The notes beneath the pieces were generated by a model. That model was not told the DNA's origin. It saw only the letters and a program-made list of their open reading frames with translations, and did not search any database. Below, piece after piece: positions 1 to 64,000 of a stretch of DNA of 64,000 nucleotides; position 1 is the stretch's first letter, and each line of letters starts with the position of its first letter. The position numbers were made by a program, and so were the translations under genes. The stretch lies in contig NZ_FNWW01000001.1 in assembly GCF_900108515.1 (NCBI RefSeq), forward strand, positions 496,001 through 560,000, read 5' to 3'. Origin of the DNA: Halobacillus karajensis. GTDB lineage: Bacteria; Bacillota; Bacilli; Bacillales; Halobacillaceae.

Positions 1-1453
1 CAGCGAAAATATACCCGAGTGTCACAGATAAACCAACGAGCATACCTGCGATAACCCCTGGACCATTGGCACGCTTCCACCAGACTCCAAGAAGAAGTGC
101 AGGAAAGAAGGAACCGGATGCAAGGGCAAATGCCCAGGCTACTATTTGAGTAATGGCACCCGGTGGGTTCAAGGCAATCAGTCCTGCGGCAACTGTAGCA
201 AGCACAATGGACCAACGACCAACCGCCAATCGCTTTTTCTCACTGGCATTCGGATTGATCGAACGGAAATAAATATCGTGGGACAAGGCAGCAGAGATGG
301 CAATCATCAGACCGCCTGCCGTGGACAAAGCAGCTGCCATCGCACCGGCTGCCATCAAACCGATGACAAAAATACCAAGGTTGGCAATTTCCGGTGTGGC
401 CATAACGACAATGTCATTACTAATGACGAGTTCGGACCATTGCAAAACCCCGTCACTATTGCTATCCGCTAGGGAAAGCCGTCCTGTATCCACCCAGGCT
501 TGTGTCCATGCAGGAAGGTTATTCAATGATGAGCCCGCTACTTCTGTCATTAAGATAAAACGGGAAAAAGCCGCATAAGCTGGAGCGGATAAATAAAGTA
601 GACCGATGAATAACAGCGCCCATGCCCCACTCCATCGTGCCGCTTTCATCGTTGCCACTGTATAAAAACGGACAATGACGTGCGGCAGACCTGCTGTACC
701 TGCCATTAAGGTGAACATGAGAGCTATAAACTGCCATTTCGTGCCTTCGGTAAATGGAACGACGTATTCAGAAATTCCAAGTTCTTGGTCAATGGCTCGC
801 ATTTCTGACACGACATCTCCATAGGAAAGCCATGGAGCTGGGTTTTGAGTCAACTGCATCGACATAAAAATGACCGGGATCAAGTAAGCAATAATCAAAA
901 CTAAATACTGTGCGACCTGGGTCCAGGTAATTCCTTTCATCCCGCCCATTGCCGAGTAAAAAGCAATCAGTACTACACCAATTAATGTACCAATCACCGT
1001 ATTCACTTCCAGTAAACGCCCGATAACAACGCCTGAACCGGATAACTGCCCAACGGAGTAAGTGAAACTAATAATAATGGTGGCAACTGCCGCAATCAAC
1101 CGAGCCGTGTTGCTGCGGTAACGGTCGCCAATAAATTCCGGCACTGTATACCGGCCATATTTTCTTAACTGAGGAGCTAATAGAAAGGTGAGCAGCAAAT
1201 AGCCGCCGGTCCATCCCATGATATAGGCAAGCCCATCATACCCTAGGATCATGACCGTTCCAGCCATCCCAATGAATGAAGCTGCACTCATCCAATCTGC
1301 ACCGATAGCCATGCCGTTAAAGACAGGTGGTACTCCTCGGCCTGCGACATAAAAATCTGATGTAGCCCTTGCTTTATTGTAGATAGCGATACCTATGTAT
1401 AATGCAAAAGTAGCGACAATTAAAGCAAGGGAGACTATAAACTGTGCGTCCAT
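1..1453 (-). CDS. Sodium:solute symporter, acetate/cation permease type (3' part cut by window edge)
   Basis: This is an inner-membrane Na+/solute symporter of the SSS family. My translation begins MDAQFIVSLALIVATFALYI and runs about 484 residues without a stop to the left edge, so the C-terminus is missing. It shows the acetate-permease signatures early on (DFYVAGRGVPPVFNGMAIG, then DWMSAASFIGMAG), YTVPEFIGDRY and many hydrophobic helices, with an acidic loop near residue 320. The small DUF4212 partner lies 15 bases upstream, a pairing known for the two-subunit sodium/substrate symporter family of acetate-like transporters. Start at the ATG after a GGGGGAG ribosome site. Substrate (acetate or another short acid) is inferred from family. 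Confidence 0.9.
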   Translation of the reverse strand, partial: MDAQFIVSLALIVATFALYIGIAIYNKARATSDFYVAGRGVPPVFNGMAIGADWMSAASFIGMAGTVMILGYDGLAYIMGWTGGYLLLTFLLAPQLRKYGRYTVPEFIGDRYRSNTARLIAAVATIIISFTYSVGQLSGSGVVIGRLLEVNTVIGTLIGVVLIAFYSAMGGMKGITWTQVAQYLVLIIAYLIPVIFMSMQLTQNPAPWLSYGDVVSEMRAIDQELGISEYVVPFTEGTKWQFIALMFTLMAGTAGLPHVIVRFYTVATMKAARWSGAWALLFIGLLYLSAPAYAAFSRFILMTEVAGSSLNNLPAWTQAWVDTGRLSLADSNSDGVLQWSELVISNDIVVMATPEIANLGIFVIGLMAAGAMAAALSTAGGLMIAISAALSHDIYFRSINPNASEKKRLAVGRWSIVLATVAAGLIALNPPGAITQIVAWAFALASGSFFPALLLGVWWKRANGPGVIAGMLVGLSVTLGYIFA

Positions 1454-1468
1454 ATTTCTCCCCCTATC

Positions 1469-1765
1469 TTATTCGTTAACAGCTGATTTTTGTTCGGAAT
1501 TTTGTTTAGGAATTAAGCCGAATTTTTTATCTACCATATCGCTGATCATTGCATTAAAGAATAGAAGTACGATAAAAGTAAGGACCGCTCCCTGGGCCCC
1601 CATGTAATATGGAAGTGGAAGTCCCATCACTGTAAAGGACTGAAGACTTTCGGCAGCAAGAACAACGACAAAAGAAACAAGCGCACCTATTCCAAGGTAA
1701 ATGCAGATCATCATCGTTCGCAGGCGGAAATAAGCCCTCGCTTTCTGTGGATCCATCTTTTTCAT
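1469..1765 (-). CDS. DUF4212 small subunit of sodium:solute symporter
   Basis: This 98-residue membrane protein has two predicted transmembrane helices (about residues 18-40 and 52-75) and conserved features of the DUF4212 family, including the PLPYYMGAQGA stretch between helices and the FFNAMISDMVDKKFG tail. In known genomes these proteins sit directly before an acetate-type sodium:solute symporter and are annotated as its small subunit; that layout is seen here. The start codon follows a good GGGAGGTGAAAG ribosome site. The exact role of the small subunit is not known from sequence alone. Confidence 0.88.
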   Translation of the reverse strand: MKKMDPQKARAYFRLRTMMICIYLGIGALVSFVVVLAAESLQSFTVMGLPLPYYMGAQGAVLTFIVLLFFNAMISDMVDKKFGLIPKQNSEQKSAVNE

Positions 1766-1786
1766 ATGCTTTCACCTCCCTTCCCA

Positions 1787-1972
1787 TTATCCTCTCAGAT
1801 TAAAAATGAATTGAACGGTTTCCCAAAATGGCATGGGAACCATCATGATTTTCACTAATGCCACCCCGAAAAGTGCGACAAAAGGGAGAGCTAATAAAAG
1901 TGGCCGCTTCTTCCTGAGTGCAAAAACAACAGACAATACGGTCACAACGGCAAGAATAATCGTCGTCAGCAA
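1787..1972 (-). CDS. Small two-helix membrane protein at head of symporter operon
   Basis: A 61-residue, almost wholly hydrophobic protein with two predicted helices separated by a RKKRP basic turn, ending FIFNLRG. It starts with TTG, eight bases after a perfect AAAGGAGG site, and lies 21 bases before the DUF4212 gene, so it is the first gene of the three-gene symporter operon. I do not recognise a named family; the strong ribosome site and operon position argue it is real. It may help assembly of the transporter, but that is a guess from position only. Confidence 0.7.
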   Translation of the reverse strand: MLTTIILAVVTVLSVVFALRKKRPLLLALPFVALFGVALVKIMMVPMPFWETVQFIFNLRG

Positions 1973-1991
1973 CGATTTGACCTCCTTTCGT

Positions 1992-2005
1992 TGAAAGCGT
2001 TAACA
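1992..2005. promoter_or_regulatory. cre site (CcpA operator) of the symporter operon
   Basis: TGAAAGCGTTAACA fits the catabolite-responsive element consensus TGWAANCGNTNWCA at every position. It lies between the promoter and the ribosome site of the 61-residue gene, about 20 bases before the start, where CcpA usually acts as a roadblock repressor. Confidence 0.85.
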
Positions 2006-2060
2006 AATCCAAGTGAAAATTTTTGAGAATATTTAGATTTAACTGAATATTACAACTTGT

Positions 2061-2089
2061 ATTATTCTAAATATCTCATAATTTGTCAA
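2061..2089 (-). promoter_or_regulatory. SigA-type promoter of the symporter operon
   Basis: On the minus strand a TTGACA -35 box is followed after 17 bases by AATAAT. The cre site lies about 55 bases downstream of the -10 box. Confidence 0.6.
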
Positions 2090-2340
2090 CAGATATGTCG
2101 GAACTCCTAGATATTTTGGTGTGAGGATATCACTCATGGCAGGGAGCTTAAGATTTCGAGAACGATCTATGGTAAGGGTCGTTGAGGAAGGGGGAGAATC
2201 CCACGGAAGAAGGAGTGAGGCAAGATCCCATAGGGCAAACTGGCCAGTTCCCCGTAAGAAAAGGAACCCTTCCCCATCAGCCCTAAAATCTACATCGAAA
2301 TCTAGTCTTCCAACTAACTGCCCTTCGTTTGACTATCAAC
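2090..2340. other. Intergenic, no gene seen
   Basis: The stretch between the symporter promoter and the peptidase pseudogene has only short, uncharacteristic open frames without ribosome sites. No terminator or known RNA motif was recognised. Confidence 0.5.
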
Positions 2341-3167
2341 CTATCTCTTTTTCGGGGGCTTGTACCCAAACATGGTTCGCCAAGTGATGGGGCCGACGAC
2401 ACCATCCACTTCGAGACGGTGCTGCTGTTGGAAAGAACAGACGGCCGCTTCTGTTTTTGGACCAAACCTACCATCATCTTCTGTGCCGACCATACGCTGA
2501 ACCCTTTTCACATTCACTCCCCGGGAGCCGAAGTATAACGGTGCTCCTGGATACATTCGGGCATTCAATCTGTTGATTGTCAGAGGACCAGCGCTTCCAT
2601 CTACTTCCAACCCTTCTTGATGTTGAAACGCTTTGATGGCTGTTTTTGTTTTCGGACCATAGATTCCATCGATGAGGCCTGGATTGTAGCCGAGCTTATT
2701 CAATTTCTTTTGAACCTCTTTTACATCCTTGGTGACCGGCGGCCATTCTAAATGGGCATAATCTTTAAAGCTTGTCCAATCTCCTCCCCACTGAAAACCA
2801 AGAGACTTCGCTATTTTAGCCACTTCACGCCAGTTCGCGTTCACTGTCCATAAGGCATTTTTTCCATCCGCGCTGACAAGGAAAAAGTCGACCGCCCGCC
2901 CACTATGATGATTGCTTTTCCTGGTGGGGCGTACGTTACGATAGAGCCACTATGACCATATCGCTTCCCTTTCCAATAATAATCCGGCCGTCCTTTTCCA
3001 TATAGATGGGCTTGTTCTTCCCATGTGCGATGCCCTGAAGAGATTTGGGCAAAGATTCCACGCTCATAAGCCCGTTCGATCAACTCGAACACTTTTTCCT
3101 TCACCACCGGCTGTACTTTTCCCATGTTCCTTTCACTTCGGTCTTTTAATGTTTGACCAGAAATCAT
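2341..3167 (-). pseudogene. M15 (CwlK/VanY-like) cell-wall peptidase with peptidoglycan-binding repeats, frameshifted
   Basis: The reading frame beginning MISGQTLKDRSERN (ATG after an AGGGAGG ribosome site) encodes an L,D/L-Ala-D-Glu endopeptidase N-terminus with SSGHRTWEEQAHLYGKGRPD. It changes frame near 2916-2919. Reading the other frame from there gives NHHSGRAVDFFLVSADGKNA and LWTVNANWREV, which continues into the downstream frame with YAHLEW and two peptidoglycan-binding repeats (about 60 residues each, both with D-G-x-x-GPxT motifs). The zinc ligands His and Asp of SxHxxGxAxD lie just past the break and the last His in HLEW. One missing A in an A-run (four where GKS would need five) explains the break. 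Either a recent pseudogene or a sequencing error; the protein would be about 275 residues and act on the cell wall. Confidence 0.85.
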
Positions 3168-3434
3168 AAAAAAATCCCTCCCTGCTTCTATAATCGAAAG
3201 GGAGAGGAAACATGGTGTTAGAATGCTTAAAAAATGGAACACTAATGAGAGTACTCTAAGGGAGGTCCTCGTGACGACAGTAGGAGCCGCCCCCATCTCC
3301 AAAACTATCGGATGAGGTCTGCCCCCTGTCCTTTTTTCTTATTTGGACACCAACCTTAAAAAACAGAATAATGGAATTAAATTGTAGGTCATCGTAAAAT
3401 AGAAAGGATGGATTCTACAGAAGAGGTGAACGTT

Positions 3435-4151
3435 ATGAAAATAGAAGTATGGTCAGATTTCGTCTGTCCTTTTTGTTATATTGGAAAGCGCCGTTTAGAA
3501 GAAGCGTTGGATCAATTTCCAGGGAAAAATATAGAGATCGCCTATAAAAGTTTCGAGTTGGATCCGAATGCCGAACGCAATACAGAAAGCAACATGCACG
3601 AGAAACTCGCGTCCAAATACGGCCGGTCCCTTGAAGAAGCACGGGAAATGACCCAGAACATGACGGAACAGGCGAAAATGGTCGGGCTTGATTTCCATTT
3701 CGATTCCGTGATCCCGACCAATACCTTTGATGCTCACCGTGTTTCACAGCTAGCGAATGAAAAAGAAGTGGGCAAAGCTTTTACGGAGCGATTTTTCAAG
3801 GCTGTGCTTACAAATGGCCAAGATATTGGTGATCCTGCCACTATTACAGAGCTTGCTGCCGAAGCAGGTCTGGATCGTGATGAAGTAACGACGGTTCTTC
3901 AAGGAGAGCGTTATACAGACGCCGTACGCAGAGACGAAGCAGAAGCTCAGCAAATCGGTGTGCAGGGAGTTCCATTTTTTGTGATTAACCGGAAGTATGC
4001 CATTTCTGGTGCCCAACCCACAGAGGTGTTTGTGCAAGGACTTGAAAAAGCTTTAGCAGAAGAAACAGAAACGCCGGTGTTTGAAGATTTATCAAGTGAG
4101 AATGGAGCAGCCTGTACGGAAAACGGTTGTGAAGTCCCGGACAAAAAATAA
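3435..4151 (+). CDS. DsbA family oxidoreductase (FrnE-like)
   Basis: A 238-residue cytoplasmic thioredoxin-fold protein of the DsbA/FrnE group. The active-site motif C-P-F-C appears in WSDFVCPFCYIGKRRLEEAL at the N-terminus, followed by a helical insert and the cis-Pro region GVQGVPFFVINRKYAISGAQ near the C-terminus. No signal peptide is present. The ATG at 3435 follows AGAGGTGA; a start 27 bases earlier lacks such a site. The last 20 residues contain two further cysteines (CTENGC). Family members are disulfide oxidoreductases or isomerase-like; the physiological substrate is unknown. The gene is alone on the plus strand with its own terminator. Confidence 0.9.
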   Translation: MKIEVWSDFVCPFCYIGKRRLEEALDQFPGKNIEIAYKSFELDPNAERNTESNMHEKLASKYGRSLEEAREMTQNMTEQAKMVGLDFHFDSVIPTNTFDAHRVSQLANEKEVGKAFTERFFKAVLTNGQDIGDPATITELAAEAGLDRDEVTTVLQGERYTDAVRRDEAEAQQIGVQGVPFFVINRKYAISGAQPTEVFVQGLEKALAEETETPVFEDLSSENGAACTENGCEVPDKK

Positions 4152-4160
4152 ATACGGATA

Positions 4161-4193
4161 AAAAAACCACGGGGGCGCCCCGTGGTTTTTTGT
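4161..4193 (+). terminator. Rho-independent terminator after the DsbA-like gene
   Basis: AAACCACGGGG and CCCCGTGGTTT form a strong GC stem with a tiny loop, flanked by an A-run and a T-run, so it may also serve the opposite strand. Confidence 0.9.
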
Positions 4194-4217
4194 CTAAGAA
4201 ATAAGTTTTTATCCAAG

Positions 4218-4670
4218 TTAAATAATCCCTTGAAACCTTAGGATCGCTTCTGCAATAAGAGCTGAGCCAAGAAATGTCCCAAGCATAACAAAGACAGCTA
4301 CCACAATACTTTTCCATCCTAATTTCACAAAATCCGTCCACGACCGGCCAATGGCAATCCCCGCGTAGGCAAGGATGGGTGTCGTCAAGGCTAGTAAATC
4401 TACTTCGTTAGTTGCAGAGACGATGACTTGAGATCCCGGCATCCACGGCATGGATACGAGTACACCAACTAGAGCGACATAGGCAATACTCGGGATTGAA
4501 CCTGGTATGATTTCGCCAAGGATTAATCCAACGAGACAAATGCCGAGCAGTATCAGCATTCCGGGAATGGCCTCAATAGCAACAATATCATAACCAATCC
4601 AATTTCCAAGGACCGAAACAGCCCCGAAAATCACAAGTAAGAGCACCCATTCTTGTATATTTTTCAACAT
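4218..4670 (-). CDS. Integral membrane protein, partner of DUF3100-like protein
   Basis: A 150-residue hydrophobic protein with about four or five predicted helices, including LILLGICLVGLILGEIIPGS and a C-terminal helix ending in AEAILRF. It starts three bases after the stop of the 270-residue membrane gene, so the two are co-transcribed and probably form one complex. The IPGSIPSIAYVALVG and TPILAYAGIAIGRSW stretches recall the small membrane proteins found next to DUF3100 genes and the DUF340 transporter group. Function is not known; a transporter half is an inference from hydrophobicity and pairing. Confidence 0.7.
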   Translation of the reverse strand: MLKNIQEWVLLLVIFGAVSVLGNWIGYDIVAIEAIPGMLILLGICLVGLILGEIIPGSIPSIAYVALVGVLVSMPWMPGSQVIVSATNEVDLLALTTPILAYAGIAIGRSWTDFVKLGWKSIVVAVFVMLGTFLGSALIAEAILRFQGII

Positions 4671-4673
4671 TAC

Positions 4674-5486
4674 TTATGCCCCCTTGCTTTCACTTGTGTT
4701 GTATTTTTTGTTCTTTGTCATGATTTGATAGAGGCGTTCGGTAATCGGTAAACCGATAAAAATGCTCATATAGAGCCCTGTCGATAAGGATAAAAGGTTA
4801 CTGGCTCCCGCAAAGGCGAGGATTTCATTTTCCATATCCGGGAAAGCAGCCACAAGTGACCCACTAGCAGCGGCCATCATACTTCCACTCCCGATTCCTG
4901 ATGCCATGGCAAAAGATAATGGATGAAGAGGTGTCCAGGTGGCAAGGAAGCCTGAAATCAATCCCATGAAGACAGCACCGAAGACGGTACCAAAAATATA
5001 AATCGCCATAACCCCGCGGCCCTCAGGAGAATTGAATCCGTATTTATCCATGATTAACCCGACGTTCGGTTCGCGTGCCACTGAGTGTGTCATGCCAATG
5101 CTTTCACGTTTCAGTCCTAAAAGGATGGCAACGGGGAGCGCAATCAGGATCGTGCCCAGGTTCCCAAACTCCTGAAGAAGTAAAGCAGGGCCGGCTTCAA
5201 TTATCTGTGGCAAGGATGGCCCGATGATGACCCCGATTTTGGCAATGAGTACCGTTACCCCCAACACGATCAGCGGTTCTGCATTTTTCGACTGTTTGTC
5301 TTTAATCACTGGCGTAAAAAATAAAGCAAGACCCATAATGATAGCGTAAAGCATTGGCAATAAAAGAACGACGCCAGGACCGACAGTAAATGAATGCGTA
5401 CCGATCGTTTCCGTAAGCAGAACGATGATAAGTACGACCGTATGGAGTCTCCAATCTTTCCAAATGTTCGTCAGTTGTTGTTTCAT
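4674..5486 (-). CDS. DUF3100-like integral membrane protein
   Basis: A 270-residue protein with about eight predicted membrane segments. Conserved-looking loops include SIGMTHSVAREPNVGLIMDK, a GSGSMMAAAS segment and a P-rich turn TPLHPLS. The pattern matches my recollection of DUF3100, a family of unknown transport proteins found beside amidohydrolase or peptidase genes. It is the first gene of a two-gene operon, divergent from the large permease at 5636. A minus-strand TTGATA-16-TATAAT pair lies about 45 bases upstream of the start. No substrate can be named. Confidence 0.65.
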   Translation of the reverse strand: MKQQLTNIWKDWRLHTVVLIIVLLTETIGTHSFTVGPGVVLLLPMLYAIIMGLALFFTPVIKDKQSKNAEPLIVLGVTVLIAKIGVIIGPSLPQIIEAGPALLLQEFGNLGTILIALPVAILLGLKRESIGMTHSVAREPNVGLIMDKYGFNSPEGRGVMAIYIFGTVFGAVFMGLISGFLATWTPLHPLSFAMASGIGSGSMMAAASGSLVAAFPDMENEILAFAGASNLLSLSTGLYMSIFIGLPITERLYQIMTKNKKYNTSESKGA

Positions 5487-5526
5487 CGATTTCCTCCCTC
5501 AAAAAAATGAATAATACTAATCATTA

Positions 5527-5554
5527 TAATGTTCTGAATTTAATTATCAAGAAC
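5527..5554 (-). promoter_or_regulatory. Probable SigA promoter of the DUF3100-like operon
   Basis: On the minus strand TTGATA is followed after 16 bases by TATAAT. An imperfect inverted repeat with GTTCT/AGAAC ends overlaps the spacer and could be an operator, but no regulator gene is adjacent. Confidence 0.45.
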
Positions 5555-5635
5555 AATTTTTGACAAAAAGGGAGAACCAGCGCTTCACCTCCTTTCATTC
5601 AACTGAATAGCCTATACCAAAAGGAGGCACTTTTG

Positions 5636-7057
5636 ATGGAACTAACAATGTCTCATTGGATATACGGCTTATTCACACTCATCATTATATTCACCATGAT
5701 TTTTCGAAAAGGGGTTGTTCTTCCAACACTACTCGGAACCTTCCTTGTTGCCTGGATCTTCAATGGAAGTTTAATCAGTGGTTTTGTTGGAGTATTCAAT
5801 GCCAATTTGGTTGCAGCTAAAGAACTGTTCAATATTTTTCTGATCATTACTTTCATGGTTGCCTTGTTACGCTCGCTTAAAGACTTGGGCGCCGATACAC
5901 GAATGATTCAACCCATTCAAAAAGTCATGATCAACAGCCATGTTTCTTTCCTTGTGCTTATTGGCGTCACCTATCTTGTTTCCCTATTTTTCTGGCCGAC
6001 ACCCGCCGTTCCGCTCATTTGTGCCTTACTCGTTCCCGCTGCTATTCGTGCAGGCCTACCGGCAATGGTCGCTGCCATGGCTGTGGCTCTCGCCGGACAG
6101 GGGATGGCTTTATCTTCCGACTACATCATTCAAGTGGCTCCCGAGTTATCAGCCAAAGCCGGTGGAATCGAAACGGGAGCGGTGATGGATCAAGCGCTGC
6201 TGTTGTCTGTCATTACAGGATTTGTTGCCATCAGTCTCGCTTACTTTTTTAACAGGAAAAGTTTCCGTTCTCCATCCGATCCAAAGAATGAGCAGGAATT
6301 TGCGAATATGCAGGGGTTTAACGATCGTGGAAAAGAAGGCACTACTCATGCTCAAGTGTGGAGCAAGGTTTTTGCCGTGGTCGTCCCATTATCGATGCTT
6401 GCAGTGATGATTTATATGGTATCAACGAAGCTTACCTCCGGCCGAATGGGTGGTTTTGAAGGGGGAAATGGGGCCGCCTTTATTGGGGGTGTGGCCGTCA
6501 TTTTGTTACTATTGGCTACAATCGCTTTTGGGAAGCAAAAAGCGCTGGATTACGTAGGAGAGCATATTACTGAAGGGTTTATTTTTGCCTTTAAAGCTAT
6601 GGGGCCGGTCATTCCAATTGCAGGGTTTTTCTTTCTTGGGAGTGCGGATTTTGCCAAAGATATACTCGTGCTTCCAGCTGAGGATACCCCATCCTTGCTT
6701 TTTGATCTTGTTCAGTCGAGTCAAGGGTATCTGCCTCAAAGTGCATTCCTGACTGCATTCAGTGTTTTAATCATCGGAATCATTACAGGGTTGGATGGCT
6801 CCGGGTTCTCTGGTCTGCCGCTGACGGGTGCTTTATCTGCTTCACTTGCAAACGGTACAGTGGATGCTTCTACTCTTGCAGCTATCGGACAGATGGGCTC
6901 GATATGGACCGGAGGCGGAACGATTATTGCCTGGTCTTCTCTGATTGCGATTGCTGGTTTCTGCGGGGTGCCTGTCATGGAACTCGTCCGCAAAAATTTC
7001 CTCCCTGTCATAATCGGCCTCATCACCTCCACCACCCTCGCTCTGATACTCCTTTAA
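5636..7057 (+). CDS. Multi-pass permease of the ion-transporter (IT) superfamily type, substrate unknown
   Basis: A 473-residue protein with about 12 predicted helices. It has a long loop near residues 205-240 (KSFRSPSDPKNEQEFANMQG region) and two similar halves, each with a glycine/proline re-entrant-looking segment (FFWPTPAVPLICALLVPAAI in the first half, GLDGSGFSGLPLTGALSAS in the second). That architecture fits the citrate/gluconate/Na+:H+ antiporter-like IT superfamily. The ATG is eight bases after AAGGAGG; a TTG immediately before it is less well placed. Transcribed divergently from the DUF3100-like operon. I cannot name the substrate; an organic acid is the likeliest class. Confidence 0.75.
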   Translation: MELTMSHWIYGLFTLIIIFTMIFRKGVVLPTLLGTFLVAWIFNGSLISGFVGVFNANLVAAKELFNIFLIITFMVALLRSLKDLGADTRMIQPIQKVMINSHVSFLVLIGVTYLVSLFFWPTPAVPLICALLVPAAIRAGLPAMVAAMAVALAGQGMALSSDYIIQVAPELSAKAGGIETGAVMDQALLLSVITGFVAISLAYFFNRKSFRSPSDPKNEQEFANMQGFNDRGKEGTTHAQVWSKVFAVVVPLSMLAVMIYMVSTKLTSGRMGGFEGGNGAAFIGGVAVILLLLATIAFGKQKALDYVGEHITEGFIFAFKAMGPVIPIAGFFFLGSADFAKDILVLPAEDTPSLLFDLVQSSQGYLPQSAFLTAFSVLIIGIITGLDGSGFSGLPLTGALSASLANGTVDASTLAAIGQMGSIWTGGGTIIAWSSLIAIAGFCGVPVMELVRKNFLPVIIGLITSTTLALILL

Positions 7058-7096
7058 TCCATTCGACCGGGAGCTGTTAAGTTAATTCCAAATTAT

Positions 7097-7112
7097 GGGT
7101 GACCTGGTACGG
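7097..7112 (+). repeat. Dispersed repeat, single arm (GGTGACCTGGTACGG)
   Basis: One arm of the GATGACCTGGTAC family seen also near 9084, 10708, 16771 and 29344. Here no opposing arm is obvious. Confidence 0.6.
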
Positions 7113-7194
7113 TGATTTTTGGTAATGGCGCTCTTCAGTAGAAAAAATTTTATTAAGGGATTTCTTTTTGTAAGTTATTGAAGGAAAAACACCT

Positions 7195-7243
7195 AAAAAA
7201 AGACAATCGAACCTCCTACAACGGGATAGGGGTTCGATTGTCT
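7195..7243 (-). terminator. Strong hairpin terminator between convergent genes
   Basis: AGACAATCGAACC pairs with GGTTCGATTGTCT and the stem extends further with one bulge. On the minus strand it ends in seven Ts, so it best serves the epimerase-like gene; on the plus strand it could also stop the permease transcript. The remaining bases of the 7058-7486 gap show nothing else. Confidence 0.8.
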
Positions 7244-7486
7244 TCTTAGGTTCTATAGTCCTCTTTAATAATGGGGATGTTTTTAAGTATCTTCGTTTCT
7301 GTACAGGAGCTTATTTCATAAAGAGATTTTTGGTTGAAATGGTTTCCAACCCGTGAACTTTTCCCCTGCACATTAGACTTCCAGCAGTCCCACCTTTAGG
7401 AAAATGAAAGTTTCGATATCCTTTTGATCTTACACTCATAAATTTGGTACCGCTTTCAATAATGCCCAAAAAATATGGGAGATTTT

Positions 7487-8404
7487 TTAAAGTTTACTAA
7501 TGTTCATCGAGAATGTCCAAGTACAGGAATCCTGTGCCGGGATGGAGGAAATAGCCTCTGTATTGCCTTTGCCATTAACCTCTTGACTATCACATGTACA
7601 AGGTACCAACGCCACTTTCTGTTTTCTCCCCTTAATCTTGGATACCCCAAGATAAGGAACTTTTGCCTCGGAAAAGTGATAGGTCAACTTACGGTTTATA
7701 TGGGGTTGAACAAGTGAACACCATCCTTCTGTTAAAGGTTGGGTAAAGGAAAACCTTTCGATACTAGCCCGTTTCTTTGTCTCCACACCATTGGTTTCGC
7801 CTGTATGCTTAGTAAAAACTGAATTTGAATGCGTGGAACCTGGGCTTCCCATTTGTTCCTTTTCTACTTTTATCATATGAGTCATGCCATCAGGAACTTC
7901 TATTTCCGCACTGTCACCAGCATTTAACAGAGCATGCGGCGTCCATAAAAATGGAAGGGGTTCCTCACTTTGATTCACTGCCTCGTATTTAATTTTAAGA
8001 CCATCGGAATGCAGGCAGATTCTTTTTTTCAAAGTATAGGGAAGTTCAGGATGATGGACTTGTAATGCTACCCCATCATTCGTCGCGTTGTAAGCCCATG
8101 GAAGCGTCCACACTTCCCCATGTGCCGGAATATCTTTCCGGTCTGACAGGCTTCGATCGAGACTTGTAAATATTTCATCAAAACCACTAAGATCGTAATC
8201 CGAAAAATCCGCTTCTTTGGGAGGAATGTCGAGTATAGATTGGTCTGTCTGACTCAGCCACTCGTAATCTACGACTTTATCAAAGAAGCTGACCATTTTC
8301 CCTCCATACTCCGGTAAAATCACCGCTCGTACTCGTTCATTTTCCAGCACCACGGCATCCAGGCCTTTAAATTTTGTCTTTTGATATGTGCATACATCTA
8401 CCAT
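7487..8404 (-). CDS. Aldose 1-epimerase-like (galactose mutarotase fold) protein
   Basis: A 305-residue protein with the beta-sandwich signature of mutarotase-like enzymes. The N-terminus has NERVRAVILPEYGGKMVSFF, the usual opening of DUF4432/aldose-epimerase-like proteins, then GFDEIFTSLDR, IPAHGEVWTLPW with a probable active-site His, and PFLWTPHALLNAG. The ATG at 8404 lies eight bases after AAGGAGG; a GTG six bases upstream is too close to it. It probably binds or interconverts a sugar. No sugar genes are adjacent, so the substrate is not known. Confidence 0.75.
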   Translation of the reverse strand: MVDVCTYQKTKFKGLDAVVLENERVRAVILPEYGGKMVSFFDKVVDYEWLSQTDQSILDIPPKEADFSDYDLSGFDEIFTSLDRSLSDRKDIPAHGEVWTLPWAYNATNDGVALQVHHPELPYTLKKRICLHSDGLKIKYEAVNQSEEPLPFLWTPHALLNAGDSAEIEVPDGMTHMIKVEKEQMGSPGSTHSNSVFTKHTGETNGVETKKRASIERFSFTQPLTEGWCSLVQPHINRKLTYHFSEAKVPYLGVSKIKGRKQKVALVPCTCDSQEVNGKGNTEAISSIPAQDSCTWTFSMNISKL

Positions 8405-8570
8405 GGTCACAACCTCCTTTTCCTAATTATTTCATAATCCTTCCCTATAATGAAAGATTAGAATAGCAAAAGTCATTAAAATGACTAAAATATATGTTGA
8501 GGTTTTCATTGTAGGTTTCTTTTAAACTATAAAAATGGTTATGGGCTCTTCTCATGGCCGTCCTAATCAA

Positions 8571-8616
8571 TAAAAAAGGAGCATCCGTCCACTTTAACCA
8601 GGGACGAATGTTCCTT
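8571..8616 (-). terminator. Terminator of the 8615-8986 lipoprotein gene
   Basis: Arms AAGGAGCATCCGTCC and GGACGAATGTTCCTT form a 15-base stem with two wobble pairs, followed on the minus strand by six Ts. It overlaps the stop codon. Confidence 0.85.
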
Positions 8617-8986
8617 ATGCATCCATTTGCATTTGCAGGACCATCCCCTCGAGAACATGTACATTCCTGGCATTAAAGCGTATGCCTTTGTAATCGAAGA
8701 CAATAATTTGACCGTCCTTCACATTGAGAAGCTCTTCATAATTTTTATCTGTTGCAATTTTCTGATAGCTAATCGTTGCTGTCACATTTTTTCTTGAGAG
8801 GTAGACTTTCATTCCGTTCAATTGCGAACGAATTTTTGCATCCGGAGGCTCTTCCTCATAAAAATAAACAAAATGGAGTTCATTTTTCGTGGAAGATGTA
8901 AACTGTTGGATTGCCCTATCTGCCGCATTATCTGCACATCCCACCAACAAACCAAAAACAAACAACAGCCCCAACCACTTTCTCAA
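8615..8986 (-). CDS. Small lipoprotein of unknown function
   Basis: A 123-residue protein with a classical lipoprotein signal (RKWLGLLFVFGLLVGC) whose lipobox LVGC predicts a lipid-anchored Cys about residue 17. I chose the TTG start at 8986 because GGAGGA lies seven bases upstream and this gives a normal signal peptide; the longer frame has no ribosome site. The mature part (ELHFVYFYEEEPPDAKIRSQ, then VYLSRKNVTATISYQKIATD) looks like a small alpha/beta domain. I do not recognise a family. It is monocistronic, convergent with nothing and divergent from the LCP gene. Confidence 0.75.
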   Translation of the reverse strand: MRKWLGLLFVFGLLVGCADNAADRAIQQFTSSTKNELHFVYFYEEEPPDAKIRSQLNGMKVYLSRKNVTATISYQKIATDKNYEELLNVKDGQIIVFDYKGIRFNARNVHVLEGMVLQMQMDA

Positions 8987-9083
8987 TTTACATTCCTCCA
9001 AAATATAGCTTATACCACTATATGCCTGCCATCCCAGTGTTACTACAACTTCCTTATATTCCTATAGCATAACTTCCATATTC

Positions 9084-9100
9084 TGGATGACCTGGTACGA
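9084..9100 (+). repeat. Dispersed repeat, single arm (GGATGACCTGGTACGAC)
   Basis: Another copy of the GATGACCTGGTAC family, in the divergent gap between the lipoprotein and LCP genes. No partner arm was found nearby. Confidence 0.6.
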
Positions 9101-9138
9101 CATATATTCCCAATTCTCATGTTTTGTTGCAATGTTTT

Positions 9139-9167
9139 TTTACATATATCTACAAAAATCGTATAAT
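9139..9167 (+). promoter_or_regulatory. SigA promoter of the LCP gene
   Basis: TTTACA, a 17-base spacer, then a perfect TATAAT. The expected transcript starts about 25 bases before the start codon region at 9199. Confidence 0.8.
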
Positions 9168-9198
9168 AGAGTAGTATTTTACAGAAAGAGGTGGAGGA

Positions 9199-10134
9199 AT
9201 GAGACGTAAAGAGTTGAAGAAAAAGAAAAGACGTAAACGTAAACGCTGGAAAGTCGTCCTATTTGTGTTAGCTTTCATACTCTTAATTGGTGGAGTTTAT
9301 TTATATACGATATTTCATGAAGTACGATCAACTGTAAACCAGGATTTGCATGAAGAGGTTACATCCATTGATACAGATGAAACGAAAGAGAAAGTCGATA
9401 AAAAAGAACCGCTGAATATTTTACTGCTCGGTGTGGACGAGCGTGAAAACGATGTGGGGCGTTCCGATACGATGATAGTAATGACTCTTGATCCGAACAA
9501 TGACCAAATGCAAATGGTTAGTATCCCAAGAGATACCAAAACAGAAATCGCTGGAGATGGCCGTGTAACGAGAATTAACCACTCCTATGCGTATGGTGGC
9601 AGCGACATGGCTGTAAACACAGTTGAAAATTTCCTTGATATTGAATTGGACTATTACATGCGAGTGAATATGGAAGGTCTTTCTCAGCTTGTTGATGCTG
9701 TAGATGGTGTCACCATCAACAACGACCGTGCTTTCACTTCAGGTAAATTTGAGTTTCCAGAAGGAGAATTAGAGCTGGATGGAAGAGAAGCTCTAGCTTT
9801 TGTGCGGATGCGTAAAAATGATCCAAATGGAGACCTTGGGCGTAATGAGCGGCAACGTCAGGTTATCCAAGGGATTATAAATAAAGGGGCTCGTCTCGAC
9901 GCTGTTAATAAAGTGGGCGATGTTATGGACGTCCTTGGAAATAATGTCAGTACAAACATGCAGTTTGCGGATATGCGCAGACTTGCCACTAACTACAGCA
10001 GTGCCCGTAAAAACTCGTCTACCTACCAAATGGAAGGTCAAAATATTCGAGAGAACGGTATGTTTTTAATTGATATGCCGGAAGAGGAGATTCAAAAAAC
10101 TCACGATATGATCGTTAATTTTGGTTCAAATTAA
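9199..10134 (+). CDS. LytR-CpsA-Psr (LCP) family wall-polymer ligase
   Basis: A 311-residue membrane-anchored enzyme. A very basic N-terminus precedes one helix (about residues 20-38), then the LCP domain: NILLLGVDERENDVGRSDTM, SIPRDTKTEI, and the late arginine-rich motif GDLGRNERQRQV that binds polyprenyl pyrophosphate in the family. LCP proteins (TagTUV type) transfer teichoic acid or other glycopolymers from lipid carrier to peptidoglycan at the outer face. The start follows GAGGTGGAGGA. The gene stands alone with its own promoter and terminator. Confidence 0.93.
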   Translation: MRRKELKKKKRRKRKRWKVVLFVLAFILLIGGVYLYTIFHEVRSTVNQDLHEEVTSIDTDETKEKVDKKEPLNILLLGVDERENDVGRSDTMIVMTLDPNNDQMQMVSIPRDTKTEIAGDGRVTRINHSYAYGGSDMAVNTVENFLDIELDYYMRVNMEGLSQLVDAVDGVTINNDRAFTSGKFEFPEGELELDGREALAFVRMRKNDPNGDLGRNERQRQVIQGIINKGARLDAVNKVGDVMDVLGNNVSTNMQFADMRRLATNYSSARKNSSTYQMEGQNIRENGMFLIDMPEEEIQKTHDMIVNFGSN

Positions 10135-10139
10135 GGCAA

Positions 10140-10174
10140 AACCCCTTCTCCTTGTTATGGAGAAGGGGTTTTTT
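10140..10174 (+). terminator. Terminator of the LCP gene
   Basis: AACCCCTTCTCC pairs with GGAGAAGGGGTT around a seven-base loop, followed by a T-run. Confidence 0.95.
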
Positions 10175-10193
10175 CATCCGTGGAAACCTAAAC

Positions 10194-10607
10194 CTATGCA
10201 GGAGGGGTATCCTCATTTTTATGATTCCTATATCTTTTAATGGCACGACTAATTCCAAGGAACACAAAGTAAATGCCGCAAAACAGGAAAAATCCTAGTA
10301 AACTGGCAACGGCATCTGCAAACTCCATATTCCCGCTACCCATAATCTTTTGCTGAATTTCTACTGCAAACACAAATACTAATACCATGGCAAATGTGAA
10401 TAAGAAAGAAATGACTGAAATGCTCCACTTGGCTAATGCGTGGAAAAGAAGGTCCACAAAGATGAGACCAATGATTCCTAGAATACCAATCACCCAAAAA
10501 TGGAGATCCTTATCTGTAAGTTCCCATCCCATCATGTCCGTGAGTTTCCAAATTACATCATGCCAAACATTGACGACGTCAGCCAGCAGTAAAATAATTT
10601 CTCTCAT
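10194..10607 (-). CDS. Membrane protein of unknown function, about four helices
   Basis: A 137-residue protein with predicted helices near residues 35-52, 58-82 and 95-118 after an amphipathic start, and a basic C-terminal tail (ISRAIKRYRNHKNED). Convergent with the LCP gene across a 20-base gap. No family was recognised. The ribosome site AGGAG is unusually far (about 16 bases) from the chosen ATG, so the true start is uncertain. Confidence 0.6.
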   Translation of the reverse strand: MREIILLLADVVNVWHDVIWKLTDMMGWELTDKDLHFWVIGILGIIGLIFVDLLFHALAKWSISVISFLFTFAMVLVFVFAVEIQQKIMGSGNMEFADAVASLLGFFLFCGIYFVFLGISRAIKRYRNHKNEDTPPA

Positions 10608-10707
10608 AGTAAAGTCTTTTATTCTCCTATCTCATAAACTAAAGCGAATCTATGGACAAGATAAAAATACCATAATACTGGCCGCTTGTATATGCTATTT
10701 ACAAATA

Positions 10708-10754
10708 CTTCCGTACCAGGACTACCAATATATGGGTGACCTGGTACGGAAGTT
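10708..10754. repeat. Dispersed palindromic repeat, both arms (GACCTGGTACGGAAGT)
   Basis: ACTTCCGTACCAGG and CCTGGTACGGAAGT form a 14-base perfect stem, extended by imperfect pairs. It sits 12 bases after the hutG stop on the minus strand but has no clear T-run, so terminator action is doubtful. Confidence 0.8.
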
Positions 10755-10765
10755 ATTTCCTTTTA

Positions 10766-11704
10766 TCATGTATACATATACCGCATCATCACATGGGCAG
10801 CGAGTCGACTCGTCATATCGCGGAAATCTTTGGTCGGATCGACTTCTACAATATCCACCCCCTTCACTAAAGGATGTTGGGAAGCCATAGCTACACTACC
10901 AAGCAGTTCTCGTGCCGTCAGTCCGCCTGGTCCGATAGCCGGGCACCCAGGCGCAAACGCTTGGTCGACCGCATCCATATCGACGGACAAATAGATGGTG
11001 TCACATTTATTTTCCAATTTCTGTATGGCCTGGTCTGTAATAAACTGGATACCCTTCTCTTCTACGTCAGCCATGGTGTAGGTGTGGATGTTGTGTTTTT
11101 TGGCGTAATCGGCATAGGTTTTGGCATTAGAGAAATCGCGGATTCCGATTTGGCAGAGGTCTTCTCCCCAAAGAACCCCTTCTTCGATTAAGCTTCGGAA
11201 TGGGGTTCCGTTCGTACGGCCACCGTCTTCTATGTTGCGAAGATCATGGTGAGCATCCCATTGAATGACACCAATTCTGCCAAACTTTTCTTTAAAGGCC
11301 GAAATACTAGGAAAACTGACTCCGTGGTCACCTCCGAGCATTACGTACTTTTGGCAGGCTTCGGTCTCCAGCATTTCTTTTACACTCGTTTGCATCCGCT
11401 TCAAGGTTTCACCAGTATCCGTCGGATGGACCGGTACATCACCGAAGTCTAACAGCTTCATATTCTCGTAATCTTCATCCTTCTCCCCAGAATACGTACT
11501 GTACGATCCCAAAGCTTTTCTTATGGTACCAGGGGCTTCCGAAGCCCCTGATAAAGATATCGAAGTTTTGGAAAAAGGAAGGCCAATCACCCCGATATCC
11601 CCTGTTTTCCTCTCTTCATAAGGAGTCAATGTTTCATCCACTTTTGTTGTGTAACGGTCTTTGAATCTAGCATTCCTATTCGGTTTGAGGTACTGAAAAG
11701 ACAC
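10766..11704 (-). CDS. hutG: Formimidoylglutamase
   Basis: A 312-residue manganese enzyme of the arginase/agmatinase fold that hydrolyses N-formimino-L-glutamate to glutamate and formamide, the last step of the hut pathway. Metal-binding motifs are clear: [10 protein letters not shown], then [11 protein letters not shown], and [18 protein letters not shown]. The GTG at 11704 follows AAAGGAGGGG and overlaps the end of hutI by 29 bases. The longer frame upstream lies inside hutI and has no ribosome site of its own. Last gene of the hut operon. Confidence 0.93.
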
Positions 11705-12947
11705 GCGCGCCCCTCCTTTCCCATACGTTTCGCCCATTCTTCCATACGATTTCGGCATGGTTGGCGGCATAATGATAGGGAATATATTTGTAATTCGGAA
11801 CATCCCATAAAACCACATCCGCTTTTCTTCCCACCTGCAGACAACCGGCCGTATCTCCTCGCCCAATCGCATGAGCCGCGTTGACCGTCACACCGTTCCA
11901 AATCTCTTCCGGTGTCATTTTCATTTTTAATGCAGCAAGGGACATGATCATCTGCAGATTGTAGGTCACACAGCTGCCCGGATTGAAATCGGTCGCCAAA
12001 GCAACAGCCGCTCCGGCATCGATCATTCGTCTCGCATCGGCATAACGGTCTTTTCCTAAGTAAAAGGTAGTGCCTGGTAGCAATACGGCCACTGTCTCTC
12101 CCCGGGACAGACTTTCAATTCCACCTTCCGAAGCTGCCACAAGGTGATCTGCTGAAGCTGCTCCCATCTTCACCGCAAGTTCTGTACCTCCGAGCGGATC
12201 AATTTCATCGGCATGAATTTTAGTTTTGAACCCTAGTTCCTGTGATGCTTTCATAAACCTTCGCGATTGTTCGATCGTGAATACCCCTGTTTCGCAAAAA
12301 ATGTCTGTGAACTCTGCCAAGCTCTTCTCGCTGATTTCCGGCAACAGTTGAATCATTTCCTCAAGGAATGCCTCTTCCCTTCCTTTATATTCAGGCGGGA
12401 TGGCATGGGGCCCAAGGAAGGTTGAGACTAGATCAAGAATCCCTTCATCGTTTAACCGTTTGACAATACGTAGCTGCTTCAGCTCCGTATCCCTATCCAG
12501 ACCATAGCCACTTTTCGCTTCCATTGTCGTCACACCGTGACCGGCCATTTGTTCAAGCGTTCGTTTAGCTTTCCCAAAAAGCTGCTCCTCCGTTTCAGAC
12601 CTTGTCGCTTGAACAGTAGATAAGATGCCTCCCCCTTGTTTAAGAATCTCTAGATAGGGGACACCGGCCTGTTTCAAAGCCAGCTCATTCTCCCGGGAAC
12701 CACCAAAGACGAGATGGGTGTGCGGATCAACAAGACCTGGTGATACAGTTTTTTCCAGCGCATCAATCCGTTCGGCGGCTTTTTTGTTTTTGCTTTGTTG
12801 GTGTGGGCCGATCCAGGCGATGATTTCATCTTTTATGGCAATGGCCATATTTTCCTGCACGTTGAGCTCTTTCATGGCCTCCCCTTTTAAAGGGCCTTCC
12901 GCCGGTAAAATGAGTTGGCCGATATTTTCAATTATTGTATCGTACAT
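11676..12947 (-). CDS. hutI: Imidazolonepropionase
   Basis: A 423-residue metal-dependent amidohydrolase that opens the imidazolone ring to give N-formiminoglutamate. Signatures: [19 protein letters not shown] (metal His pair), [20 protein letters not shown], and [11 protein letters not shown] (metal Asp). Its ATG overlaps the hutU stop by one base (TAATG), showing translational coupling. Length matches the family norm of about 420 residues. Confidence 0.96.
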
Positions 12948-14611
12948 TATTTCCCCCTCCTCTTCATCGGAATATCCAATCCATAAGCTCTCGCGTTTTC
13001 GACTGCGTCCTCATAACCGGCATCGGCATGACGCAAGATGCCCATCCCGGGGTCTGTCGTCAATACACGCTCCAGCCTCTTTTCAGCTACGTCTGTACCA
13101 TCTGCGACAGCAACCATTCCAGCATGAAGCGAGTATCCCATTCCGACACCGCCTCCATGGTGGAAAGAAATCCATGATCCACCAGCGGCCGTGTTGATCA
13201 ATGCATTCAATACAGCCCAATCACCGACGGCATCACTTCCGTCGATCATCGATTCTGTCTCCCTGTTTGGTGAGGCTACCGATCCACAGTCCAAGTGATC
13301 CCTTCCAATGACAACAGGGGCGCTCAACTCGCCTGTTCGAACGAGCTCATTTATGGCCATCCCCATCTTCTTCCGTTCTCCATATCCGAGCCAGCAAATT
13401 CTTGACGGAAGCCCTTGAAACTGCACTTTTTCTTGGGCCATATCAATCCACCGCAGCAGTTTTTTGTTCTCTGGAAACAGTTCTTTAATAAGCTGATCGG
13501 TTCGATGAATGTCTTTCGGGTCTCCTGAAAGGGCTGCCCATCGGAAGGGTCCTTTTCCTTCACAAAACAGGGGACGGATGTAGGCGGGAACGAATCCTGG
13601 AAAATCGAAGGCATCTTTCACGCCTTCTTCCAATGCCACTTGTCGGATGTTATTGCCGTAATCGAAGACGATGCTGCCTTTTCTTTGAAATTGCAGCATA
13701 AGCCCCACATGTTTGGCCATCGACTTAGAGGCAAGCTGGACATACAGATCTGGGTCTTTTTGACGCCATTTATCCGCTTCTTTTAATGAATAGCCGACAG
13801 GGACGTAACCATTGAGGGGATCATGGGCAGAGGTTTGATCTGTCACGATGTCAATGTTTACCCCTTTGTGCAACAGTTCCTCATGGATTTCCGCTGCATT
13901 TCCTAAAAGAGCGATCGAGAGCGCTTCCCCATTAGCCCTGGCTTCTTTTGCCCACAAAACCGCTTCATTAATGGAATCTGTTCGAACATCGCAGTACCCG
14001 GACTGTATTCGCTTTTCAATTCTGTCTGGATCGACTTCTACTGCAATGACGACGCCTTCGTTCATGGTCACAGCAAGCGGCTGTGCACCACCCATGCCGC
14101 CAAGCCCAGCCGTCAGTGTGATCGTACCTTTCAATGAACCGTTAAAATGCTTCTCGGCAAGGGAAGCGAATGTCTCATAGGTACCTTGTAAAATCCCTTG
14201 AGAACCAATATAAATCCAGCTTCCTGCCGTCATCTGGCCGTACATCATTAGTCCTTTTTTATCAAGCTCATGGAAATGCTCCCAATTCGCCCATTTCGGT
14301 ACAAGAACCGAATTAGACAGCAGAACTCTCGGTGCCTGCTCATGGGTTTTAAACACTCCGACCGGCTTTCCTGACTGGACAAGCATCGTTTCGTCTTTTT
14401 CGAGCCGTTTCAGTGTGGCTACAATGGCATCGAAGGCTTCCCAACTGCGGGCAGCCTTGCCGATTCCGCCATAAACCACTAACTCTTCCGGCTTTTCAGC
14501 TACTTCAGGGTCAAGATTGTTGCAAAGCATCCGCAGTACCGCTTCCTGTTCCCACCCTTTGCACTGTAATTCTGTTCCCGTTTTCGCTTTAATCTTACGT
14601 GTTGTCGACAT
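12947..14611 (-). CDS. hutU: Urocanate hydratase
   Basis: A 554-residue NAD+-containing enzyme converting urocanate to imidazolonepropionate. Family hallmarks include the glycine-rich NAD motif [37 protein letters not shown] with its conserved Cys, and [20 protein letters not shown] near the C-terminus. The ATG at 14611 follows GGAGGAGAAAC and overlaps the hutH stop by 17 bases; the longer frame starts inside hutH and is not needed. Length matches known HutU. Confidence 0.97.
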
Positions 14612-16136
14612 ATGTTTCTCCTCCTTCATGGACCGTTCTCCATTTATTCCAGTCAAAAAAATCACCTCTCAGCCATGCATCCATTTTTTCTATATCATGT
14701 GAAAATATGCGATCCTCGGTAATCGTCGGTACGACTTTACGTGCTCTATTCCATAAATCCTGTGTAAGCCCAGACGCTCGTTCAATCCCTCTCATCTCCA
14801 GAGCTTGCATACTGCAAATCAATTCAATGGCAGCCACTTTTGACGCATTTTGGATGACCATTGTGGCATGCCGAGCTCCAGTTGTCCCCATGCTCACATG
14901 ATCTTCCTGATTAGCGGAGGATGGAATAGAATCCACACTTGCCGGGTGGGCGAGGGTTTTATTTTCGGACACTAACGAGGCAGCCACATACTGGACGATC
15001 ATCAGTCCTGATTCTAATCCCGGATTGGTACTTAAAAAGGGTGGAAAATCATTCAGTTGCGGATTGACCAGTCGTTCGACTCGACGTTCTGCTATGTTTG
15101 CAAGTTCACTCACAGCTATTTTTAAATAATCCATAGCAAAGGCGATCGGCTGTCCATGGAAATTACCGCCCGATACGACCACTTTTCCTCCTTCTAAAAG
15201 GAGCGGGTTATCTGTCGCCGCATTCATTTCGATGGTCAGTTTTTCCCGGACATAGTTAAGTGTCTGCCATACCGCCCCATGTACTTGTGGAATGCACCTT
15301 AGTGAATAAGCGTCTTGCACCCTCTTCTCTCCTTGAAAAGTGACTAGGTGACTCCCATTGATCAAATGCCGCATACGTTCTGCGACCACCATTTGTTCTG
15401 GATACCCACGCGCCTCATGGATACTCGGATGAAATGCATCACGAATGCCTTCAAGAGCCTGCAGCGTCATACTTGCCACCCAGTCACATTGCAATGCGAG
15501 ACGCTCTGCTTCGATATAGTTGATCACACCGACAGCCGTCATCGCCTGCGTCCCATTTATGAGCGCAAGCCCTTCTTTTGCTTTCAATACCAGTGGCTGT
15601 ATCGATTCTTTTTGATATACGTCTATCGTGGGAAGCCTTTCTCCTTCAAAGTAAACTTCTCCTTCTCCCATCAACACGAGCGCCAAATGGGCAAGCGGTG
15701 CCAGGTCGCCAGACGCCCCGAGCGACCCTTGTGATGGAATAACCGGATGAATCTCTTTATTAATCAAATCACGCAGTCTTTTCACGACCGCCTCCCGTAC
15801 ACCTGAAAAACCCTTCATAAGCGCATTCAGCCGTAGTACCATCATGGCCCGACTCACTTTCTCTGGAAAAGGTTCCCCGACTCCACAGGCATGGGAACGG
15901 ATTAAATGGAGCTGCAGGCTATCAACATCCTGTGCAGCGACTCGCACATCACTCAATTTTCCAAACCCCGTGTTAATCCCATATACGGTATGTCCTTTCG
16001 CTACTATTTCTTCCACTGTCTCTCTGCTCGCCCGGACATCAATTAAACTTGCTTCTTCTAAGCCGACTTTTTCGTTCTCCCAGCAAATCTGTTTCATTTG
16101 CTCAATCGTTAGGTCTTTCCCATTTAATTCGATCAT
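14595..16136 (-). CDS. hutH: Histidine ammonia-lyase
   Basis: A 513-residue lyase that removes ammonia from histidine to give urocanate. The Ala-Ser-Gly triad that cyclises to the MIO cofactor is at residues 141-143 in [16 protein letters not shown]. Other marks are [24 protein letters not shown] and the [19 protein letters not shown] stretch. The ATG at 16136 follows AAAGGGGG; the longer frame runs back through the attenuator hairpin and into hutP, so it is not the start. Confidence 0.97.
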
Positions 16137-16181
16137 CCACATCCCCCTTTCAAATTGAAAAGATTCTGGTGGATTTTCTAC

Positions 16182-16223
16182 AAAAAGGGGCGACAATGGC
16201 ATGGGAAATACCATTGTCGCCCC
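16182..16223 (-). terminator. hut operon attenuator hairpin
   Basis: GGGGCGACAATGG and CCATTGTCGCCCC form a perfect 13-base stem with an 11-base loop, ending in five Ts on the minus strand, between hutP and hutH. This is where the B. subtilis hut operon has the terminator that HutP overrides. Confidence 0.92.
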
Positions 16224-16240
16224 CTCATCGCTTATGACTA
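16224..16240 (-). promoter_or_regulatory. HutP RNA-binding site (NAG-N4 repeats)
   Basis: On the minus strand TAG-TCAT-AAG-CGAT-GAG gives three NAG triplets spaced by four bases, immediately 5' of the attenuator stem. HutP is known to bind RNA with NAG triplets at four-base spacing when L-histidine and Mg2+ are present. A further TAG lies at 16249-16251. Confidence 0.8.
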
Positions 16241-16255
16241 TAGGCCACCTATTCT

Positions 16256-16693
16256 TTATATATGATTGATACCAAGTCCAAATGTCTCGTGTTCCAAACC
16301 TTTTACGGGAGCCCCGATCGTTCCATAAAAAGCGACAGCGATCCACTCACCTTCGTCTTCCCGCTCGTAGGGCCTCCCACGAACCACCGCAAATCTTAAC
16401 CCGACGGTCCGCATCATATTACCGACACCAATGTGCCCCCGGGTCACCCCCTGCAATGATTCTAAAATGGCATGATAAAGCGCATGCGTTTCACGATACA
16501 CCTGCTCCGAAATGATTCCATTTCTTTTCGCAGCCGTCTCCACTGCTGCGATCACTTTTTGTACATCCATCGAACCTGCTTTGCCCTGGCAGTACTTTAT
16601 ATTTTCAAAGCTCCCTGAAAAAAGGGACTTCTCTTCTTCATCCAATGAAGCCAGCAGCATCGCAACTTTTCCTATTTTCACCGTCTGGGTCAT
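16256..16693 (-). CDS. hutP: Hut operon positive regulatory protein (antiterminator)
   Basis: A 145-residue RNA-binding antiterminator, close to the B. subtilis length. It matches HutP in the opening ([17 protein letters not shown]), the middle ([20 protein letters not shown]) and the end ([22 protein letters not shown]), which carries His residues of the type that bind metal and histidine. First gene of the operon; it controls read-through of the hairpin just downstream. The start follows GGTGGAG. Confidence 0.96.
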
Positions 16694-16732
16694 CCAATCT
16701 CCACCCTACTTTTAACTAATCACTACATAAAT

Positions 16733-16746
16733 TGTAACCGCTTTCC
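16733..16746. promoter_or_regulatory. Probable cre site upstream of hutP
   Basis: TGTAACCGCTTTCC matches 13 of 14 positions of the CcpA operator consensus, about 40 bases before hutP. The hut operon of B. subtilis is catabolite-repressed through cre, which supports the call. Confidence 0.65.
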
Positions 16747-16762
16747 CGGATGTCTGCAATAC

Positions 16763-16796
16763 AAAAAAGATGACCTCGTCCAAATGGACCAGGTCA
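16763..16796 (-). terminator. Terminator of the yesL-like gene built from the dispersed repeat
   Basis: TGACCTCGTCC and GGACCAGGTCA pair with one mismatch, followed on the minus strand by six Ts. The arm sequence is a diverged copy of the GATGACCTGGTAC repeat and overlaps the stop codon. Confidence 0.85.
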
Positions 16797-17489
16797 CCCA
16801 TTATTTTCCATACCACTCAATTTGATATAGAGTCGGTAGTAAGCGGAGAAGGTGAGAAAGGCGATCAGTGATCCTGTGAAGATCGGAATGATCAATGGAA
16901 AGATATAGAGACTGACAGCGAGAATGAATCCTGAAGTCATCGCTACCGTCAAAAACAAGATCGGACTGACAAATGTAAGCATGAACGCTTTTTTCATGAC
17001 GGCTCTTACATTCATATCAAAATGGACAAGTGTACTAAACGTATTGATCGTGTATACAAACAACAAGATTCCTAGAATAAGAAATAGATTCATAAATAAA
17101 CGACTGTTGGTAGAAAAGTAGTAAAGGTCGGCGGCCAATATTACCCAAAGGACCGTGAGAACGATCCCAGCTTTCATGCTGTTCTTATAATTTTCTTTAT
17201 AGTAGCTGACGTATGACCTGTCTGCTGTATCTTTCTGATCTTTCCTCACCCAGTCCCGTGCTTGAGCAAACAAGGCTGTAGTAGCAGGGAAAAATAAGAA
17301 AGGAAGCAAGAGAACTAGCGGTGGTACCAGGTACCATACGTCTTGTGTGTTCCCGATATTCAATAAGCTTAATAATAATAGTGCGATAGGCAAATTGAAT
17401 AACGCCCATTGAAGGTTTGTGAGTGAAAATTTACTAATCCACTCGCTGACCGCGTATAATCCTCCTCTTATTCCTGATGACTGTTTCAT
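16794..17489 (-). CDS. YesL-like DUF624 membrane protein
   Basis: A 231-residue integral membrane protein of the DUF624/YesL family, with about five or six helices, an RGGLYAVSEWISKFSLTNLQ N-terminus and a SYYKENYKNSMKAGIVLTV linker typical of the group. YesL proteins are usually encoded in carbohydrate ABC-transporter operons and have no assigned activity. Here it is the distal gene of the sugar cluster, 62 bases after a hairpin that follows the isomerase gene, so it may be expressed partly by read-through. Confidence 0.85.
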   Translation of the reverse strand: MKQSSGIRGGLYAVSEWISKFSLTNLQWALFNLPIALLLLSLLNIGNTQDVWYLVPPLVLLLPFLFFPATTALFAQARDWVRKDQKDTADRSYVSYYKENYKNSMKAGIVLTVLWVILAADLYYFSTNSRLFMNLFLILGILLFVYTINTFSTLVHFDMNVRAVMKKAFMLTFVSPILFLTVAMTSGFILAVSLYIFPLIIPIFTGSLIAFLTFSAYYRLYIKLSGMENNG

Positions 17490-17511
17490 AAATTTCCCCT
17501 TCCTAATACAG

Positions 17512-17540
17512 AAACCCCTCCAAAGTCCGAGGGGTTTTTA
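17512..17540 (-). terminator. Hairpin after the sugar isomerase gene
   Basis: AAACCCCTC and GAGGGGTTT form a nine-base stem with an eight-base loop. The T-run is longer on the plus strand, so termination on the minus strand may be partial. Confidence 0.65.
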
Positions 17541-17550
17541 GAATCCTTGT

Positions 17551-18519
17551 TTATGCCCACCACATCTCTGCAGCCGGCTCCTCAATGAATACAGATTTCA
17601 AGTTTTTCACTGCTTGATTGAACCCTTCATTGATCGACATGATCGGATCTTCATGCTCAATACTTACGACATGATCATACCCGTACGTACGAAGAGCACT
17701 GATAATATTGGACCATTCTTCGACTCCGTGGCCGTATCCAACTGAACGGAAGCTCCATGCACGTGTTTGGACATTTCCGTAATTCTGCATATCTGTCAGA
17801 CCGTACATGTTCACATTATCTTGGTCTATGTATGTGTCCTTGGCGTGAAAATGATGGATCGCATTTTCTTTCCCCAAAATCTTGATGGCAGCTACCGGGT
17901 CAATGCCCTGCCACCACAAGTGACTTGGATCAAGGTTCGCACCAATTGCATCGCTTGTCGCTTCACGAAGTTTCAGCATGGTGTACGGCGTATGGACTAA
18001 GAATCCTGCATGCAGTTCAAGACCGACTTTCACTTGATGTTCTTCAGCGAACTTCCCTTGCTCTTTCCAATAAGGGATCAGTTTTTCATTCCACTGCCAT
18101 TCTAACACGTCTGCGTATTCAGGGGGCCATGGTGTTACCGGCCAGTTCGGTGCTGTATCATTTTCGTGCCCGCCCGGTGTACCGGAGAACGTATTGACTA
18201 CAGGAACCCCCATCAAGCTTGCAAGCTTCACTGTTTTCACAAAAGCTTGATGAGATTCTTCTGCAAATGCTTTGTCTGGGGAAATAGGGTTCCCGTGGCA
18301 GCTGAAAGCACTGATAGTAAGTCCACGCTCATGGACTTTATCCAAATATTCTTTTCGTTTCTCTTCACTTTCAAGCAATTCATCTGCGTTACAATGAGCA
18401 TCCCCAGGATAGCCGCCTGTTCCAATCTCCACAGCTTTTAAGCCAGCTTCTTTCGCATGATCGAGCATTTCTTCAAAAGATTTGTCGGCAAATAATACGG
18501 TGAAAACGCCTAATTTCAT
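17551..18519 (-). CDS. Sugar isomerase/epimerase (xylose isomerase-like TIM barrel)
   Basis: A 322-residue AP-endonuclease-2/xylose-isomerase-like barrel. It shows the usual metal-ligand strands: AVEIGTGGYPG, SAFSCHGNP, VGLELHAGF, ANLDPSHLWWQGI, HHFHAKDTYID and HVVSIEHEDP with late Glu/His. Members of this fold act as epimerases, isomerases or 3-keto-glycoside lyases/hydrolases. Co-located with two Gfo/Idh/MocA dehydrogenases and a ThuA-like protein, it is a candidate for processing a 3-keto sugar (inference). Length is normal and the start follows GGAGGAG. Confidence 0.85.
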   Translation of the reverse strand: MKLGVFTVLFADKSFEEMLDHAKEAGLKAVEIGTGGYPGDAHCNADELLESEEKRKEYLDKVHERGLTISAFSCHGNPISPDKAFAEESHQAFVKTVKLASLMGVPVVNTFSGTPGGHENDTAPNWPVTPWPPEYADVLEWQWNEKLIPYWKEQGKFAEEHQVKVGLELHAGFLVHTPYTMLKLREATSDAIGANLDPSHLWWQGIDPVAAIKILGKENAIHHFHAKDTYIDQDNVNMYGLTDMQNYGNVQTRAWSFRSVGYGHGVEEWSNIISALRTYGYDHVVSIEHEDPIMSINEGFNQAVKNLKSVFIEEPAAEMWWA

Positions 18520-18540
18520 TATGAATCTCCTCCACTCTGG

Positions 18541-19578
18541 TTATAGTTTCACACTTGTACTTGTTTCACTGCTTTGGTAGATCGCTTCCATCAGCCGGGT
18601 CACTTTAAGCGCCTGTTCAGGCTTCACGACTAATTCATCCTGCCCTAAACAGCTATCGACGAAGTTATTAGCTTGGGCAAGACCTGGTGTTGGTTCGCCT
18701 TCGCGAATTTTTGCGGTACTATCCATCAAGGCTCCATACTTCGCCTGATAAAGCTCAAATGGATAGACACTGAGGCCGCCATCGACTCCTGAGATCGTAA
18801 GTGATGTGTGGTCTTCCTTAATATTGGCAGCCCACGAACACTCAAATTGCATCGATGCGCCATTTTCAAACGTAATATAACTCGTCACATGGTCATCAAC
18901 ATTAAACGTTTCATGATCGAATGGGCCCCAATCATTGACTTGTCCCGGTGTTTTACTTAACCGGTCATACGTACGGCCTATCACTTCGACAGGCTTGGGA
19001 TCATCAAGAAGCCATAGGGCCAAATCAAGTAAATGACAGCCAAAATCAATCAGGCTTCCTCCTCCCTGCAAGTCTTTATTTGTAAATACACCCCATCCGG
19101 GTACTTTGCGGCGGCGCATCGCCTGAACTCTGGTTACAAGAGGCTCCCCGATATCGTTATTAAGGATTGCTTTTTTCGCCAGCTGAGCTTCTGGTGTGTA
19201 CCGGTAATGATAAGCAATCGAAAGCAGACGATCATTCTTCTCTGCCGCTTCCAACATCGCTTCACATTCCGCAGCGGTGATAGCCATCGGTTTTTCGCAT
19301 AGCACATGAACCCCTGCTTCAAGAGCAGCGATGGAGATTTCTGCATGGAACTTATTCGGCGTACAAATAGTGACGGCATCCACATGGGGAAACATTTCCT
19401 TGTAATCGTTACAAACTAGAGAAATGTCGTAAGTCTTGGCTGTTTCTTCCGCTCGTTCTTGATTCACATCGTGGACAGCTGTTATTTCTACTTTACTTTT
19501 CATATCAAGGAAAGAGGGAATATGCCGCCCCTGGGCAATTCCCCCTACTCCTATGATCCCCATTTTCAAGCGTGTCAT
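18541..19578 (-). CDS. Gfo/Idh/MocA family NAD(P)-dependent sugar dehydrogenase (1 of 2)
   Basis: A 345-residue oxidoreductase with an N-terminal Rossmann fold (MGIIGVGGIAQGRHIPSF) and the family motif HVLCEKPMAITAAECEAML, in which EKP carries the catalytic Lys. The C-terminal domain contains GGGSLIDFGCHLLDLALWLL with the conserved Asp and His (D-x-G-x-H-x-x-D). It overlaps the next dehydrogenase gene by four bases. Likely oxidises a sugar hydroxyl, possibly C3 of a glycoside; substrate unproven. Confidence 0.9.
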   Translation of the reverse strand: MTRLKMGIIGVGGIAQGRHIPSFLDMKSKVEITAVHDVNQERAEETAKTYDISLVCNDYKEMFPHVDAVTICTPNKFHAEISIAALEAGVHVLCEKPMAITAAECEAMLEAAEKNDRLLSIAYHYRYTPEAQLAKKAILNNDIGEPLVTRVQAMRRRKVPGWGVFTNKDLQGGGSLIDFGCHLLDLALWLLDDPKPVEVIGRTYDRLSKTPGQVNDWGPFDHETFNVDDHVTSYITFENGASMQFECSWAANIKEDHTSLTISGVDGGLSVYPFELYQAKYGALMDSTAKIREGEPTPGLAQANNFVDSCLGQDELVVKPEQALKVTRLMEAIYQSSETSTSVKL

Positions 19579-20615
19579 TTGGTGACTTTCTCCAAGCTGC
19601 TGATTTCTCTCGTTTCGCCTGAGCGGAGGGCGCCGAGGATGATTTCCAATGACTTCATACCTTCTTCTCCTGTGATGAGTGGTTGCGTATCATTCAAGAT
19701 GCTTCCAACAAAATGGTCAATGACATGGGAATTGCTTTGGCCGCCTTCTTCATTGGACTGAATCTTCCCAAGTTGATAATTCACGATGTCGCCATTCGTG
19801 TACTGAGCAACTAAAGAGTATTCAGGGTCATCTTCTAGGCGAAGGGTTCCTTTTTCTCCATAAATCACTGTGGAGTTATCTTCATTCGGGTTATAAGCCC
19901 AACTTGCTGCCATTGTTCCAACAATGCCTGATTCAGATCGAAGGATACAAACCGCATTATCATCAACCGTAATGTCTTTTTTCGCATTGTTTTCAATAAA
20001 TCCTGCCACATCGACGAATTCTTCACCAAGAAGGTAACGGAGTAAATCTGCCTTATGTACTCCTAAATCACCCATGGCGCCGATAAATGCCTGTTCCTTT
20101 TTAAAGAACCAGCTGTCTTCCCCTTCTGCGCTCCATCCTTCTGGGCCGCCATGACCAAAGGTTGTACGGAAACTGTACACTTTCCCAAGTTCCCCAGAGG
20201 CAATCAGTTCTTTTGCCTTCACATGGGATGGTACAAATCGCTGGTTGTGAGCAATCATCAGTTTCTTGCCGTTTTGTTCAGCAGCCTGAATCATTTCTTC
20301 TGCTTCCTCTTTAGAAGTTGCCATCGGCTTCTCACATAGGACATGATGACCAGCCTTCAAAGCAGCAATGGAAACAGGGGCATGGAGGTAGTTCGGCAGG
20401 CAGACACTTACAGCATCGACCTCTTCTTTCCTCAACAACTCTTCATAATCGGTATAAACAGCCGCGCCATACACGTGACCGACTTTACGTGCGCGTTCTT
20501 CCACAATGTCACATACCGCCTGAATCTCAATGTTTTTATTCGCTTTATATTCAGGAAGGTGACGGTTTTGAGCAATACTTCCGCATCCAATTACAGCAAT
20601 TTTCAATGTTGTCAT
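19575..20615 (-). CDS. Gfo/Idh/MocA family NAD(P)-dependent sugar dehydrogenase (2 of 2)
   Basis: A 346-residue paralogue of its neighbour. The Rossmann motif is AVIGCGSIAQNRHLPEY, the catalytic motif HHVLCEKPMATSKEEAEEM, and the C-terminal active-site segment AMGDLGVHKADLLRYLLGEE. The ATG at 20615 is eight bases after AAAGGAG; an ATG six bases earlier is too close. The two dehydrogenases differ well beyond simple duplication, so they probably act on different steps, for example oxidation of the glycoside and reduction of the released 3-keto sugar (inference). Confidence 0.9.
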   Translation of the reverse strand: MTTLKIAVIGCGSIAQNRHLPEYKANKNIEIQAVCDIVEERARKVGHVYGAAVYTDYEELLRKEEVDAVSVCLPNYLHAPVSIAALKAGHHVLCEKPMATSKEEAEEMIQAAEQNGKKLMIAHNQRFVPSHVKAKELIASGELGKVYSFRTTFGHGGPEGWSAEGEDSWFFKKEQAFIGAMGDLGVHKADLLRYLLGEEFVDVAGFIENNAKKDITVDDNAVCILRSESGIVGTMAASWAYNPNEDNSTVIYGEKGTLRLEDDPEYSLVAQYTNGDIVNYQLGKIQSNEEGGQSNSHVIDHFVGSILNDTQPLITGEEGMKSLEIILGALRSGETREISSLEKVTK

Positions 20616-20628
20616 GGTCATAGCTCCT

Positions 20629-21357
20629 TTACGATTTAGTTGAGATTTCTTCTAAAGGTTGAGCATTTCCGTAAACAGGGGTTGGTGTTTCCGTGTTTTT
20701 CACCCATTTCACACCATTGCGGATAACCTTTTGGACTTCTTTGTTGTAATAAGTCGGATAGGTTTCATGACCCGGACGGAAATAAAAGACCTTTCCTTTG
20801 CCACGACGGAAAGTCGCTCCACTACGGAACACTTCCCCACCTTCAAACCAGCTGACGAAAATCAATTCTTCCGGTGTCGGAATATCAAAATGCTCCCCAT
20901 ACATTTCTTCTTTTTCAAGTTCAATAAACTCTCCGATCCCTTCTGTAATTGGGTGGCTCGGATCGACGACCCAGAGGCGCTCCTTCTCATCTGCTTCCCG
21001 CCATTTCAGATCACAGGAAGTCCCCATCAATTTCTTGAACGGCTTAGAAAAGTGGGCCGAGTGCAAAACAACAAGCCCCATTCCGTCAAGAACACGTTGT
21101 TTTACTTTTTCAGCAATTTCGTCTTGCACTTCCTCATGCGCTTTGTGCCCCCACCAGACGAGGACATCTGTTTCCGCAAGAACCTCATCTGTTAAGCCGT
21201 GCTCTTTTTCATCTAAGGTCGCTGTTTTTACATTTTCGTGGTCTTCCCCAAGGAAATCTGCAATCGCGCTATGGATCCCTTCAGGATAAATATCAGCAAC
21301 AACCTGGTTCTCTTTTTCATGTCGGTTTTCGTTCCAAACAAGTACGTTCATATTCAC
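20629..21357 (-). CDS. ThuA-like (trehalose-utilisation) protein
   Basis: A 242-residue class I glutamine-amidotransferase-like fold protein of the ThuA family. The N-terminus [11 protein letters not shown], then [48 protein letters not shown] and the terminal [20 protein letters not shown] are characteristic. In Sinorhizobium, ThuA acts with the dehydrogenase ThuB in trehalose, maltitol and sucrose breakdown through 3-keto disaccharides. Its start overlaps the lacI-type gene stop by four bases, and it lies 13 bases before dehydrogenase 2, so the set is one operon. Confidence 0.9.
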
Positions 21358-22427
21358 TTCTCCCCTTCTTTTCTTTCTTCATGTCCTTTATCTGTTTCCG
21401 CGTTTCTTGAATAACAGGAATCACGTTCAACGATCACTGTCGGAATGATCACACTTTTTTTAATCATATCCGGTCGATTCAAAAGATCAATCAAATTCCT
21501 TGCTGATTCATGTCCTAACTGAAAGGATTGTGTGTCGACAGTAGTCAGAGCTGGATTGGATAAACGGGCAATCATCGTGTTATTGAACCCGACAATGCTC
21601 ATATCCTCTGGAAGCTGTAATCCATGTTCTGTGAGTGATCTCATTACCGTCAAAGCATTATAATCATCAGTTATGACCAACCCAGTCGGTGGGTCCTTGA
21701 CATCCAGCAGTTCTTCAACCACTTGTTCTGCATCAGCAAAGCCAGTTTGAATATTTTTTTGTAAATCCTTGTCTTCCTTTAAATTACCGTTAGCCAACGC
21801 CTGTCGGTATCCTTCTAGTCGGTCCCTCGCTACCTCAAAATGATAATCCCCTCCGATAAACCCGATCCTTTCATGCCCAAGGTTCATCAGGTATTCGGTG
21901 ACTTCCTTACTTGCAAGAACGTTATCGTTATCCACGTACATCGTTTCACTCGCCTGACCGACCGGTTTGCCAATCATCACGAATGGGAAGTTACACTCTC
22001 GTAAATAGGGGACGACTTTATCATCCTGGCGGGAATAGAGGACGATGACGCCATCGACTCGTTTCCCCTGCACCATTTTGACAACCTCTTTGAAAATCGC
22101 TTCCTCTGTATTGCCTGTCGTTAAATAGATACTGTAATCTTCCTCATGACAAGCATCACTGATCCCCCGCAGTAATTCTGAGAAAAAAGGGTTATCGAAA
22201 GAGTGGACGGAAGAAACTTTCGTTACAATTCCAATGGTTTGTGTTGATTGGTTGACGAGCACACGACCATTGTAGTTAATGTGATAGCCAAGCTCCTCCA
22301 TGACCTTTCTTACTTTCCTCTTTGTTTGTTCGCTGATTCTCGGACTGTCAGAGATGACTCTAGATACCGTAGAAGGAGCGACCTTTGCTTCCCTGGCCAC
22401 ATCTTTAATTGTGACGGACACATTCAT
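21354..22427 (-). CDS. LacI family transcriptional regulator
   Basis: A 357-residue repressor. The N-terminal helix-turn-helix ([20 protein letters not shown]) is followed by the hinge helix region and a periplasmic-binding-protein-like effector domain, including [39 protein letters not shown] and [11 protein letters not shown]. It is closest in style to MalR-type regulators. It sits between the transporter genes and the catabolic genes, and palindromic LacI-type operators lie upstream of the binding-protein gene, so it probably represses this cluster until a sugar is present. Confidence 0.92.
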
Positions 22428-22712
22428 CCACTCCTTTGCTCCTTCATTTCACTCTTCTTCATCATTCTTTTGCTATTCCCATAAAAGCCCCCTTACCTTA
22501 AACTCCCTTTTAATCGAATCCATTGTTCCATAGATTCCGTCACAACCTGAATGGATCGTTTCTCTATCGATTCAAAGTCCATGATCGTGTGGAATTTTCT
22601 TGACAGATGAGAGCACACAAGGGTCAGCGCACCCTTAACGGAAAGCGAACCGATCCCCGGAACCCCATGATTAGTCCTTCAAGTTTTGAAAAATGGTCAA
22701 CTTTAGACTTAA

Positions 22713-23537
22713 TTATTTAACGGCTCCTTCAGAAACACCGTTAATGATCTGCTTCTGGGCGAAGAAGTACCCGATGATAACGGGCAGAATCGCAATGGTC
22801 AGTCCCGCAAGCGCCAGGTGCCATTGTTTCGTATACTGACCAAAGAAGTAGAACATCTTCAACGGAATCGTTGCATTCGATTCACTCAAGACGAGTGATG
22901 GAAGGAGGTAATCGTTCCAAATCCAAATTACATTCAATATCGCGACAGTGACGGAAATTGGTTTAAGCAGCGGGAAGATGATGTACCAGAACGTCTGGAA
23001 ACGGTTCGCTCCATCGATAATGGCAGCTTCGTCCATGGATTTCGAAATCCCTGTCATCGCCCCGTGATAAAGGAAAATGGACAAACTGCATCCAAATCCC
23101 AGATACATGAAGATCAATCCACCGGCGTTTAACATATCTGCTTGTCCAAAAATAGAGACAAGTGGAATCATGACAGACTGGAAAGGAATCAACATTGCGG
23201 CGACAAAGATGAAAAAGATAATCCCGCTTAATTTACTCTTGTTCCTTGCTAATGCATACCCAGCCATGGAAGAAAACAAAATAATGATTGCGATACTTAA
23301 TCCTGTGATCATCACAGAGTTGAATAGAGACTTTAAGAACTCCAAGTCAATAAATGCTTCTACAAAGTTTTCAAAGACTAATTGTTCTGGGAAACCAAGA
23401 ACCCCTGAAAAGATGTCACGTTTGCTTTTAAAAGCATTGACGATCATCAAATAAAAAGGAGCAATCCAGATTAAACCAAGCAGAAGGCCGAGAATTTCAA
23501 TGGAAATTAAATTTCTTTTTTCCTTATTCTTTTTCAT
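22713..23537 (-). CDS. Carbohydrate ABC transporter permease (MalG type)
   Basis: A 274-residue permease with six predicted helices and the cytoplasmic EAA loop (DEAAIIDGANRFQTFWYIIF PLLKP region, about residues 180-205) that docks the ATPase. The C-terminus ends in the usual short INGVSEGAVK tail. It overlaps the MalF-type gene by one base. No ATPase gene is in the cluster, so a shared MsmX-type ATPase elsewhere in the genome probably powers it, as known in Bacillus. Confidence 0.93.
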   Translation of the reverse strand: MKKNKEKRNLISIEILGLLLGLIWIAPFYLMIVNAFKSKRDIFSGVLGFPEQLVFENFVEAFIDLEFLKSLFNSVMITGLSIAIIILFSSMAGYALARNKSKLSGIIFFIFVAAMLIPFQSVMIPLVSIFGQADMLNAGGLIFMYLGFGCSLSIFLYHGAMTGISKSMDEAAIIDGANRFQTFWYIIFPLLKPISVTVAILNVIWIWNDYLLPSLVLSESNATIPLKMFYFFGQYTKQWHLALAGLTIAILPVIIGYFFAQKQIINGVSEGAVK

Positions 23538-24397
23538 TACATCTCAACCTCCCGTTTCTTGTTGTAATACACTTGTGTCAACGCAATCACCGCTACAATC
23601 AGGAAGAAAATGACGGCTTTTGCCTGAGCGTAGGCCATTTGGTTATCGGAGAATGCCGTACGAACGATTTCCATGGCCACCATTTGAGTGGAGTTAAACG
23701 GTCCACCATTGGTAAGGGACAAGTTTTGGTCATAAATCTTGAAGGCCATAGAAAGTGTCAAGAACATGCTGACGGTAAAGGCCGGTGCAACCAATGGGAA
23801 TGTAATATTCTTGAATCGTTGGAAACTGCTCGCTCCATCGATTTTCGCTGCTTCGATCAGTTCCTTTGGAATGTTCTCCAGATACGCAATATAAATAATC
23901 ATGATATAACCCGCCATCTGCCATGCGGTCAAGATGACAAGTCCCCAGAAACCTGTGTTCGTTGTCGACAACCAGCCATTCAACCCTTCGATTCCTGTAA
24001 GGCCAGCAATATCTCCAAATACACTGATGAAAATAAACTGCCAGATAAACCCGAGAATTAAACCACCGATTAAGTTTGGCATGAAAAATACGGTACGCAA
24101 TAGGTTGCTGGACTTAATATTACGAGTGACAAGCAATGCCAGCCCAAGTCCCATAATGTTCAAGAGGATCACCGTGACGACAGCAAATTTAACGGTAAAC
24201 CAGATGGAATTCATGAATTCACTTTCCTGGAAAAGTTTGATGTAATTCTCAAAACCTATGAATGCATTTGCTGTAATCCCGTTCCAATCCGTAAAGGAAT
24301 AGAAAAGGCCATATAAGAAAGGAATGACGACGACAATTCCAAGCCCGAGAATAACAGGTGTAAGGAACAGCCAGAAAGATAAACTTCTATTCTGCAT
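23537..24397 (-). CDS. Carbohydrate ABC transporter permease (MalF type)
   Basis: A 286-residue permease, partner of the MalG-type protein. It has six helices and an EAA loop (IEAAKIDGASSFQRFKNITF). The ATG at 24397 follows TTGGAGGAG at normal spacing; the longer frame adds nine residues without a ribosome site. Substrate is unknown, but small glycosides or oligosaccharides are typical for this CUT1 group. Confidence 0.93.
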   Translation of the reverse strand: MQNRSLSFWLFLTPVILGLGIVVVIPFLYGLFYSFTDWNGITANAFIGFENYIKLFQESEFMNSIWFTVKFAVVTVILLNIMGLGLALLVTRNIKSSNLLRTVFFMPNLIGGLILGFIWQFIFISVFGDIAGLTGIEGLNGWLSTTNTGFWGLVILTAWQMAGYIMIIYIAYLENIPKELIEAAKIDGASSFQRFKNITFPLVAPAFTVSMFLTLSMAFKIYDQNLSLTNGGPFNSTQMVAMEIVRTAFSDNQMAYAQAKAVIFFLIVAVIALTQVYYNKKREVEM

Positions 24398-24438
24398 GTA
24401 TAACTCCTCCAATGCGCGGAACATTCCGCAGTTGTTTA

Positions 24439-24452
24439 TGGTATCGTTTTCA
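24439..24452. promoter_or_regulatory. Possible cre site between binding protein and permease genes
   Basis: Minus-strand TGAAAACGATACCA has one mismatch to the CcpA consensus. Position inside an operon is acceptable for roadblock control, but one mismatch in AT-rich DNA can occur by chance. Confidence 0.4.
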
Positions 24453-24570
24453 TATCATTGGAATAAAATATCCCATCTATTAACACACTTATCTATTTAA
24501 ATATCCTAATAGAGGGGATCTTTTATAGTACCGGTAAGGGCCCCTCCCCTTACCGGCTCCAATTCTTCCA

Positions 24571-25881
24571 TTACTGACGGGAATTTTCCCAATTCTTCGT
24601 GGCTCTTTTTTCTACTTCTTCCCAGCTGATATCTCCAGCAAGGTACTCTTGTACCGCTACTCCGAATGCATCTTCTGTCCAGCCCGTAGGAGCGCCAAGG
24701 AAGACCCAGCCTAATGTATTCCCTTCACTCGCATAGTCATAAATTTCTTGAGAAATCGGGTCTGCGATTTCCTGATCTTCATAGCCTTCATAAGCAGGAA
24801 TGAACTTAAATTCTTCTGTTACAAACTTCTTCCCTTCTTCAGATGTATACATCCAGTCAAGGAAGTCTTTACTTGCTTGAACGACTTCATCGTCCGATTT
24901 TTTGTTGACAACCCAGTAGTTTGGTACACCTACAGGAATACTGCCTTCATAACCTTCGACAGGAATTGGAAGCAAGCCTACGTTATTCTCAGCGAATTCC
25001 GGATCCATTGATTCGATTGTGTTATAAACCCAGTTTCCTTGTTGAATCATCGCTACTTTGCCAAGAGAAAAGTTTTCTTCCACCTGTTGCGAATAATCAA
25101 GGCTTAGTGTCGGTTGAACAGAATATTCATTTTGAAGGTCGATGAAACGTTTCATGTCTTCACCCATGGTAAACTCCACTGTATCTGCTTCATAAGCTTC
25201 CATAACATCGTGGTTAAACTCATCAGCCAGATAAGCATTAGCCAAATGGTTACCGATCACCCATTTTTCTTTCGCTGGGAATGCAAATGGTGCTTCGATT
25301 CCAAGCTCACTCTTTTGCTCTTCCAATGTTTGAACAGCTTCTTCCAGAGCTTCGAATGTGGTAATCTCTTCAGGGTTGATCCCCGCTTCTTCAAATACTT
25401 TCTTGTTATATAGAAGTCCGTAACCTTCCTGGTTAAAAGGAAGCCCTAAAACCTTATCATCGCGGGACACGCCGGAAAGCGTTCCTTCAAGGGCTGCATC
25501 AGCAGCTTTTGTATCAGAAAGGTCAGCTAAGTAATTCTCATACTCATCTACATCTGTCGGACCGCCAACATTGAAAACATCAGGTTCTTCGCCGGAAGAG
25601 AAAGAGGTCTTCAATGATGCCCCATAGTCATTTCCACCGCCGACCGTTTTGACATTAATATTCACATCAGGATTTTCTTCTTCATACATGGATACAAGTT
25701 CCTCGAACTGTTCTTTAAACTCTACTTTGAACTGGAATACATCTACCGTGACAGCATCTCCAGAAGCGTTATCATCAGAGCTGCCGCTATTATCATCCGC
25801 TCCGAAAGAGCACCCCGTAAGTGCAACGGTGGACGCTAATAATGCAGTCGCAATCCCAGAGTAAAATTTGTTTCTTTTCAT
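24571..25881 (-). CDS. Sugar ABC transporter substrate-binding lipoprotein
   Basis: A 436-residue CUT1-type solute-binding protein. It has a lipoprotein signal with lipobox LTGC (Cys about residue 23) followed by a flexible D/S/G-rich linker, then the fold signatures FKEQFEELVSMYEEENPDVN, GEEPDVFNVGGPTDV, GLPFNQEGYGLLYNKKVFEE and GKVAMIQQGNWVYNTIES. The ATG at 25881 is eight bases after AGGAG. First gene of the operon; it captures the sugar outside the membrane and passes it to the two permeases. Confidence 0.94.
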   Translation of the reverse strand: MKRNKFYSGIATALLASTVALTGCSFGADDNSGSSDDNASGDAVTVDVFQFKVEFKEQFEELVSMYEEENPDVNINVKTVGGGNDYGASLKTSFSSGEEPDVFNVGGPTDVDEYENYLADLSDTKAADAALEGTLSGVSRDDKVLGLPFNQEGYGLLYNKKVFEEAGINPEEITTFEALEEAVQTLEEQKSELGIEAPFAFPAKEKWVIGNHLANAYLADEFNHDVMEAYEADTVEFTMGEDMKRFIDLQNEYSVQPTLSLDYSQQVEENFSLGKVAMIQQGNWVYNTIESMDPEFAENNVGLLPIPVEGYEGSIPVGVPNYWVVNKKSDDEVVQASKDFLDWMYTSEEGKKFVTEEFKFIPAYEGYEDQEIADPISQEIYDYASEGNTLGWVFLGAPTGWTEDAFGVAVQEYLAGDISWEEVEKRATKNWENSRQ

Positions 25882-25911
25882 CTCATCCACTCCTATTTGT
25901 TTATTAATCTT

Positions 25912-25925
25912 TGAATCCGCTTACA
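25912..25925. promoter_or_regulatory. Probable cre site before the binding-protein gene
   Basis: Minus-strand TGTAAGCGGATTCA matches the CcpA operator consensus at 13 of 14 positions, 31 bases before the start codon. Confidence 0.55.
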
Positions 25926-25969
25926 TATCACATGTAAAAATAATGAGTTTTCCAACTTGTGCAACAAAA

Positions 25970-25985
25970 GCGCATACGTTTGCGC
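25970..25985. promoter_or_regulatory. LacI-family operator 1
   Basis: GCGCATACGTTTGCGC is a near-perfect palindrome with the central CG typical of LacI-family sites (one base pair breaks the symmetry). It shares the ten-base core ATACGTTTGC with operator 2. Confidence 0.75.
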
Positions 25986-26046
25986 AATTGGCTGTTAAAA
26001 AACTCATTGGCTTGTCCAACAATGAGTTATAAAAGTGCAATGAAGT

Positions 26047-26062
26047 GTGAATACGTTTGCAT
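26047..26062. promoter_or_regulatory. LacI-family operator 2 (degenerate)
   Basis: GTGAATACGTTTGCAT repeats the ATACGTTTGC core of operator 1, centred 77 bases away, about seven helical turns, a spacing that suits looping by a tetramer or two dimers. Confidence 0.55.
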
Positions 26063-26457
26063 AAATTCAATGATTAATGAAGTTGAGTAAATCATAACAC
26101 GAGTATGGATCAAATACAACACTATTTTTCAAATAATTCTACAAATAGACACCGCTTTCATAGACAACTTCTGTGTATGTGTAAATGAGGGATTCTATTC
26201 GATAATCAAAAATACAACATATAGATGAATATCCCTACAGGCTTTGAAAGTTATCAGAAGCTTATTCAAAGATTTAGTCCTTTATGGCGGCGGGATGACA
26301 TTAAATCTGTCCTCAGTGATTCACGAACTTAGAACGAGTATATGCACGTCAGCATGTGCTTGAGTTATGCAGAAGTGGATGGAAAAGAGTATAGAAGATC
26401 AACCATCGATATCGATCCCATTCTCTTTACCTCCTTTGCTTCTGCTCCCCTATTCCT
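26063..26457. other. Intergenic, no intact gene
   Basis: Between the operator region and the CxxC gene. It contains an open stretch near 26250-26355 with a flippase-like flavour but no start, ribosome site or sufficient length. Confidence 0.4.
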
Positions 26458-26652
26458 TTAACCGTGGAATGGATCTAGTTCTGTTAATTCTCCTGCTCCC
26501 CTATTTTTATAACAATCAAAACACACTTCTATGTGAAGGGAATTTTCATCCGTTATGGTGTATATCTCCTCTTCACGTAATTCTATTTTGCACTCCCAGC
26601 AAACGGCTTGAATTTCATTCATCGCCTTCAAAGTTTCCTTCCACGACATCAT
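26458..26652 (-). CDS. Small CxxC protein (zinc-ribbon-like)
   Basis: A 64-residue protein with two CxxC pairs (VCWECKIEL and VCFDCYKNRG) about 27 residues apart, the pattern of a small treble-clef or zinc-ribbon metal site. It starts after AAAAGGAGAGG at good spacing, which supports a real gene. No family name was recognised. Neighbours give no clue: it lies alone between the sugar operon promoter and decayed sequence. Confidence 0.65.
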   Translation of the reverse strand: MMSWKETLKAMNEIQAVCWECKIELREEEIYTITDENSLHIEVCFDCYKNRGAGELTELDPFHG

Positions 26653-26829
26653 GGTTCCTCTCCTTTTAAAACATTTATTGGTCTTCCATCAGTTTACGTA
26701 TCCTTAAGAAGAATGAGAAATATCCAACATGGGCTTTTCTAGCTATAGAGGGAGAGATCTTTTCTTCTTTGTTAAAGTTATCTTGTAATTTTTGAAGGAG
26801 GTTCGGCTAAGGAAATCTTATTTTGTTAG

Positions 26830-26997
26830 ATGCGGGGGAAATTCTATTCATCCTCCACCAACATAAAGATTGATACGGTGTTTGTTCTTGGAGAAAAAGC
26901 ACGGGGCGGGATATTGAATCGTCGAACAAGACGAATTTCTGCTTCCCCTACTAGAAAAGAAGTGCCTTATTTAAAGAGAAAAGTTTCCCCTGAATAG
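26830..26997 (+). CDS. Possible 55-residue basic peptide
   Basis: An open frame beginning MRGKFYSSSTNIK and ending KVSPE, rich in Arg and Lys after residue 25, stopping four bases before a strong hairpin. The only good ribosome site (GAAGGAGG) is more than 20 bases too far upstream. It may be an untranslated part of a small transcript or a gene remnant. Confidence 0.2.
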   Translation: MRGKFYSSSTNIKIDTVFVLGEKARGGILNRRTRRISASPTRKEVPYLKRKVSPE

Positions 26998-27000
26998 ATA

Positions 27001-27035
27001 AAAGGGATGGGCGCGAAAATCACGCCCATCCCTTT
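27001..27035. terminator. Orphan hairpin
   Basis: AAAGGGATGGGCG pairs perfectly with CGCCCATCCCTTT around a nine-base loop. T-runs are short on both strands, so its direction is unclear. Confidence 0.65.
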
Positions 27036-27111
27036 GTTAGGAAAATGCTTAAAGATGGAAAATTAGGAAGTGGTTCTAGGATTTTCAGATGCGGGATAGG
27101 TAGATAAGTCG

Positions 27112-27406
27112 ATGGTTTTTACTTCATGGAGTACAAAAGCCGTGATGGCTTCCTTTCTTCTCCTAGCCTTATTAAAGATGGGGGGTTACTTCTATAGCGG
27201 GATTGATTTTATGCCTGCATAGCTTGCCCCGAGAGAAAGACCTTTGGTTGTATATCGAGGCCATTACTTGCTTCATTACAATAGAAGTAAGCGTCTCCTT
27301 TCCCTATGAGAAGACATTAATTGTCGGGGGCATCATCGCCCTTATATGGCTGTTTAGAGGATGGTTGCGGTGGGGAGAGCTCGTCGACCCTGCTCGGTTT
27401 TCCTAG
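27112..27406 (+). pseudogene. Possible frameshifted small membrane protein gene
   Basis: A 36-residue hydrophobic frame (MVFTSWSTKAVMASFLLLAL...) ends at 27222, and an overlapping frame continues with IEAITCFITIEVSVSFPYEK and two hydrophobic stretches to 27406. Together they resemble a three-helix membrane protein broken by a frameshift, but no ribosome site or family is visible. The rest of 26653-27468 shows nothing else. Confidence 0.25.
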
Positions 27407-27468
27407 TTAATCACGTATTTCCATTCTTCAGATTGAAAAGTGACACCTTGAATGAGAAAGCAAGGCTT

Positions 27469-27795
27469 TTATTTATTTTGGATTTTCCATTTATTAAACT
27501 CCAAATACTCACGGAACTGATCTTTAGAAATTCCTGAATTCATCGCTTCTTGCACCAGGTGCATCCACTCTTGATCGAGCGTTTCACCCTGAGGATCGTT
27601 TTCCCCGTGCAACAAAAAATTTATGGAAACATCTAGTTCTTGCGATATTTTTGTCAGAAACTGAATAGAAGGGTTGGTTTGGATATTCCGTTCAATGGAA
27701 CTTAAATACGATTTTGCGACTCCCGCTCTATCAGCCAATTCGGATAGCGACATATGTCGGTCTTTACGGATTTTTTGGATGCGTTCACCGATCAT
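27469..27795 (-). CDS. sinR: SinR-type master regulator of biofilm/motility
   Basis: A 108-residue protein very like B. subtilis SinR. The XRE helix-turn-helix is IGERIQKIRKDRHMSLSELA continued by DRAGVAKSYLSSIERNIQTN, and the C-terminal SinI-type oligomerisation domain is LDQEWMHLVQEAMNSGISKD with QFREYLEFNKW. The ATG at 27795 follows AAAGAGGTGAG; the longer frame (49 extra residues) is not supported. SinR represses matrix and related genes. No sinI lies beside it, unlike B. subtilis. Confidence 0.92.
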   Translation of the reverse strand: MIGERIQKIRKDRHMSLSELADRAGVAKSYLSSIERNIQTNPSIQFLTKISQELDVSINFLLHGENDPQGETLDQEWMHLVQEAMNSGISKDQFREYLEFNKWKIQNK

Positions 27796-27832
27796 AATCT
27801 CACCTCTTTCTTTGTAGTACGAGTATAGCATA

Positions 27833-27850
27833 GTTCTACACCCTGTTCTA
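27833..27850 (-). promoter_or_regulatory. Candidate SinR boxes upstream of sinR
   Basis: Two GTTCTA elements occur 12 bases apart on the plus strand, close to the known SinR motif GTTCTYT. They could mediate autorepression. Short motifs in AT-rich DNA make this tentative. Confidence 0.3.
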
Positions 27851-28065
27851 TTTAAAGCACAAAAATCATTAAGGAGTCCTATGAATTGTAAGTATTTCAT
27901 CGTATGGATACTTCCTATTCCCCACCCTTTATTATCGTACAATCCTACGAATTCTTTAGAAAAATGATGACTACGTATTTTTGTTCGCTGAATTCAGTTA
28001 ACAACATGAGTGAGATCGAAGAGGAATGCTCATACTAATCCTAAACGACGAAAAAGGTGAGCAAG

Positions 28066-28797
28066 ATGAATGACATTGTGGAACAGTTTGAGGTCACATT
28101 CAATCAGATCCATCAGCATTTGAAAGAACTGAACGGCTTCCCTAAGAATGATAATTTCGTGGAACTTCTTCAACGTTCTAAACGGAAGCATAGCGTCATC
28201 CGTGTCCACTTTGACCAATTAAAACAATACGCAAAATTAAGGAATGCCATCGTCCATGAACGAATTAGCGGCGATTACTTCATCGCCACCCCCCATGAAG
28301 ATGTTGTGAAGGCCTTGAAACGTATTAAACGAACGCTTGACCAACCTCCAGAAGCCCTTGAATTCGCGACTCGGCCGGTCCTTTTTTTCAAAGACGATAC
28401 CGAACTCTCTCATATCATTGAAGCCTTTCAACAACATAGAGTCTCCCAGTTCCCTATTTATACCAACGATCGTACATTCGCGGGGTTACTGACAAATGAC
28501 GGGGTGGTCCGCTGGCTGTCGGAAAACCACCAAAACGGAACCATTACCCTGGATAAAGCCTTGGCCTCTGATGTTCTTTCTAGTGAAAGAGAACGAAGTG
28601 TAGAGTTTCTAAAAGCCAGTGCCCCTGTGTTTGAATTAGAAGAACAGTTTGAAATAAGCTTAGTCCAAAACCGTAAACTGAAAGCAGTTATTCTTACTGA
28701 TACCGGAAATCCCGACGATCTGCCAGCGGGAATTGTCACCACATGGGATTTAATCAAGGTAGACCAGCGCGAGCGCGAGGATGAAGAGGATGAGTAA
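28066..28797 (+). CDS. CBS-domain protein
   Basis: A 243-residue cytoplasmic protein. The first 95 residues are helical (MNDIVEQFEVTFNQIHQHLK) with an RNAIVHERISGDYF element like those of RiboL-PSP-HEPN/abortive nuclease-type helical domains, followed by a CBS pair (about residues 100-230: THE RPVLFFKDDTELSHIIEAF unit, FPIYTNDRTFAGLLTNDGVV and PAGIVTTWDLIKVD) that would bind an adenine nucleotide. The ATG at 28066 follows AAAGGTGAG. It is divergent from sinR. Function is unknown; a nucleotide-sensing regulator is plausible. Confidence 0.75.
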   Translation: MNDIVEQFEVTFNQIHQHLKELNGFPKNDNFVELLQRSKRKHSVIRVHFDQLKQYAKLRNAIVHERISGDYFIATPHEDVVKALKRIKRTLDQPPEALEFATRPVLFFKDDTELSHIIEAFQQHRVSQFPIYTNDRTFAGLLTNDGVVRWLSENHQNGTITLDKALASDVLSSERERSVEFLKASAPVFELEEQFEISLVQNRKLKAVILTDTGNPDDLPAGIVTTWDLIKVDQREREDEEDE

Positions 28798-28905
28798 CGA
28801 GACACCTTGATTTCTTCGAAAAGAACAACCAAAGGAATTGAACGTTTTTACAGGAGAGTATATGATGGAACCATCGACAATTAAGGAAAGGGATGGTGAT
28901 CATGA

Positions 28906-29277
28906 ATGAACGAACGAAGACATGAACCTTTCAGGTATCCATTCCAAACACCTCTCCCAGGTTTTTATAACAAGAAATTCCGTAGACATATTTCAGGACC
29001 CATGGAAGTGAAAGATATAAGCATGAATGGATTAAGATTTTCCTGCCACGCCCAACCTGGTTTGTCTATGAGAGATGAATTGTTCTTTTCGTTCATATAC
29101 AAGAATGAAACATTTACTGCTGAGGGCCGGCTGATTTGGATGAAGACGGAAGGCTCAACGATGACATGTGGGGTCCATGTATTTGAATATCCTGATCGTC
29201 TAAAAACGATTATTGCAAAACTTGGGGAATCGCTTCAGGCTACCCCAAACCAACAAGTAGAAACACGGTCTCCGTAA
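28906..29277 (+). CDS. PilZ-domain protein (c-di-GMP binding candidate)
   Basis: A 123-residue protein with PilZ signatures: an N-terminal arginine-rich element (NERRHEPFRYPF, giving R-x-x-x-R) and the DxSxxG motif in VKDISMNGLRFSC, then beta-strand segments with GRLIWMKTEG. In PilZ proteins these residues hold cyclic di-GMP. The ribosome site is modest. It lies 109 bases after the CBS gene and close to sinR, which may hint at a role in the motile-to-sessile switch, but that is positional inference. Confidence 0.75.
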   Translation: MNERRHEPFRYPFQTPLPGFYNKKFRRHISGPMEVKDISMNGLRFSCHAQPGLSMRDELFFSFIYKNETFTAEGRLIWMKTEGSTMTCGVHVFEYPDRLKTIIAKLGESLQATPNQQVETRSP

Positions 29278-29343
29278 TGGGGGCTTTTTTATTTATCATT
29301 AGTGAGAGATGTTCGAATTATCCCTATAAGAATTGTAAAAAAA

Positions 29344-29386
29344 TGGTGTACCAGGTCATCCAAATATTGGATGACCTGGTACACCA
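29344..29386 (-). terminator. Perfect 20-base palindrome, terminator of the RND operon and dispersed repeat copy
   Basis: Two 20-base arms (one starting TTGGATGACCTGGTAC) with a three-base loop. On the minus strand it runs into seven Ts, so it ends the efflux operon. This is the best-preserved copy of the dispersed repeat. Confidence 0.9.
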
Positions 29387-29398
29387 AATAATGTAAAC

Positions 29399-32300
29399 TT
29401 ACTCTTTTGAGGCTCTTCGTCGGAAGAAGCCGGTGATTTTGTTGGAGAGGTCATCTAAGTATGTGTAAACGACCGGTATAAGCACAAGTGTGAAGAAGCT
29501 TGATACTGTTAACCCGAAAATGATTGTAACGGCTAACGGCTGCTGCGCTTCTGCCCCGCGTCCAATGCCGATAGCTAGCGGCACCATCCCTAGGACAGTG
29601 GTCAACGTTGTCATCAGGATCGGTCTAAGACGACTCGGTCCGGCTTCCAAAATCGCTTCCGTGCGATCATAAGATTTACGCCTCAAGATGTTTATATAAT
29701 CAACAAGGACGATGGCGTTGTTGACAACAATCCCTGCAAGCATAATAATCCCCACGAATGCCGGCAAGCTAAATGGCAGCCCTGTTACAAACAGTCCGCT
29801 CGATATACCTATAACCGTAGCAGGTAAAGAGAACATGATAATAAATGGGAACAAAAAATTTTCAAACTGAATAGCCATCACTGCATAAACAAGAAAGATC
29901 GAGAAAATCAAGGCAAGCGTTAAATCGCCAAAGGCTTCCTGCATGTCCTGGGCCTGGCCACCAATACTGTAGGAGTATCCATCAGGAAAATTCAGGCGCT
30001 CCAGCTCTGCGCGCACTTGTTCCGTTGCTGTTCCTAGATCGATATTGGAGACCTCCGCTTCAACATTTACTTGCGGCTGCTGATTTTGCCTCAGCAGGGA
30101 AACAGGACCCTGAACTTGGTTTAAATCAGCAATGGTTGCAAGTGGAATCAGGGTGCCATTTGGTGTTTGCACAGACATGCCTTCTAGATCAGCTATGGTT
30201 TGTCTTTCGTCTTCCGGGAGGAGGAAGCGAACATCAATCTCATCCGTTCCATCCCGATACCTTGTGGCCACCTGCCCATTAAACCCAAGCTGAACCTGGC
30301 TGATGACTTGTTGATCTGTAAGTCCGTATTGGGCGGCTTTATCCTGATCCACTTCTATCTGCATCTCCGGACGCCCTTCATCTGTCGAAGAGGTCGCATT
30401 TTGTATTCCATCTATATCATTCATAAGGTAAGCGACCTGGCCAGCCAGTTCATCCAACACTTCATATTCCGCCCCATTAATTTGCACTTCTAACGGTGCA
30501 CCGGTTCCTAAGCCTGCATTGAGTTCACTCACCTCAATTTCCGCACCTGGAATATCTGAAAGCGACTCATCGATCTCCTGCATGACCGTCTGTGTAGACT
30601 TTTCACGCATCGAAGGTTCAACAAGCTGGATGGTATAAGAAGCAAAATCAGAGGATCCATTTCCGACACTTCCCATTGTTCCTCCCCCAACAGAAAGGTA
30701 GCTGACATCAATGATTTCGCTGAAGTTCTCTATTTGTCCATCAATTTTTTCCGTAACCGCTTCTGTTTCATCGATGGATGTGCCCTCAGGCATATTCACA
30801 CGTATTTCCACCTGGCCCTGATCAGAGGGAGGAATGAATTCTGTTCCGATTAACGGAATAAGAGCGACACTCCCCGCAATTAACGCAAAAGTAACCGCCA
30901 TTGTCGTTTTTCTGAATTTTAATACCCAGCGGAGAAGGGACCGATAGCTATGATTCACTTTATCTAAGAAACGATTGAACCAATAGCGTCTCCCTTCTTC
31001 CCGGAGCGATTTCGTTAATAACTTCGAAGATAACATCGGGATCAATGTGACAGAAACCGCTAAGGAAGCAATAAGTGCGAACATAATCGTTAAAGCCAGT
31101 GGTGTGAATAATTCCGAGGCAATACCTTCCACAAAGATGATCGGCAAAAAGACAACCAGCGTCGTTGTGGCAGATGCCACAACGGCAGGCGCAAGCTCAG
31201 AGGCCCCCTTTTTCGCTGCTTCTACCATCGAATACCCGTGCTGCCGGTAACTGACAATGTTTTCTAAAATCACGATGGAACTGTCGACCATCATGCCAAT
31301 TCCGAGCGCCAGTCCTCCCATTGTAAGAACATTCAATGTTTCTCCTGTGAAATACATAAGGGTAAACGTCGAGATGATTGCAATCGGAATGGACAGTCCA
31401 ATGACGAGTGTCGCCCGGATACTTTTCAAAAACAACAGCAGGACTAATACCGAAAATATTCCACCAAGGATAATATTTAAGACCACACTATTGATGGATA
31501 CCTTTATAAATTCTGATGTATCTAAAACGATGCTGGACTGAACTCCCTCAGGCAAATCTCCTTGAATCTCTTCCATTCCCTCACGTACATTATCCGCCGT
31601 TTCTACTGTATTGGCATCCGTCTTTTTTAAAATGGAAAGAACAACAGAAGAGGACCCATTTACTTTACTGATCGTATTCGCAGCTGTAAGGGTTTCTTTG
31701 ACTTCCGCTATTTGGTCAAGTGTCACCTGGGCGCCTGATGAAGACTGGATGATTGTGTCTTTCACATCTTCAACAGATCCGAACTCTCCGTCTATTCGGA
31801 TTTGCAAATCTTTCTGCCCTTTTTGAATGGCTCCCGCTGAAGCAGATTGGTTAGAAGCATTCATGGCTTGGATTAAACTTTGGGAGTCAAGACCGTATGT
31901 AGCCATTTGGGCGCGGTTAACCAGGACTTGGACCTCTCTGGTTTTTCCGCCCTCGATACTGACGGAGGCCACCCCTTCCTGACGTTCAAGAAAAGGAACA
32001 ATTCGATCCTCTGCGACTTGCTGGAGTTTTTCCGGCGTATCGCCTGACAAACCGACGGTCATAATCGGCAGCTGTTGGGGATCAAATCGCAACACATTCG
32101 GATCTGAAGCACCTTCAGGCAAAAGGCCTGTCATTTGGTCGACATTTTCTCTGACCTCAAGGAGGGTGCTGTCAAGGTTTACTCCCGTGTTAAATTGCAT
32201 GAGAACCAACGACGCACCAGCCTGGGATTGGGATTGGAGCACCTCTAGCCCTTCGATACTACTCACAGAGGATTCCACAGGTCTACTGACAAGTTTCTCC

Positions 32301-32476
32301 ACCTCCTGTGGTGCTGCTCCTTCATAAGATGTAGAAACAACCGCAATTGGTAAATCAATGTCCGGATACAAATCAATGGTTAAACTCCGTAAGGAAACAA
32401 ATCCAAGGGCTAAAATTGCGGCAACCATCATCATTACACCAACAGGACGTTTAACAGAAAGGTTCACAAGTTTCAT
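29399..32476 (-). CDS. RND-family efflux pump (AcrB/SwrC type)
   Basis: A 1025-residue proton-driven transporter with 12 predicted helices and two large extracellular loops. Start MKLVNLSVKRPVGVMMMVAA is standard for HAE-1 pumps; helix 4 carries the key Asp in GLALGIGMMVDSSIVILENI, and the second half repeats the pattern (GIIMLAGIVVNNAIVLVDYI). In Bacillus the related SwrC exports surfactin and other amphiphiles. The start overlaps the adaptor stop (TGATG), so the two are coupled. Substrates here are unknown. Confidence 0.95.
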   Translation of the reverse strand: MKLVNLSVKRPVGVMMMVAAILALGFVSLRSLTIDLYPDIDLPIAVVSTSYEGAAPQEVEKLVSRPVESSVSSIEGLEVLQSQSQAGASLVLMQFNTGVNLDSTLLEVRENVDQMTGLLPEGASDPNVLRFDPQQLPIMTVGLSGDTPEKLQQVAEDRIVPFLERQEGVASVSIEGGKTREVQVLVNRAQMATYGLDSQSLIQAMNASNQSASAGAIQKGQKDLQIRIDGEFGSVEDVKDTIIQSSSGAQVTLDQIAEVKETLTAANTISKVNGSSSVVLSILKKTDANTVETADNVREGMEEIQGDLPEGVQSSIVLDTSEFIKVSINSVVLNIILGGIFSVLVLLLFLKSIRATLVIGLSIPIAIISTFTLMYFTGETLNVLTMGGLALGIGMMVDSSIVILENIVSYRQHGYSMVEAAKKGASELAPAVVASATTTLVVFLPIIFVEGIASELFTPLALTIMFALIASLAVSVTLIPMLSSKLLTKSLREEGRRYWFNRFLDKVNHSYRSLLRWVLKFRKTTMAVTFALIAGSVALIPLIGTEFIPPSDQGQVEIRVNMPEGTSIDETEAVTEKIDGQIENFSEIIDVSYLSVGGGTMGSVGNGSSDFASYTIQLVEPSMREKSTQTVMQEIDESLSDIPGAEIEVSELNAGLGTGAPLEVQINGAEYEVLDELAGQVAYLMNDIDGIQNATSSTDEGRPEMQIEVDQDKAAQYGLTDQQVISQVQLGFNGQVATRYRDGTDEIDVRFLLPEDERQTIADLEGMSVQTPNGTLIPLATIADLNQVQGPVSLLRQNQQPQVNVEAEVSNIDLGTATEQVRAELERLNFPDGYSYSIGGQAQDMQEAFGDLTLALIFSIFLVYAVMAIQFENFLFPFIIMFSLPATVIGISSGLFVTGLPFSLPAFVGIIMLAGIVVNNAIVLVDYINILRRKSYDRTEAILEAGPSRLRPILMTTLTTVLGMVPLAIGIGRGAEAQQPLAVTIIFGLTVSSFFTLVLIPVVYTYLDDLSNKITGFFRRRASKE

Positions 32477-33810
32477 CAGGAATCCTCCTCCATGATCGTC
32501 ACCTTATCTCCGTCTGATAATGTCAATTGGCCTGTGGTAACGACCGTCGCTTCTTCAGGAAGATCTCCAGATACGGCTGTGAAATCCGTTTGCGATTCAG
32601 TTACCGAGACAGCAACCCGGACCGCCTTTTCTTCAACAACTTGGTAGACAAATGTTTCCCCATTCTCTTCCACCACGCTATCTGTCGGAACAATCAATGT
32701 GTCTTCCACTACATTTTCCGGGAGCAAAAAGGAAGCCATCATTCCCGGCTTAATTTTTTCATCTCCATTTTCGACCGTCGCTTCTACAGGGTAAAGGCCC
32801 GTATCATCAGGAACGGAGGACACATAGCTCACAGTCGATTTTACTTGTTCTTCAAGTGATGGGAGATCGACTTCAAGCTCTTGTCCTTTAGTGAAAAGAG
32901 ACAACTGTTCTGCCGTAACCGAAGCAGCAATCGTCATCGGATTGAGGCTGACAATTGTGGCAAAAGGCTGTTGATTGGTTACCATATCTCCCTCATCAGC
33001 ATCAAGTGTAGAAACTTCACCAGTAACAGGAGCCGTAATGGCTTCATTCTCTGCCTGCTCCTGTGCCTGATTCAGTTGGACATTTGCCTGCTCCAGCTGT
33101 AATTCTGCCTGTTCTTCCGCTACACGAGCCTGTTCTAATTGTTGCTCGGCCTGGTTCACTTGTGCCTCTGCCTGAGCAACAGCTGAGGAAGATTGTGGCT
33201 TCTCCCCACTCAATTGCTGGTATTGAGCATAGGCTTGATCTGCGCGATTTTGCGCCTGCTGATATAACGCATCAGGGATGGTTCCTTCGTCAGCCAGCTT
33301 TTTGGTTTCATCAGCGATTTGCTGCGCTTGTTCATATTGTTGCTTAGCCGTTTCTGAGGCCTGAGCTGTTTGGCTCGCCTCTGATTTCGAGGCTTGTTTC
33401 GCAAGGTTCACTTGTTCTTTAGCATTTTCAACGCCTTCGGCTGCTTGTTGTTTGGATATTTTGGCATTCTCAAGCTGTGTTTCAGCCTGACGAACAGCAA
33501 TTTGCTGAAGCTCCACTTGACTGTCCGCATCCCCGCCTGGGCGAACAACGGCAAGGGTTTCCCCCTTTTCCACTCTGTCTCCTTTCGCCACATTCAAAGT
33601 CGCGAGTTCCCCCGGTGTCTCCGGGGCAATTGGGGAAGTATCAGCAGCTGTCGCACGTGCCACCAGCTTTCGTTCCACAACAAAATCCTCTTTTTTTACG
33701 GATTCCACTTTAACAGGAGTGATCCGTTCCTCTATTTTTTTATTGGTCTCCTCCTGATTACAAGCGGTTACAAAGAAGAGTACCAATGCCATAAGAAACA
33801 ACCGTTTCAT
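32476..33810 (-). CDS. RND efflux adaptor (membrane fusion) lipoprotein
   Basis: A 444-residue adaptor. Its lipoprotein signal ends at a VTAC lipobox, then comes the barrel-sandwich half ATAADTSPIAPETPGELATL, a very long Gln/Ala/Glu coiled coil (about residues 110-260, with many QAEQQLEQA-type heptads), the second lipoyl half ITAPVTGEVSTLDADEGDMV and beta-barrel plus membrane-proximal domains. The ATG at 33810 follows AGGGAG. The coiled coil is long for a Gram-positive adaptor and may span the wall. Confidence 0.92.
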   Translation of the reverse strand: MKRLFLMALVLFFVTACNQEETNKKIEERITPVKVESVKKEDFVVERKLVARATAADTSPIAPETPGELATLNVAKGDRVEKGETLAVVRPGGDADSQVELQQIAVRQAETQLENAKISKQQAAEGVENAKEQVNLAKQASKSEASQTAQASETAKQQYEQAQQIADETKKLADEGTIPDALYQQAQNRADQAYAQYQQLSGEKPQSSSAVAQAEAQVNQAEQQLEQARVAEEQAELQLEQANVQLNQAQEQAENEAITAPVTGEVSTLDADEGDMVTNQQPFATIVSLNPMTIAASVTAEQLSLFTKGQELEVDLPSLEEQVKSTVSYVSSVPDDTGLYPVEATVENGDEKIKPGMMASFLLPENVVEDTLIVPTDSVVEENGETFVYQVVEEKAVRVAVSVTESQTDFTAVSGDLPEEATVVTTGQLTLSDGDKVTIMEEDS

Positions 33811-34121
33811 TTCAGACTCCCTCTCCATATTCAAGACTTTCCTAAAGCTTCCGAAACAATTTCTATTCTCTATTTTCCATATATAGTTAAAGAGAGAATG
33901 CGACTTTAAACGTTCTGACTATGTAGTCACAATTACGATTAATGTTACTAAACAGCTATGTGTAATGCAACTTGTAGTATTCCCACGAAAATGACAATAT
34001 CATGACTTTTTTTGGAAGAAAATCCACACCTTATTTTCTGTTTGGGAACCCCCGCTAAGACGCCAGATCCCCTCTCCTATCGAAACAGATCCAGAGAAAA
34101 ATAATACGCTTCAGTTAGGTC
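33811..34121. other. Upstream region of the RND operon with a palindrome
   Basis: No gene. TGACTATGTAGTCA at 33916-33929 is a perfect 6-2-6 palindrome about 105 bases before the adaptor start, a possible operator for an unlinked regulator. No clear promoter was fixed. Confidence 0.45.
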
Positions 34122-34153
34122 AAAAAAAAACTGAACCCCATGTGAGGTTCAGT
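34122..34153 (-). terminator. Terminator of the 34162-34785 gene
   Basis: ACTGAACC and GGTTCAGT form a stem, followed on the minus strand by nine Ts. Confidence 0.9.
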
Positions 34154-34161
34154 CTCCATGA

Positions 34162-34785
34162 TTATTGGAGGGTGTTCCCGAGTTGGGCGACGATCAAGTC
34201 CAACTTTTTGACTCTCGGCAGCTCATAGCCTGGGAATCGTTCATCAAAGTGAGCAAATACTGGTTCAAGAGCTTCATCTTCCAGGAGTTCTTCATAAGTA
34301 AGAAAAGTATGCTGATATTGTTCGATATAGCGTCTCATCTTTTTATCAAACCCGGACAGGTGATACGTGGAAGAAAAGTCGAATGCTTTGACAATATCAC
34401 TATCATACGTAGGGAAGCTTGGATTCATCGTATGCAGCATGGAAGCCGCCAGAGGGAATTGCATCGTTGGGTTCCCTTTATGGTTCTTCACTTCATAAAG
34501 GCTTTTTGTAATTTGAACAATGTTTGGACGTTCATAGTCTCGCTGCTCTTCCATTATTTTGAAGTAATACGTTTCAAATTCCTTCGTCAAACTTGGGTTG
34601 TCCAAACGGAAAAAGTGACGGAAGATGAATTGAAATAAGGTATCATCCGGTACATAGGTGTCTTGAAAGACTGTATGAAGGTAAAGATATACGTCCAATT
34701 TTTCCAGAGGAATGCCATTCACCACTTTTTCATAGTCTTCCAAAAGCAGGTCTTTCAAATCATTTGCCGTTCTGTATTTCATCAT
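34162..34785 (-). CDS. Conserved hypothetical protein
   Basis: A 207-residue soluble protein, rich in aromatic and charged residues, with no signal peptide or membrane helix. Notable segments are DVYLYLHTVFQDTYVPDDTL, FYRHFFRLD-like runs, and FPTYDSDIVKAFDFS followed by a YHLSGFDKKMRRYIEQYQ helix. I do not recognise the family. It begins after AGAGGTG and has its own terminator, so it is a single-gene transcription unit. Confidence 0.75.
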   Translation of the reverse strand: MMKYRTANDLKDLLLEDYEKVVNGIPLEKLDVYLYLHTVFQDTYVPDDTLFQFIFRHFFRLDNPSLTKEFETYYFKIMEEQRDYERPNIVQITKSLYEVKNHKGNPTMQFPLAASMLHTMNPSFPTYDSDIVKAFDFSSTYHLSGFDKKMRRYIEQYQHTFLTYEELLEDEALEPVFAHFDERFPGYELPRVKKLDLIVAQLGNTLQ

Positions 34786-34986
34786 TAATCACCTCTATTC
34801 GCTTATTCCACACATAAGAAACCGAAAAACTTCTGTTATAAAGTTTTTTACTATGTCTACTTCTATTTTACATAATATATAAGCGTTTTCCAAAGGTTTT
34901 CAAAATAGCGGACTAAGAAGGGTAAGTCCGGAATCTTGCTTGAGTTTATGAAAATAAACCGTTGGAATAAGAAAAGGAGGGATATG

Positions 34987-35150
34987 ATGGATATCGCAGC
35001 CCTATCACATGGCTATAAAGGAACACAAACTTTAAGCAGCAATCAAGTTGGGCTCTTATGGATAAAGGCAGAGAGGAAGCGGTGGAAAAAGGAAACCAGA
35101 TGGGCTGGAATGCTTGCATATCCAAGCCTCCTCATGATTCTATGACCTAA
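34987..35150 (+). pseudogene. Decayed YjfB-like motility protein gene
   Basis: A perfect AAAAGGAGGG site precedes MDIAALS, the invariant start of the YjfB family (about 60 residues, sigma-D dependent in B. subtilis). The family pattern continues only by changing frame: MAIKEHKL in one frame, QVGL in another, MDKGREEAVEKGNQM in a third, then AGMLA. At least three indels are needed, so this looks like a true pseudogene rather than one base-call error. Confidence 0.65.
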
Positions 35151-35167
35151 AAGGATAAAAGACAATA

Positions 35168-35206
35168 GGGACAGCAGGTCTTGAATCTACTGTCCCTTCC
35201 TTTAAA
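35168..35206 (+). terminator. Weak terminator after the yjfB-like remnant
   Basis: GGGACAGCAG and CTACTGTCCC pair with one mismatch around a nine-base loop, followed by a broken T-rich stretch. Confidence 0.5.
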
Positions 35207-35261
35207 TCTTGAAAGCATCCGACATTGATCGGGAGTTTATGCACCCCATTCTTCTTTCCAT

Positions 35262-35288
35262 AAAAAAAAGCCGCTATAACGCGGCTTC
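35262..35288 (-). terminator. Terminator of the acidic lipoprotein gene
   Basis: AAGCCGC and GCGGCTT with a six-base loop, followed on the minus strand by an eight-T run. Confidence 0.9.
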
Positions 35289-35292
35289 CTTT

Positions 35293-35592
35293 TTATTGGT
35301 TATTCTCTTCATCATCTGTGGCACCATCATCTGTCATGCCATTTTCACCATTTTCACCATTTCCGCCATTTCCGCCATTTCCGCCATCTGTCTGATCATC
35401 CATTTGATCTTCTTCTCCCATGTCACCTTCTTCTTCATTCATGCCGTTATCTTCTGTGTTGTTCTCTTCTTCCATGTTATTTTCTTCTTCTGTATTGTTT
35501 TCTTCTTCTTGAGGTTCTTCCTCAGCTGCACAAGCTCCAAGCAAAGATACGGCAAAAAACGCAACCAACAGTTTCATAAGTAAAGCTTTCAT
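35293..35592 (-). CDS. Acidic low-complexity lipoprotein
   Basis: A 99-residue protein with a lipoprotein signal (KLLVAFFAVSLLGAC) and a mature part made almost only of Glu, Asp, Asn, Gly, Met and Gln, including EEENN repeats and an NGGNGGNGENGEN tract from a nine-base DNA repeat. The ATG at 35592 follows AAAAGGAGG. Such extremely acidic surface lipoproteins are common in halotolerant bacilli; function is unknown. The repeat could change length by slippage. Confidence 0.8.
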   Translation of the reverse strand: MKALLMKLLVAFFAVSLLGACAAEEEPQEEENNTEEENNMEEENNTEDNGMNEEEGDMGEEDQMDDQTDGGNGGNGGNGENGENGMTDDGATDDEENNQ

Positions 35593-35746
35593 AAGTGTTG
35601 TCCTCCTTTTAATGAATTCGAAATCTAGTATGCCCATATCCTGTAAATTCATCCATTCCTTTTAAATTTTTTTCAAAATCGTGAACGTAGAGCAGCTGGT
35701 TTGAAAACATCGAGGCTTCATAAAAGGTTGTCAATCATACGAAAGA

Positions 35747-35783
35747 CAAAAAAAAGAACACAGCAAATGCGCCGCGTTCTCTC
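35747..35783 (-). terminator. Terminator of fabZ
   Basis: AGAACGCGGC pairs, with wobbles, with the GCTGTGTTCT arm and is followed by eight Ts on the minus strand. Confidence 0.7.
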
Positions 35784-35791
35784 TTCGTATC

Positions 35792-36214
35792 TTATTTCAA
35801 AGCAAACATAATCTCCGCTTCGCAAGCGACTTCTCCATCTACAGATGCTGTCGCTTTTCCTTTTCCTACAGGTCCCTTCAGACGGACAATTTCTACTTCT
35901 AACTTCAATCGATCCCCCGGCTTCACCTGACGTTTAAAACGACACTTATCAATCCCTGTGAAAAAGGCAAGCTTGCCTTGGTTTTCTTCTTTTTTCAACA
36001 TAGCAACCGCGCCCATTTGGGCCATCGCTTCTGTAATCAAGACTCCCGGCATCACAGGATAATCAGGGAAGTGACCTTGAAAAAAAGGTTCATTTGCCGT
36101 AACGTTTTTATAACCCACGGCACGCTCTCCTTCTACGAGTTCCTCTACTTGGTCAATTAGTAAAAATGGATAGCGGTGTGGAATGATCTCTTTAATTTGT
36201 TGTATATCCAGCAT
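35792..36214 (-). CDS. fabZ: 3-hydroxyacyl-ACP dehydratase
   Basis: A 140-residue hot-dog-fold enzyme that dehydrates beta-hydroxyacyl-ACP in fatty acid elongation. The start [20 protein letters not shown] and the catalytic segment [20 protein letters not shown], with His and the downstream Glu, are diagnostic. Two adjacent ATGs exist; the second fits the AAAGGAG spacing better. Its place near flhO/flhP and mbl agrees with B. subtilis (ywpB). Confidence 0.96.
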
Positions 36215-36357
36215 CATCTGGCTCCTTTCCTTTTACATGCTTTCATTATAAAAGAAGCAAGTGGAATCGACAAAGTTTTTTCAAATTCATTGTTTTAAAG
36301 GATTAGATTAGGGAATTATACGAACAAGTTCACAATATACAAAAGGAGGTTGCTGCC

Positions 36358-36504
36358 ATGCTTTGGACTATTCTTATTATTCTCCTCATGCTATGGTTAT
36401 TAGGGCTTCTCGGCGGAATCGCCGGAAACTTAATCCACATTCTACTTGTGGTAGCACTTGTCGTCTTTATTGTGCGTCTCGTACAAGGACGCGGCCGATT
36501 ATAG
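36358..36504 (+). CDS. Very small lmo0937-like membrane protein
   Basis: A 48-residue peptide, MLWTILIILLMLWLLGLLGG then a second hydrophobic stretch ending VRLVQGRGRL. This matches the lmo0937 family of tiny membrane proteins, in which a Gly-rich turn joins two helices. An AAAAGGAGG site at proper spacing and a strong terminator straight after it confirm a real gene. Members are often stress-induced; no molecular role is known. Confidence 0.85.
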   Translation: MLWTILIILLMLWLLGLLGGIAGNLIHILLVVALVVFIVRLVQGRGRL

Positions 36505-36520
36505 TAAAGAAGAAGAATGA

Positions 36521-36551
36521 CCGCTATGGTGCTTAGCCATAGCGGTTTTTT
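36521..36551 (+). terminator. Terminator of the small membrane gene
   Basis: CCGCTATGG and CCATAGCGG form a perfect stem followed by six Ts. Confidence 0.93.
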
Positions 36552-36832
36552 ATGAGATGCGTGTCCGTTCATTATCTGGAGATGGTGTGGAGACTGGATG
36601 ACAAGATTCATACCTTCCCTGCCATAGGATGAATAGTATGAGCGCATCTCCTGTGATTACTAAATTCCCAGAATAATAGCGATCCACATAATACGTAAAC
36701 AGAATCATTAAATCGAAGCCTCTCCCCATTTTTAATGGTCCTGACTCCTTCTGCTAATTCTGGTCTCGCTGTAGATTGATAGAGAAACTCGAGTCTACCG
36801 TTTCATGTTAGATAGAGGTTCCCCTAACAACA
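36552..36832. other. Intergenic, nothing seen
   Basis: Between convergent terminators of the lmo0937-like gene and the EpuA-like gene. No supported gene or motif. Confidence 0.5.
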
Positions 36833-36866
36833 CGCAAAAAACACGAGCCTAATAGACTCATGTTCT
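36833..36866 (-). terminator. Terminator of the EpuA-like gene
   Basis: On the minus strand AACATGAGTC pairs with GGCTCGTGTT (two wobbles), followed by a T-run. Confidence 0.8.
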
Positions 36867-36909
36867 GCATATCGATAAGTTTGTACCATAGAATGTAGTA
36901 CAAGCTTTA

Positions 36910-37248
36910 CTATTCGGTTTTCATTACAATATTCCAAATATGCTGCCATGTATCCATTTTCAGCGCATTAGTTGGGTTTCCATCACCGATAACCCCATAC
37001 CCGACCATCAATCCAATCAGTAAGGCAGCCACACTGAAAAGGAGCACGAAAATGATTCGCAGCCAAATCGGCAGGACGCGGCGACGCCCTTTTTTAGGAG
37101 CTTTTTCTTTTTCTTGAGTTCTCCCTTTTTCGGACGATGTTTTCTTCGCAGGTTTCTGCTTCGTGGCTTCATCTAAAGCTTTACGCTTTTTTTCTTTTTC
37201 CTGCTCTTTATTTAGCTGTTTGCCTTTTGATTTAGGATCTGTTGCCAT
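36910..37248 (-). CDS. EpuA-like membrane protein (often labelled RNA polymerase subunit beta)
   Basis: A 112-residue protein with a long Lys/Glu-rich cytoplasmic N-terminus (about 65 residues), one membrane helix (LRIIFVLLFSVAALLIGLMV) and a short tail with the family motif GYGVIGDGNP then TWQHIW. This is the PF11772/EpuA pattern; the database label of RNA polymerase beta subunit is a misnomer since there is no polymerase domain. It follows flhP by 21 bases in the same operon. Function unknown. Confidence 0.8.
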   Translation of the reverse strand: MATDPKSKGKQLNKEQEKEKKRKALDEATKQKPAKKTSSEKGRTQEKEKAPKKGRRRVLPIWLRIIFVLLFSVAALLIGLMVGYGVIGDGNPTNALKMDTWQHIWNIVMKTE

Positions 37249-37269
37249 GATCTGTCAAGCTCCTTACGT

Positions 37270-38094
37270 TTATGTTCTCAGTTGACTCACAAGCCCCATC
37301 ATCTGATCACCTGTGGATATGGACTTAGCATTTAATTGATAGGCACGCTGTGCCATTAGCATTTCCGTCATTTGTTTGGAAACATCCACGTTCGATGCCT
37401 CCAGCGTTTTGGACTGAATCCTCACATTTCCAGGCTGTACTCCTTCGATTAAGCCTTCCTCTGCGATATCATCAGGAATGCGGAAACGGTTCTCTCCTGC
37501 CGATTCTAACATACGTGGACGGACGGCTTCACTAATGTTCAACCGTCCTTCCACCATCTTCTGTTCGTCCCCTCGAGTGACAAGGATTGATCCGTCACGA
37601 TCGATGTTTATGGATTGGAAATCATCTACAAGCAAAATAGGATCTCCATCTTCTCCGATTACCGGATATCCATCTGCATCTGTTACCATGAGCTGTGTAT
37701 CATTCACAGGGGTTAAATAAAAATTCCCTGCCCGTGTGTAATGAGTCTCTTCCCCGGCTTCTGTAGGGACGCGCACTTCAAACAAGTGGTTGTTCTCTAA
37801 TAACGCAACATCAAGTTCTCTGTCGGTTTCTTTCAGGCTTCCCTGTGTTAAATCAAGATTTGTATGGCCAAGTTTAGCTCCAGTCCCAATCCGAACCCCC
37901 TGCGGGGTAAGGCGACCGACTTCTGCTTCTTGATAAGACTGATTGTTGATTTGTTGATATAGCAATGAAGAGAAATCGGCACTGCGGCTTTTATACCCCG
38001 TCGTTTCACTATTGGCCAAGTTATTTCCTATAAGATCCAATTTCTTTTGCAATTGTCCTATCGATACTGCCGATTGGATCATTGAACGATTCAT
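37270..38094 (-). CDS. flhP: Flagellar hook-basal body protein FlhP
   Basis: A 274-residue rod/hook-type protein of the FlgG family. The N-terminal region LQKKLDLIGNNLANSETTGY and the C-terminal helix MTEMLMAQRAYQLNAKSIST are the paired coiled-coil ends common to axial proteins. FlhP and FlhO form the distal rod in B. subtilis. The ATG at 38094 lies a long 13 bases from AAGGAG, but the GTG 12 bases earlier overlaps that site. Downstream partner of flhO. Confidence 0.93.
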   Translation of the reverse strand: MNRSMIQSAVSIGQLQKKLDLIGNNLANSETTGYKSRSADFSSLLYQQINNQSYQEAEVGRLTPQGVRIGTGAKLGHTNLDLTQGSLKETDRELDVALLENNHLFEVRVPTEAGEETHYTRAGNFYLTPVNDTQLMVTDADGYPVIGEDGDPILLVDDFQSINIDRDGSILVTRGDEQKMVEGRLNISEAVRPRMLESAGENRFRIPDDIAEEGLIEGVQPGNVRIQSKTLEASNVDVSKQMTEMLMAQRAYQLNAKSISTGDQMMGLVSQLRT

Positions 38095-38111
38095 GAACGA
38101 TGCCACACTCC

Positions 38112-38936
38112 TTATCTTAATCGGCCGATTTCAGTGACTGCTTTTTGCATACTTTGATCATATGCCTTCAAAACACGTTGATTCATTTCAAACGAACGGT
38201 ATGTATTCATCATATCTGTCATGGTTCTGTTCGAATCCACATTCGAGCGTTCCAAGTGATTTTGCTGGATCGAATAGGATACTCCCTCTTCTTCTCCAGG
38301 ATTTTCTATGATCATTCCTTCTTCTGAGAGACGGTATAGATTATTCCCCTCTTTTACCATCTCGGCTGCATCAGGAGTATAGGCGATGCCAAGTGTCGTG
38401 ACCTGTCCCTCCACAGAAAGGGTCCCACCGTCTGTCACATGGAAGTCCATGCCCCCTGTGGCAATAGGCTCTTCATTATCATCTAGAACATAATAGCCTT
38501 GGTTTGTAGTCAGAAATCCTTCTCCATCAACCGTAAAGTTTCCATTCCGAGTAAACCTCTGTTCTCCTTCTTCATTCTGCACACGAAAAAAAAGAGAACC
38601 GGATTCATCCGGTACAGAATTCTGTATAAGAGCAAGGTCTGTCCCAACTCCTGTCTCTTTTACATCTCCTTGTACAAAGGAAGGCACAGCCTCTTGCATG
38701 TACACACCTGTATTAAGGGATCCTACATGACCATTGTCAGGTACTTTGAATCCATTTTTCGTAGGGATTTCTTTACTTCCCATCCGCTCAATTAAGAGCT
38801 CTGGAAAAGCTCGCAACGTCCCCTGATCTTCTTTGTACCCTGGTGTATAAGCGTTTGACATATTGTTCGATAAAGTTTCCTGCATCCGCTGGTTGGCCAT
38901 CATACCTGCTGCGGCAGTGTAAAATCCCCTTAACAC
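38112..38936 (-). CDS. flhO: Flagellar hook-basal body protein FlhO
   Basis: A 274-residue axial protein. It starts with GTG (LRGFYTAAAGMMANQRMQET, then LSNNMSNAYTPGYK) after AAAAGGAG and ends with the helix RTMTDMMNTYRSFEMNQRVL, the standard rod/hook ends. The longer frame runs into mbl and is not needed. Together with FlhP it forms the distal rod; 17 bases separate the two genes. The mbl-flhO-flhP order is the same as in B. subtilis. Confidence 0.93.
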   Translation of the reverse strand: MLRGFYTAAAGMMANQRMQETLSNNMSNAYTPGYKEDQGTLRAFPELLIERMGSKEIPTKNGFKVPDNGHVGSLNTGVYMQEAVPSFVQGDVKETGVGTDLALIQNSVPDESGSLFFRVQNEEGEQRFTRNGNFTVDGEGFLTTNQGYYVLDDNEEPIATGGMDFHVTDGGTLSVEGQVTTLGIAYTPDAAEMVKEGNNLYRLSEEGMIIENPGEEEGVSYSIQQNHLERSNVDSNRTMTDMMNTYRSFEMNQRVLKAYDQSMQKAVTEIGRLR

Positions 38937-38970
38937 AGTGTCTTCACTCCTTTTCGAACGTGGTCCTTCA

Positions 38971-39969
38971 TTATAACTTCGTTGAAATTCGCTTATCGAT
39001 ATTTTCAAGCATGATTCCTGTACCTGTCGCCACACAGTCCATCGGTGATTCGGCGATAAGAACAGGTACTTTCAATTCTTCAGCCAGCAATTGATCGATT
39101 CCGTGCAATAACGCACCTCCACCAGTCATAATTACTCCTCGGTCGATAATATCTGCAGACAGCTCAGGTGGTGTACGTTCCAAGACTTGTTTTGCTGCTT
39201 GGATAATGACCTGAACAGATTCACGTAACGATTTCTCAATTTCCTCTGAGTTAACAGAAATCGTACGTGGTAGTCCTGAAACCATATCACGGCCGCGTAT
39301 TTCAATTTCTTCGTTCCTTGAACCTGGAAAAACAGTCGCTACACTGACTTTAATGTCTTCAGCTGTGCGTTCCCCGATCAAAAGTTTATATTCTTTTTTA
39401 ATGTATTGAAGAATTTCATGATCAAACTTGTCTCCGGCCATTTTAATAGAAGAAGCTGTGACGATATCACCCATGGATAAAACAGCGACATCCGTCGTAC
39501 CACCTCCGATATCCACCACCATGTTTCCACTTGGCTGGAAGATATCCATACCGGCACCAATAGCTGCTACCTTAGGTTCTTCTTCAAGGTATACTTTTTT
39601 ACCACCGGATTTCTCTGCCGCTTCTTTGATCGCTTTCTGCTCCACTTTCGTAATGTTAGTAGGGCAACAGATCAACATGCGCGGTTTAGATAAGAAACCT
39701 CTCACATTTGTTTTCTGTATAAAATGCTTCAGCATCGCTTCTGTAACATCAAAATCCGCAATAACGCCGTCTTTAAGTGGACGGATGGCTTCAATGTTGC
39801 CTGGAGTACGTCCGACCATACGGCGAGCTTCTTCACCGACCTCAAGCACTTTTCCAGTATTGCGGTCCATAGCTACCACGGACGGTTCGTTTAATACAAT
39901 TCCTTTACCTTTTACGTGGATGAGCACATTGGCTGTACCAAGGTCAATCCCTATATCTCTCGCAAACAT
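38971..39969 (-). CDS. mbl: Rod shape-determining protein Mbl (MreB-like actin)
   Basis: A 332-residue bacterial actin. Nucleotide-binding motifs are present: phosphate 1 in DIGIDLGTANVLIHVKGKGI, phosphate 2 in NMVVDIGGGTTDVAVLSMG, and the adenosine region in GVIMTGGGALLHGIDQLL. It polymerises under the membrane and guides lateral wall synthesis. The position after spoIIID and before flhO identifies it as Mbl rather than MreB. The ATG follows AGGGAGGA. Confidence 0.96.
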   Translation of the reverse strand: MFARDIGIDLGTANVLIHVKGKGIVLNEPSVVAMDRNTGKVLEVGEEARRMVGRTPGNIEAIRPLKDGVIADFDVTEAMLKHFIQKTNVRGFLSKPRMLICCPTNITKVEQKAIKEAAEKSGGKKVYLEEEPKVAAIGAGMDIFQPSGNMVVDIGGGTTDVAVLSMGDIVTASSIKMAGDKFDHEILQYIKKEYKLLIGERTAEDIKVSVATVFPGSRNEEIEIRGRDMVSGLPRTISVNSEEIEKSLRESVQVIIQAAKQVLERTPPELSADIIDRGVIMTGGGALLHGIDQLLAEELKVPVLIAESPMDCVATGTGIMLENIDKRISTKL

Positions 39970-40225
39970 GTTCTGTAGATCCTCCCTATTGTAAAAAGCA
40001 TAATTACCTGTAACGCTCAGGACCCTCGTTATCCGTTACGTTTCGTCAGCAATGAAGAACAATCTCCTTTTGCCGTATGTTTCCCTATTGTTTCAAGTTC
40101 TATTTTAATTTATATCTTACACATCTAATTCTATATTCTATCACAAAATTACGACATCCGTCTCTTGAGAAATGAAAAAAGTTACCAAATATCGAGGAAA
40201 TGTGACAAAGGGAGGAAATCAGAGA

Positions 40226-40507
40226 TCATGCGAGAGGCTGAACTGGTTGATCATCAACGAATTGTGTTTTGTATTTTTTCCGTGTAGCTTCTCCACCCCT
40301 GAGGTGACGGATCTCTTTGTGATGATCGAGTATTTTCTTGACTTCTTTAGCTAACTCAGGATGTATTTCCGGTAGTCTTTCGGTCAAATCCTTATGAACC
40401 GTGCTTTTAGAAACGCCAAATTCCTTGGCGATCACTCTCACCGTTTTCTTCGTTTCAATAATGTGCTCTCCAATCTTGATAGTCCTCTCTTTGATGTAAT
40501 CATGCAC
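40226..40507 (-). CDS. spoIIID: Sporulation transcription factor SpoIIID
   Basis: A 93-residue DNA-binding protein that modulates sigma-E and sigma-K genes in the mother cell. It is nearly identical in pattern to B. subtilis: HDYIKERTIKIGEHIIETKK, the helix-turn-helix VRVIAKEFGVSKSTVHKDL and the basic tail HLRGGEATRKKYKTQF. The GTG start follows AGGAGGCGAGTGGA. Location before mbl is conserved. Confidence 0.97.
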   Translation of the reverse strand: MHDYIKERTIKIGEHIIETKKTVRVIAKEFGVSKSTVHKDLTERLPEIHPELAKEVKKILDHHKEIRHLRGGEATRKKYKTQFVDDQPVQPLA

Positions 40508-40831
40508 TCCACTCGCCTCCTGTGATTGACTATCCAAGGGGGTGGGATTCTTAGGAAAGCGGTTAAATTGTCAAGTAGGGGTGTTTTTTTCTCTGGAAGT
40601 TGAATCATGCTGAACCACCCTGGATGTTACCGAGTGCTCGGTTATCCTCATTGTATTAATAAAAGCTCTAAGATATGCCATATGAAGTATGGGCTATTGC
40701 GATTTCTTGTAATTTTATGCAAAAGAGTTGAATTAAATATGTAAACCTCTCTCTTTTCCTGACCACATGGGGAACAAAAATGAAATATTATATGTAATGC
40801 CCTCTATAAAAACGGCCTCTATCCAATTAAA
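40508..40831. other. Intergenic between spoIIQ terminator and spoIIID
   Basis: No gene seen. A sigma-E promoter for spoIIID is expected close to 40530-40580 but I could not fix its boxes. Confidence 0.4.
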
Positions 40832-40864
40832 CAAAAAAAAAATGAGGGCAGAGCCCTCATTTTT
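40832..40864 (-). terminator. Terminator of spoIIQ
   Basis: AAAAATGAGGGC and GCCCTCATTTTT form a perfect 12-base stem with a three-base loop, followed by a T-run on the minus strand; it overlaps the stop codon. Confidence 0.93.
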
Positions 40865-41879
40865 ATGCTTGTGTGTTTGAGATGGAAGAGCCGCTTTCTT
40901 CACCTGGTGTTTGCTCTTCATCTTCAGAGCCAGTTGGATCTTCATCCATATTCAATTCCTCATCTTCAGAAGGCTGCTCACCATCTTCTTGTGGCTCCAC
41001 ACCTTCTTGTGGCTGTTCAGCGTCTTCTTGTGGCTCATCGCCTTCTTGCGGCTGTTCCGCATCTTCCTGTGGCTCAGTGCCTTCTTGTGGCTGCTCAGCG
41101 TCTTCCTGTGGCTCAGTGCCTTCTTGCGGCTGCTCAGCTTCTTCCTGTGGTTCTTCAGCTGGAGCTTCTTCCCCATCTTTTTCGATGATTTTACTCATCG
41201 GCTGACCGAAGAATTCCTCAGGGTTTACAGGTTGTCCATCATTCCGTACTTCGAAATGGACGTGGACACCACTCGCCTGACCGAATGAGTTACGGCCTGC
41301 TGAACCAAGAACATCACCTTGAGCGATATCGGATCCTGCTTTAACTTCCACATCTTCTAAACTAGCATACACAGTTGTGATGTTTTCATCATGTGAAACT
41401 TCAATTACATTGCCATATAGAGGATCTTCTTTAACTTCTGTGACTTGTCCAGATAAAGCAGCTGTCACTTCAAAAGCTTCTCCATCTTCTCTAGTGATGT
41501 CTACGCCTTCGCTTTGGTAATACTTATTGTTGTATAGAACCAGTGCACTTTCTTGATCTTTTTCGGAAGCGTCATAATCATAGAACTTAGTGACAATAGA
41601 TGCTGTTTGTTCATCAGCTACAGGCATTTCCAGATTTTCCTGATGATCCATAACAGGTACGGCGTCTTTCTCATTATCCGTCAAAAACTCATCCTGGACT
41701 TGAGAATCGGGTTTTTCAGCAATTTGGTCTTCCAAATCATTTGTTCCTTGCTGATACCAGAATACTCCGACAAGAACCAATGCTGCTACTGACAAATACA
41801 ATGCTGGATACAACCACTTCTTGCGCATTAAGCGTTTGAACTTTAATTTAGTCACGCTTTTCTTACCTTCTTCTTTCAT
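40863..41879 (-). CDS. spoIIQ: Forespore engulfment channel protein SpoIIQ
   Basis: A 338-residue M23/LytM-fold protein of the forespore membrane that pairs with SpoIIIAH across the septum. One membrane helix (residues 23-42) precedes the LytM domain (about 118-222). The first zinc His of active M23 enzymes is missing: the site reads QSEGVDI instead of HxGVDI, while GVHVHFEVR is kept, as in the degenerate B. subtilis SpoIIQ. A long acidic tail follows, with five 13-residue repeats. The ATG at 41879 is six bases after GAGGTG. About 55 residues longer than the B. subtilis protein. Confidence 0.94.
   Translation of the reverse strand: MKEEGKKSVTKLKFKRLMRKKWLYPALYLSVAALVLVGVFWYQQGTNDLEDQIAEKPDSQVQDEFLTDNEKDAVPVMDHQENLEMPVADEQTASIVTKFYDYDASEKDQESALVLYNNKYYQSEGVDITREDGEAFEVTAALSGQVTEVKEDPLYGNVIEVSHDENITTVYASLEDVEVKAGSDIAQGDVLGSAGRNSFGQASGVHVHFEVRNDGQPVNPEEFFGQPMSKIIEKDGEEAPAEEPQEEAEQPQEGTEPQEDAEQPQEGTEPQEDAEQPQEGDEPQEDAEQPQEGVEPQEDGEQPSEDEELNMDEDPTGSEDEEQTPGEESGSSISNTQA
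40962..41156 (-). repeat. In-frame 39-base tandem repeat in spoIIQ
   Basis: Five units of 13 residues, consensus TEPQEDAEQPQEG, at residues 242-306. Units two and three are identical in protein sequence, so the tract is likely to vary in number between strains. Confidence 0.9.
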
Positions 41880-42519
41880 GTTCATCACCTCAAAAACCAT
41901 TCTGAACACTTATGTGGGATTATATACATCAGGAGGAAAAAATTATAAAATAACTAAACTTATCTTCCATAATCATTCCCTTATCCAGAACCGTCAGTTC
42001 CGAGACATTTTGTGCTGTGAATGGGGATGGGAAGCTACTCGCTTTCCGCATGGAATACGACAAGCCTTCTCAGGCTTTACCCTGTGGGGTCTCGCCATGC
42101 AATCCTTTCTCGCAAAAGTATTGCATCTTCCCACCTCCCATTCCCAAAATGAGTAGCTTAAACTCCGGCAACAGCAAAAGGGAGCTTTCATGAAAACAGT
42201 AAACAACTCTACAGCAAAGGTATCATCGAGTTTCCCCATTCACTGGTTGATCACAGAATGACTCCGATCCCCACATATGGCATAGATGACTTATTGTACT
42301 GAAGCGTGGGAAGTCTCACTAGCCGCTAGCCCGCGGAACTGGATATTGCGATTTTTAGGATTTGCGTGACAGCTGAAATCCCGGATCAAGGAGTTTCCCC
42401 AAACGCCCGTGGAAAGCGAGTCCTTCCCCAACGTTCCTTAACTATTCCAAGGTCTCTCGAACCGTCTTCCTGGTAACGGCCATATTGTTGAAGAGAGGCG
42501 TATCAATTGGCTTAGCAAA
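41880..42519. other. Long intergenic region with degenerate Bacillaceae-type repeats
   Basis: No supported gene between spoIIQ and spoIID. GGAAAGCGAGTCCTTCCCC at 42411-42429 and, in the opposite orientation, GGGAAGCTACTCGCTTTCC near 42029-42047 share a GGAAAGCGAGT core, like the dispersed GCCCGCGGAAAGCGA elements of other bacilli. Short open frames here lack ribosome sites. Confidence 0.55.
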
Positions 42520-42553
42520 CAGAAAAAAAAGAGCAGCCAAAAGCCGCTCTTTG
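42520..42553 (-). terminator. Terminator of spoIID
   Basis: On the minus strand AGAGCGGC pairs with GGCTGCTCT-type arm around a TTTT loop and ends in eight Ts. Confidence 0.88.
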
Positions 42554-42562
42554 GTTAACCGT

Positions 42563-43579
42563 TTATTCTTTTTCTATAGTGAGAGAAGCCGTTTGTGTAC
42601 TGACTGGAGCGATTTCCGTGTTCTGATAGTAATGGTGAATGATTTCTTTATAATTCTTCCCTGATTTCGCCATCCCATTAGCTCCGTATTGACTCATCCC
42701 TACGCCATGACCATAGCCTTTTGTCGTAAAGATCACATGATCTCCTTTTTGCTTAATGGAAAAATCACTGGATGGCAGGCCGACTTTTTCACGAATTTCT
42801 CTTCCCGAAAAGGTCTGATCTCCAAAGTGAACTTCATCCACTCGGTTCCCTTCTGTCTTGGTCATCGAGGTTTGCTGGATATTCGAATCGATGTTTACAC
42901 CAAGGGTCTGTTCAAGCTCAGCAACAGTGAGTATTTTCTGATCCGCAAATTTCGGTGATTTTTGATCCCATGGACTTTCCACACTTTGAAGGTAGGGAAT
43001 ATCCTTTTCCCAGTAATCCCCTGCATTCTCTGTGTATCCATTGCTTGTAGAAAAGAACGCCGCATCAATCGGTTCTTGCTTATAAGTAATGATTTCTCCT
43101 TTCGTTGCCTCCACCGCTTGGTTAATCTTCTTCATATTTTCATTATAATCTTCTTTCCACTGGCTTCGTAGTTGCTCCTCATCTTTATATACTTGGTGAT
43201 TGACTGTATCGGTTACATCCGCTTCTGGTGAAACTTTTTCTCCCTCTATCATGTGGCGGGTAATATAGGTCCTTGCTGCCAGGGCCTGGGCTTTTAATGC
43301 TTCCATTTCAAAGTTTACGGGCATTTCAGATGCAACCACACGGGCCACATAATTTTCTAAAGGGACTTCCTCGATTTGTTCAGTGGTACTTCTAAATACT
43401 CTCACAGCAAATGGGGAGTCCTCCGCAGTCGATACTTGTTCCGTTTGATTTGTTTCTTGCACTTCTTCCCCTGTACCATCGGAATTAGTAAATGGGACGA
43501 CAATCAGCGTTGGTAGGATAAGTATTGTCGCAAATAAGCCGCATACTGCAATAATTCCGATACTGTTGTTTTTTTTCAT
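42563..43579 (-). CDS. spoIID: Stage II sporulation protein D (lytic transglycosylase)
   Basis: A 338-residue membrane-anchored enzyme that cleaves peptidoglycan during engulfment. One N-terminal helix, then the SpoIID domain: VPLENYVARVVASEMPVNFE with the catalytic Glu, ALKAQALAARTYITRHM, ATKGEIITYKQEPIDAAFFS, SNGYTENAG and GYGHGVGMSQYGANGMA. The ATG at 43579 is six bases after AGGAGG; the longer frame is unsupported. The murA-spoIID-spoIIQ order is conserved in Bacillus. Confidence 0.96.
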   Translation of the reverse strand: MKKNNSIGIIAVCGLFATILILPTLIVVPFTNSDGTGEEVQETNQTEQVSTAEDSPFAVRVFRSTTEQIEEVPLENYVARVVASEMPVNFEMEALKAQALAARTYITRHMIEGEKVSPEADVTDTVNHQVYKDEEQLRSQWKEDYNENMKKINQAVEATKGEIITYKQEPIDAAFFSTSNGYTENAGDYWEKDIPYLQSVESPWDQKSPKFADQKILTVAELEQTLGVNIDSNIQQTSMTKTEGNRVDEVHFGDQTFSGREIREKVGLPSSDFSIKQKGDHVIFTTKGYGHGVGMSQYGANGMAKSGKNYKEIIHHYYQNTEIAPVSTQTASLTIEKE

Positions 43580-43648
43580 CCGCATCCTCCTGGTCTTAAA
43601 ATGGATCATTCTACTAAAATATATCCAGAAATGAAAGATGATAGAACT

Positions 43649-43690
43649 AAAAAAGCTCGCCTATTTCAAAAATTATTGAAACAGGCAAGC
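43649..43690 (-). terminator. Terminator of murA
   Basis: GCTCGCCTATTTCA and TGAAACAGGCAAGC form a long stem (two mismatches), followed by six Ts on the minus strand. Confidence 0.92.
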
Positions 43691-43706
43691 TATCATGATG
43701 TATATA

Positions 43707-45017
43707 TTATAATGTCGATACTGATTCACTTGGTTCGTGATCTTCTGAATACGTTTCTTCTTCTTTGACGCGTTCAATATCGGCGCCAATAGCAGCTAAT
43801 TTTTCAGTGAAGTTCACATACCCGCGATCTAAATGCTTAAGTTCTGTCACTCTTGTGTATCCATCAGCAACTAATCCAGCTAAAATCAAAGCAGCTCCTG
43901 CTCGTAAATCAGTGGCTGCGACTTCAGCGCCTTGCAGAGAAGATGGACCTTCTACAATGACACTGCGTCCTTCGATTTTTAATTTAGCGTTCATCCGACG
44001 GAATTCTTCTACATGCATAAAGCGGTTTTCAAAGACCGTTTCCGTAATAACACTCGTACCCGTGGCATTAAGCATAAGTGCCATCATCTGGGATTGCATG
44101 TCTGTCGGGAAGCCGGGATGCGGCATCGTCTTAAGATCGGTAGCTTTTAAAATATCTGGACCAATGACACGAAGTCCATTCTCTTCTTCTTGAATGATGA
44201 CGCCCATTTCTTCCATCTTGGAAACAAGTGAACGTAAATGTTCATGCATTGCCCCTTGTACGAGAACGTTTCCTCCGGTAATGGCGGCAGCTACCATAAA
44301 CGTACCTGCTTCAATACGGTCTGGTATGATCGTATGAGTCGCTCCTGTGAGCTTCTCTACACCTTCAATTCGAATCGTTTCTGTTCCTGCTCCGACAATA
44401 TTTGCACCCATTTTATTCAGGTAGTTGGCAAGATCCACAATTTCTGGTTCTTTCGCACAATTTTCAAGTACCGTTCTGCCTTCTGCAAGAGCTGCAGCCA
44501 TCATTACGTTTTCTGTAGCTCCTACACTAGGAACATCAAAATAAATTTTAGCCCCTTGTAAGCGTCCCTTCACTTCGGCTTCTACGTAGCCATTACCTAC
44601 GGTTACGTCAGCTCCCATGGCTTCAAAGCCTTTTAAGTGCTGATCAATTGGACGTGAGCCAATGGCACATCCTCCTGGCATAGCCACCTTAGCATGGCCA
44701 TACCGGGCCAAAAGTGGTCCCAATACAAGAACAGAGGCGCGCATTTTCCGAACATATTCAATTGGTGCTTCTGTTTCTAATTCACGAGAAGCATCTACCG
44801 TGACTGTATTCCCCACCATAGTTACATTTGCATTCATGTGGCGAATCACTTCGTTAATCGTATATACATCAGCTAAAGCGGGTACTTCATGTAGTATGCT
44901 TTTTCCTTCACTTGCGATAATACTTGCTGCGATGACAGGCAGTACGGCATTCTTGGCACCTTCAGCTTTCACGGTACCATTCAGCTGCCTCCCACCACGG
45001 ACGATGATTTTTTCCAA
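43707..45017 (-). CDS. murA: UDP-N-acetylglucosamine 1-carboxyvinyltransferase
   Basis: A 436-residue EPSP-synthase-fold enzyme that adds enolpyruvate to UDP-GlcNAc, the first committed step of peptidoglycan synthesis. The fosfomycin-target Cys is C117 in [18 protein letters not shown]. Other marks are [15 protein letters not shown] at the start and [19 protein letters not shown]. Its position next to ywmB and spoIID matches murAA of B. subtilis. The C-terminus has an extra acidic tail ([17 protein letters not shown]). Confidence 0.97.
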
Positions 45018-45051
45018 GGTTCATTCTCCTCCGCGTCCATATTCACTATTA

Positions 45052-45759
45052 TTAATATTCAGCAGTTATTATGGGTGTGCCAATCGTGATGTTTGTCTCC
45101 CCGCCCAAAGTTCGAGTAGCGAATTGTGTATTCATCATTTGATCCCCTGCACGTATGGCCTGATCCCATTTTTGTGTGTATCCGGTTCTGCTTGTCCAAC
45201 CATTTTCGTCGATTTCATCTATTGTTGCTACATTGAATGCTTGTTTGAATTTTTCATACACTAAAACATCATCAATAATACCACTAAACTTAGCTTTAAG
45301 ACAAGTGAATTTAGTGACATTTTTTGAGAAAAATCGGCGGGATACTTCTTCGACCGTCGTTTGGTTAAGTTTTGTTAATGAAGGTGTTCCCTGTCCTTCT
45401 GTGGAATAAACCATTTCCACATTGCTCTTATTATTGTGTGGGAAAATCATGCTATAGGTTTCGACGATTTGTTTGTTTTTGTGACTGTTTTTTACAGTAT
45501 ATTTGACTGCATTCGCTGTTCTTTCCTGTGAAATCACAGCATTATTCCAAAAGGTTGCGAGTTCTTCCTTAATCTTGTCCGCTTCGTTGGTAGATACCTT
45601 TTCTTTCATCGTCACCGACCAGCTATTCACTTCGAGCTGCTTATCCGCAGCAAATGACGCGAACTCCATTAGCGCTTCATGAGAACCTGTCATTTCCTGT
45701 GGATAAGCACCTGTTCCTATAATAAATAGAGCTATAATTCCAGCTAAAACACTTTTCAT
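45052..45759 (-). CDS. ywmB: YwmB family protein
   Basis: A 235-residue secreted or membrane-anchored protein with a signal-like N-terminus (SVLAGIIALFIIGTGAYPQE). The family is known by a TATA-box-binding-like fold; its role is not established. Recognisable pieces are ELEVNSWSVTMKEKV-like, EMVYSTEGQGTPSL and the end QFATRTLGGETNITIGTPII. The ATG at 45759 follows GGGGAGGC. It lies between the DUF1146 gene and murA, as in B. subtilis. Confidence 0.88.
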   Translation of the reverse strand: MKSVLAGIIALFIIGTGAYPQEMTGSHEALMEFASFAADKQLEVNSWSVTMKEKVSTNEADKIKEELATFWNNAVISQERTANAVKYTVKNSHKNKQIVETYSMIFPHNNKSNVEMVYSTEGQGTPSLTKLNQTTVEEVSRRFFSKNVTKFTCLKAKFSGIIDDVLVYEKFKQAFNVATIDEIDENGWTSRTGYTQKWDQAIRAGDQMMNTQFATRTLGGETNITIGTPIITAEY

Positions 45760-45861
45760 TTTGTAATGCCTCCCCAAGCATTTTCTTACTATAAGTTTGA
45801 CCTGAGAAGACAACATTCATACGATACAATTCCTAACAACTTTAGACAATAAACGTATGAA

Positions 45862-46095
45862 TTAAAACAAATAGACGAGACTATTAGACCATTTGATAAA
45901 ATCCAGAAAGAAGTTACTTACAGTGGTTCCTAAAGCAATGGTTACCATAATCAATAAAGCTCTAGCTTCAAATACGCGATTCTTTCTAAAGAATGCATCA
46001 AAATTGACGGATTGTAATACTCTCCAGGTAATGATAATGAAAATTAAATGAGAGGTCATACTAAGAATCGCTTCTTCGGCAAAATATTGTTCCAT
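45862..46095 (-). CDS. DUF1146 small membrane protein (YwzB-like)
   Basis: A 77-residue protein with two predicted helices and the DUF1146 features: WRVLQSVNFDAFFRKNRVFE in the cytoplasmic loop and ALLIMVTIALGTTVSNFFLD in the second helix. The ATG at 46095 follows AAGGAG at eight bases. Sits between atpC and ywmB, the same place as ywzB in B. subtilis. Function unknown. Confidence 0.88.
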   Translation of the reverse strand: MEQYFAEEAILSMTSHLIFIIITWRVLQSVNFDAFFRKNRVFEARALLIMVTIALGTTVSNFFLDFIKWSNSLVYLF

Positions 46096-46283
46096 CGTGG
46101 GCACTCCTTCCTTCACCCGTGTCGAGATTCATCATAGAGCATGCTAGAAAGAATGAGAATCTGACAAAAGAGGGAATATTCCACTTCATTTCCCGGGTAA
46201 TAACTCTATTTCTCCATCAATTTGACGGTACTAGTCAACATTCACTGACGAAAAAAGTCTTTCATTACAGTTTAACCTTTTCA

Positions 46284-46313
46284 TAAAAAAACTGCTCTCT
46301 TAAAGAAAGCAGT

Positions 46314-46315
<2 letters not shown>
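46284..46315 (-). terminator. Terminator of the atp operon
   Basis: AAACTGCT and AGCAGTTT pair around an A/T-rich loop, with a T-run on the minus strand. It overlaps the atpC stop. Confidence 0.85.
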
Positions 46316-46766
<451 letters not shown>

Positions 46767-46797
46767 TTAGTGCCCCCTCTCATTCCTTCAGACCTGT

Positions 46798-49122
<2,325 letters not shown>

Positions 49123-49149
49123 TCACCACCCTTTCCAGCTATGGTTCAT

Positions 49150-50664
<1,515 letters not shown>

Positions 50665-50673
50665 TCACCCCTA

Positions 50674-51222
50674 TCATCTATTGTTCGCAGAAACTAACTT
50701 GCGCTCTATGCGGCGAAGTTTCCCACTGACAGAACCATCAAATATACGATTACCAACCCTCAAGCGAATGCCACCAAGAATAGAAGGGTCTACGATATTC
50801 GTTAGGTTCAAAGATTGTTTACCGACTTTTGGTGCGAATGTTTCTGAAATGCGTTGTTTCTCCGTTTCAGAGAGTTCCCGTACAGAATAAACATTAGCTT
50901 CTGCAATTCCTTTTGCATCATTAATCATTTGAATATAGCAACCAATCATATCCTCAATGATTTCTTCACGGTGTCTTTCTACCAACAGCTTCAAAGTATT
51001 AACGACTTCGCTAGAGAAAGATTGGAAGGAATCGTCAACGAGCTTTTTCTTCTGTTCGATGGAAAACCGTGGGTGCTTCAGGAATGAGAATATTTCTTTA
51101 TTGCTGCGAAAAACATCGCGTAATGTTACCAATTCTGATTCAAACTGATCTAATTTCGACTTTTCTTTTCCTAATTGAAAAAGTGCGTCTGCATAGCGTT
51201 TCGCAATGATAGATTGACTCAT
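50674..51222 (-). CDS. atpH: F1Fo ATP synthase subunit delta
   Basis: A 182-residue stator subunit. N-terminal [20 protein letters not shown] and the C-terminal family motif [20 protein letters not shown] are clear. It overlaps atpF by four bases (ATGA), so the two are translationally coupled. Confidence 0.96.
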
Positions 51223-51740
51223 CGCTCTTCGCCTGCCTCATCGATATATTGATTGATCAATGCCTCTTGATCTTTTTGAGAAAGTTCTTTCTCAATTACT
51301 TTCGAAGCAATCATGACAGACATGCTTGCCACTTGATCTTTAAGGGCTTGAACAGCTTTTTCTTTCTCCTGCTCGATTTCCTGACGAGCAGACTCCTTCA
51401 TACGTTCTGCCTCCGCACGTGCTGATTCAAGAATATCCTTCTCTTGCTGGCCTGCCGTTTTACGGGCATCCTCAATAATATTCTGTGCATCTTGGCGTGT
51501 TGCCTTCAACTCTTCAGAAGCTTCACGCTGCATGCGTTGTGCTTCTTCTCGGCTCTTTTCTGCCGTGTTGATTTCATTTGCTACATAATCTTCACGTTCT
51601 TTCATCATCTTCATCAATGGTCCCCAAGCGAACTTGCCTAGAAGAGCAAGTAGACCAAGGAAGAAAACAAGTTGAACAATCATGTCACCTATATTAAGTC
51701 CTCCAGCTCCGAGGACCAGACTCTCTGTAAATCCTTGCAC
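51219..51740 (-). CDS. atpF: F1Fo ATP synthase subunit b
   Basis: A 173-residue peripheral stalk protein: one N-terminal membrane helix ([19 protein letters not shown]) and a long charged coiled coil ([20 protein letters not shown] onwards). GTG start at 51740 after AGAGGAGTGAA; the longer frame has no ribosome site. Confidence 0.95.
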
Positions 51741-51971
51741 AGTTTTCACTCCTCTCCACACCATCTCGTAACAGGTTTACACTTTTTTAACGCCGTAACT
51801 ACAGATCCTGTGCTACGGCCAGACAAGCGAAAAACCCGGCTTCCACTGCATAACAGCTTCCGTCGAAGTTTTCTTACCGTGACTTTCGGGTATAAAGTTT
51901 TCGTAAGGTATAAAGGAAAGGCGAAGATCGATGGAGTTGAACTTCGCCATAAGCGTATATGCTCGTCCTAA
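51741..51971. other. Unusually long atpE-atpF spacer with hairpins
   Basis: 231 bases separate atpE from atpF while other atp gaps are under 80. It contains a GGCGAAG/CTTCGCC hairpin (51920-51948) just after the atpE stop, without a T-run, and other weak pairings. Possibly an mRNA processing or stability element. Confidence 0.6.
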
Positions 51972-52214
<243 letters not shown>

Positions 52215-52233
52215 TTAATTTTAATGCTTTATA

Positions 52234-52965
<732 letters not shown>

Positions 52966-52980
52966 CTACCTTCCATCATG

Positions 52981-53349
52981 CTAAACTATTGATTTATTGA
53001 ACAGATAATCTATTAAAATGACAAAATAGGCTGCCATTAAGCCCAAAACTACTGAAATCAAATGGAAATATTCTTCAAACTGAAGGGCTATGACTACGGC
53101 TAATGCGCCTGAAGCCAATCGCGTAAAAGTACCAATTCCTCTTACAGAGTGGTTCTCTGCGGAAGCTTCGCCAAGCTTGCGGATCTTTCTTTGCATGAGC
53201 CAGAGGTTATAGAAGCTCAATGCGCTTCCTAGCAGAAGTCCGAGGAATATCGGTTGCCAAGGGGTGATGCCCCAACCAAGTACAAATAATGCCAGAAGGT
53301 AGAACATCCATTTTCGTTGACGGGTTATCATTTGTTGATATAATTGCAT
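52981..53349 (-). CDS. atpI: ATP synthase subunit I
   Basis: A 122-residue membrane protein with four predicted helices, beginning LYQQMITRQRKWMFYLLALF. AtpI-type proteins assist c-ring assembly or Mg2+ uptake for the synthase. It sits one base after the atpZ stop, second in the operon. Confidence 0.88.
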   Translation of the reverse strand: MQLYQQMITRQRKWMFYLLALFVLGWGITPWQPIFLGLLLGSALSFYNLWLMQRKIRKLGEASAENHSVRGIGTFTRLASGALAVVIALQFEEYFHLISVVLGLMAAYFVILIDYLFNKSIV

Positions 53350-53350
53350 G

Positions 53351-53569
53351 TCAATCGTCTCCCGTGTACTTTCGTACTAAATGAATGGTTCCATATGTAC
53401 CTGCACCTAACCCGAGGAGTAATCCTATGATTAAGAATATGGGTTCAGTGGAATAGTGACTGTCGATCCATTTCCCGAGGAACACACCGGCCAATGGTCC
53501 GCCTGCGAGCTGGGATGTGATCATACTGGTTAAAGCCATCGCTTTAAAGGGTGGATCGGTCTTTTTCAT
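53351..53569 (-). CDS. atpZ: AtpZ-type small membrane protein
   Basis: A 72-residue two-helix protein of the AtpZ/AtpI family (MALTSMITSQLAGGPLAGVF, then GKWIDSHYSTEPIFLIIGLL with the family Gly-rich second helix). The ATG at 53569 follows AGGGAGGAAC. First gene of the ATP synthase operon, as in many Bacillus. In alkaliphiles it works with AtpI in Mg2+ supply and assembly. Confidence 0.88.
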   Translation of the reverse strand: MKKTDPPFKAMALTSMITSQLAGGPLAGVFLGKWIDSHYSTEPIFLIIGLLLGLGAGTYGTIHLVRKYTGDD

Positions 53570-53648
53570 CCGTTGTTCCTCCCTAATCATAGAGCGGCTG
53601 AAAACCTTTATCGTCACCTATGTAAACCTTATCATTCCACACTATGTA

Positions 53649-53677
53649 AGAATACAATAGGGGTGTTTTGATGTCAA
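53649..53677 (-). promoter_or_regulatory. SigA promoter of the atp operon
   Basis: On the minus strand TTGACA, 17 bases, TATTCT, about 80 bases before atpZ. Confidence 0.75.
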
Positions 53678-53894
53678 TGAGTTTGTGAGTAAAAGTACAA
53701 ATGGATGACATGATTCGATCACATTTTTGTCACATTTGCACCTGCCTTGGTATTCCTTGAAAATAATGGGACACAATGAAAAAATTAGTCCACATATCTT
53801 CATCAACTTATTGCTTTAATAAAACATGATTGTCCCTGTTCAGAGAAAGTGACGGAACAGGCGCGGATGACGGATGCCTGTCAAAACATGAAAA

Positions 53895-53944
53895 GACTCC
53901 CCTCCACCTAGCTAGGGTGAGCTAGATGGAGGGGAGTCTTTTTT
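53895..53944 (+). terminator. Strong orphan terminator hairpin
   Basis: A 19-base stem with one mismatch (arms GACTCCCCTCCACC... and ...GGAGGGGAGTC) and a six-base loop, followed by six Ts on the plus strand. No plus-strand gene precedes it within 10 kb of the same strand sense, so its transcript is unknown. Confidence 0.85.
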
Positions 53945-54005
53945 GGCTATAAGCTAGCAAAGGCGTACAGACTGTGACACTCCTGTGGAAAAACGGCTGG
54001 ATCCG

Positions 54006-54018
54006 CCCCCCCCCCCCC
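54006..54018 (+). repeat. C13 homopolymer tract
   Basis: Thirteen consecutive Cs in an intergenic region of a low-GC genome. It is next to a degenerate repeat (54041-54071, containing TCCGCGGAAAG). The stretch 53678-54150 has no gene. Confidence 0.95.
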
Positions 54019-54080
54019 GCAATATGGGTTTCACGAGGAAGCTCGGGCGTTCGTCCGCGGAAAGGGAATGGTCTGGCAAG

Positions 54081-54120
54081 AAAAAAGCTTGTAGAAAAAC
54101 ACGGGGTTTCTCTACAAGCT
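54081..54120 (-). terminator. Terminator of the subtilase gene
   Basis: AGCTTGTAGA and TCTACAAGCT pair around a GC-rich loop, followed on the minus strand by six Ts. Confidence 0.85.
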
Positions 54121-54150
54121 GCAGCGCATCTTCAATGCGCTGTTTTTATA

Positions 54151-56304
54151 TCATTTTCCTTCTATATAAATAGGAAATGGATAAAGGGACTCTTTATCTT
54201 CCGTTTCGACACTTACAATAGCGAGATAACTGCCCTCAAGATTTTTCTCACTTATATCTAATTCCCCTTCAATTAACCCTGCATCTAGATCCTCTAATTC
54301 TAACAAAGTGCCTGCACTTAACAACGTACCCGCCCTGTATAAATCAACCCTTAATGTGTCAATTGGCTCTGCTAAATGGAAGCGGTAAGAGGCTTCACGG
54401 TCATTTTGCCACATCGGATTCAATTCAAAACCTGAAACGATCTCATAATCCGACTCCTCTTTCACATAGACGTAAGGTACGGTAAACACATTTTCTTCAG
54501 CTTTGACTTTTAAATACCCTTCATGCACACCGTCTTCTAAGAAGGCAGAAGACACATGGAGCTCTACTTTAAGATCTTTTGTTTGTTCAGGAGGAATTTC
54601 AGTGGTCATCGGCACCGTCCATGATTCGCCTTTTTTACGGTCCGGCTCCTCTATTGTAATTTCCATCGGTTTATCGGTTAAGTTCCTGACCGTTAATGGT
54701 AGGCTTTTTCTAAATAACTTTTCTTCCAATTTTCCAAATGATAGGGAGCTTTGTTCAACAAGCAGCTCAGGTTCTATGGCCTCATTAATATTCACAAACC
54801 CTGCTCCTTGTTCTGTTGGCGGAAATGGACCTTTTGAATTCGAAACTAAATCTGCCGTACTTGTCAGAGCTTGTTTAATTTCAGAGGGTGTCCACTCTGG
54901 GTGGGCTTCTTTCATTAAAGCCGCGATCCCGGCAATATGTGGAGCTGCCATACTTGTCCCTTGTAATGACTCATATCCACCTGGGATCGTACTGTGTATA
55001 TTCACGCCAGGTGCCAGAATATCCGGTTTAATTTCCCAATTAGTTGTTACAGGGCCTCGGGAACTAAACGGTGCCACTTGGTCACCAAGGGTAACTTTCA
55101 CTGTTTCGACCCATTGATTTTGAAGAACGACTTTTTCTTTTACCCATGCTCCCGCTTCTTTCGATAAAGAAGCAACAGGAATAGGCAATTCCACACCATC
55201 TAATCCACCTTGAAAAGCTCCCTCCTCATTATTATAAATAAGTACAGCCACCGCCCCTTTTTGATAAGCCATTAAAGCTTTTTCACTAAATGGTGCCCCT
55301 CCTCTTTCGAATAAAGCAATTTTTCCTTGGAGGTTAACCCATTCCCTATCCCCTTTCCCCACATATCTCACGGGGTATTTCTTAGTTAAATCCCACGGTA
55401 CCGATCCAGCCATGGTTTGGATACGTATTCTCTCCCTTTCCCCTGCCACCTTTAAAAATGGGGCCTCCTGCGCAAGAGCAGACGCTCCCACTGTAATGGC
55501 CTCTGAGGATGTAGCCGGAGATCCGACCGTCCATCCTCCCGGTCCTGAATTCCCCGCAGCCACCACTACTACTGTTCCCAGTTCGATCGCTTTATTGACC
55601 GCATGAGTAGTCGGCCAGTCAGGACCATTGACATCATTCCCAAGAGAGAGGTTAATCACATCCATCCCATCCTCCACTGCTTCTTCAATGGCAGCAATCA
55701 CTTGGACAGATGAACCTACACCTCCTGGTCCTAATGCACGATAAGCATAAAGCTCAGAATCAGGAGCCATTCCTTTCATCTCTCCATCTGCTCCAATGAT
55801 TCCGGCTACGTGTGTTCCATGGGAGGTAGCTCCTTCTTCTTTGGTTTCCATCGGATCATCATCAAAATCCACCGTATCATATCCACCTTTAAAGTTTTGC
55901 TTCAAGTCTGGGTGGTTGTAATCCATACCGGTATCAATGATTCCGACCTTAACTCCTTTACCTGTCTGTGGATGTTGGAATTTCTTTCGGATTAATTCCG
56001 TGGAAAAAGACATTCCTTCTTCTTGCAGGGCTTCATATTTATGGACAGGATACTGATTCTTTACCGCATCCATTCGGGCGACTTTTTCTAATTCAGCTGC
56101 TGTCCCGCGAATCGCGGCTCCATTAAAAATAGTATCGTAACTGGCTACTACTTCAAGTCGGGGCCATCTTCGTTCGACTTCTTCAATGAAGGTTTCTGGT
56201 TTTTCTTCCAATTCAACAATGACAGTCACTTCTTCATTAGGTTCAGGAGCACTGAATCCGGTCAACAAAAAGATGGTCATAAGGGTGAGAAAAAGATAGC
56301 GCAT
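54151..56304 (-). CDS. Secreted S8 subtilisin-like serine peptidase (Vpr-like)
   Basis: A 717-residue exported protease. Signal peptide (YLFLTLMTIFLLTGFSA), inhibitor-type propeptide (about 25-95), then a subtilase domain with Asp124 (VGIIDTGMDYNHPDL), His162 (SHGTHVAGIIG) and Ser451 (LQGTSMAAPHIAG). A PA domain is inserted at about 310-405 between the His and Ser halves, and an Fn3-like C-terminal part follows (about 505-717). This is the Vpr/cell-envelope protease layout, although shorter. It interrupts the usual upp/wecB-atp order, so it may be an insertion. Confidence 0.94.
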   Translation of the reverse strand: MRYLFLTLMTIFLLTGFSAPEPNEEVTVIVELEEKPETFIEEVERRWPRLEVVASYDTIFNGAAIRGTAAELEKVARMDAVKNQYPVHKYEALQEEGMSFSTELIRKKFQHPQTGKGVKVGIIDTGMDYNHPDLKQNFKGGYDTVDFDDDPMETKEEGATSHGTHVAGIIGADGEMKGMAPDSELYAYRALGPGGVGSSVQVIAAIEEAVEDGMDVINLSLGNDVNGPDWPTTHAVNKAIELGTVVVVAAGNSGPGGWTVGSPATSSEAITVGASALAQEAPFLKVAGERERIRIQTMAGSVPWDLTKKYPVRYVGKGDREWVNLQGKIALFERGGAPFSEKALMAYQKGAVAVLIYNNEEGAFQGGLDGVELPIPVASLSKEAGAWVKEKVVLQNQWVETVKVTLGDQVAPFSSRGPVTTNWEIKPDILAPGVNIHSTIPGGYESLQGTSMAAPHIAGIAALMKEAHPEWTPSEIKQALTSTADLVSNSKGPFPPTEQGAGFVNINEAIEPELLVEQSSLSFGKLEEKLFRKSLPLTVRNLTDKPMEITIEEPDRKKGESWTVPMTTEIPPEQTKDLKVELHVSSAFLEDGVHEGYLKVKAEENVFTVPYVYVKEESDYEIVSGFELNPMWQNDREASYRFHLAEPIDTLRVDLYRAGTLLSAGTLLELEDLDAGLIEGELDISEKNLEGSYLAIVSVETEDKESLYPFPIYIEGK

Positions 56305-56451
56305 AATCCTGTGCCCCTTTTTTCATAGCATTTGTTCCAATCACGTCTTTATGCGAACCAGGTTTAAATTCATCACGCTTTATAAAGCTCCGTGCACCTT
56401 GCTCCCCCACAAATTTCTTTCCAATAATATCTTTATTATTTTCTAGACGAC

Positions 56452-56481
56452 AAAAAAGACGAAGCCCTCTTGACTTCGTCT
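56452..56481 (-). terminator. Terminator of wecB
   Basis: AGACGAAG and CTTCGTCT stem with a nine-base loop, then six Ts on the minus strand. Confidence 0.92.
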
Positions 56482-56499
56482 CTCTTAAATATTGTCCGT

Positions 56500-57648
56500 C
56501 TATTCAATTTCAAACGGTGCCGGTTTGTCTTCCCGATGTTTAAAGAAATAGCGGATCGCATCCGCAATCCTTGCTGAGGCCTTTCCATCTCCATACGGAT
56601 TAGAGGCTTTAGCCATAGCTTCATGTTTACGATCATCAGAAAGAAGCTCATGAGCCAGATGAAAAATGTGATCTTCTTCTGTTCCAGCAAGTTTCAATGT
56701 TCCAGCTTCAATACCTTCTGGGCGTTCAGTCGTATCTCGAAGGACGAGGACCGGCACACCAAGGGAAGGTGCTTCTTCCTGCACTCCACCTGAATCAGTC
56801 AGGATGAGGTGCGCTCTCGAAGCGAAATTATGAAAGTCTATGACATCGAGTGGTTCGATTAATTTGATCCGATCGTCATTTCCTAAGATTTCATCAGCCG
56901 TTTCTTTCACGACTGGATTCAAGTGGACAGGGTAGACGACTTGGATATCTTCATGCTCTTGTACTAGACGTTTGATTGCCCTGAACATCTGCTTCATATT
57001 ATTACCAAGGTTTTCCCGGCGATGGGCGGTCATAAGAACGAGCCGCTTGTCCCCTACTTCTTCGAGCACTTCCGATGCATAGTCATCTGCCACCGTTGTC
57101 TGCAGGGCATCAATCGCTGTATTTCCTGTCACATAAATATGGTCTTCTGGTTTACTCTCAGCCAATAAATTATCTCTCGATTTATTGGTCGGAGCAAAGT
57201 GAAGATCTGCCATAACCCCTGTCAATTGACGATTCATTTCTTCAGGGAATGGAGAATATTTGTCCCACGTACGAAGACCTGCTTCGACATGCCCGACAGG
57301 AATTTGATTATAGTAGGCCGCTAATGAAGCGGCGAATGTTGTTGTCGTATCTCCATGCACGAGTACAACATCAGGTTTTGTTTCCTTCATTACTTCATCA
57401 AGACCTTCCAAGGCACGCGTGGTCACTTGAGCAAGCGTTTGACGAGATTTCATTATATCCAAATCAAAATCTGGTTCGATATCAAAAATATTCAGCACCT
57501 GATCTAACATTTCTCTATGCTGAGCTGTTACTGTAACAATCGGTTCAAATTGTTCTTTTCTTTTTTTCAATTCAAGCACAAGCGGAGCCATTTTAATAGC
57601 TTCAGGTCTTGTACCGAATATCGTCATTACTTTAATTCGGTCTGTCAT
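56500..57648 (-). CDS. wecB: UDP-N-acetylglucosamine 2-epimerase
   Basis: A 382-residue GT-B-fold enzyme that interconverts UDP-GlcNAc and UDP-ManNAc, supplying the linkage unit of wall teichoic acid. Motifs are MTIFGTRPEAIKMAPLV, VLVHGDTTTTFAASLAAYY with HVEAGLRT, and TDSGGVQEEAPSLGVPVLVL. B. subtilis calls it mnaA. It follows upp by 31 bases; start after AAGGAGGAGC. Confidence 0.95.
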   Translation of the reverse strand: MTDRIKVMTIFGTRPEAIKMAPLVLELKKRKEQFEPIVTVTAQHREMLDQVLNIFDIEPDFDLDIMKSRQTLAQVTTRALEGLDEVMKETKPDVVLVHGDTTTTFAASLAAYYNQIPVGHVEAGLRTWDKYSPFPEEMNRQLTGVMADLHFAPTNKSRDNLLAESKPEDHIYVTGNTAIDALQTTVADDYASEVLEEVGDKRLVLMTAHRRENLGNNMKQMFRAIKRLVQEHEDIQVVYPVHLNPVVKETADEILGNDDRIKLIEPLDVIDFHNFASRAHLILTDSGGVQEEAPSLGVPVLVLRDTTERPEGIEAGTLKLAGTEEDHIFHLAHELLSDDRKHEAMAKASNPYGDGKASARIADAIRYFFKHREDKPAPFEIE

Positions 57649-57679
57649 GATTGCTCCTCCTTTTTAATGAGGAAGTGGT

Positions 57680-58312
57680 TTATTTCGTTCCGTATAAACG
57701 ATCTCCTGCGTCTCCTAGTCCTGGTACGATATATCCTTTTTCGTTCAATTTCTCATCAAGAGCGGCGAGATAAATGTCAACATCCGGGTGTTCTTTCTGA
57801 ACAGCTTCAACACCTTCTGGCGCGGCAACCAGACACATTAACCGGATTTGGCGTGCACCACGTTTCTTTAAGGAGTGGATTGCTTCATTGGCAGATCCGC
57901 CAGTCGCAAGCATTGGATCGATGACAATCAGTTCACGTTCTTCAATATCACTTGGAAGCTTCACATAATATTCGACGGGTTTTAATGTTTCTGGATCACG
58001 GTATAGTCCTACGTGTCCAATTTTGGCTGCAGGAATCAATTGAATAATTCCATCTACCATGCCAAGGCCGGCTCGTAAGATAGGCACAAGTCCGATCTTT
58101 TTCCCTGTCAGTACTTTCGCTTTTGCGTCTTGTACGACCGGTGTCTCGATCGATACTTCTTCCAGCGGAAGGTCTCGGGTGATTTCAAAGGCCATCAATG
58201 CTGCTACTTCATCTACTAATTCACGGAAGTCTTTCGTCCCTGTCTCTTTTTTACGTATGTACGTCAACTTATGTTGAATCAATGGGTGATCCAGTACATA
58301 AACGTTTGCCAT
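57680..58312 (-). CDS. upp: Uracil phosphoribosyltransferase
   Basis: A 210-residue pyrimidine-salvage enzyme making UMP from uracil and PRPP. The PRPP-binding loop is [40 protein letters not shown] and the end [17 protein letters not shown] are also typical. The second of two close ATGs (58312) fits the AAGGAG site best. Order glyA-upp-(wecB)-atp is conserved in Bacillaceae. Confidence 0.97.
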
Positions 58313-58506
58313 TGCCATTCACTCCTTCTGAAAATTTACATCCTTTAAATTGTACAGAAAAAGAAACCTCCCTGCAACCTCCTCCCCTATCCAGAACATC
58401 CGGTTTCGATACCGGGGTTCCGTTATGATATGTGAGTCTGGAGACCCGGGAAATCTCTTATTTCCAATAGACGCTTCATTTTAAATGAAAGACCTGTATA
58501 TTCTTG

Positions 58507-58538
58507 AAAAAGAGCCACTAGAAAGGTCTAGTGGCTCT
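58507..58538 (-). terminator. Terminator of glyA
   Basis: AGAGCCACTAGA and TCTAGTGGCTCT form a perfect 12-base stem with a four-base loop, ending in a T-run on the minus strand. Confidence 0.95.
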
Positions 58539-58555
58539 ATAAATGTGCCTATTTG

Positions 58556-59812
58556 TTAAATAGAAGAAAAGTTAAGTGTCTGATACATAGGGAAGCGGGA
58601 AGTCAATTCACGGACACGATTTCCAGCTTCCTTCATTTTCGCTTCATCTTCATGATGCTCTAGAGTGAAGGCGATCAAATCCGCAATTTCTTCCATTTCT
58701 GCTTCCTTGAAACCCCGGCTTGTCACTGCAGCTGTACCGATACGAATACCACTAGTAACAAACGGGCTTTCAGGGTCAAAAGGAATGGCATTTTTATTTG
58801 TTGTAATACCAATTTCATCTAAAGCTTTTTCAATGACCTTACCAGTAAGGCCTTTGCTGCGTAAGTCAAGTAATAACAAGTGATTGTCTGTCCCATTTGA
58901 AACAAGGTCTACCCCTTTGGCAACAAGGGATTCTGCTAACTGTTTCGCATTCGCGACAATTTGTTGAGAGTATGCTTTGAAGTCAGGTTGGAGAGCTTCC
59001 TTAAAGGAAACGGCCTTTGCCGCTATCACATGCATCAACGGGCCGCCCTGCATTCCTGGGAATACGATTTTGTCAATTTTCTTAGCGAACGTTTCTTCAC
59101 AAAGAATCATCCCACCGCGCGGACCACGTAGTGTTTTGTGTGTCGTCGTTGTCACAAAGTGAGCGTGTGGAACAGGATTTGGGTGAAGACCAGTAGCCAC
59201 TAGTCCAGCGATATGCGCCATATCCACCATCAGGTAGGCCCCTACCTCATCAGCGATTTCACGGAATTTCGCGAAATCAATTTCTCTTGGGTAGGCACTT
59301 GCACCAGCAACAATCAGTTTCGGCTGAACTTCTTTTGCTTTTTGAAGAACGACATCATAGTCAATGGTCTCGTCTTGCTCAGTCACACCGTATTCTTCAA
59401 AATTGTAAAGCTTTCCACTAAAGTTGACAGGACTTCCATGAGTCAAGTGACCGCCGTGATTTAAATTCATACCAAGGACCGTATCTCCATGTTCAAGTAC
59501 AGTAAAATAAACAGCCATATTTGCCTGAGCACCAGAGTGGGGCTGCACGTTTGCATGTTCAGCTCCAAACAATTCTTTCGCACGATCACGGGCCAGGTTC
59601 TCAACGACGTCCACATGTTCACACCCACCATAGTAACGTCGACCAGGATACCCTTCCGCATATTTATTTGTCAGAACTGATCCCATCGCTTCCATCACGG
59701 CCTCTGAAACGAAATTCTCTGAAGCTATCAATTCGATATTGCCTTGTTGACGATCTCTTTCATCTTGAATTGCTGAAAAAATTTCTGCATCTGCTGATTT
59801 AACATGATTCAT
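58556..59812 (-). CDS. glyA: Serine hydroxymethyltransferase
   Basis: A 418-residue PLP enzyme converting serine and tetrahydrofolate to glycine and methylene-THF. The PLP Lys lies in [18 protein letters not shown]; other marks are [20 protein letters not shown] and [16 protein letters not shown]. It lies 23 bases after ywlG, in the same direction, and ends with its own strong terminator. Confidence 0.98.
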
Positions 59813-59835
59813 GGTTTAGCTTCCCCTTTCCATTC

Positions 59836-60408
59836 CTAATGATCACAAGAACTCTCTTCCTCTTGACTAACATAGACCGCACGAGCACCACCGATCAGAG
59901 GAGGTCTGGTTTTTGCTGCTGTGATATGGGCATGTCCAATAGATTTTTGAGCAATCCGGATAGGCACCGCGACCCGCTTCAAGTGCATCCCAATCAAGGT
60001 ATCTCCAATATCCAAACCACCTGTCGCTTCCACACTCTCTACAAGCACCGGGTCTTTCATATGCTTGTAAGCAAATGAAGCCATCGATCCACCAGCTTTT
60101 GGAACGGGGACAGCACCCACTTCTATGAGACGTTGGTCATTCATGACGGAACGTTCGACAACTAGAGAACGATTCAAGTGTTCACAGCATTGGAAGGCAA
60201 GATTGATCCCGGCACGTTCAGCGAGAATACTCAACTCACCGAATACAACTTCGGCCAGCGCTTCACTTCCTGAGGTCCCGATTCTTTCGCCAGCTATTTC
60301 ACTCGTTGAACAACCGATAACAAAAAGGCCTTGTTGAATGGCTTCCTCCTCCATCAGCTGATTAACAACGGAACGGACATCTGTTTGAACCTTCTTCACA
60401 TCTATCAC
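59836..60408 (-). CDS. ywlG: TIGR01440 family protein (YwlG, UPF0340)
   Basis: A 190-residue cytoplasmic protein of unknown activity, conserved across Firmicutes. It shows FVIGCSTSEIAGERIGTSGS, LAFQCCEHLNRSLVVER and KAGGSMASFAYKHM. The GTG start follows GGAGGAGGGG at seven bases; the longer ORF upstream lacks a site and is GC-poor in codon logic. Found between rpiB and glyA as in B. subtilis. Confidence 0.93.
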   Translation of the reverse strand: MIDVKKVQTDVRSVVNQLMEEEAIQQGLFVIGCSTSEIAGERIGTSGSEALAEVVFGELSILAERAGINLAFQCCEHLNRSLVVERSVMNDQRLIEVGAVPVPKAGGSMASFAYKHMKDPVLVESVEATGGLDIGDTLIGMHLKRVAVPIRIAQKSIGHAHITAAKTRPPLIGGARAVYVSQEEESSCDH

Positions 60409-60566
60409 TTTTTCCCCTCCTCCCCCAAAAAGCAGTACAGGCAAAAGACAGCTCTCGAAAGCTTGTCCAGCCGCCAGCGGCTCATTCAAAAAAAGGAGAA
60501 GCGATCGCTCCCCCTTCATTTGTCAGCTTCAGCTAAAAAGCTTTGGCTTTTCTATATTCCATTGTA

Positions 60567-61007
60567 TTACTTATTTTCATATTCGGCAATCTTACTTACA
60601 CGTCTTTCGTGACGTCCTGCTTCAAAATTTGTAGATACCCATGTTCTAGCAATTTCCCGAGCTAAACCTGGTCCAATCACCCGTTCCCCCATACATAAGA
60701 CGTTGGAATTATTATGCTCCCGCGTCACTTTGGCAGTGAAGAGATCATGAACAAGAGCCGCCCGGATTCCTTTTACTTTATTAGCGGAAATAGACATCCC
60801 GATTCCTGTTCCGCAGATGAGGATCGCTTTATCAAATTCTCCATTTGCTACACGTTCTGCCGCAGGTATCGCATAATCAGGGTAGTCAACAGACCCTTCG
60901 CAGTCACACCCGATGTCTTCAACTTCTACTTCTAGTTCATTCAAGACTTGCGCTACTTCTTTACGTAAACTTACCCCACCATGATCAGAGGCTAGGATCA
61001 CTTTCAT
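60567..61007 (-). CDS. rpiB: Ribose 5-phosphate isomerase B
   Basis: A 146-residue enzyme of the LacAB/RpiB family that interconverts ribose 5-phosphate and ribulose 5-phosphate. Key features are LASDHGGVSLRKEV at the start, the catalytic Cys in ILICGTGIGMSISANKVKGI, and SNVLCMGERVIGPGLAREIA. Known as ywlF in B. subtilis, in the same position. Confidence 0.95.
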   Translation of the reverse strand: MKVILASDHGGVSLRKEVAQVLNELEVEVEDIGCDCEGSVDYPDYAIPAAERVANGEFDKAILICGTGIGMSISANKVKGIRAALVHDLFTAKVTREHNNSNVLCMGERVIGPGLAREIARTWVSTNFEAGRHERRVSKIAEYENK

Positions 61008-61337
61008 CTACTGACACTCCCGTCTTCTAATATCAACCTTATCGTGCCAGTTTCCCTCACAACTGTCAACGCACTCCATTTACTTACGATTTCCTATCAT
61101 TTATATGTAAGGCGCATAAAAAGAAAGGGGAGGGAACAGTTTTGTTCTTTTTATAGGGGATACAAAGGGATTCGATACTGATTTATCGAATATAATATTT
61201 AGAGAAGGGAATATCACAGCCATTACATCTCGAGAGCCTTTAGAAGCTCTGTGAGCACTCAAGAAATAAGGCGTTTCCTGTCGAGTTACTCACCTATGAT
61301 GTAACTATGTAAAAATGATGTAAAATCTTATCTATGT
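61008..61337. other. Intergenic, nothing distinct
   Basis: Upstream region of rpiB. No gene; promoter boxes were not fixed with confidence. Confidence 0.4.
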
Positions 61338-61393
61338 AAAAAACAAAACGACGAGGAATTTTCGCCATACTTTATGCTATCATTCCCCGCCGT
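61338..61393 (-). terminator. Terminator of ywlE
   Basis: ACGACGAGGAAT and ATTCCCCGCCGT pair with two wobbles on the minus strand across a 22-base loop, followed by a T-rich run. It overlaps the stop codon. Confidence 0.65.
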
Positions 61394-61988
61394 GAATTTT
61401 TTTGACGAGACGATCAATATACTCTTCCAACTCATCCCGGGTATTTCGGTAAACCGTAAGATTGCCTCCGAATGGGTCGGATATATTTAAATCTGGAAGC
61501 TCTTTTTCAAGCTGTTCAATTTCCTGAATTTCTTCTTCTAGTTCTTCAAACAGCTTTTGTTCCAACTCGTGCTCATCCACTTTGTCCTGATATTCATGAA
61601 TAATCGATAAACGCTTTTCTTCAAAAGCCGAATATAAATTTTTTAAATGAGTCCATTGCTCCTCCTCTATGAGGACATATTCTTTAAGCGTATAAAATTT
61701 CTCTTGATGATCTGGATATTGGAGAGCCAGTGTTTGTTTGTGTCGGTCGGTCATTGTGAGTACAAGATCTGCCCACCCCAGTACTTCTGAATCTACTGGA
61801 CTTGTTTTATGATCAAGGTGCAGATCAACTTCGCGAAGGACAAGTGCTGAGTTTTCCGCAAGCGGTTCCCCTTTTCCAGCAAAGATCCCTGCAGAGCGTA
61901 CTTCCCCTTCCTGGAGCTTGTTTTTTAATAATGCCTCCGCCATCGGGCTACGGCATGTATTTCCTGTACAGACAAATAATATGTTCAT
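61380..61988 (-). CDS. ywlE: Protein arginine phosphatase, LMW type, with coiled-coil insertion
   Basis: A 202-residue low-molecular-weight phosphatase of the YwlE group, which removes phosphate from phospho-arginine and opposes McsB. The active loop is CTGNTCRSPMAEAL with Cys7; the Thr in CTGNT is the residue linked to arginine specificity. The general-acid Asp is in ISDPFGG (Asp171). Known YwlE has about 150 residues; here some 64 residues replace about eight between FYTLKEYV and DPFGG, mostly a Glu-rich coiled coil. The ATG at 61988 follows GAGGAGAA. Confidence 0.92.
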   Translation of the reverse strand: MNILFVCTGNTCRSPMAEALLKNKLQEGEVRSAGIFAGKGEPLAENSALVLREVDLHLDHKTSPVDSEVLGWADLVLTMTDRHKQTLALQYPDHQEKFYTLKEYVLIEEEQWTHLKNLYSAFEEKRLSIIHEYQDKVDEHELEQKLFEELEEEIQEIEQLEKELPDLNISDPFGGNLTVYRNTRDELEEYIDRLVKKIHGGE

Positions 61989-62059
61989 AGCCAATCTTCT
62001 CCTCAACGATAGTCCATTTTCTTTATTTTACCATAGGTATTTAGCAGACGGAAATTTTG

Positions 62060-62596
62060 TCAAAAAATGGCGTTTAATCCTAATGCGCATAAAATACTTC
62101 CACCTAGAAGTTCACTGTACGTACCGAGCAGGCCTCCTGCTCTCCGGCCAATAATGAATCCCATCCACGTCAATACCATGCTAAACAAACCGAATGAAAG
62201 AACAGATATATACACTTCGGCCTCTCTTAGGCCTAAGCTGAACCCGACAGGGAAACTATCAATGCTGACACTCAAGGCGAACAACCAGATCCCCCACCCC
62301 GTCATTCTGTAGGATACAGAGTGTTTCTCTGTGAATGAAGCCAAAACAGCATAAGCTCCAAGTCCAAACAACATGACACCACCTGCTAGTGTAGCCCATT
62401 CACTTGCACTATCAGACAACCACTTTCCAAGAAGGATTCCCAATCCCGGCATAAGTATATGAAAAGCACCAATAACAATCCCCGTGTAAAAGGCATGTCT
62501 CAGCCGCACAGATTGCAAGCCCATACCTAATGAAACTGAGAAAGCGTCTAGACCTAAGGCAATCGATAACAAAATTAATGAAGTGAGCTGTTCCAA
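62060..62596 (-). CDS. mntP: Manganese efflux pump MntP
   Basis: A 178-residue six-helix exporter. Repeated motifs with the Asp residues essential in the family are LGLDAFSVSLGMGLQ in helix 1 and LSVSIDSFPVGFSLGLRE in helix 4. It protects against Mn2+ excess. Same place as ywlD of B. subtilis, between ywlC and ywlE. No yybP-ykoY riboswitch was seen upstream. Confidence 0.93.
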   Translation of the reverse strand: MEQLTSLILLSIALGLDAFSVSLGMGLQSVRLRHAFYTGIVIGAFHILMPGLGILLGKWLSDSASEWATLAGGVMLFGLGAYAVLASFTEKHSVSYRMTGWGIWLFALSVSIDSFPVGFSLGLREAEVYISVLSFGLFSMVLTWMGFIIGRRAGGLLGTYSELLGGSILCALGLNAIF

Positions 62597-62654
62597 CTGA
62601 ATATCCCCCCTCGGACATGCTATATCATGGTATGCATGGGAGGAGGGTGGTATG

Positions 62655-63695
62655 TCAGCAGGTCTGGATCTTTTTGACAGCAGCTTTGTTAAGGCGGTTC
62701 ATTATAGCCGCACCGACGCCTTTTTCAGGAAATGACTCACATAAGATGACATCAACGTCTGATTTTTTAAACTCTCTTAAAGCCCCGTATAATCTTTCCG
62801 CCACCTGCCTGAGCTGCGTCCGTGATCCGCATCGGATGAGCGGTTGATGATCCATTTGATCCGCTAATTCGTCGCTTGCAATCACACCAACCCTTTTTCC
62901 ATCTACCTTTAATTGGTCGAGCTGCCGCATGAAGAATTCATCTTTCCCGTCAATCAACCATAACGGTGATTCTGGTGCATAATGTGTATACTTCATACCA
63001 GGAGATTTAGGCTTCTCTTTTTCATTCGCAAGGGCTGGATCAATCATGACTTGGGGAAGTACCTCTTCCAAGTCTTCTTTCGTAATACCGCCAGGGCGCA
63101 GGATGATGGGGACCTCCGTTGTACAATCTATTACGGTGGATTCCAGCCCCACTCCTGTGGGTCCTCCATCGAGAATTCCTGCTATTCGTCCGTCCAAATC
63201 CTGGTAGACATGATCAGCGGTCGTCGGACTAGGACGTCCGGAACGATTTGCACTTGGAGCTGCGAGCGGTTTGCCTGCAACTCGAAGCAACGTAAGCGCC
63301 AGTGGATGATCAGGCATACGTACGCCTATCGTGGACAACCCTGCCGTTACATTTTCTGCGGCTGTGCCATTACTATTAAGGACAAGCGTCAGCGGCCCAG
63401 GCCAAAACTGATCCATCAATTGACGGGCCATCGGTGGAATTTCCGATACTAATTCCTCTACTTGCCGCATATCCGCCACATGAACAATTAACGGGTTATC
63501 AGAAGGGCGTCCTTTGGCTTCAAAGATCCGTTGGACAGCTTCCTTTTCTGTGGCGTCTGCCCCTAGTCCGTAAACGGTTTCGGTTGGAAAAGCGACCACT
63601 TGCTTCTCTTGAAGTAATGCTGCCGCTTCTTTTATCGATCCATCTGTTTCCGCAGGGTCATTTACTTTTTTCCACAATAACGTTTCCATGCTCAT
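62655..63695 (-). CDS. ywlC: Threonylcarbamoyl-AMP synthase (Sua5 type)
   Basis: A 346-residue two-domain enzyme: YrdC-type catalytic domain (VVAFPTETVYGLGADATEKE, RPSDNPLIVHV, APSANRSGRPSPTTADHV) and a C-terminal Sua5 domain after a linker (KSPGMKYTHYAPESPLWLID). It makes threonylcarbamoyl-AMP for tRNA t6A37. The ATG at 63695 follows AAGGGG. In B. subtilis this gene is ywlC. Confidence 0.96.
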   Translation of the reverse strand: MSMETLLWKKVNDPAETDGSIKEAAALLQEKQVVAFPTETVYGLGADATEKEAVQRIFEAKGRPSDNPLIVHVADMRQVEELVSEIPPMARQLMDQFWPGPLTLVLNSNGTAAENVTAGLSTIGVRMPDHPLALTLLRVAGKPLAAPSANRSGRPSPTTADHVYQDLDGRIAGILDGGPTGVGLESTVIDCTTEVPIILRPGGITKEDLEEVLPQVMIDPALANEKEKPKSPGMKYTHYAPESPLWLIDGKDEFFMRQLDQLKVDGKRVGVIASDELADQMDHQPLIRCGSRTQLRQVAERLYGALREFKKSDVDVILCESFPEKGVGAAIMNRLNKAAVKKIQTC

Positions 63696-63768
63696 CGTAC
63701 GTACCCCTTTTTCATCTCTTATCACAATCTATTATGAGTAATTCTACAAAATATCGCAAATTTAGACA

Positions 63769-63943
63769 TTATTCACAAGATGTCCTCAAGTTATCCACAA
63801 TATTACCCACATATCCAAAGTTTCCGTTAGTAAGTTTCGTACTTCAGAAAAAATATTCACAAGTTATTAACAGTCAATACCCAATTTGTGAATAACTAAC
63901 CTATTTATTCACAGTTAGTTGTGATTAATTTCATATATCCACA
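63769..63943. promoter_or_regulatory. Cluster of DnaA boxes upstream of ywlC
   Basis: One perfect TTATCCACA (63791-63799) plus TTATTCACA at 63769-63777, 63905-63913 and, inverted, 63887-63895. Near matches are at 63803 (TTACCCACA), 63853 (ATATTCACA), 63864 (TTATTAACA) and 63935 (ATATCCACA). Eight sites in 175 bases is far more than chance. Confidence 0.85.
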
Positions 63944-64000
63944 ATCTTTTTTCGACATCTTTTCTCTTAAACTGTTGATGTTGCAAAAGAAAGTCCAGGG

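Follow-up and report, generated by a model that had tools for sequence, protein, structure and literature searches.

An operon of Halobacillus karajensis with ThuA, two Gfo-family dehydrogenases and an LgdB2-type TIM barrel: a possible oxidative route for alpha-glucosides

Trehalose use in Sinorhizobium depends on the genes thuA and thuB, and a 3-ketotrehalose hydrolase is known from another family, DUF1080. Gram-positive pathways of glycoside oxidation have been described for levoglucosan in Bacillus smithii S-2701M (in excerpts of PMC7676230) and for puerarin in a Dorea-related gut bacterium (in excerpts of PMC8563793 and PMC10628242). According to the excerpts of PMC7676230, the B. smithii lgd operon encodes the 36-kDa sugar-isomerase-like hydratase LgdB2 (a 2-hydroxy-3-keto-glucal hydratase and weak eliminase), two Gfo-family dehydrogenases, an ABC importer and a LacI regulator, and acts by oxidation, elimination, hydration and reduction. 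The same four chemical steps are described for the GlycDH-AtOGE-AtHYD-Gfo operon of A. tumefaciens, in which the flavin enzyme GlycDH and the beta-preferring eliminase AtOGE accompany the hydratase AtHYD and a Gfo reductase; ThuA is not mentioned in PMC10628242, from excerpts of which this description is taken.

The window analyzed here, a stretch of 64,000 nucleotides from H. karajensis, contains nine minus-strand genes spanning positions 16794-25890 (ORF list; Table 1). This operon resembles the lgd operon in its LgdB2-type TIM barrel, its two dehydrogenases, importer and LacI regulator and in the chemistry that we propose for it below, whereas it has no LgdA-, LgdB1-, LgdC-type or ATPase gene and possesses instead ThuA and an importer of the alpha-glucosaccharide type. 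With three of the four defining genes missing (LgdA, LgdB1, LgdC), membership in the lgd operons was ruled out. In Pfam searches, none of the nine genes encodes a second TIM barrel (e.g., an LgdB1 eliminase) or matches a glycoside hydrolase family. The gene list of an earlier note on this DNA (ABC importer, LacI, ThuA, two dehydrogenases, TIM barrel, no hydrolase) holds, except that the importer lacks a dedicated ATPase gene; an ATPase of the UgpC/MsmK type (509 bits) is encoded elsewhere in the genome (C7:91938). The LacI gene is internal to the run, being preceded by a 285-bp gap and overlapping thuA by 4 bp. Of 22 other loci, 19 also carry the core GCAAACGTATTCA of one operator-like site upstream of the gene for the binding protein; the end of this site, 26062, is also where the earlier note had placed the end of the operon. 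The cre-like site is a pattern match to the CcpA cre consensus. The promoter scan returned 10 sites, fewer than the 19.5 expected from shuffles, and the terminator scan 11, near the expected 8.8; neither result enters the interpretation below.

Table 1. Genes and candidate regulatory sites of the H. karajensis operon (positions in the window)
Feature	Position	Strand	Basis
Solute-binding protein, alpha-glucosaccharide (PsMBP) type	24571..25890	-	SBP_bac_1; PDB 9xor
ABC permease A	23537..24424	-	BPD_transp_1
ABC permease B	22713..23537	-	BPD_transp_1
LacI-family regulator	21354..22427	-	LacI + Peripla_BP_3
ThuA, putative cleaving enzyme for 3-keto-alpha-glucosides	20629..21357	-	PF06283, 1t0b, GATase-1-like fold, LgdB1's place
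Gfo1, Gfo/Idh/MocA, proposed 3-keto-glucose reductase (inferred)	19575..20621	-	PF01408, own clade, K98 D185 H189
Gfo2, Gfo/Idh/MocA, proposed glucoside 3-dehydrogenase	18541..19578	-	DgpA matches, DgpA/YcjS set, K96 D178 H182
LgdB2-type TIM barrel, proposed 2-hydroxy-3-keto-glucal hydratase, possibly also eliminase	17551..18519	-	tree, identity, structure model
DUF624 membrane protein	16794..17489	-	PF04854, 60.7 bits
Operator-like palindrome CGCAAACGTATGCG, upstream of binding-protein gene	25971..25984	-	pattern match
Operator-like site ATGCAAACGTATTCA	26048..26062	-	core GCAAACGTATTCA
cre-like (CcpA) site ATGTAAGCGGATTCA	25912..25926	-	pattern match only

A search with the TIM protein gave 584 matches, of which the 80 best (identity of at least 77%) define the related loci; this is a non-random sample with many Halobacillus loci. 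In 64 of these 80 loci from other genomes, the genes for ThuA, Gfo1, Gfo2 and the TIM barrel follow one another in the order given, sharing a strand and a stretch of at most 5 kb, so the gene set is not a product of chance. The DUF624 gene is present in 31 of the 80 loci, directly behind the TIM gene in 30 of them. Transporters are swapped between the loci, and the substrate of the enzymes therefore need not be that of the transporter. The genes of 795-797 amino acids in Halobacillus loci, inspected over their first 70 residues, were suspected to encode a GH65-type phosphorylase. In a sample of 299 genomes from the order to which the window belongs, 174 possess a close ThuA and 199 a TIM barrel of this type, LgdB2-type proteins included (E 1e-60 or better; separate counts). 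The genes currently carry vague names ("sugar phosphate isomerase/epimerase", "ThuA domain-containing protein", "Gfo/Idh/MocA oxidoreductase"), and the matches listed in our literature search, whose coverage takes in little of subscription journals and bioRxiv, include no paper on a ThuA-Gfo-Gfo-TIM operon. An LgdA family match at E 1e-150 or better was found in 20 of the 299 genomes (17 over the family cut-off); G256, where the match lies at a contig end, was left out, and the lgd set used below comprises 20 regions in 19 genomes, where LgdB1, LgdB2 and LgdC were assigned from their size and their position next to LgdA rather than by comparison with the B. smithii S-2701M sequences (accession LC529899).

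The TIM barrel (AP_endonuc_2, 122 bits in Pfam) forms a sister clade to the LgdB2-position proteins of the levoglucosan operons (support 98/93), with which it shares 47-60% identity, and its predicted structure is closest to two solved structures, one of them the hydratase AtHYD. The A. tumefaciens operon would share with this one the AtHYD-like barrel as well as a Gfo-family reductase. YcjR falls outside the 34-row set of these TIM, LgdB2 and AtHYD proteins (98/96), in a tree to which AtHYD contributes only residues 136-322 and where long branches lead to the four rows for YcjR, IolE and the own genome. This placement does not favor the YcjR-type epimerization considered in the earlier note. 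Most of the seven active-site residues are shared across the superfamily, with six of them present in IolE. As AtHYD was reported to be inactive on 3-keto-phlorizin, the TIM barrel may not cleave glycosides itself.

The two dehydrogenases are indeed different (36% identity, separate clades), as had been noted before. Both keep the Lys, Asp and His of the family (Table 1). Gfo1 forms a clade of its own, while Gfo2 belongs to one set with DgpA and YcjS (22 rows, 100/99) and matches the DgpA structures 9m3d (3e-71) and 7xr9 (2e-67); judged by sequence, Gfo2 is proposed to oxidize glucosides at C3. Neither protein qualifies as LgdA (Gfo1 150 and Gfo2 137 bits, NF052479 cut-off 650) or as LgdC, the LgdC-position proteins forming a separate clade with 24-33% identity, and scores against the NCBIfam families of the Bacteroides dehydrogenases BT_2158 and BT_2159 are at most 58 bits (cut-off 750) and 51 bits (cut-off 650). 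Catabolism of inositol or scyllo-inosose, with which the operon shares the Pfam families of IolG and IolE, is extremely improbable and was rejected: the scores are far below the IolG and IolE cut-offs (169 and 114 bits for the dehydrogenases, IolG cut-off 355 in NCBIfam), IolG rows stand apart from Gfo1 and Gfo2 in the tree, and a separate IolE (402 bits) is encoded at C6:106163. The grouping with inositol dehydrogenases that the earlier note had named beforehand as speaking against its reading is thus absent by both tree and NCBIfam.

The binding protein matches PDB 9xor with 251 bits (147/378 residues identical, 39%), and six sugar-contact residues of PsMBP (Lys62, Glu64, Glu162, Trp211, His216, Trp291) are identical in it (K55, E57, E155, W210, H215, W287); PsMBP Glu407 is aligned with Trp404, with a gap nearby. 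PsMBP, encoded in Paenibacillus FPU-7, was reported as part of an alpha-glucoside importer without a carbohydrate-active enzyme gene nearby. The importer also bears on a deglycosylation of C-glycosides or aryl glycosides as in the puerarin system DgpABC. In favor of such a function, Gfo2 and DgpA fall into one set, and the alpha-subunit type of the Dgp enzymes is a metal-dependent TIM barrel with a similar fold and active site (excerpts of PMC8563793 and PMC11239390). However, DgpC is only a distant fold match to the TIM model, all nine genes belong to other Pfam families than the beta-subunit, which was reported as needed for C-glycoside activity, and the importer type binds alpha-glucosaccharides. 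The C-glycoside cleavage suggested earlier is therefore unsupported, and we regard a DgpABC-like function as very improbable.

ThuA (PF06283, 140 bits in Pfam; 376 bits against the structure 1t0b) has a GATase-1-like fold, and its residues H99, H197, E151 and E155 are invariant across eight diverse ThuA proteins. It occupies the position of the LgdB1-type TIM barrel in lgd loci: LgdB1 (counted at 40% identity) is present in 20/20 lgd and 0/80 module loci, ThuA (counted at 55%) in 0/20 and 76/80, each with half of the query covered; below the 40% threshold, weaker LgdB1-like matches are seen in 11-17 of the 80 module loci. We tentatively suggest that ThuA, with its glutamine-amidotransferase-like fold, might cleave carbohydrates, splitting 3-keto-alpha-glucosides as LgdB1 and AtOGE split beta links, in a modular pathway common in Bacillaceae and their kin, although this specific role is doubtful. 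Alpha links can be broken without ThuA: 4-nitrophenyl 3-keto-alpha-glucoside is slowly cleaved by AtOGE (excerpts of PMC10628242), and a lyase from Bacteroides carries out both elimination and hydration on it. The Sinorhizobium ThuA is 60% identical to that of the operon, and there, too, a Gfo-family gene is adjacent and an ABC importer is present. ThuB appears to group with LgdA/LgdC (99/97; long branch, 3.1 changes per column) rather than with Gfo1 or Gfo2, and the gene table for stretches of 6.7 and 16.7 kb at thuA-thuB, which is incomplete, lists no TIM barrel next to this pair. The ThuA identity, this gene arrangement and the position of YcjS within Gfo2's set would agree with a ThuAB-type 3-keto route for trehalose or sucrose, in which ThuA and one dehydrogenase are enough and the TIM barrel serves as a YcjR-like epimerase/isomerase of the 3-keto sugar. 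We consider this improbable. E. coli YcjQRS, which also includes an importer, differs from the operon in that YcjR is distant from the TIM barrel and the stretch seen there contains a kojibiose phosphorylase and no ThuA.

From the gene content, its conservation, the family placements and the contact and active-site residues we infer the reactions, the substrates and the cleaving enzyme, with a slight inclination to the view that the operon handles alpha-glucosides such as trehalose, maltose, isomaltose or sucrose, which enter the cell intact and are split by redox chemistry. The sugar would enter through the PsMBP-like protein and the two permeases, energized by a shared MsmK-type ATPase, and Gfo2 would oxidize its non-reducing glucose at C3 with NAD+. 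Elimination of the 3-keto-glycoside by ThuA and/or the LgdB2-type TIM barrel would release the second sugar and 2-hydroxy-3-keto-glucal, to which the metal-dependent TIM barrel would add water, yielding 3-keto-glucose; Gfo1 (or Gfo2 itself) could then reduce it to glucose, regenerating NAD+, so that the net reaction would be hydrolysis without a glycosidase. Of the C3-oxidation route proposed in the earlier note, the general scheme is thus retained (Gfo2 with DgpA/YcjS, the TIM barrel with LgdB2/AtHYD, ThuA with its Sinorhizobium homologue), while C-glycosides and a YcjR-type epimerase are dropped. Conventional hydrolysis may suffice, however, since the genome encodes, outside the operon, TreC (882 bits) and another GH13 protein, and a GH13 gene is located within 10 kb of the module in 16 of the 80 loci (assigned by family search on the representative L050, to which the proteins of the other 15 are 64-75% identical). 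Together with the proximity of the TIM barrel to a hydratase, i.e., a late pathway step, these genes make it conceivable, if unlikely, that GH13 enzymes elsewhere hydrolyze the sugars and the role of the module is limited to the salvage or repair of 3-keto sugars and glucals arising from side reactions or imported ready-made. Against this, one dehydrogenase belongs to the DgpA/YcjS set, the kind that initiates such pathways, and the operon has an importer and regulator of its own.

A Gram-positive version of such a pathway, as the earlier note had it, fits in kind but is not new, since the levoglucosan and puerarin pathways precede it; the operon is thus a variant rather than the first Gram-positive case. 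The gene set is widespread but unstudied, its new part being the ThuA-containing variant of known oxidative pathways. If the proposed route is true, many Bacillales would break down common alpha-linked sugars oxidatively, a reaction could be assigned to the long-unexplained ThuA, and many vague annotations could be corrected. It could also explain how an alpha-glucoside importer such as that of PsMBP can do without a carbohydrate-active enzyme gene nearby.

The operon described in the earlier note is real. Gene calls in the window together with a family search gave nine minus-strand genes (16794-25890) encoding a solute-binding protein, two permeases, LacI, ThuA, the Gfo/Idh/MocA dehydrogenases Gfo1 and Gfo2, an AP_endonuc_2 TIM barrel (TIM) and a DUF624 protein. 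By gene coordinates, ThuA overlaps with LacI and Gfo1 with Gfo2 by 4 bp each, and the ThuA-Gfo1 and Gfo2-TIM gaps are 7 and 21 bp, a spacing like that of one transcription unit; LacI is preceded by a 285-bp gap. The family search found no glycoside hydrolase match among the nine genes. The operon contains no importer ATPase gene; a UgpC/MsmK-type ATPase is encoded elsewhere in the genome (C7:91938). Downstream, on the same strand, are histidine-use genes (11676-16693; HutP, HutH-like aromatic amino acid lyase, urocanase, HutI-like amidohydrolase), and upstream is a minus-strand AcrB-type RND transporter gene (29399-32476, 861 bits).

Dehydrogenase genes and putative regulatory sites of the operon
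Feature	Position in the window	Strand	Remark
Gfo1	19575-20621	-	Gfo/Idh/MocA
Gfo2	18541-19578	-	Gfo/Idh/MocA
LacI-type palindrome	25971-25984		upstream of binding-protein gene
LacI-type palindrome	26048-26062		upstream of binding-protein gene
cre-like site	25912-25926		upstream of binding-protein gene

In 19 of 22 other loci, the binding-protein gene likewise has the core of the second palindrome, GCAAACGTATTCA, in the 510 bases before it; this conservation is good footprint evidence of a regulator site.

The binding protein matches 9xor by far best in the PDB (251 bits; next, 68 bits). This entry is PsMBP, an α-glucosaccharide-binding protein from Paenibacillus FPU-7; over 378 aligned residues the two share 147 identities. 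PsMBP is reported to bind maltose, trehalose, isomaltose and sucrose (31 to 321 nM); neither cellobiose nor melibiose causes a shift, and no gene for a carbohydrate-active enzyme lies near that of PsMBP (PMC13311272). The six PsMBP contacts (Lys62, Glu64, Glu162, Trp211, His216, Trp291) are all kept in the window's protein, as well as in 31 of 32 binding proteins from module loci (see below) with at least 50% identity and 13 of 14 below 50%.

The conservation of ThuA, Gfo1, Gfo2 and TIM (the module) was followed in 80 loci retrieved with the TIM protein (best 80 of 584 matches). ThuA is present in 76, Gfo1 in 78 and Gfo2 in 68; all 64 loci with the four genes have them in the order ThuA-Gfo1-Gfo2-TIM, on one strand and within 5 kb. 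Five of the 12 loci missing Gfo2 possess a related dehydrogenase (41-44%) behind the TIM gene, and the four of these placed in the tree all group with YcjS. The constant part of the module is thus formed by ThuA, Gfo1 and TIM, with more variation in the place of Gfo2. A close ThuA occurs in 174 of 299 genomes sampled from the taxonomic order to which the window belongs, and a TIM of this type in 199 (including LgdB2-type proteins). The closest TIM relatives among the matches listed are from Halobacillus (up to 96% identity). In four Halobacillus loci (L008, L009, L010, L015), there is a 795-797-aa gene behind the TIM or DUF624 gene, and its start is of the secretion type. A 420-aa TIM relative, P0092, has two internal repeated stretches, the result of an assembly error or else the mark of an unusual protein.

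Genes for α-glucosides are often found near the module: a GH13 gene no more than 10 kb away in 16 of 80 loci (in 12, no more than 1.5 kb; TreC-related in the one family-searched), PTS-IIBC genes in two loci checked, sucrose phosphorylase in one, a ROK glucokinase-type cluster in 10, and a maltose locus carrying pullulanase and glucokinase on a Priestia plasmid. All genes of the window's transporter type are present in 31 of 80 loci; other loci have a second ABC type, an ABC set of the maltose type or a PTS gene (two of the PTS genes identified). As transporters differ, the enzymes may also act on sugars other than the one that the importer carries. Furthermore, H. karajensis itself possesses TreC and another GH13, so the same sugars may be served by simple hydrolysis, and the module could serve for salvage. 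Cleavage through 3-keto intermediates rather than hydrolysis, the main idea of the earlier note, fits the evidence; cleavage of C-glycosides, also proposed there, is unlikely.

The top PDB matches of Gfo2 are DgpA proteins (3e-71 and 2e-67). In a 63-row tree, Gfo2 falls in one set with the YcjS-containing group and with DgpA plus a third dehydrogenase (100/99 support), Gfo1 forms a separate clade (100/99), LgdA, LgdC and Sinorhizobium ThuB group together (99/97), and IolG stands apart. Gfo1 and Gfo2 both retain the Lys, Asp and His of the active site in this family. Gfo2 would start the pathway and, on the pathway plan, Gfo1, the more constant member, would reduce 3-keto-glucose. DgpA is described as oxidizing many O- and C-glucosides and being re-oxidized by 3-oxo-glucose (PMC11239390).

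Other sugar loci are present in this genome. A levoglucosan-type locus (L116, G000:C22:14790-21830) has two LGDH-like genes (604 and 643 bits, just below the cut-off of 650), an LgdB1-type gene, importer genes and a broken LgdB2-like gene. Another (L161, G000:C13:239000-258900) carries a GH43 gene, two ABC sets, a Gfo1 paralogue (65% identical), a further Gfo protein and a 255-aa TIM barrel. In an inositol-type locus (L162, G000:C6:92000-111900) IolE is above its cut-off (402 bits); no protein of the genome reaches the IolG family cut-off.

ThuA, whose fold resembles that of class I glutamine amidotransferases, shares 67-68% identity with 1t0b, an entry from structural genomics that is named simply ThuA-like, and 60% with Sinorhizobium ThuA, whose gene adjoins a Gfo gene. 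ThuA and LgdB1 are mutually exclusive across levoglucosan (lgd) and module loci, two sets selected via different genes: LgdB1 (at least 40% identity) is found in all 20 lgd loci and in none of the 80 module loci (11-17 of which have weak LgdB1-like matches), ThuA in none of the lgd loci and in 76 of the module loci. The LgdB2-type TIM is common to both (18/20 lgd; 80/80 module, by selection). The A. tumefaciens enzyme AtOGE is reported to prefer β-glucosides and not to cleave 3'-keto-maltose (PMC10628242). Taken together, these findings suggest that ThuA may be the enzyme that cleaves 3-keto-α-glucosides. However, other enzymes are described as acting on such compounds: a Bacteroides lyase, the DUF1080 protein BT2157 (on 3-ketotrehalose) and, slowly on an activated 3-keto-α-glucoside, AtOGE itself (PMC10628242); the exchange could also reflect a difference in substrate, and not two enzymes for one step. 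Note that haloarchaeal plasmids (including L138, L139 and L144) encode ThuA proteins that share up to 66% identity with the one in the window, mostly in the company of different genes in the stretches seen; transfer between domains is possible.

As for the step after the cleavage proposed for ThuA, LgdB2 is reported to hydrate 2-hydroxy-3-keto-glucal, a reaction that yields 3-keto-glucose and is promoted by Mn2+, and also to eliminate 3-keto-levoglucosan, with low affinity (PMC7676230); AtHYD is reported to be a hydratase, on preliminary evidence, and to be inactive on 3-keto-phlorizin (PMC10628242). From these activities, the window's TIM is most likely a hydratase, with eliminase activity possible.

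The earlier note suggested a Gram-positive version of such a pathway; Gram-positive pathways of this kind are already known. What is new is the combination of an α-glucoside-type importer, ThuA, a dehydrogenase of the DgpA/YcjS set and an LgdB2-type putative hydratase, in a module that is common among Bacillaceae and their kin.
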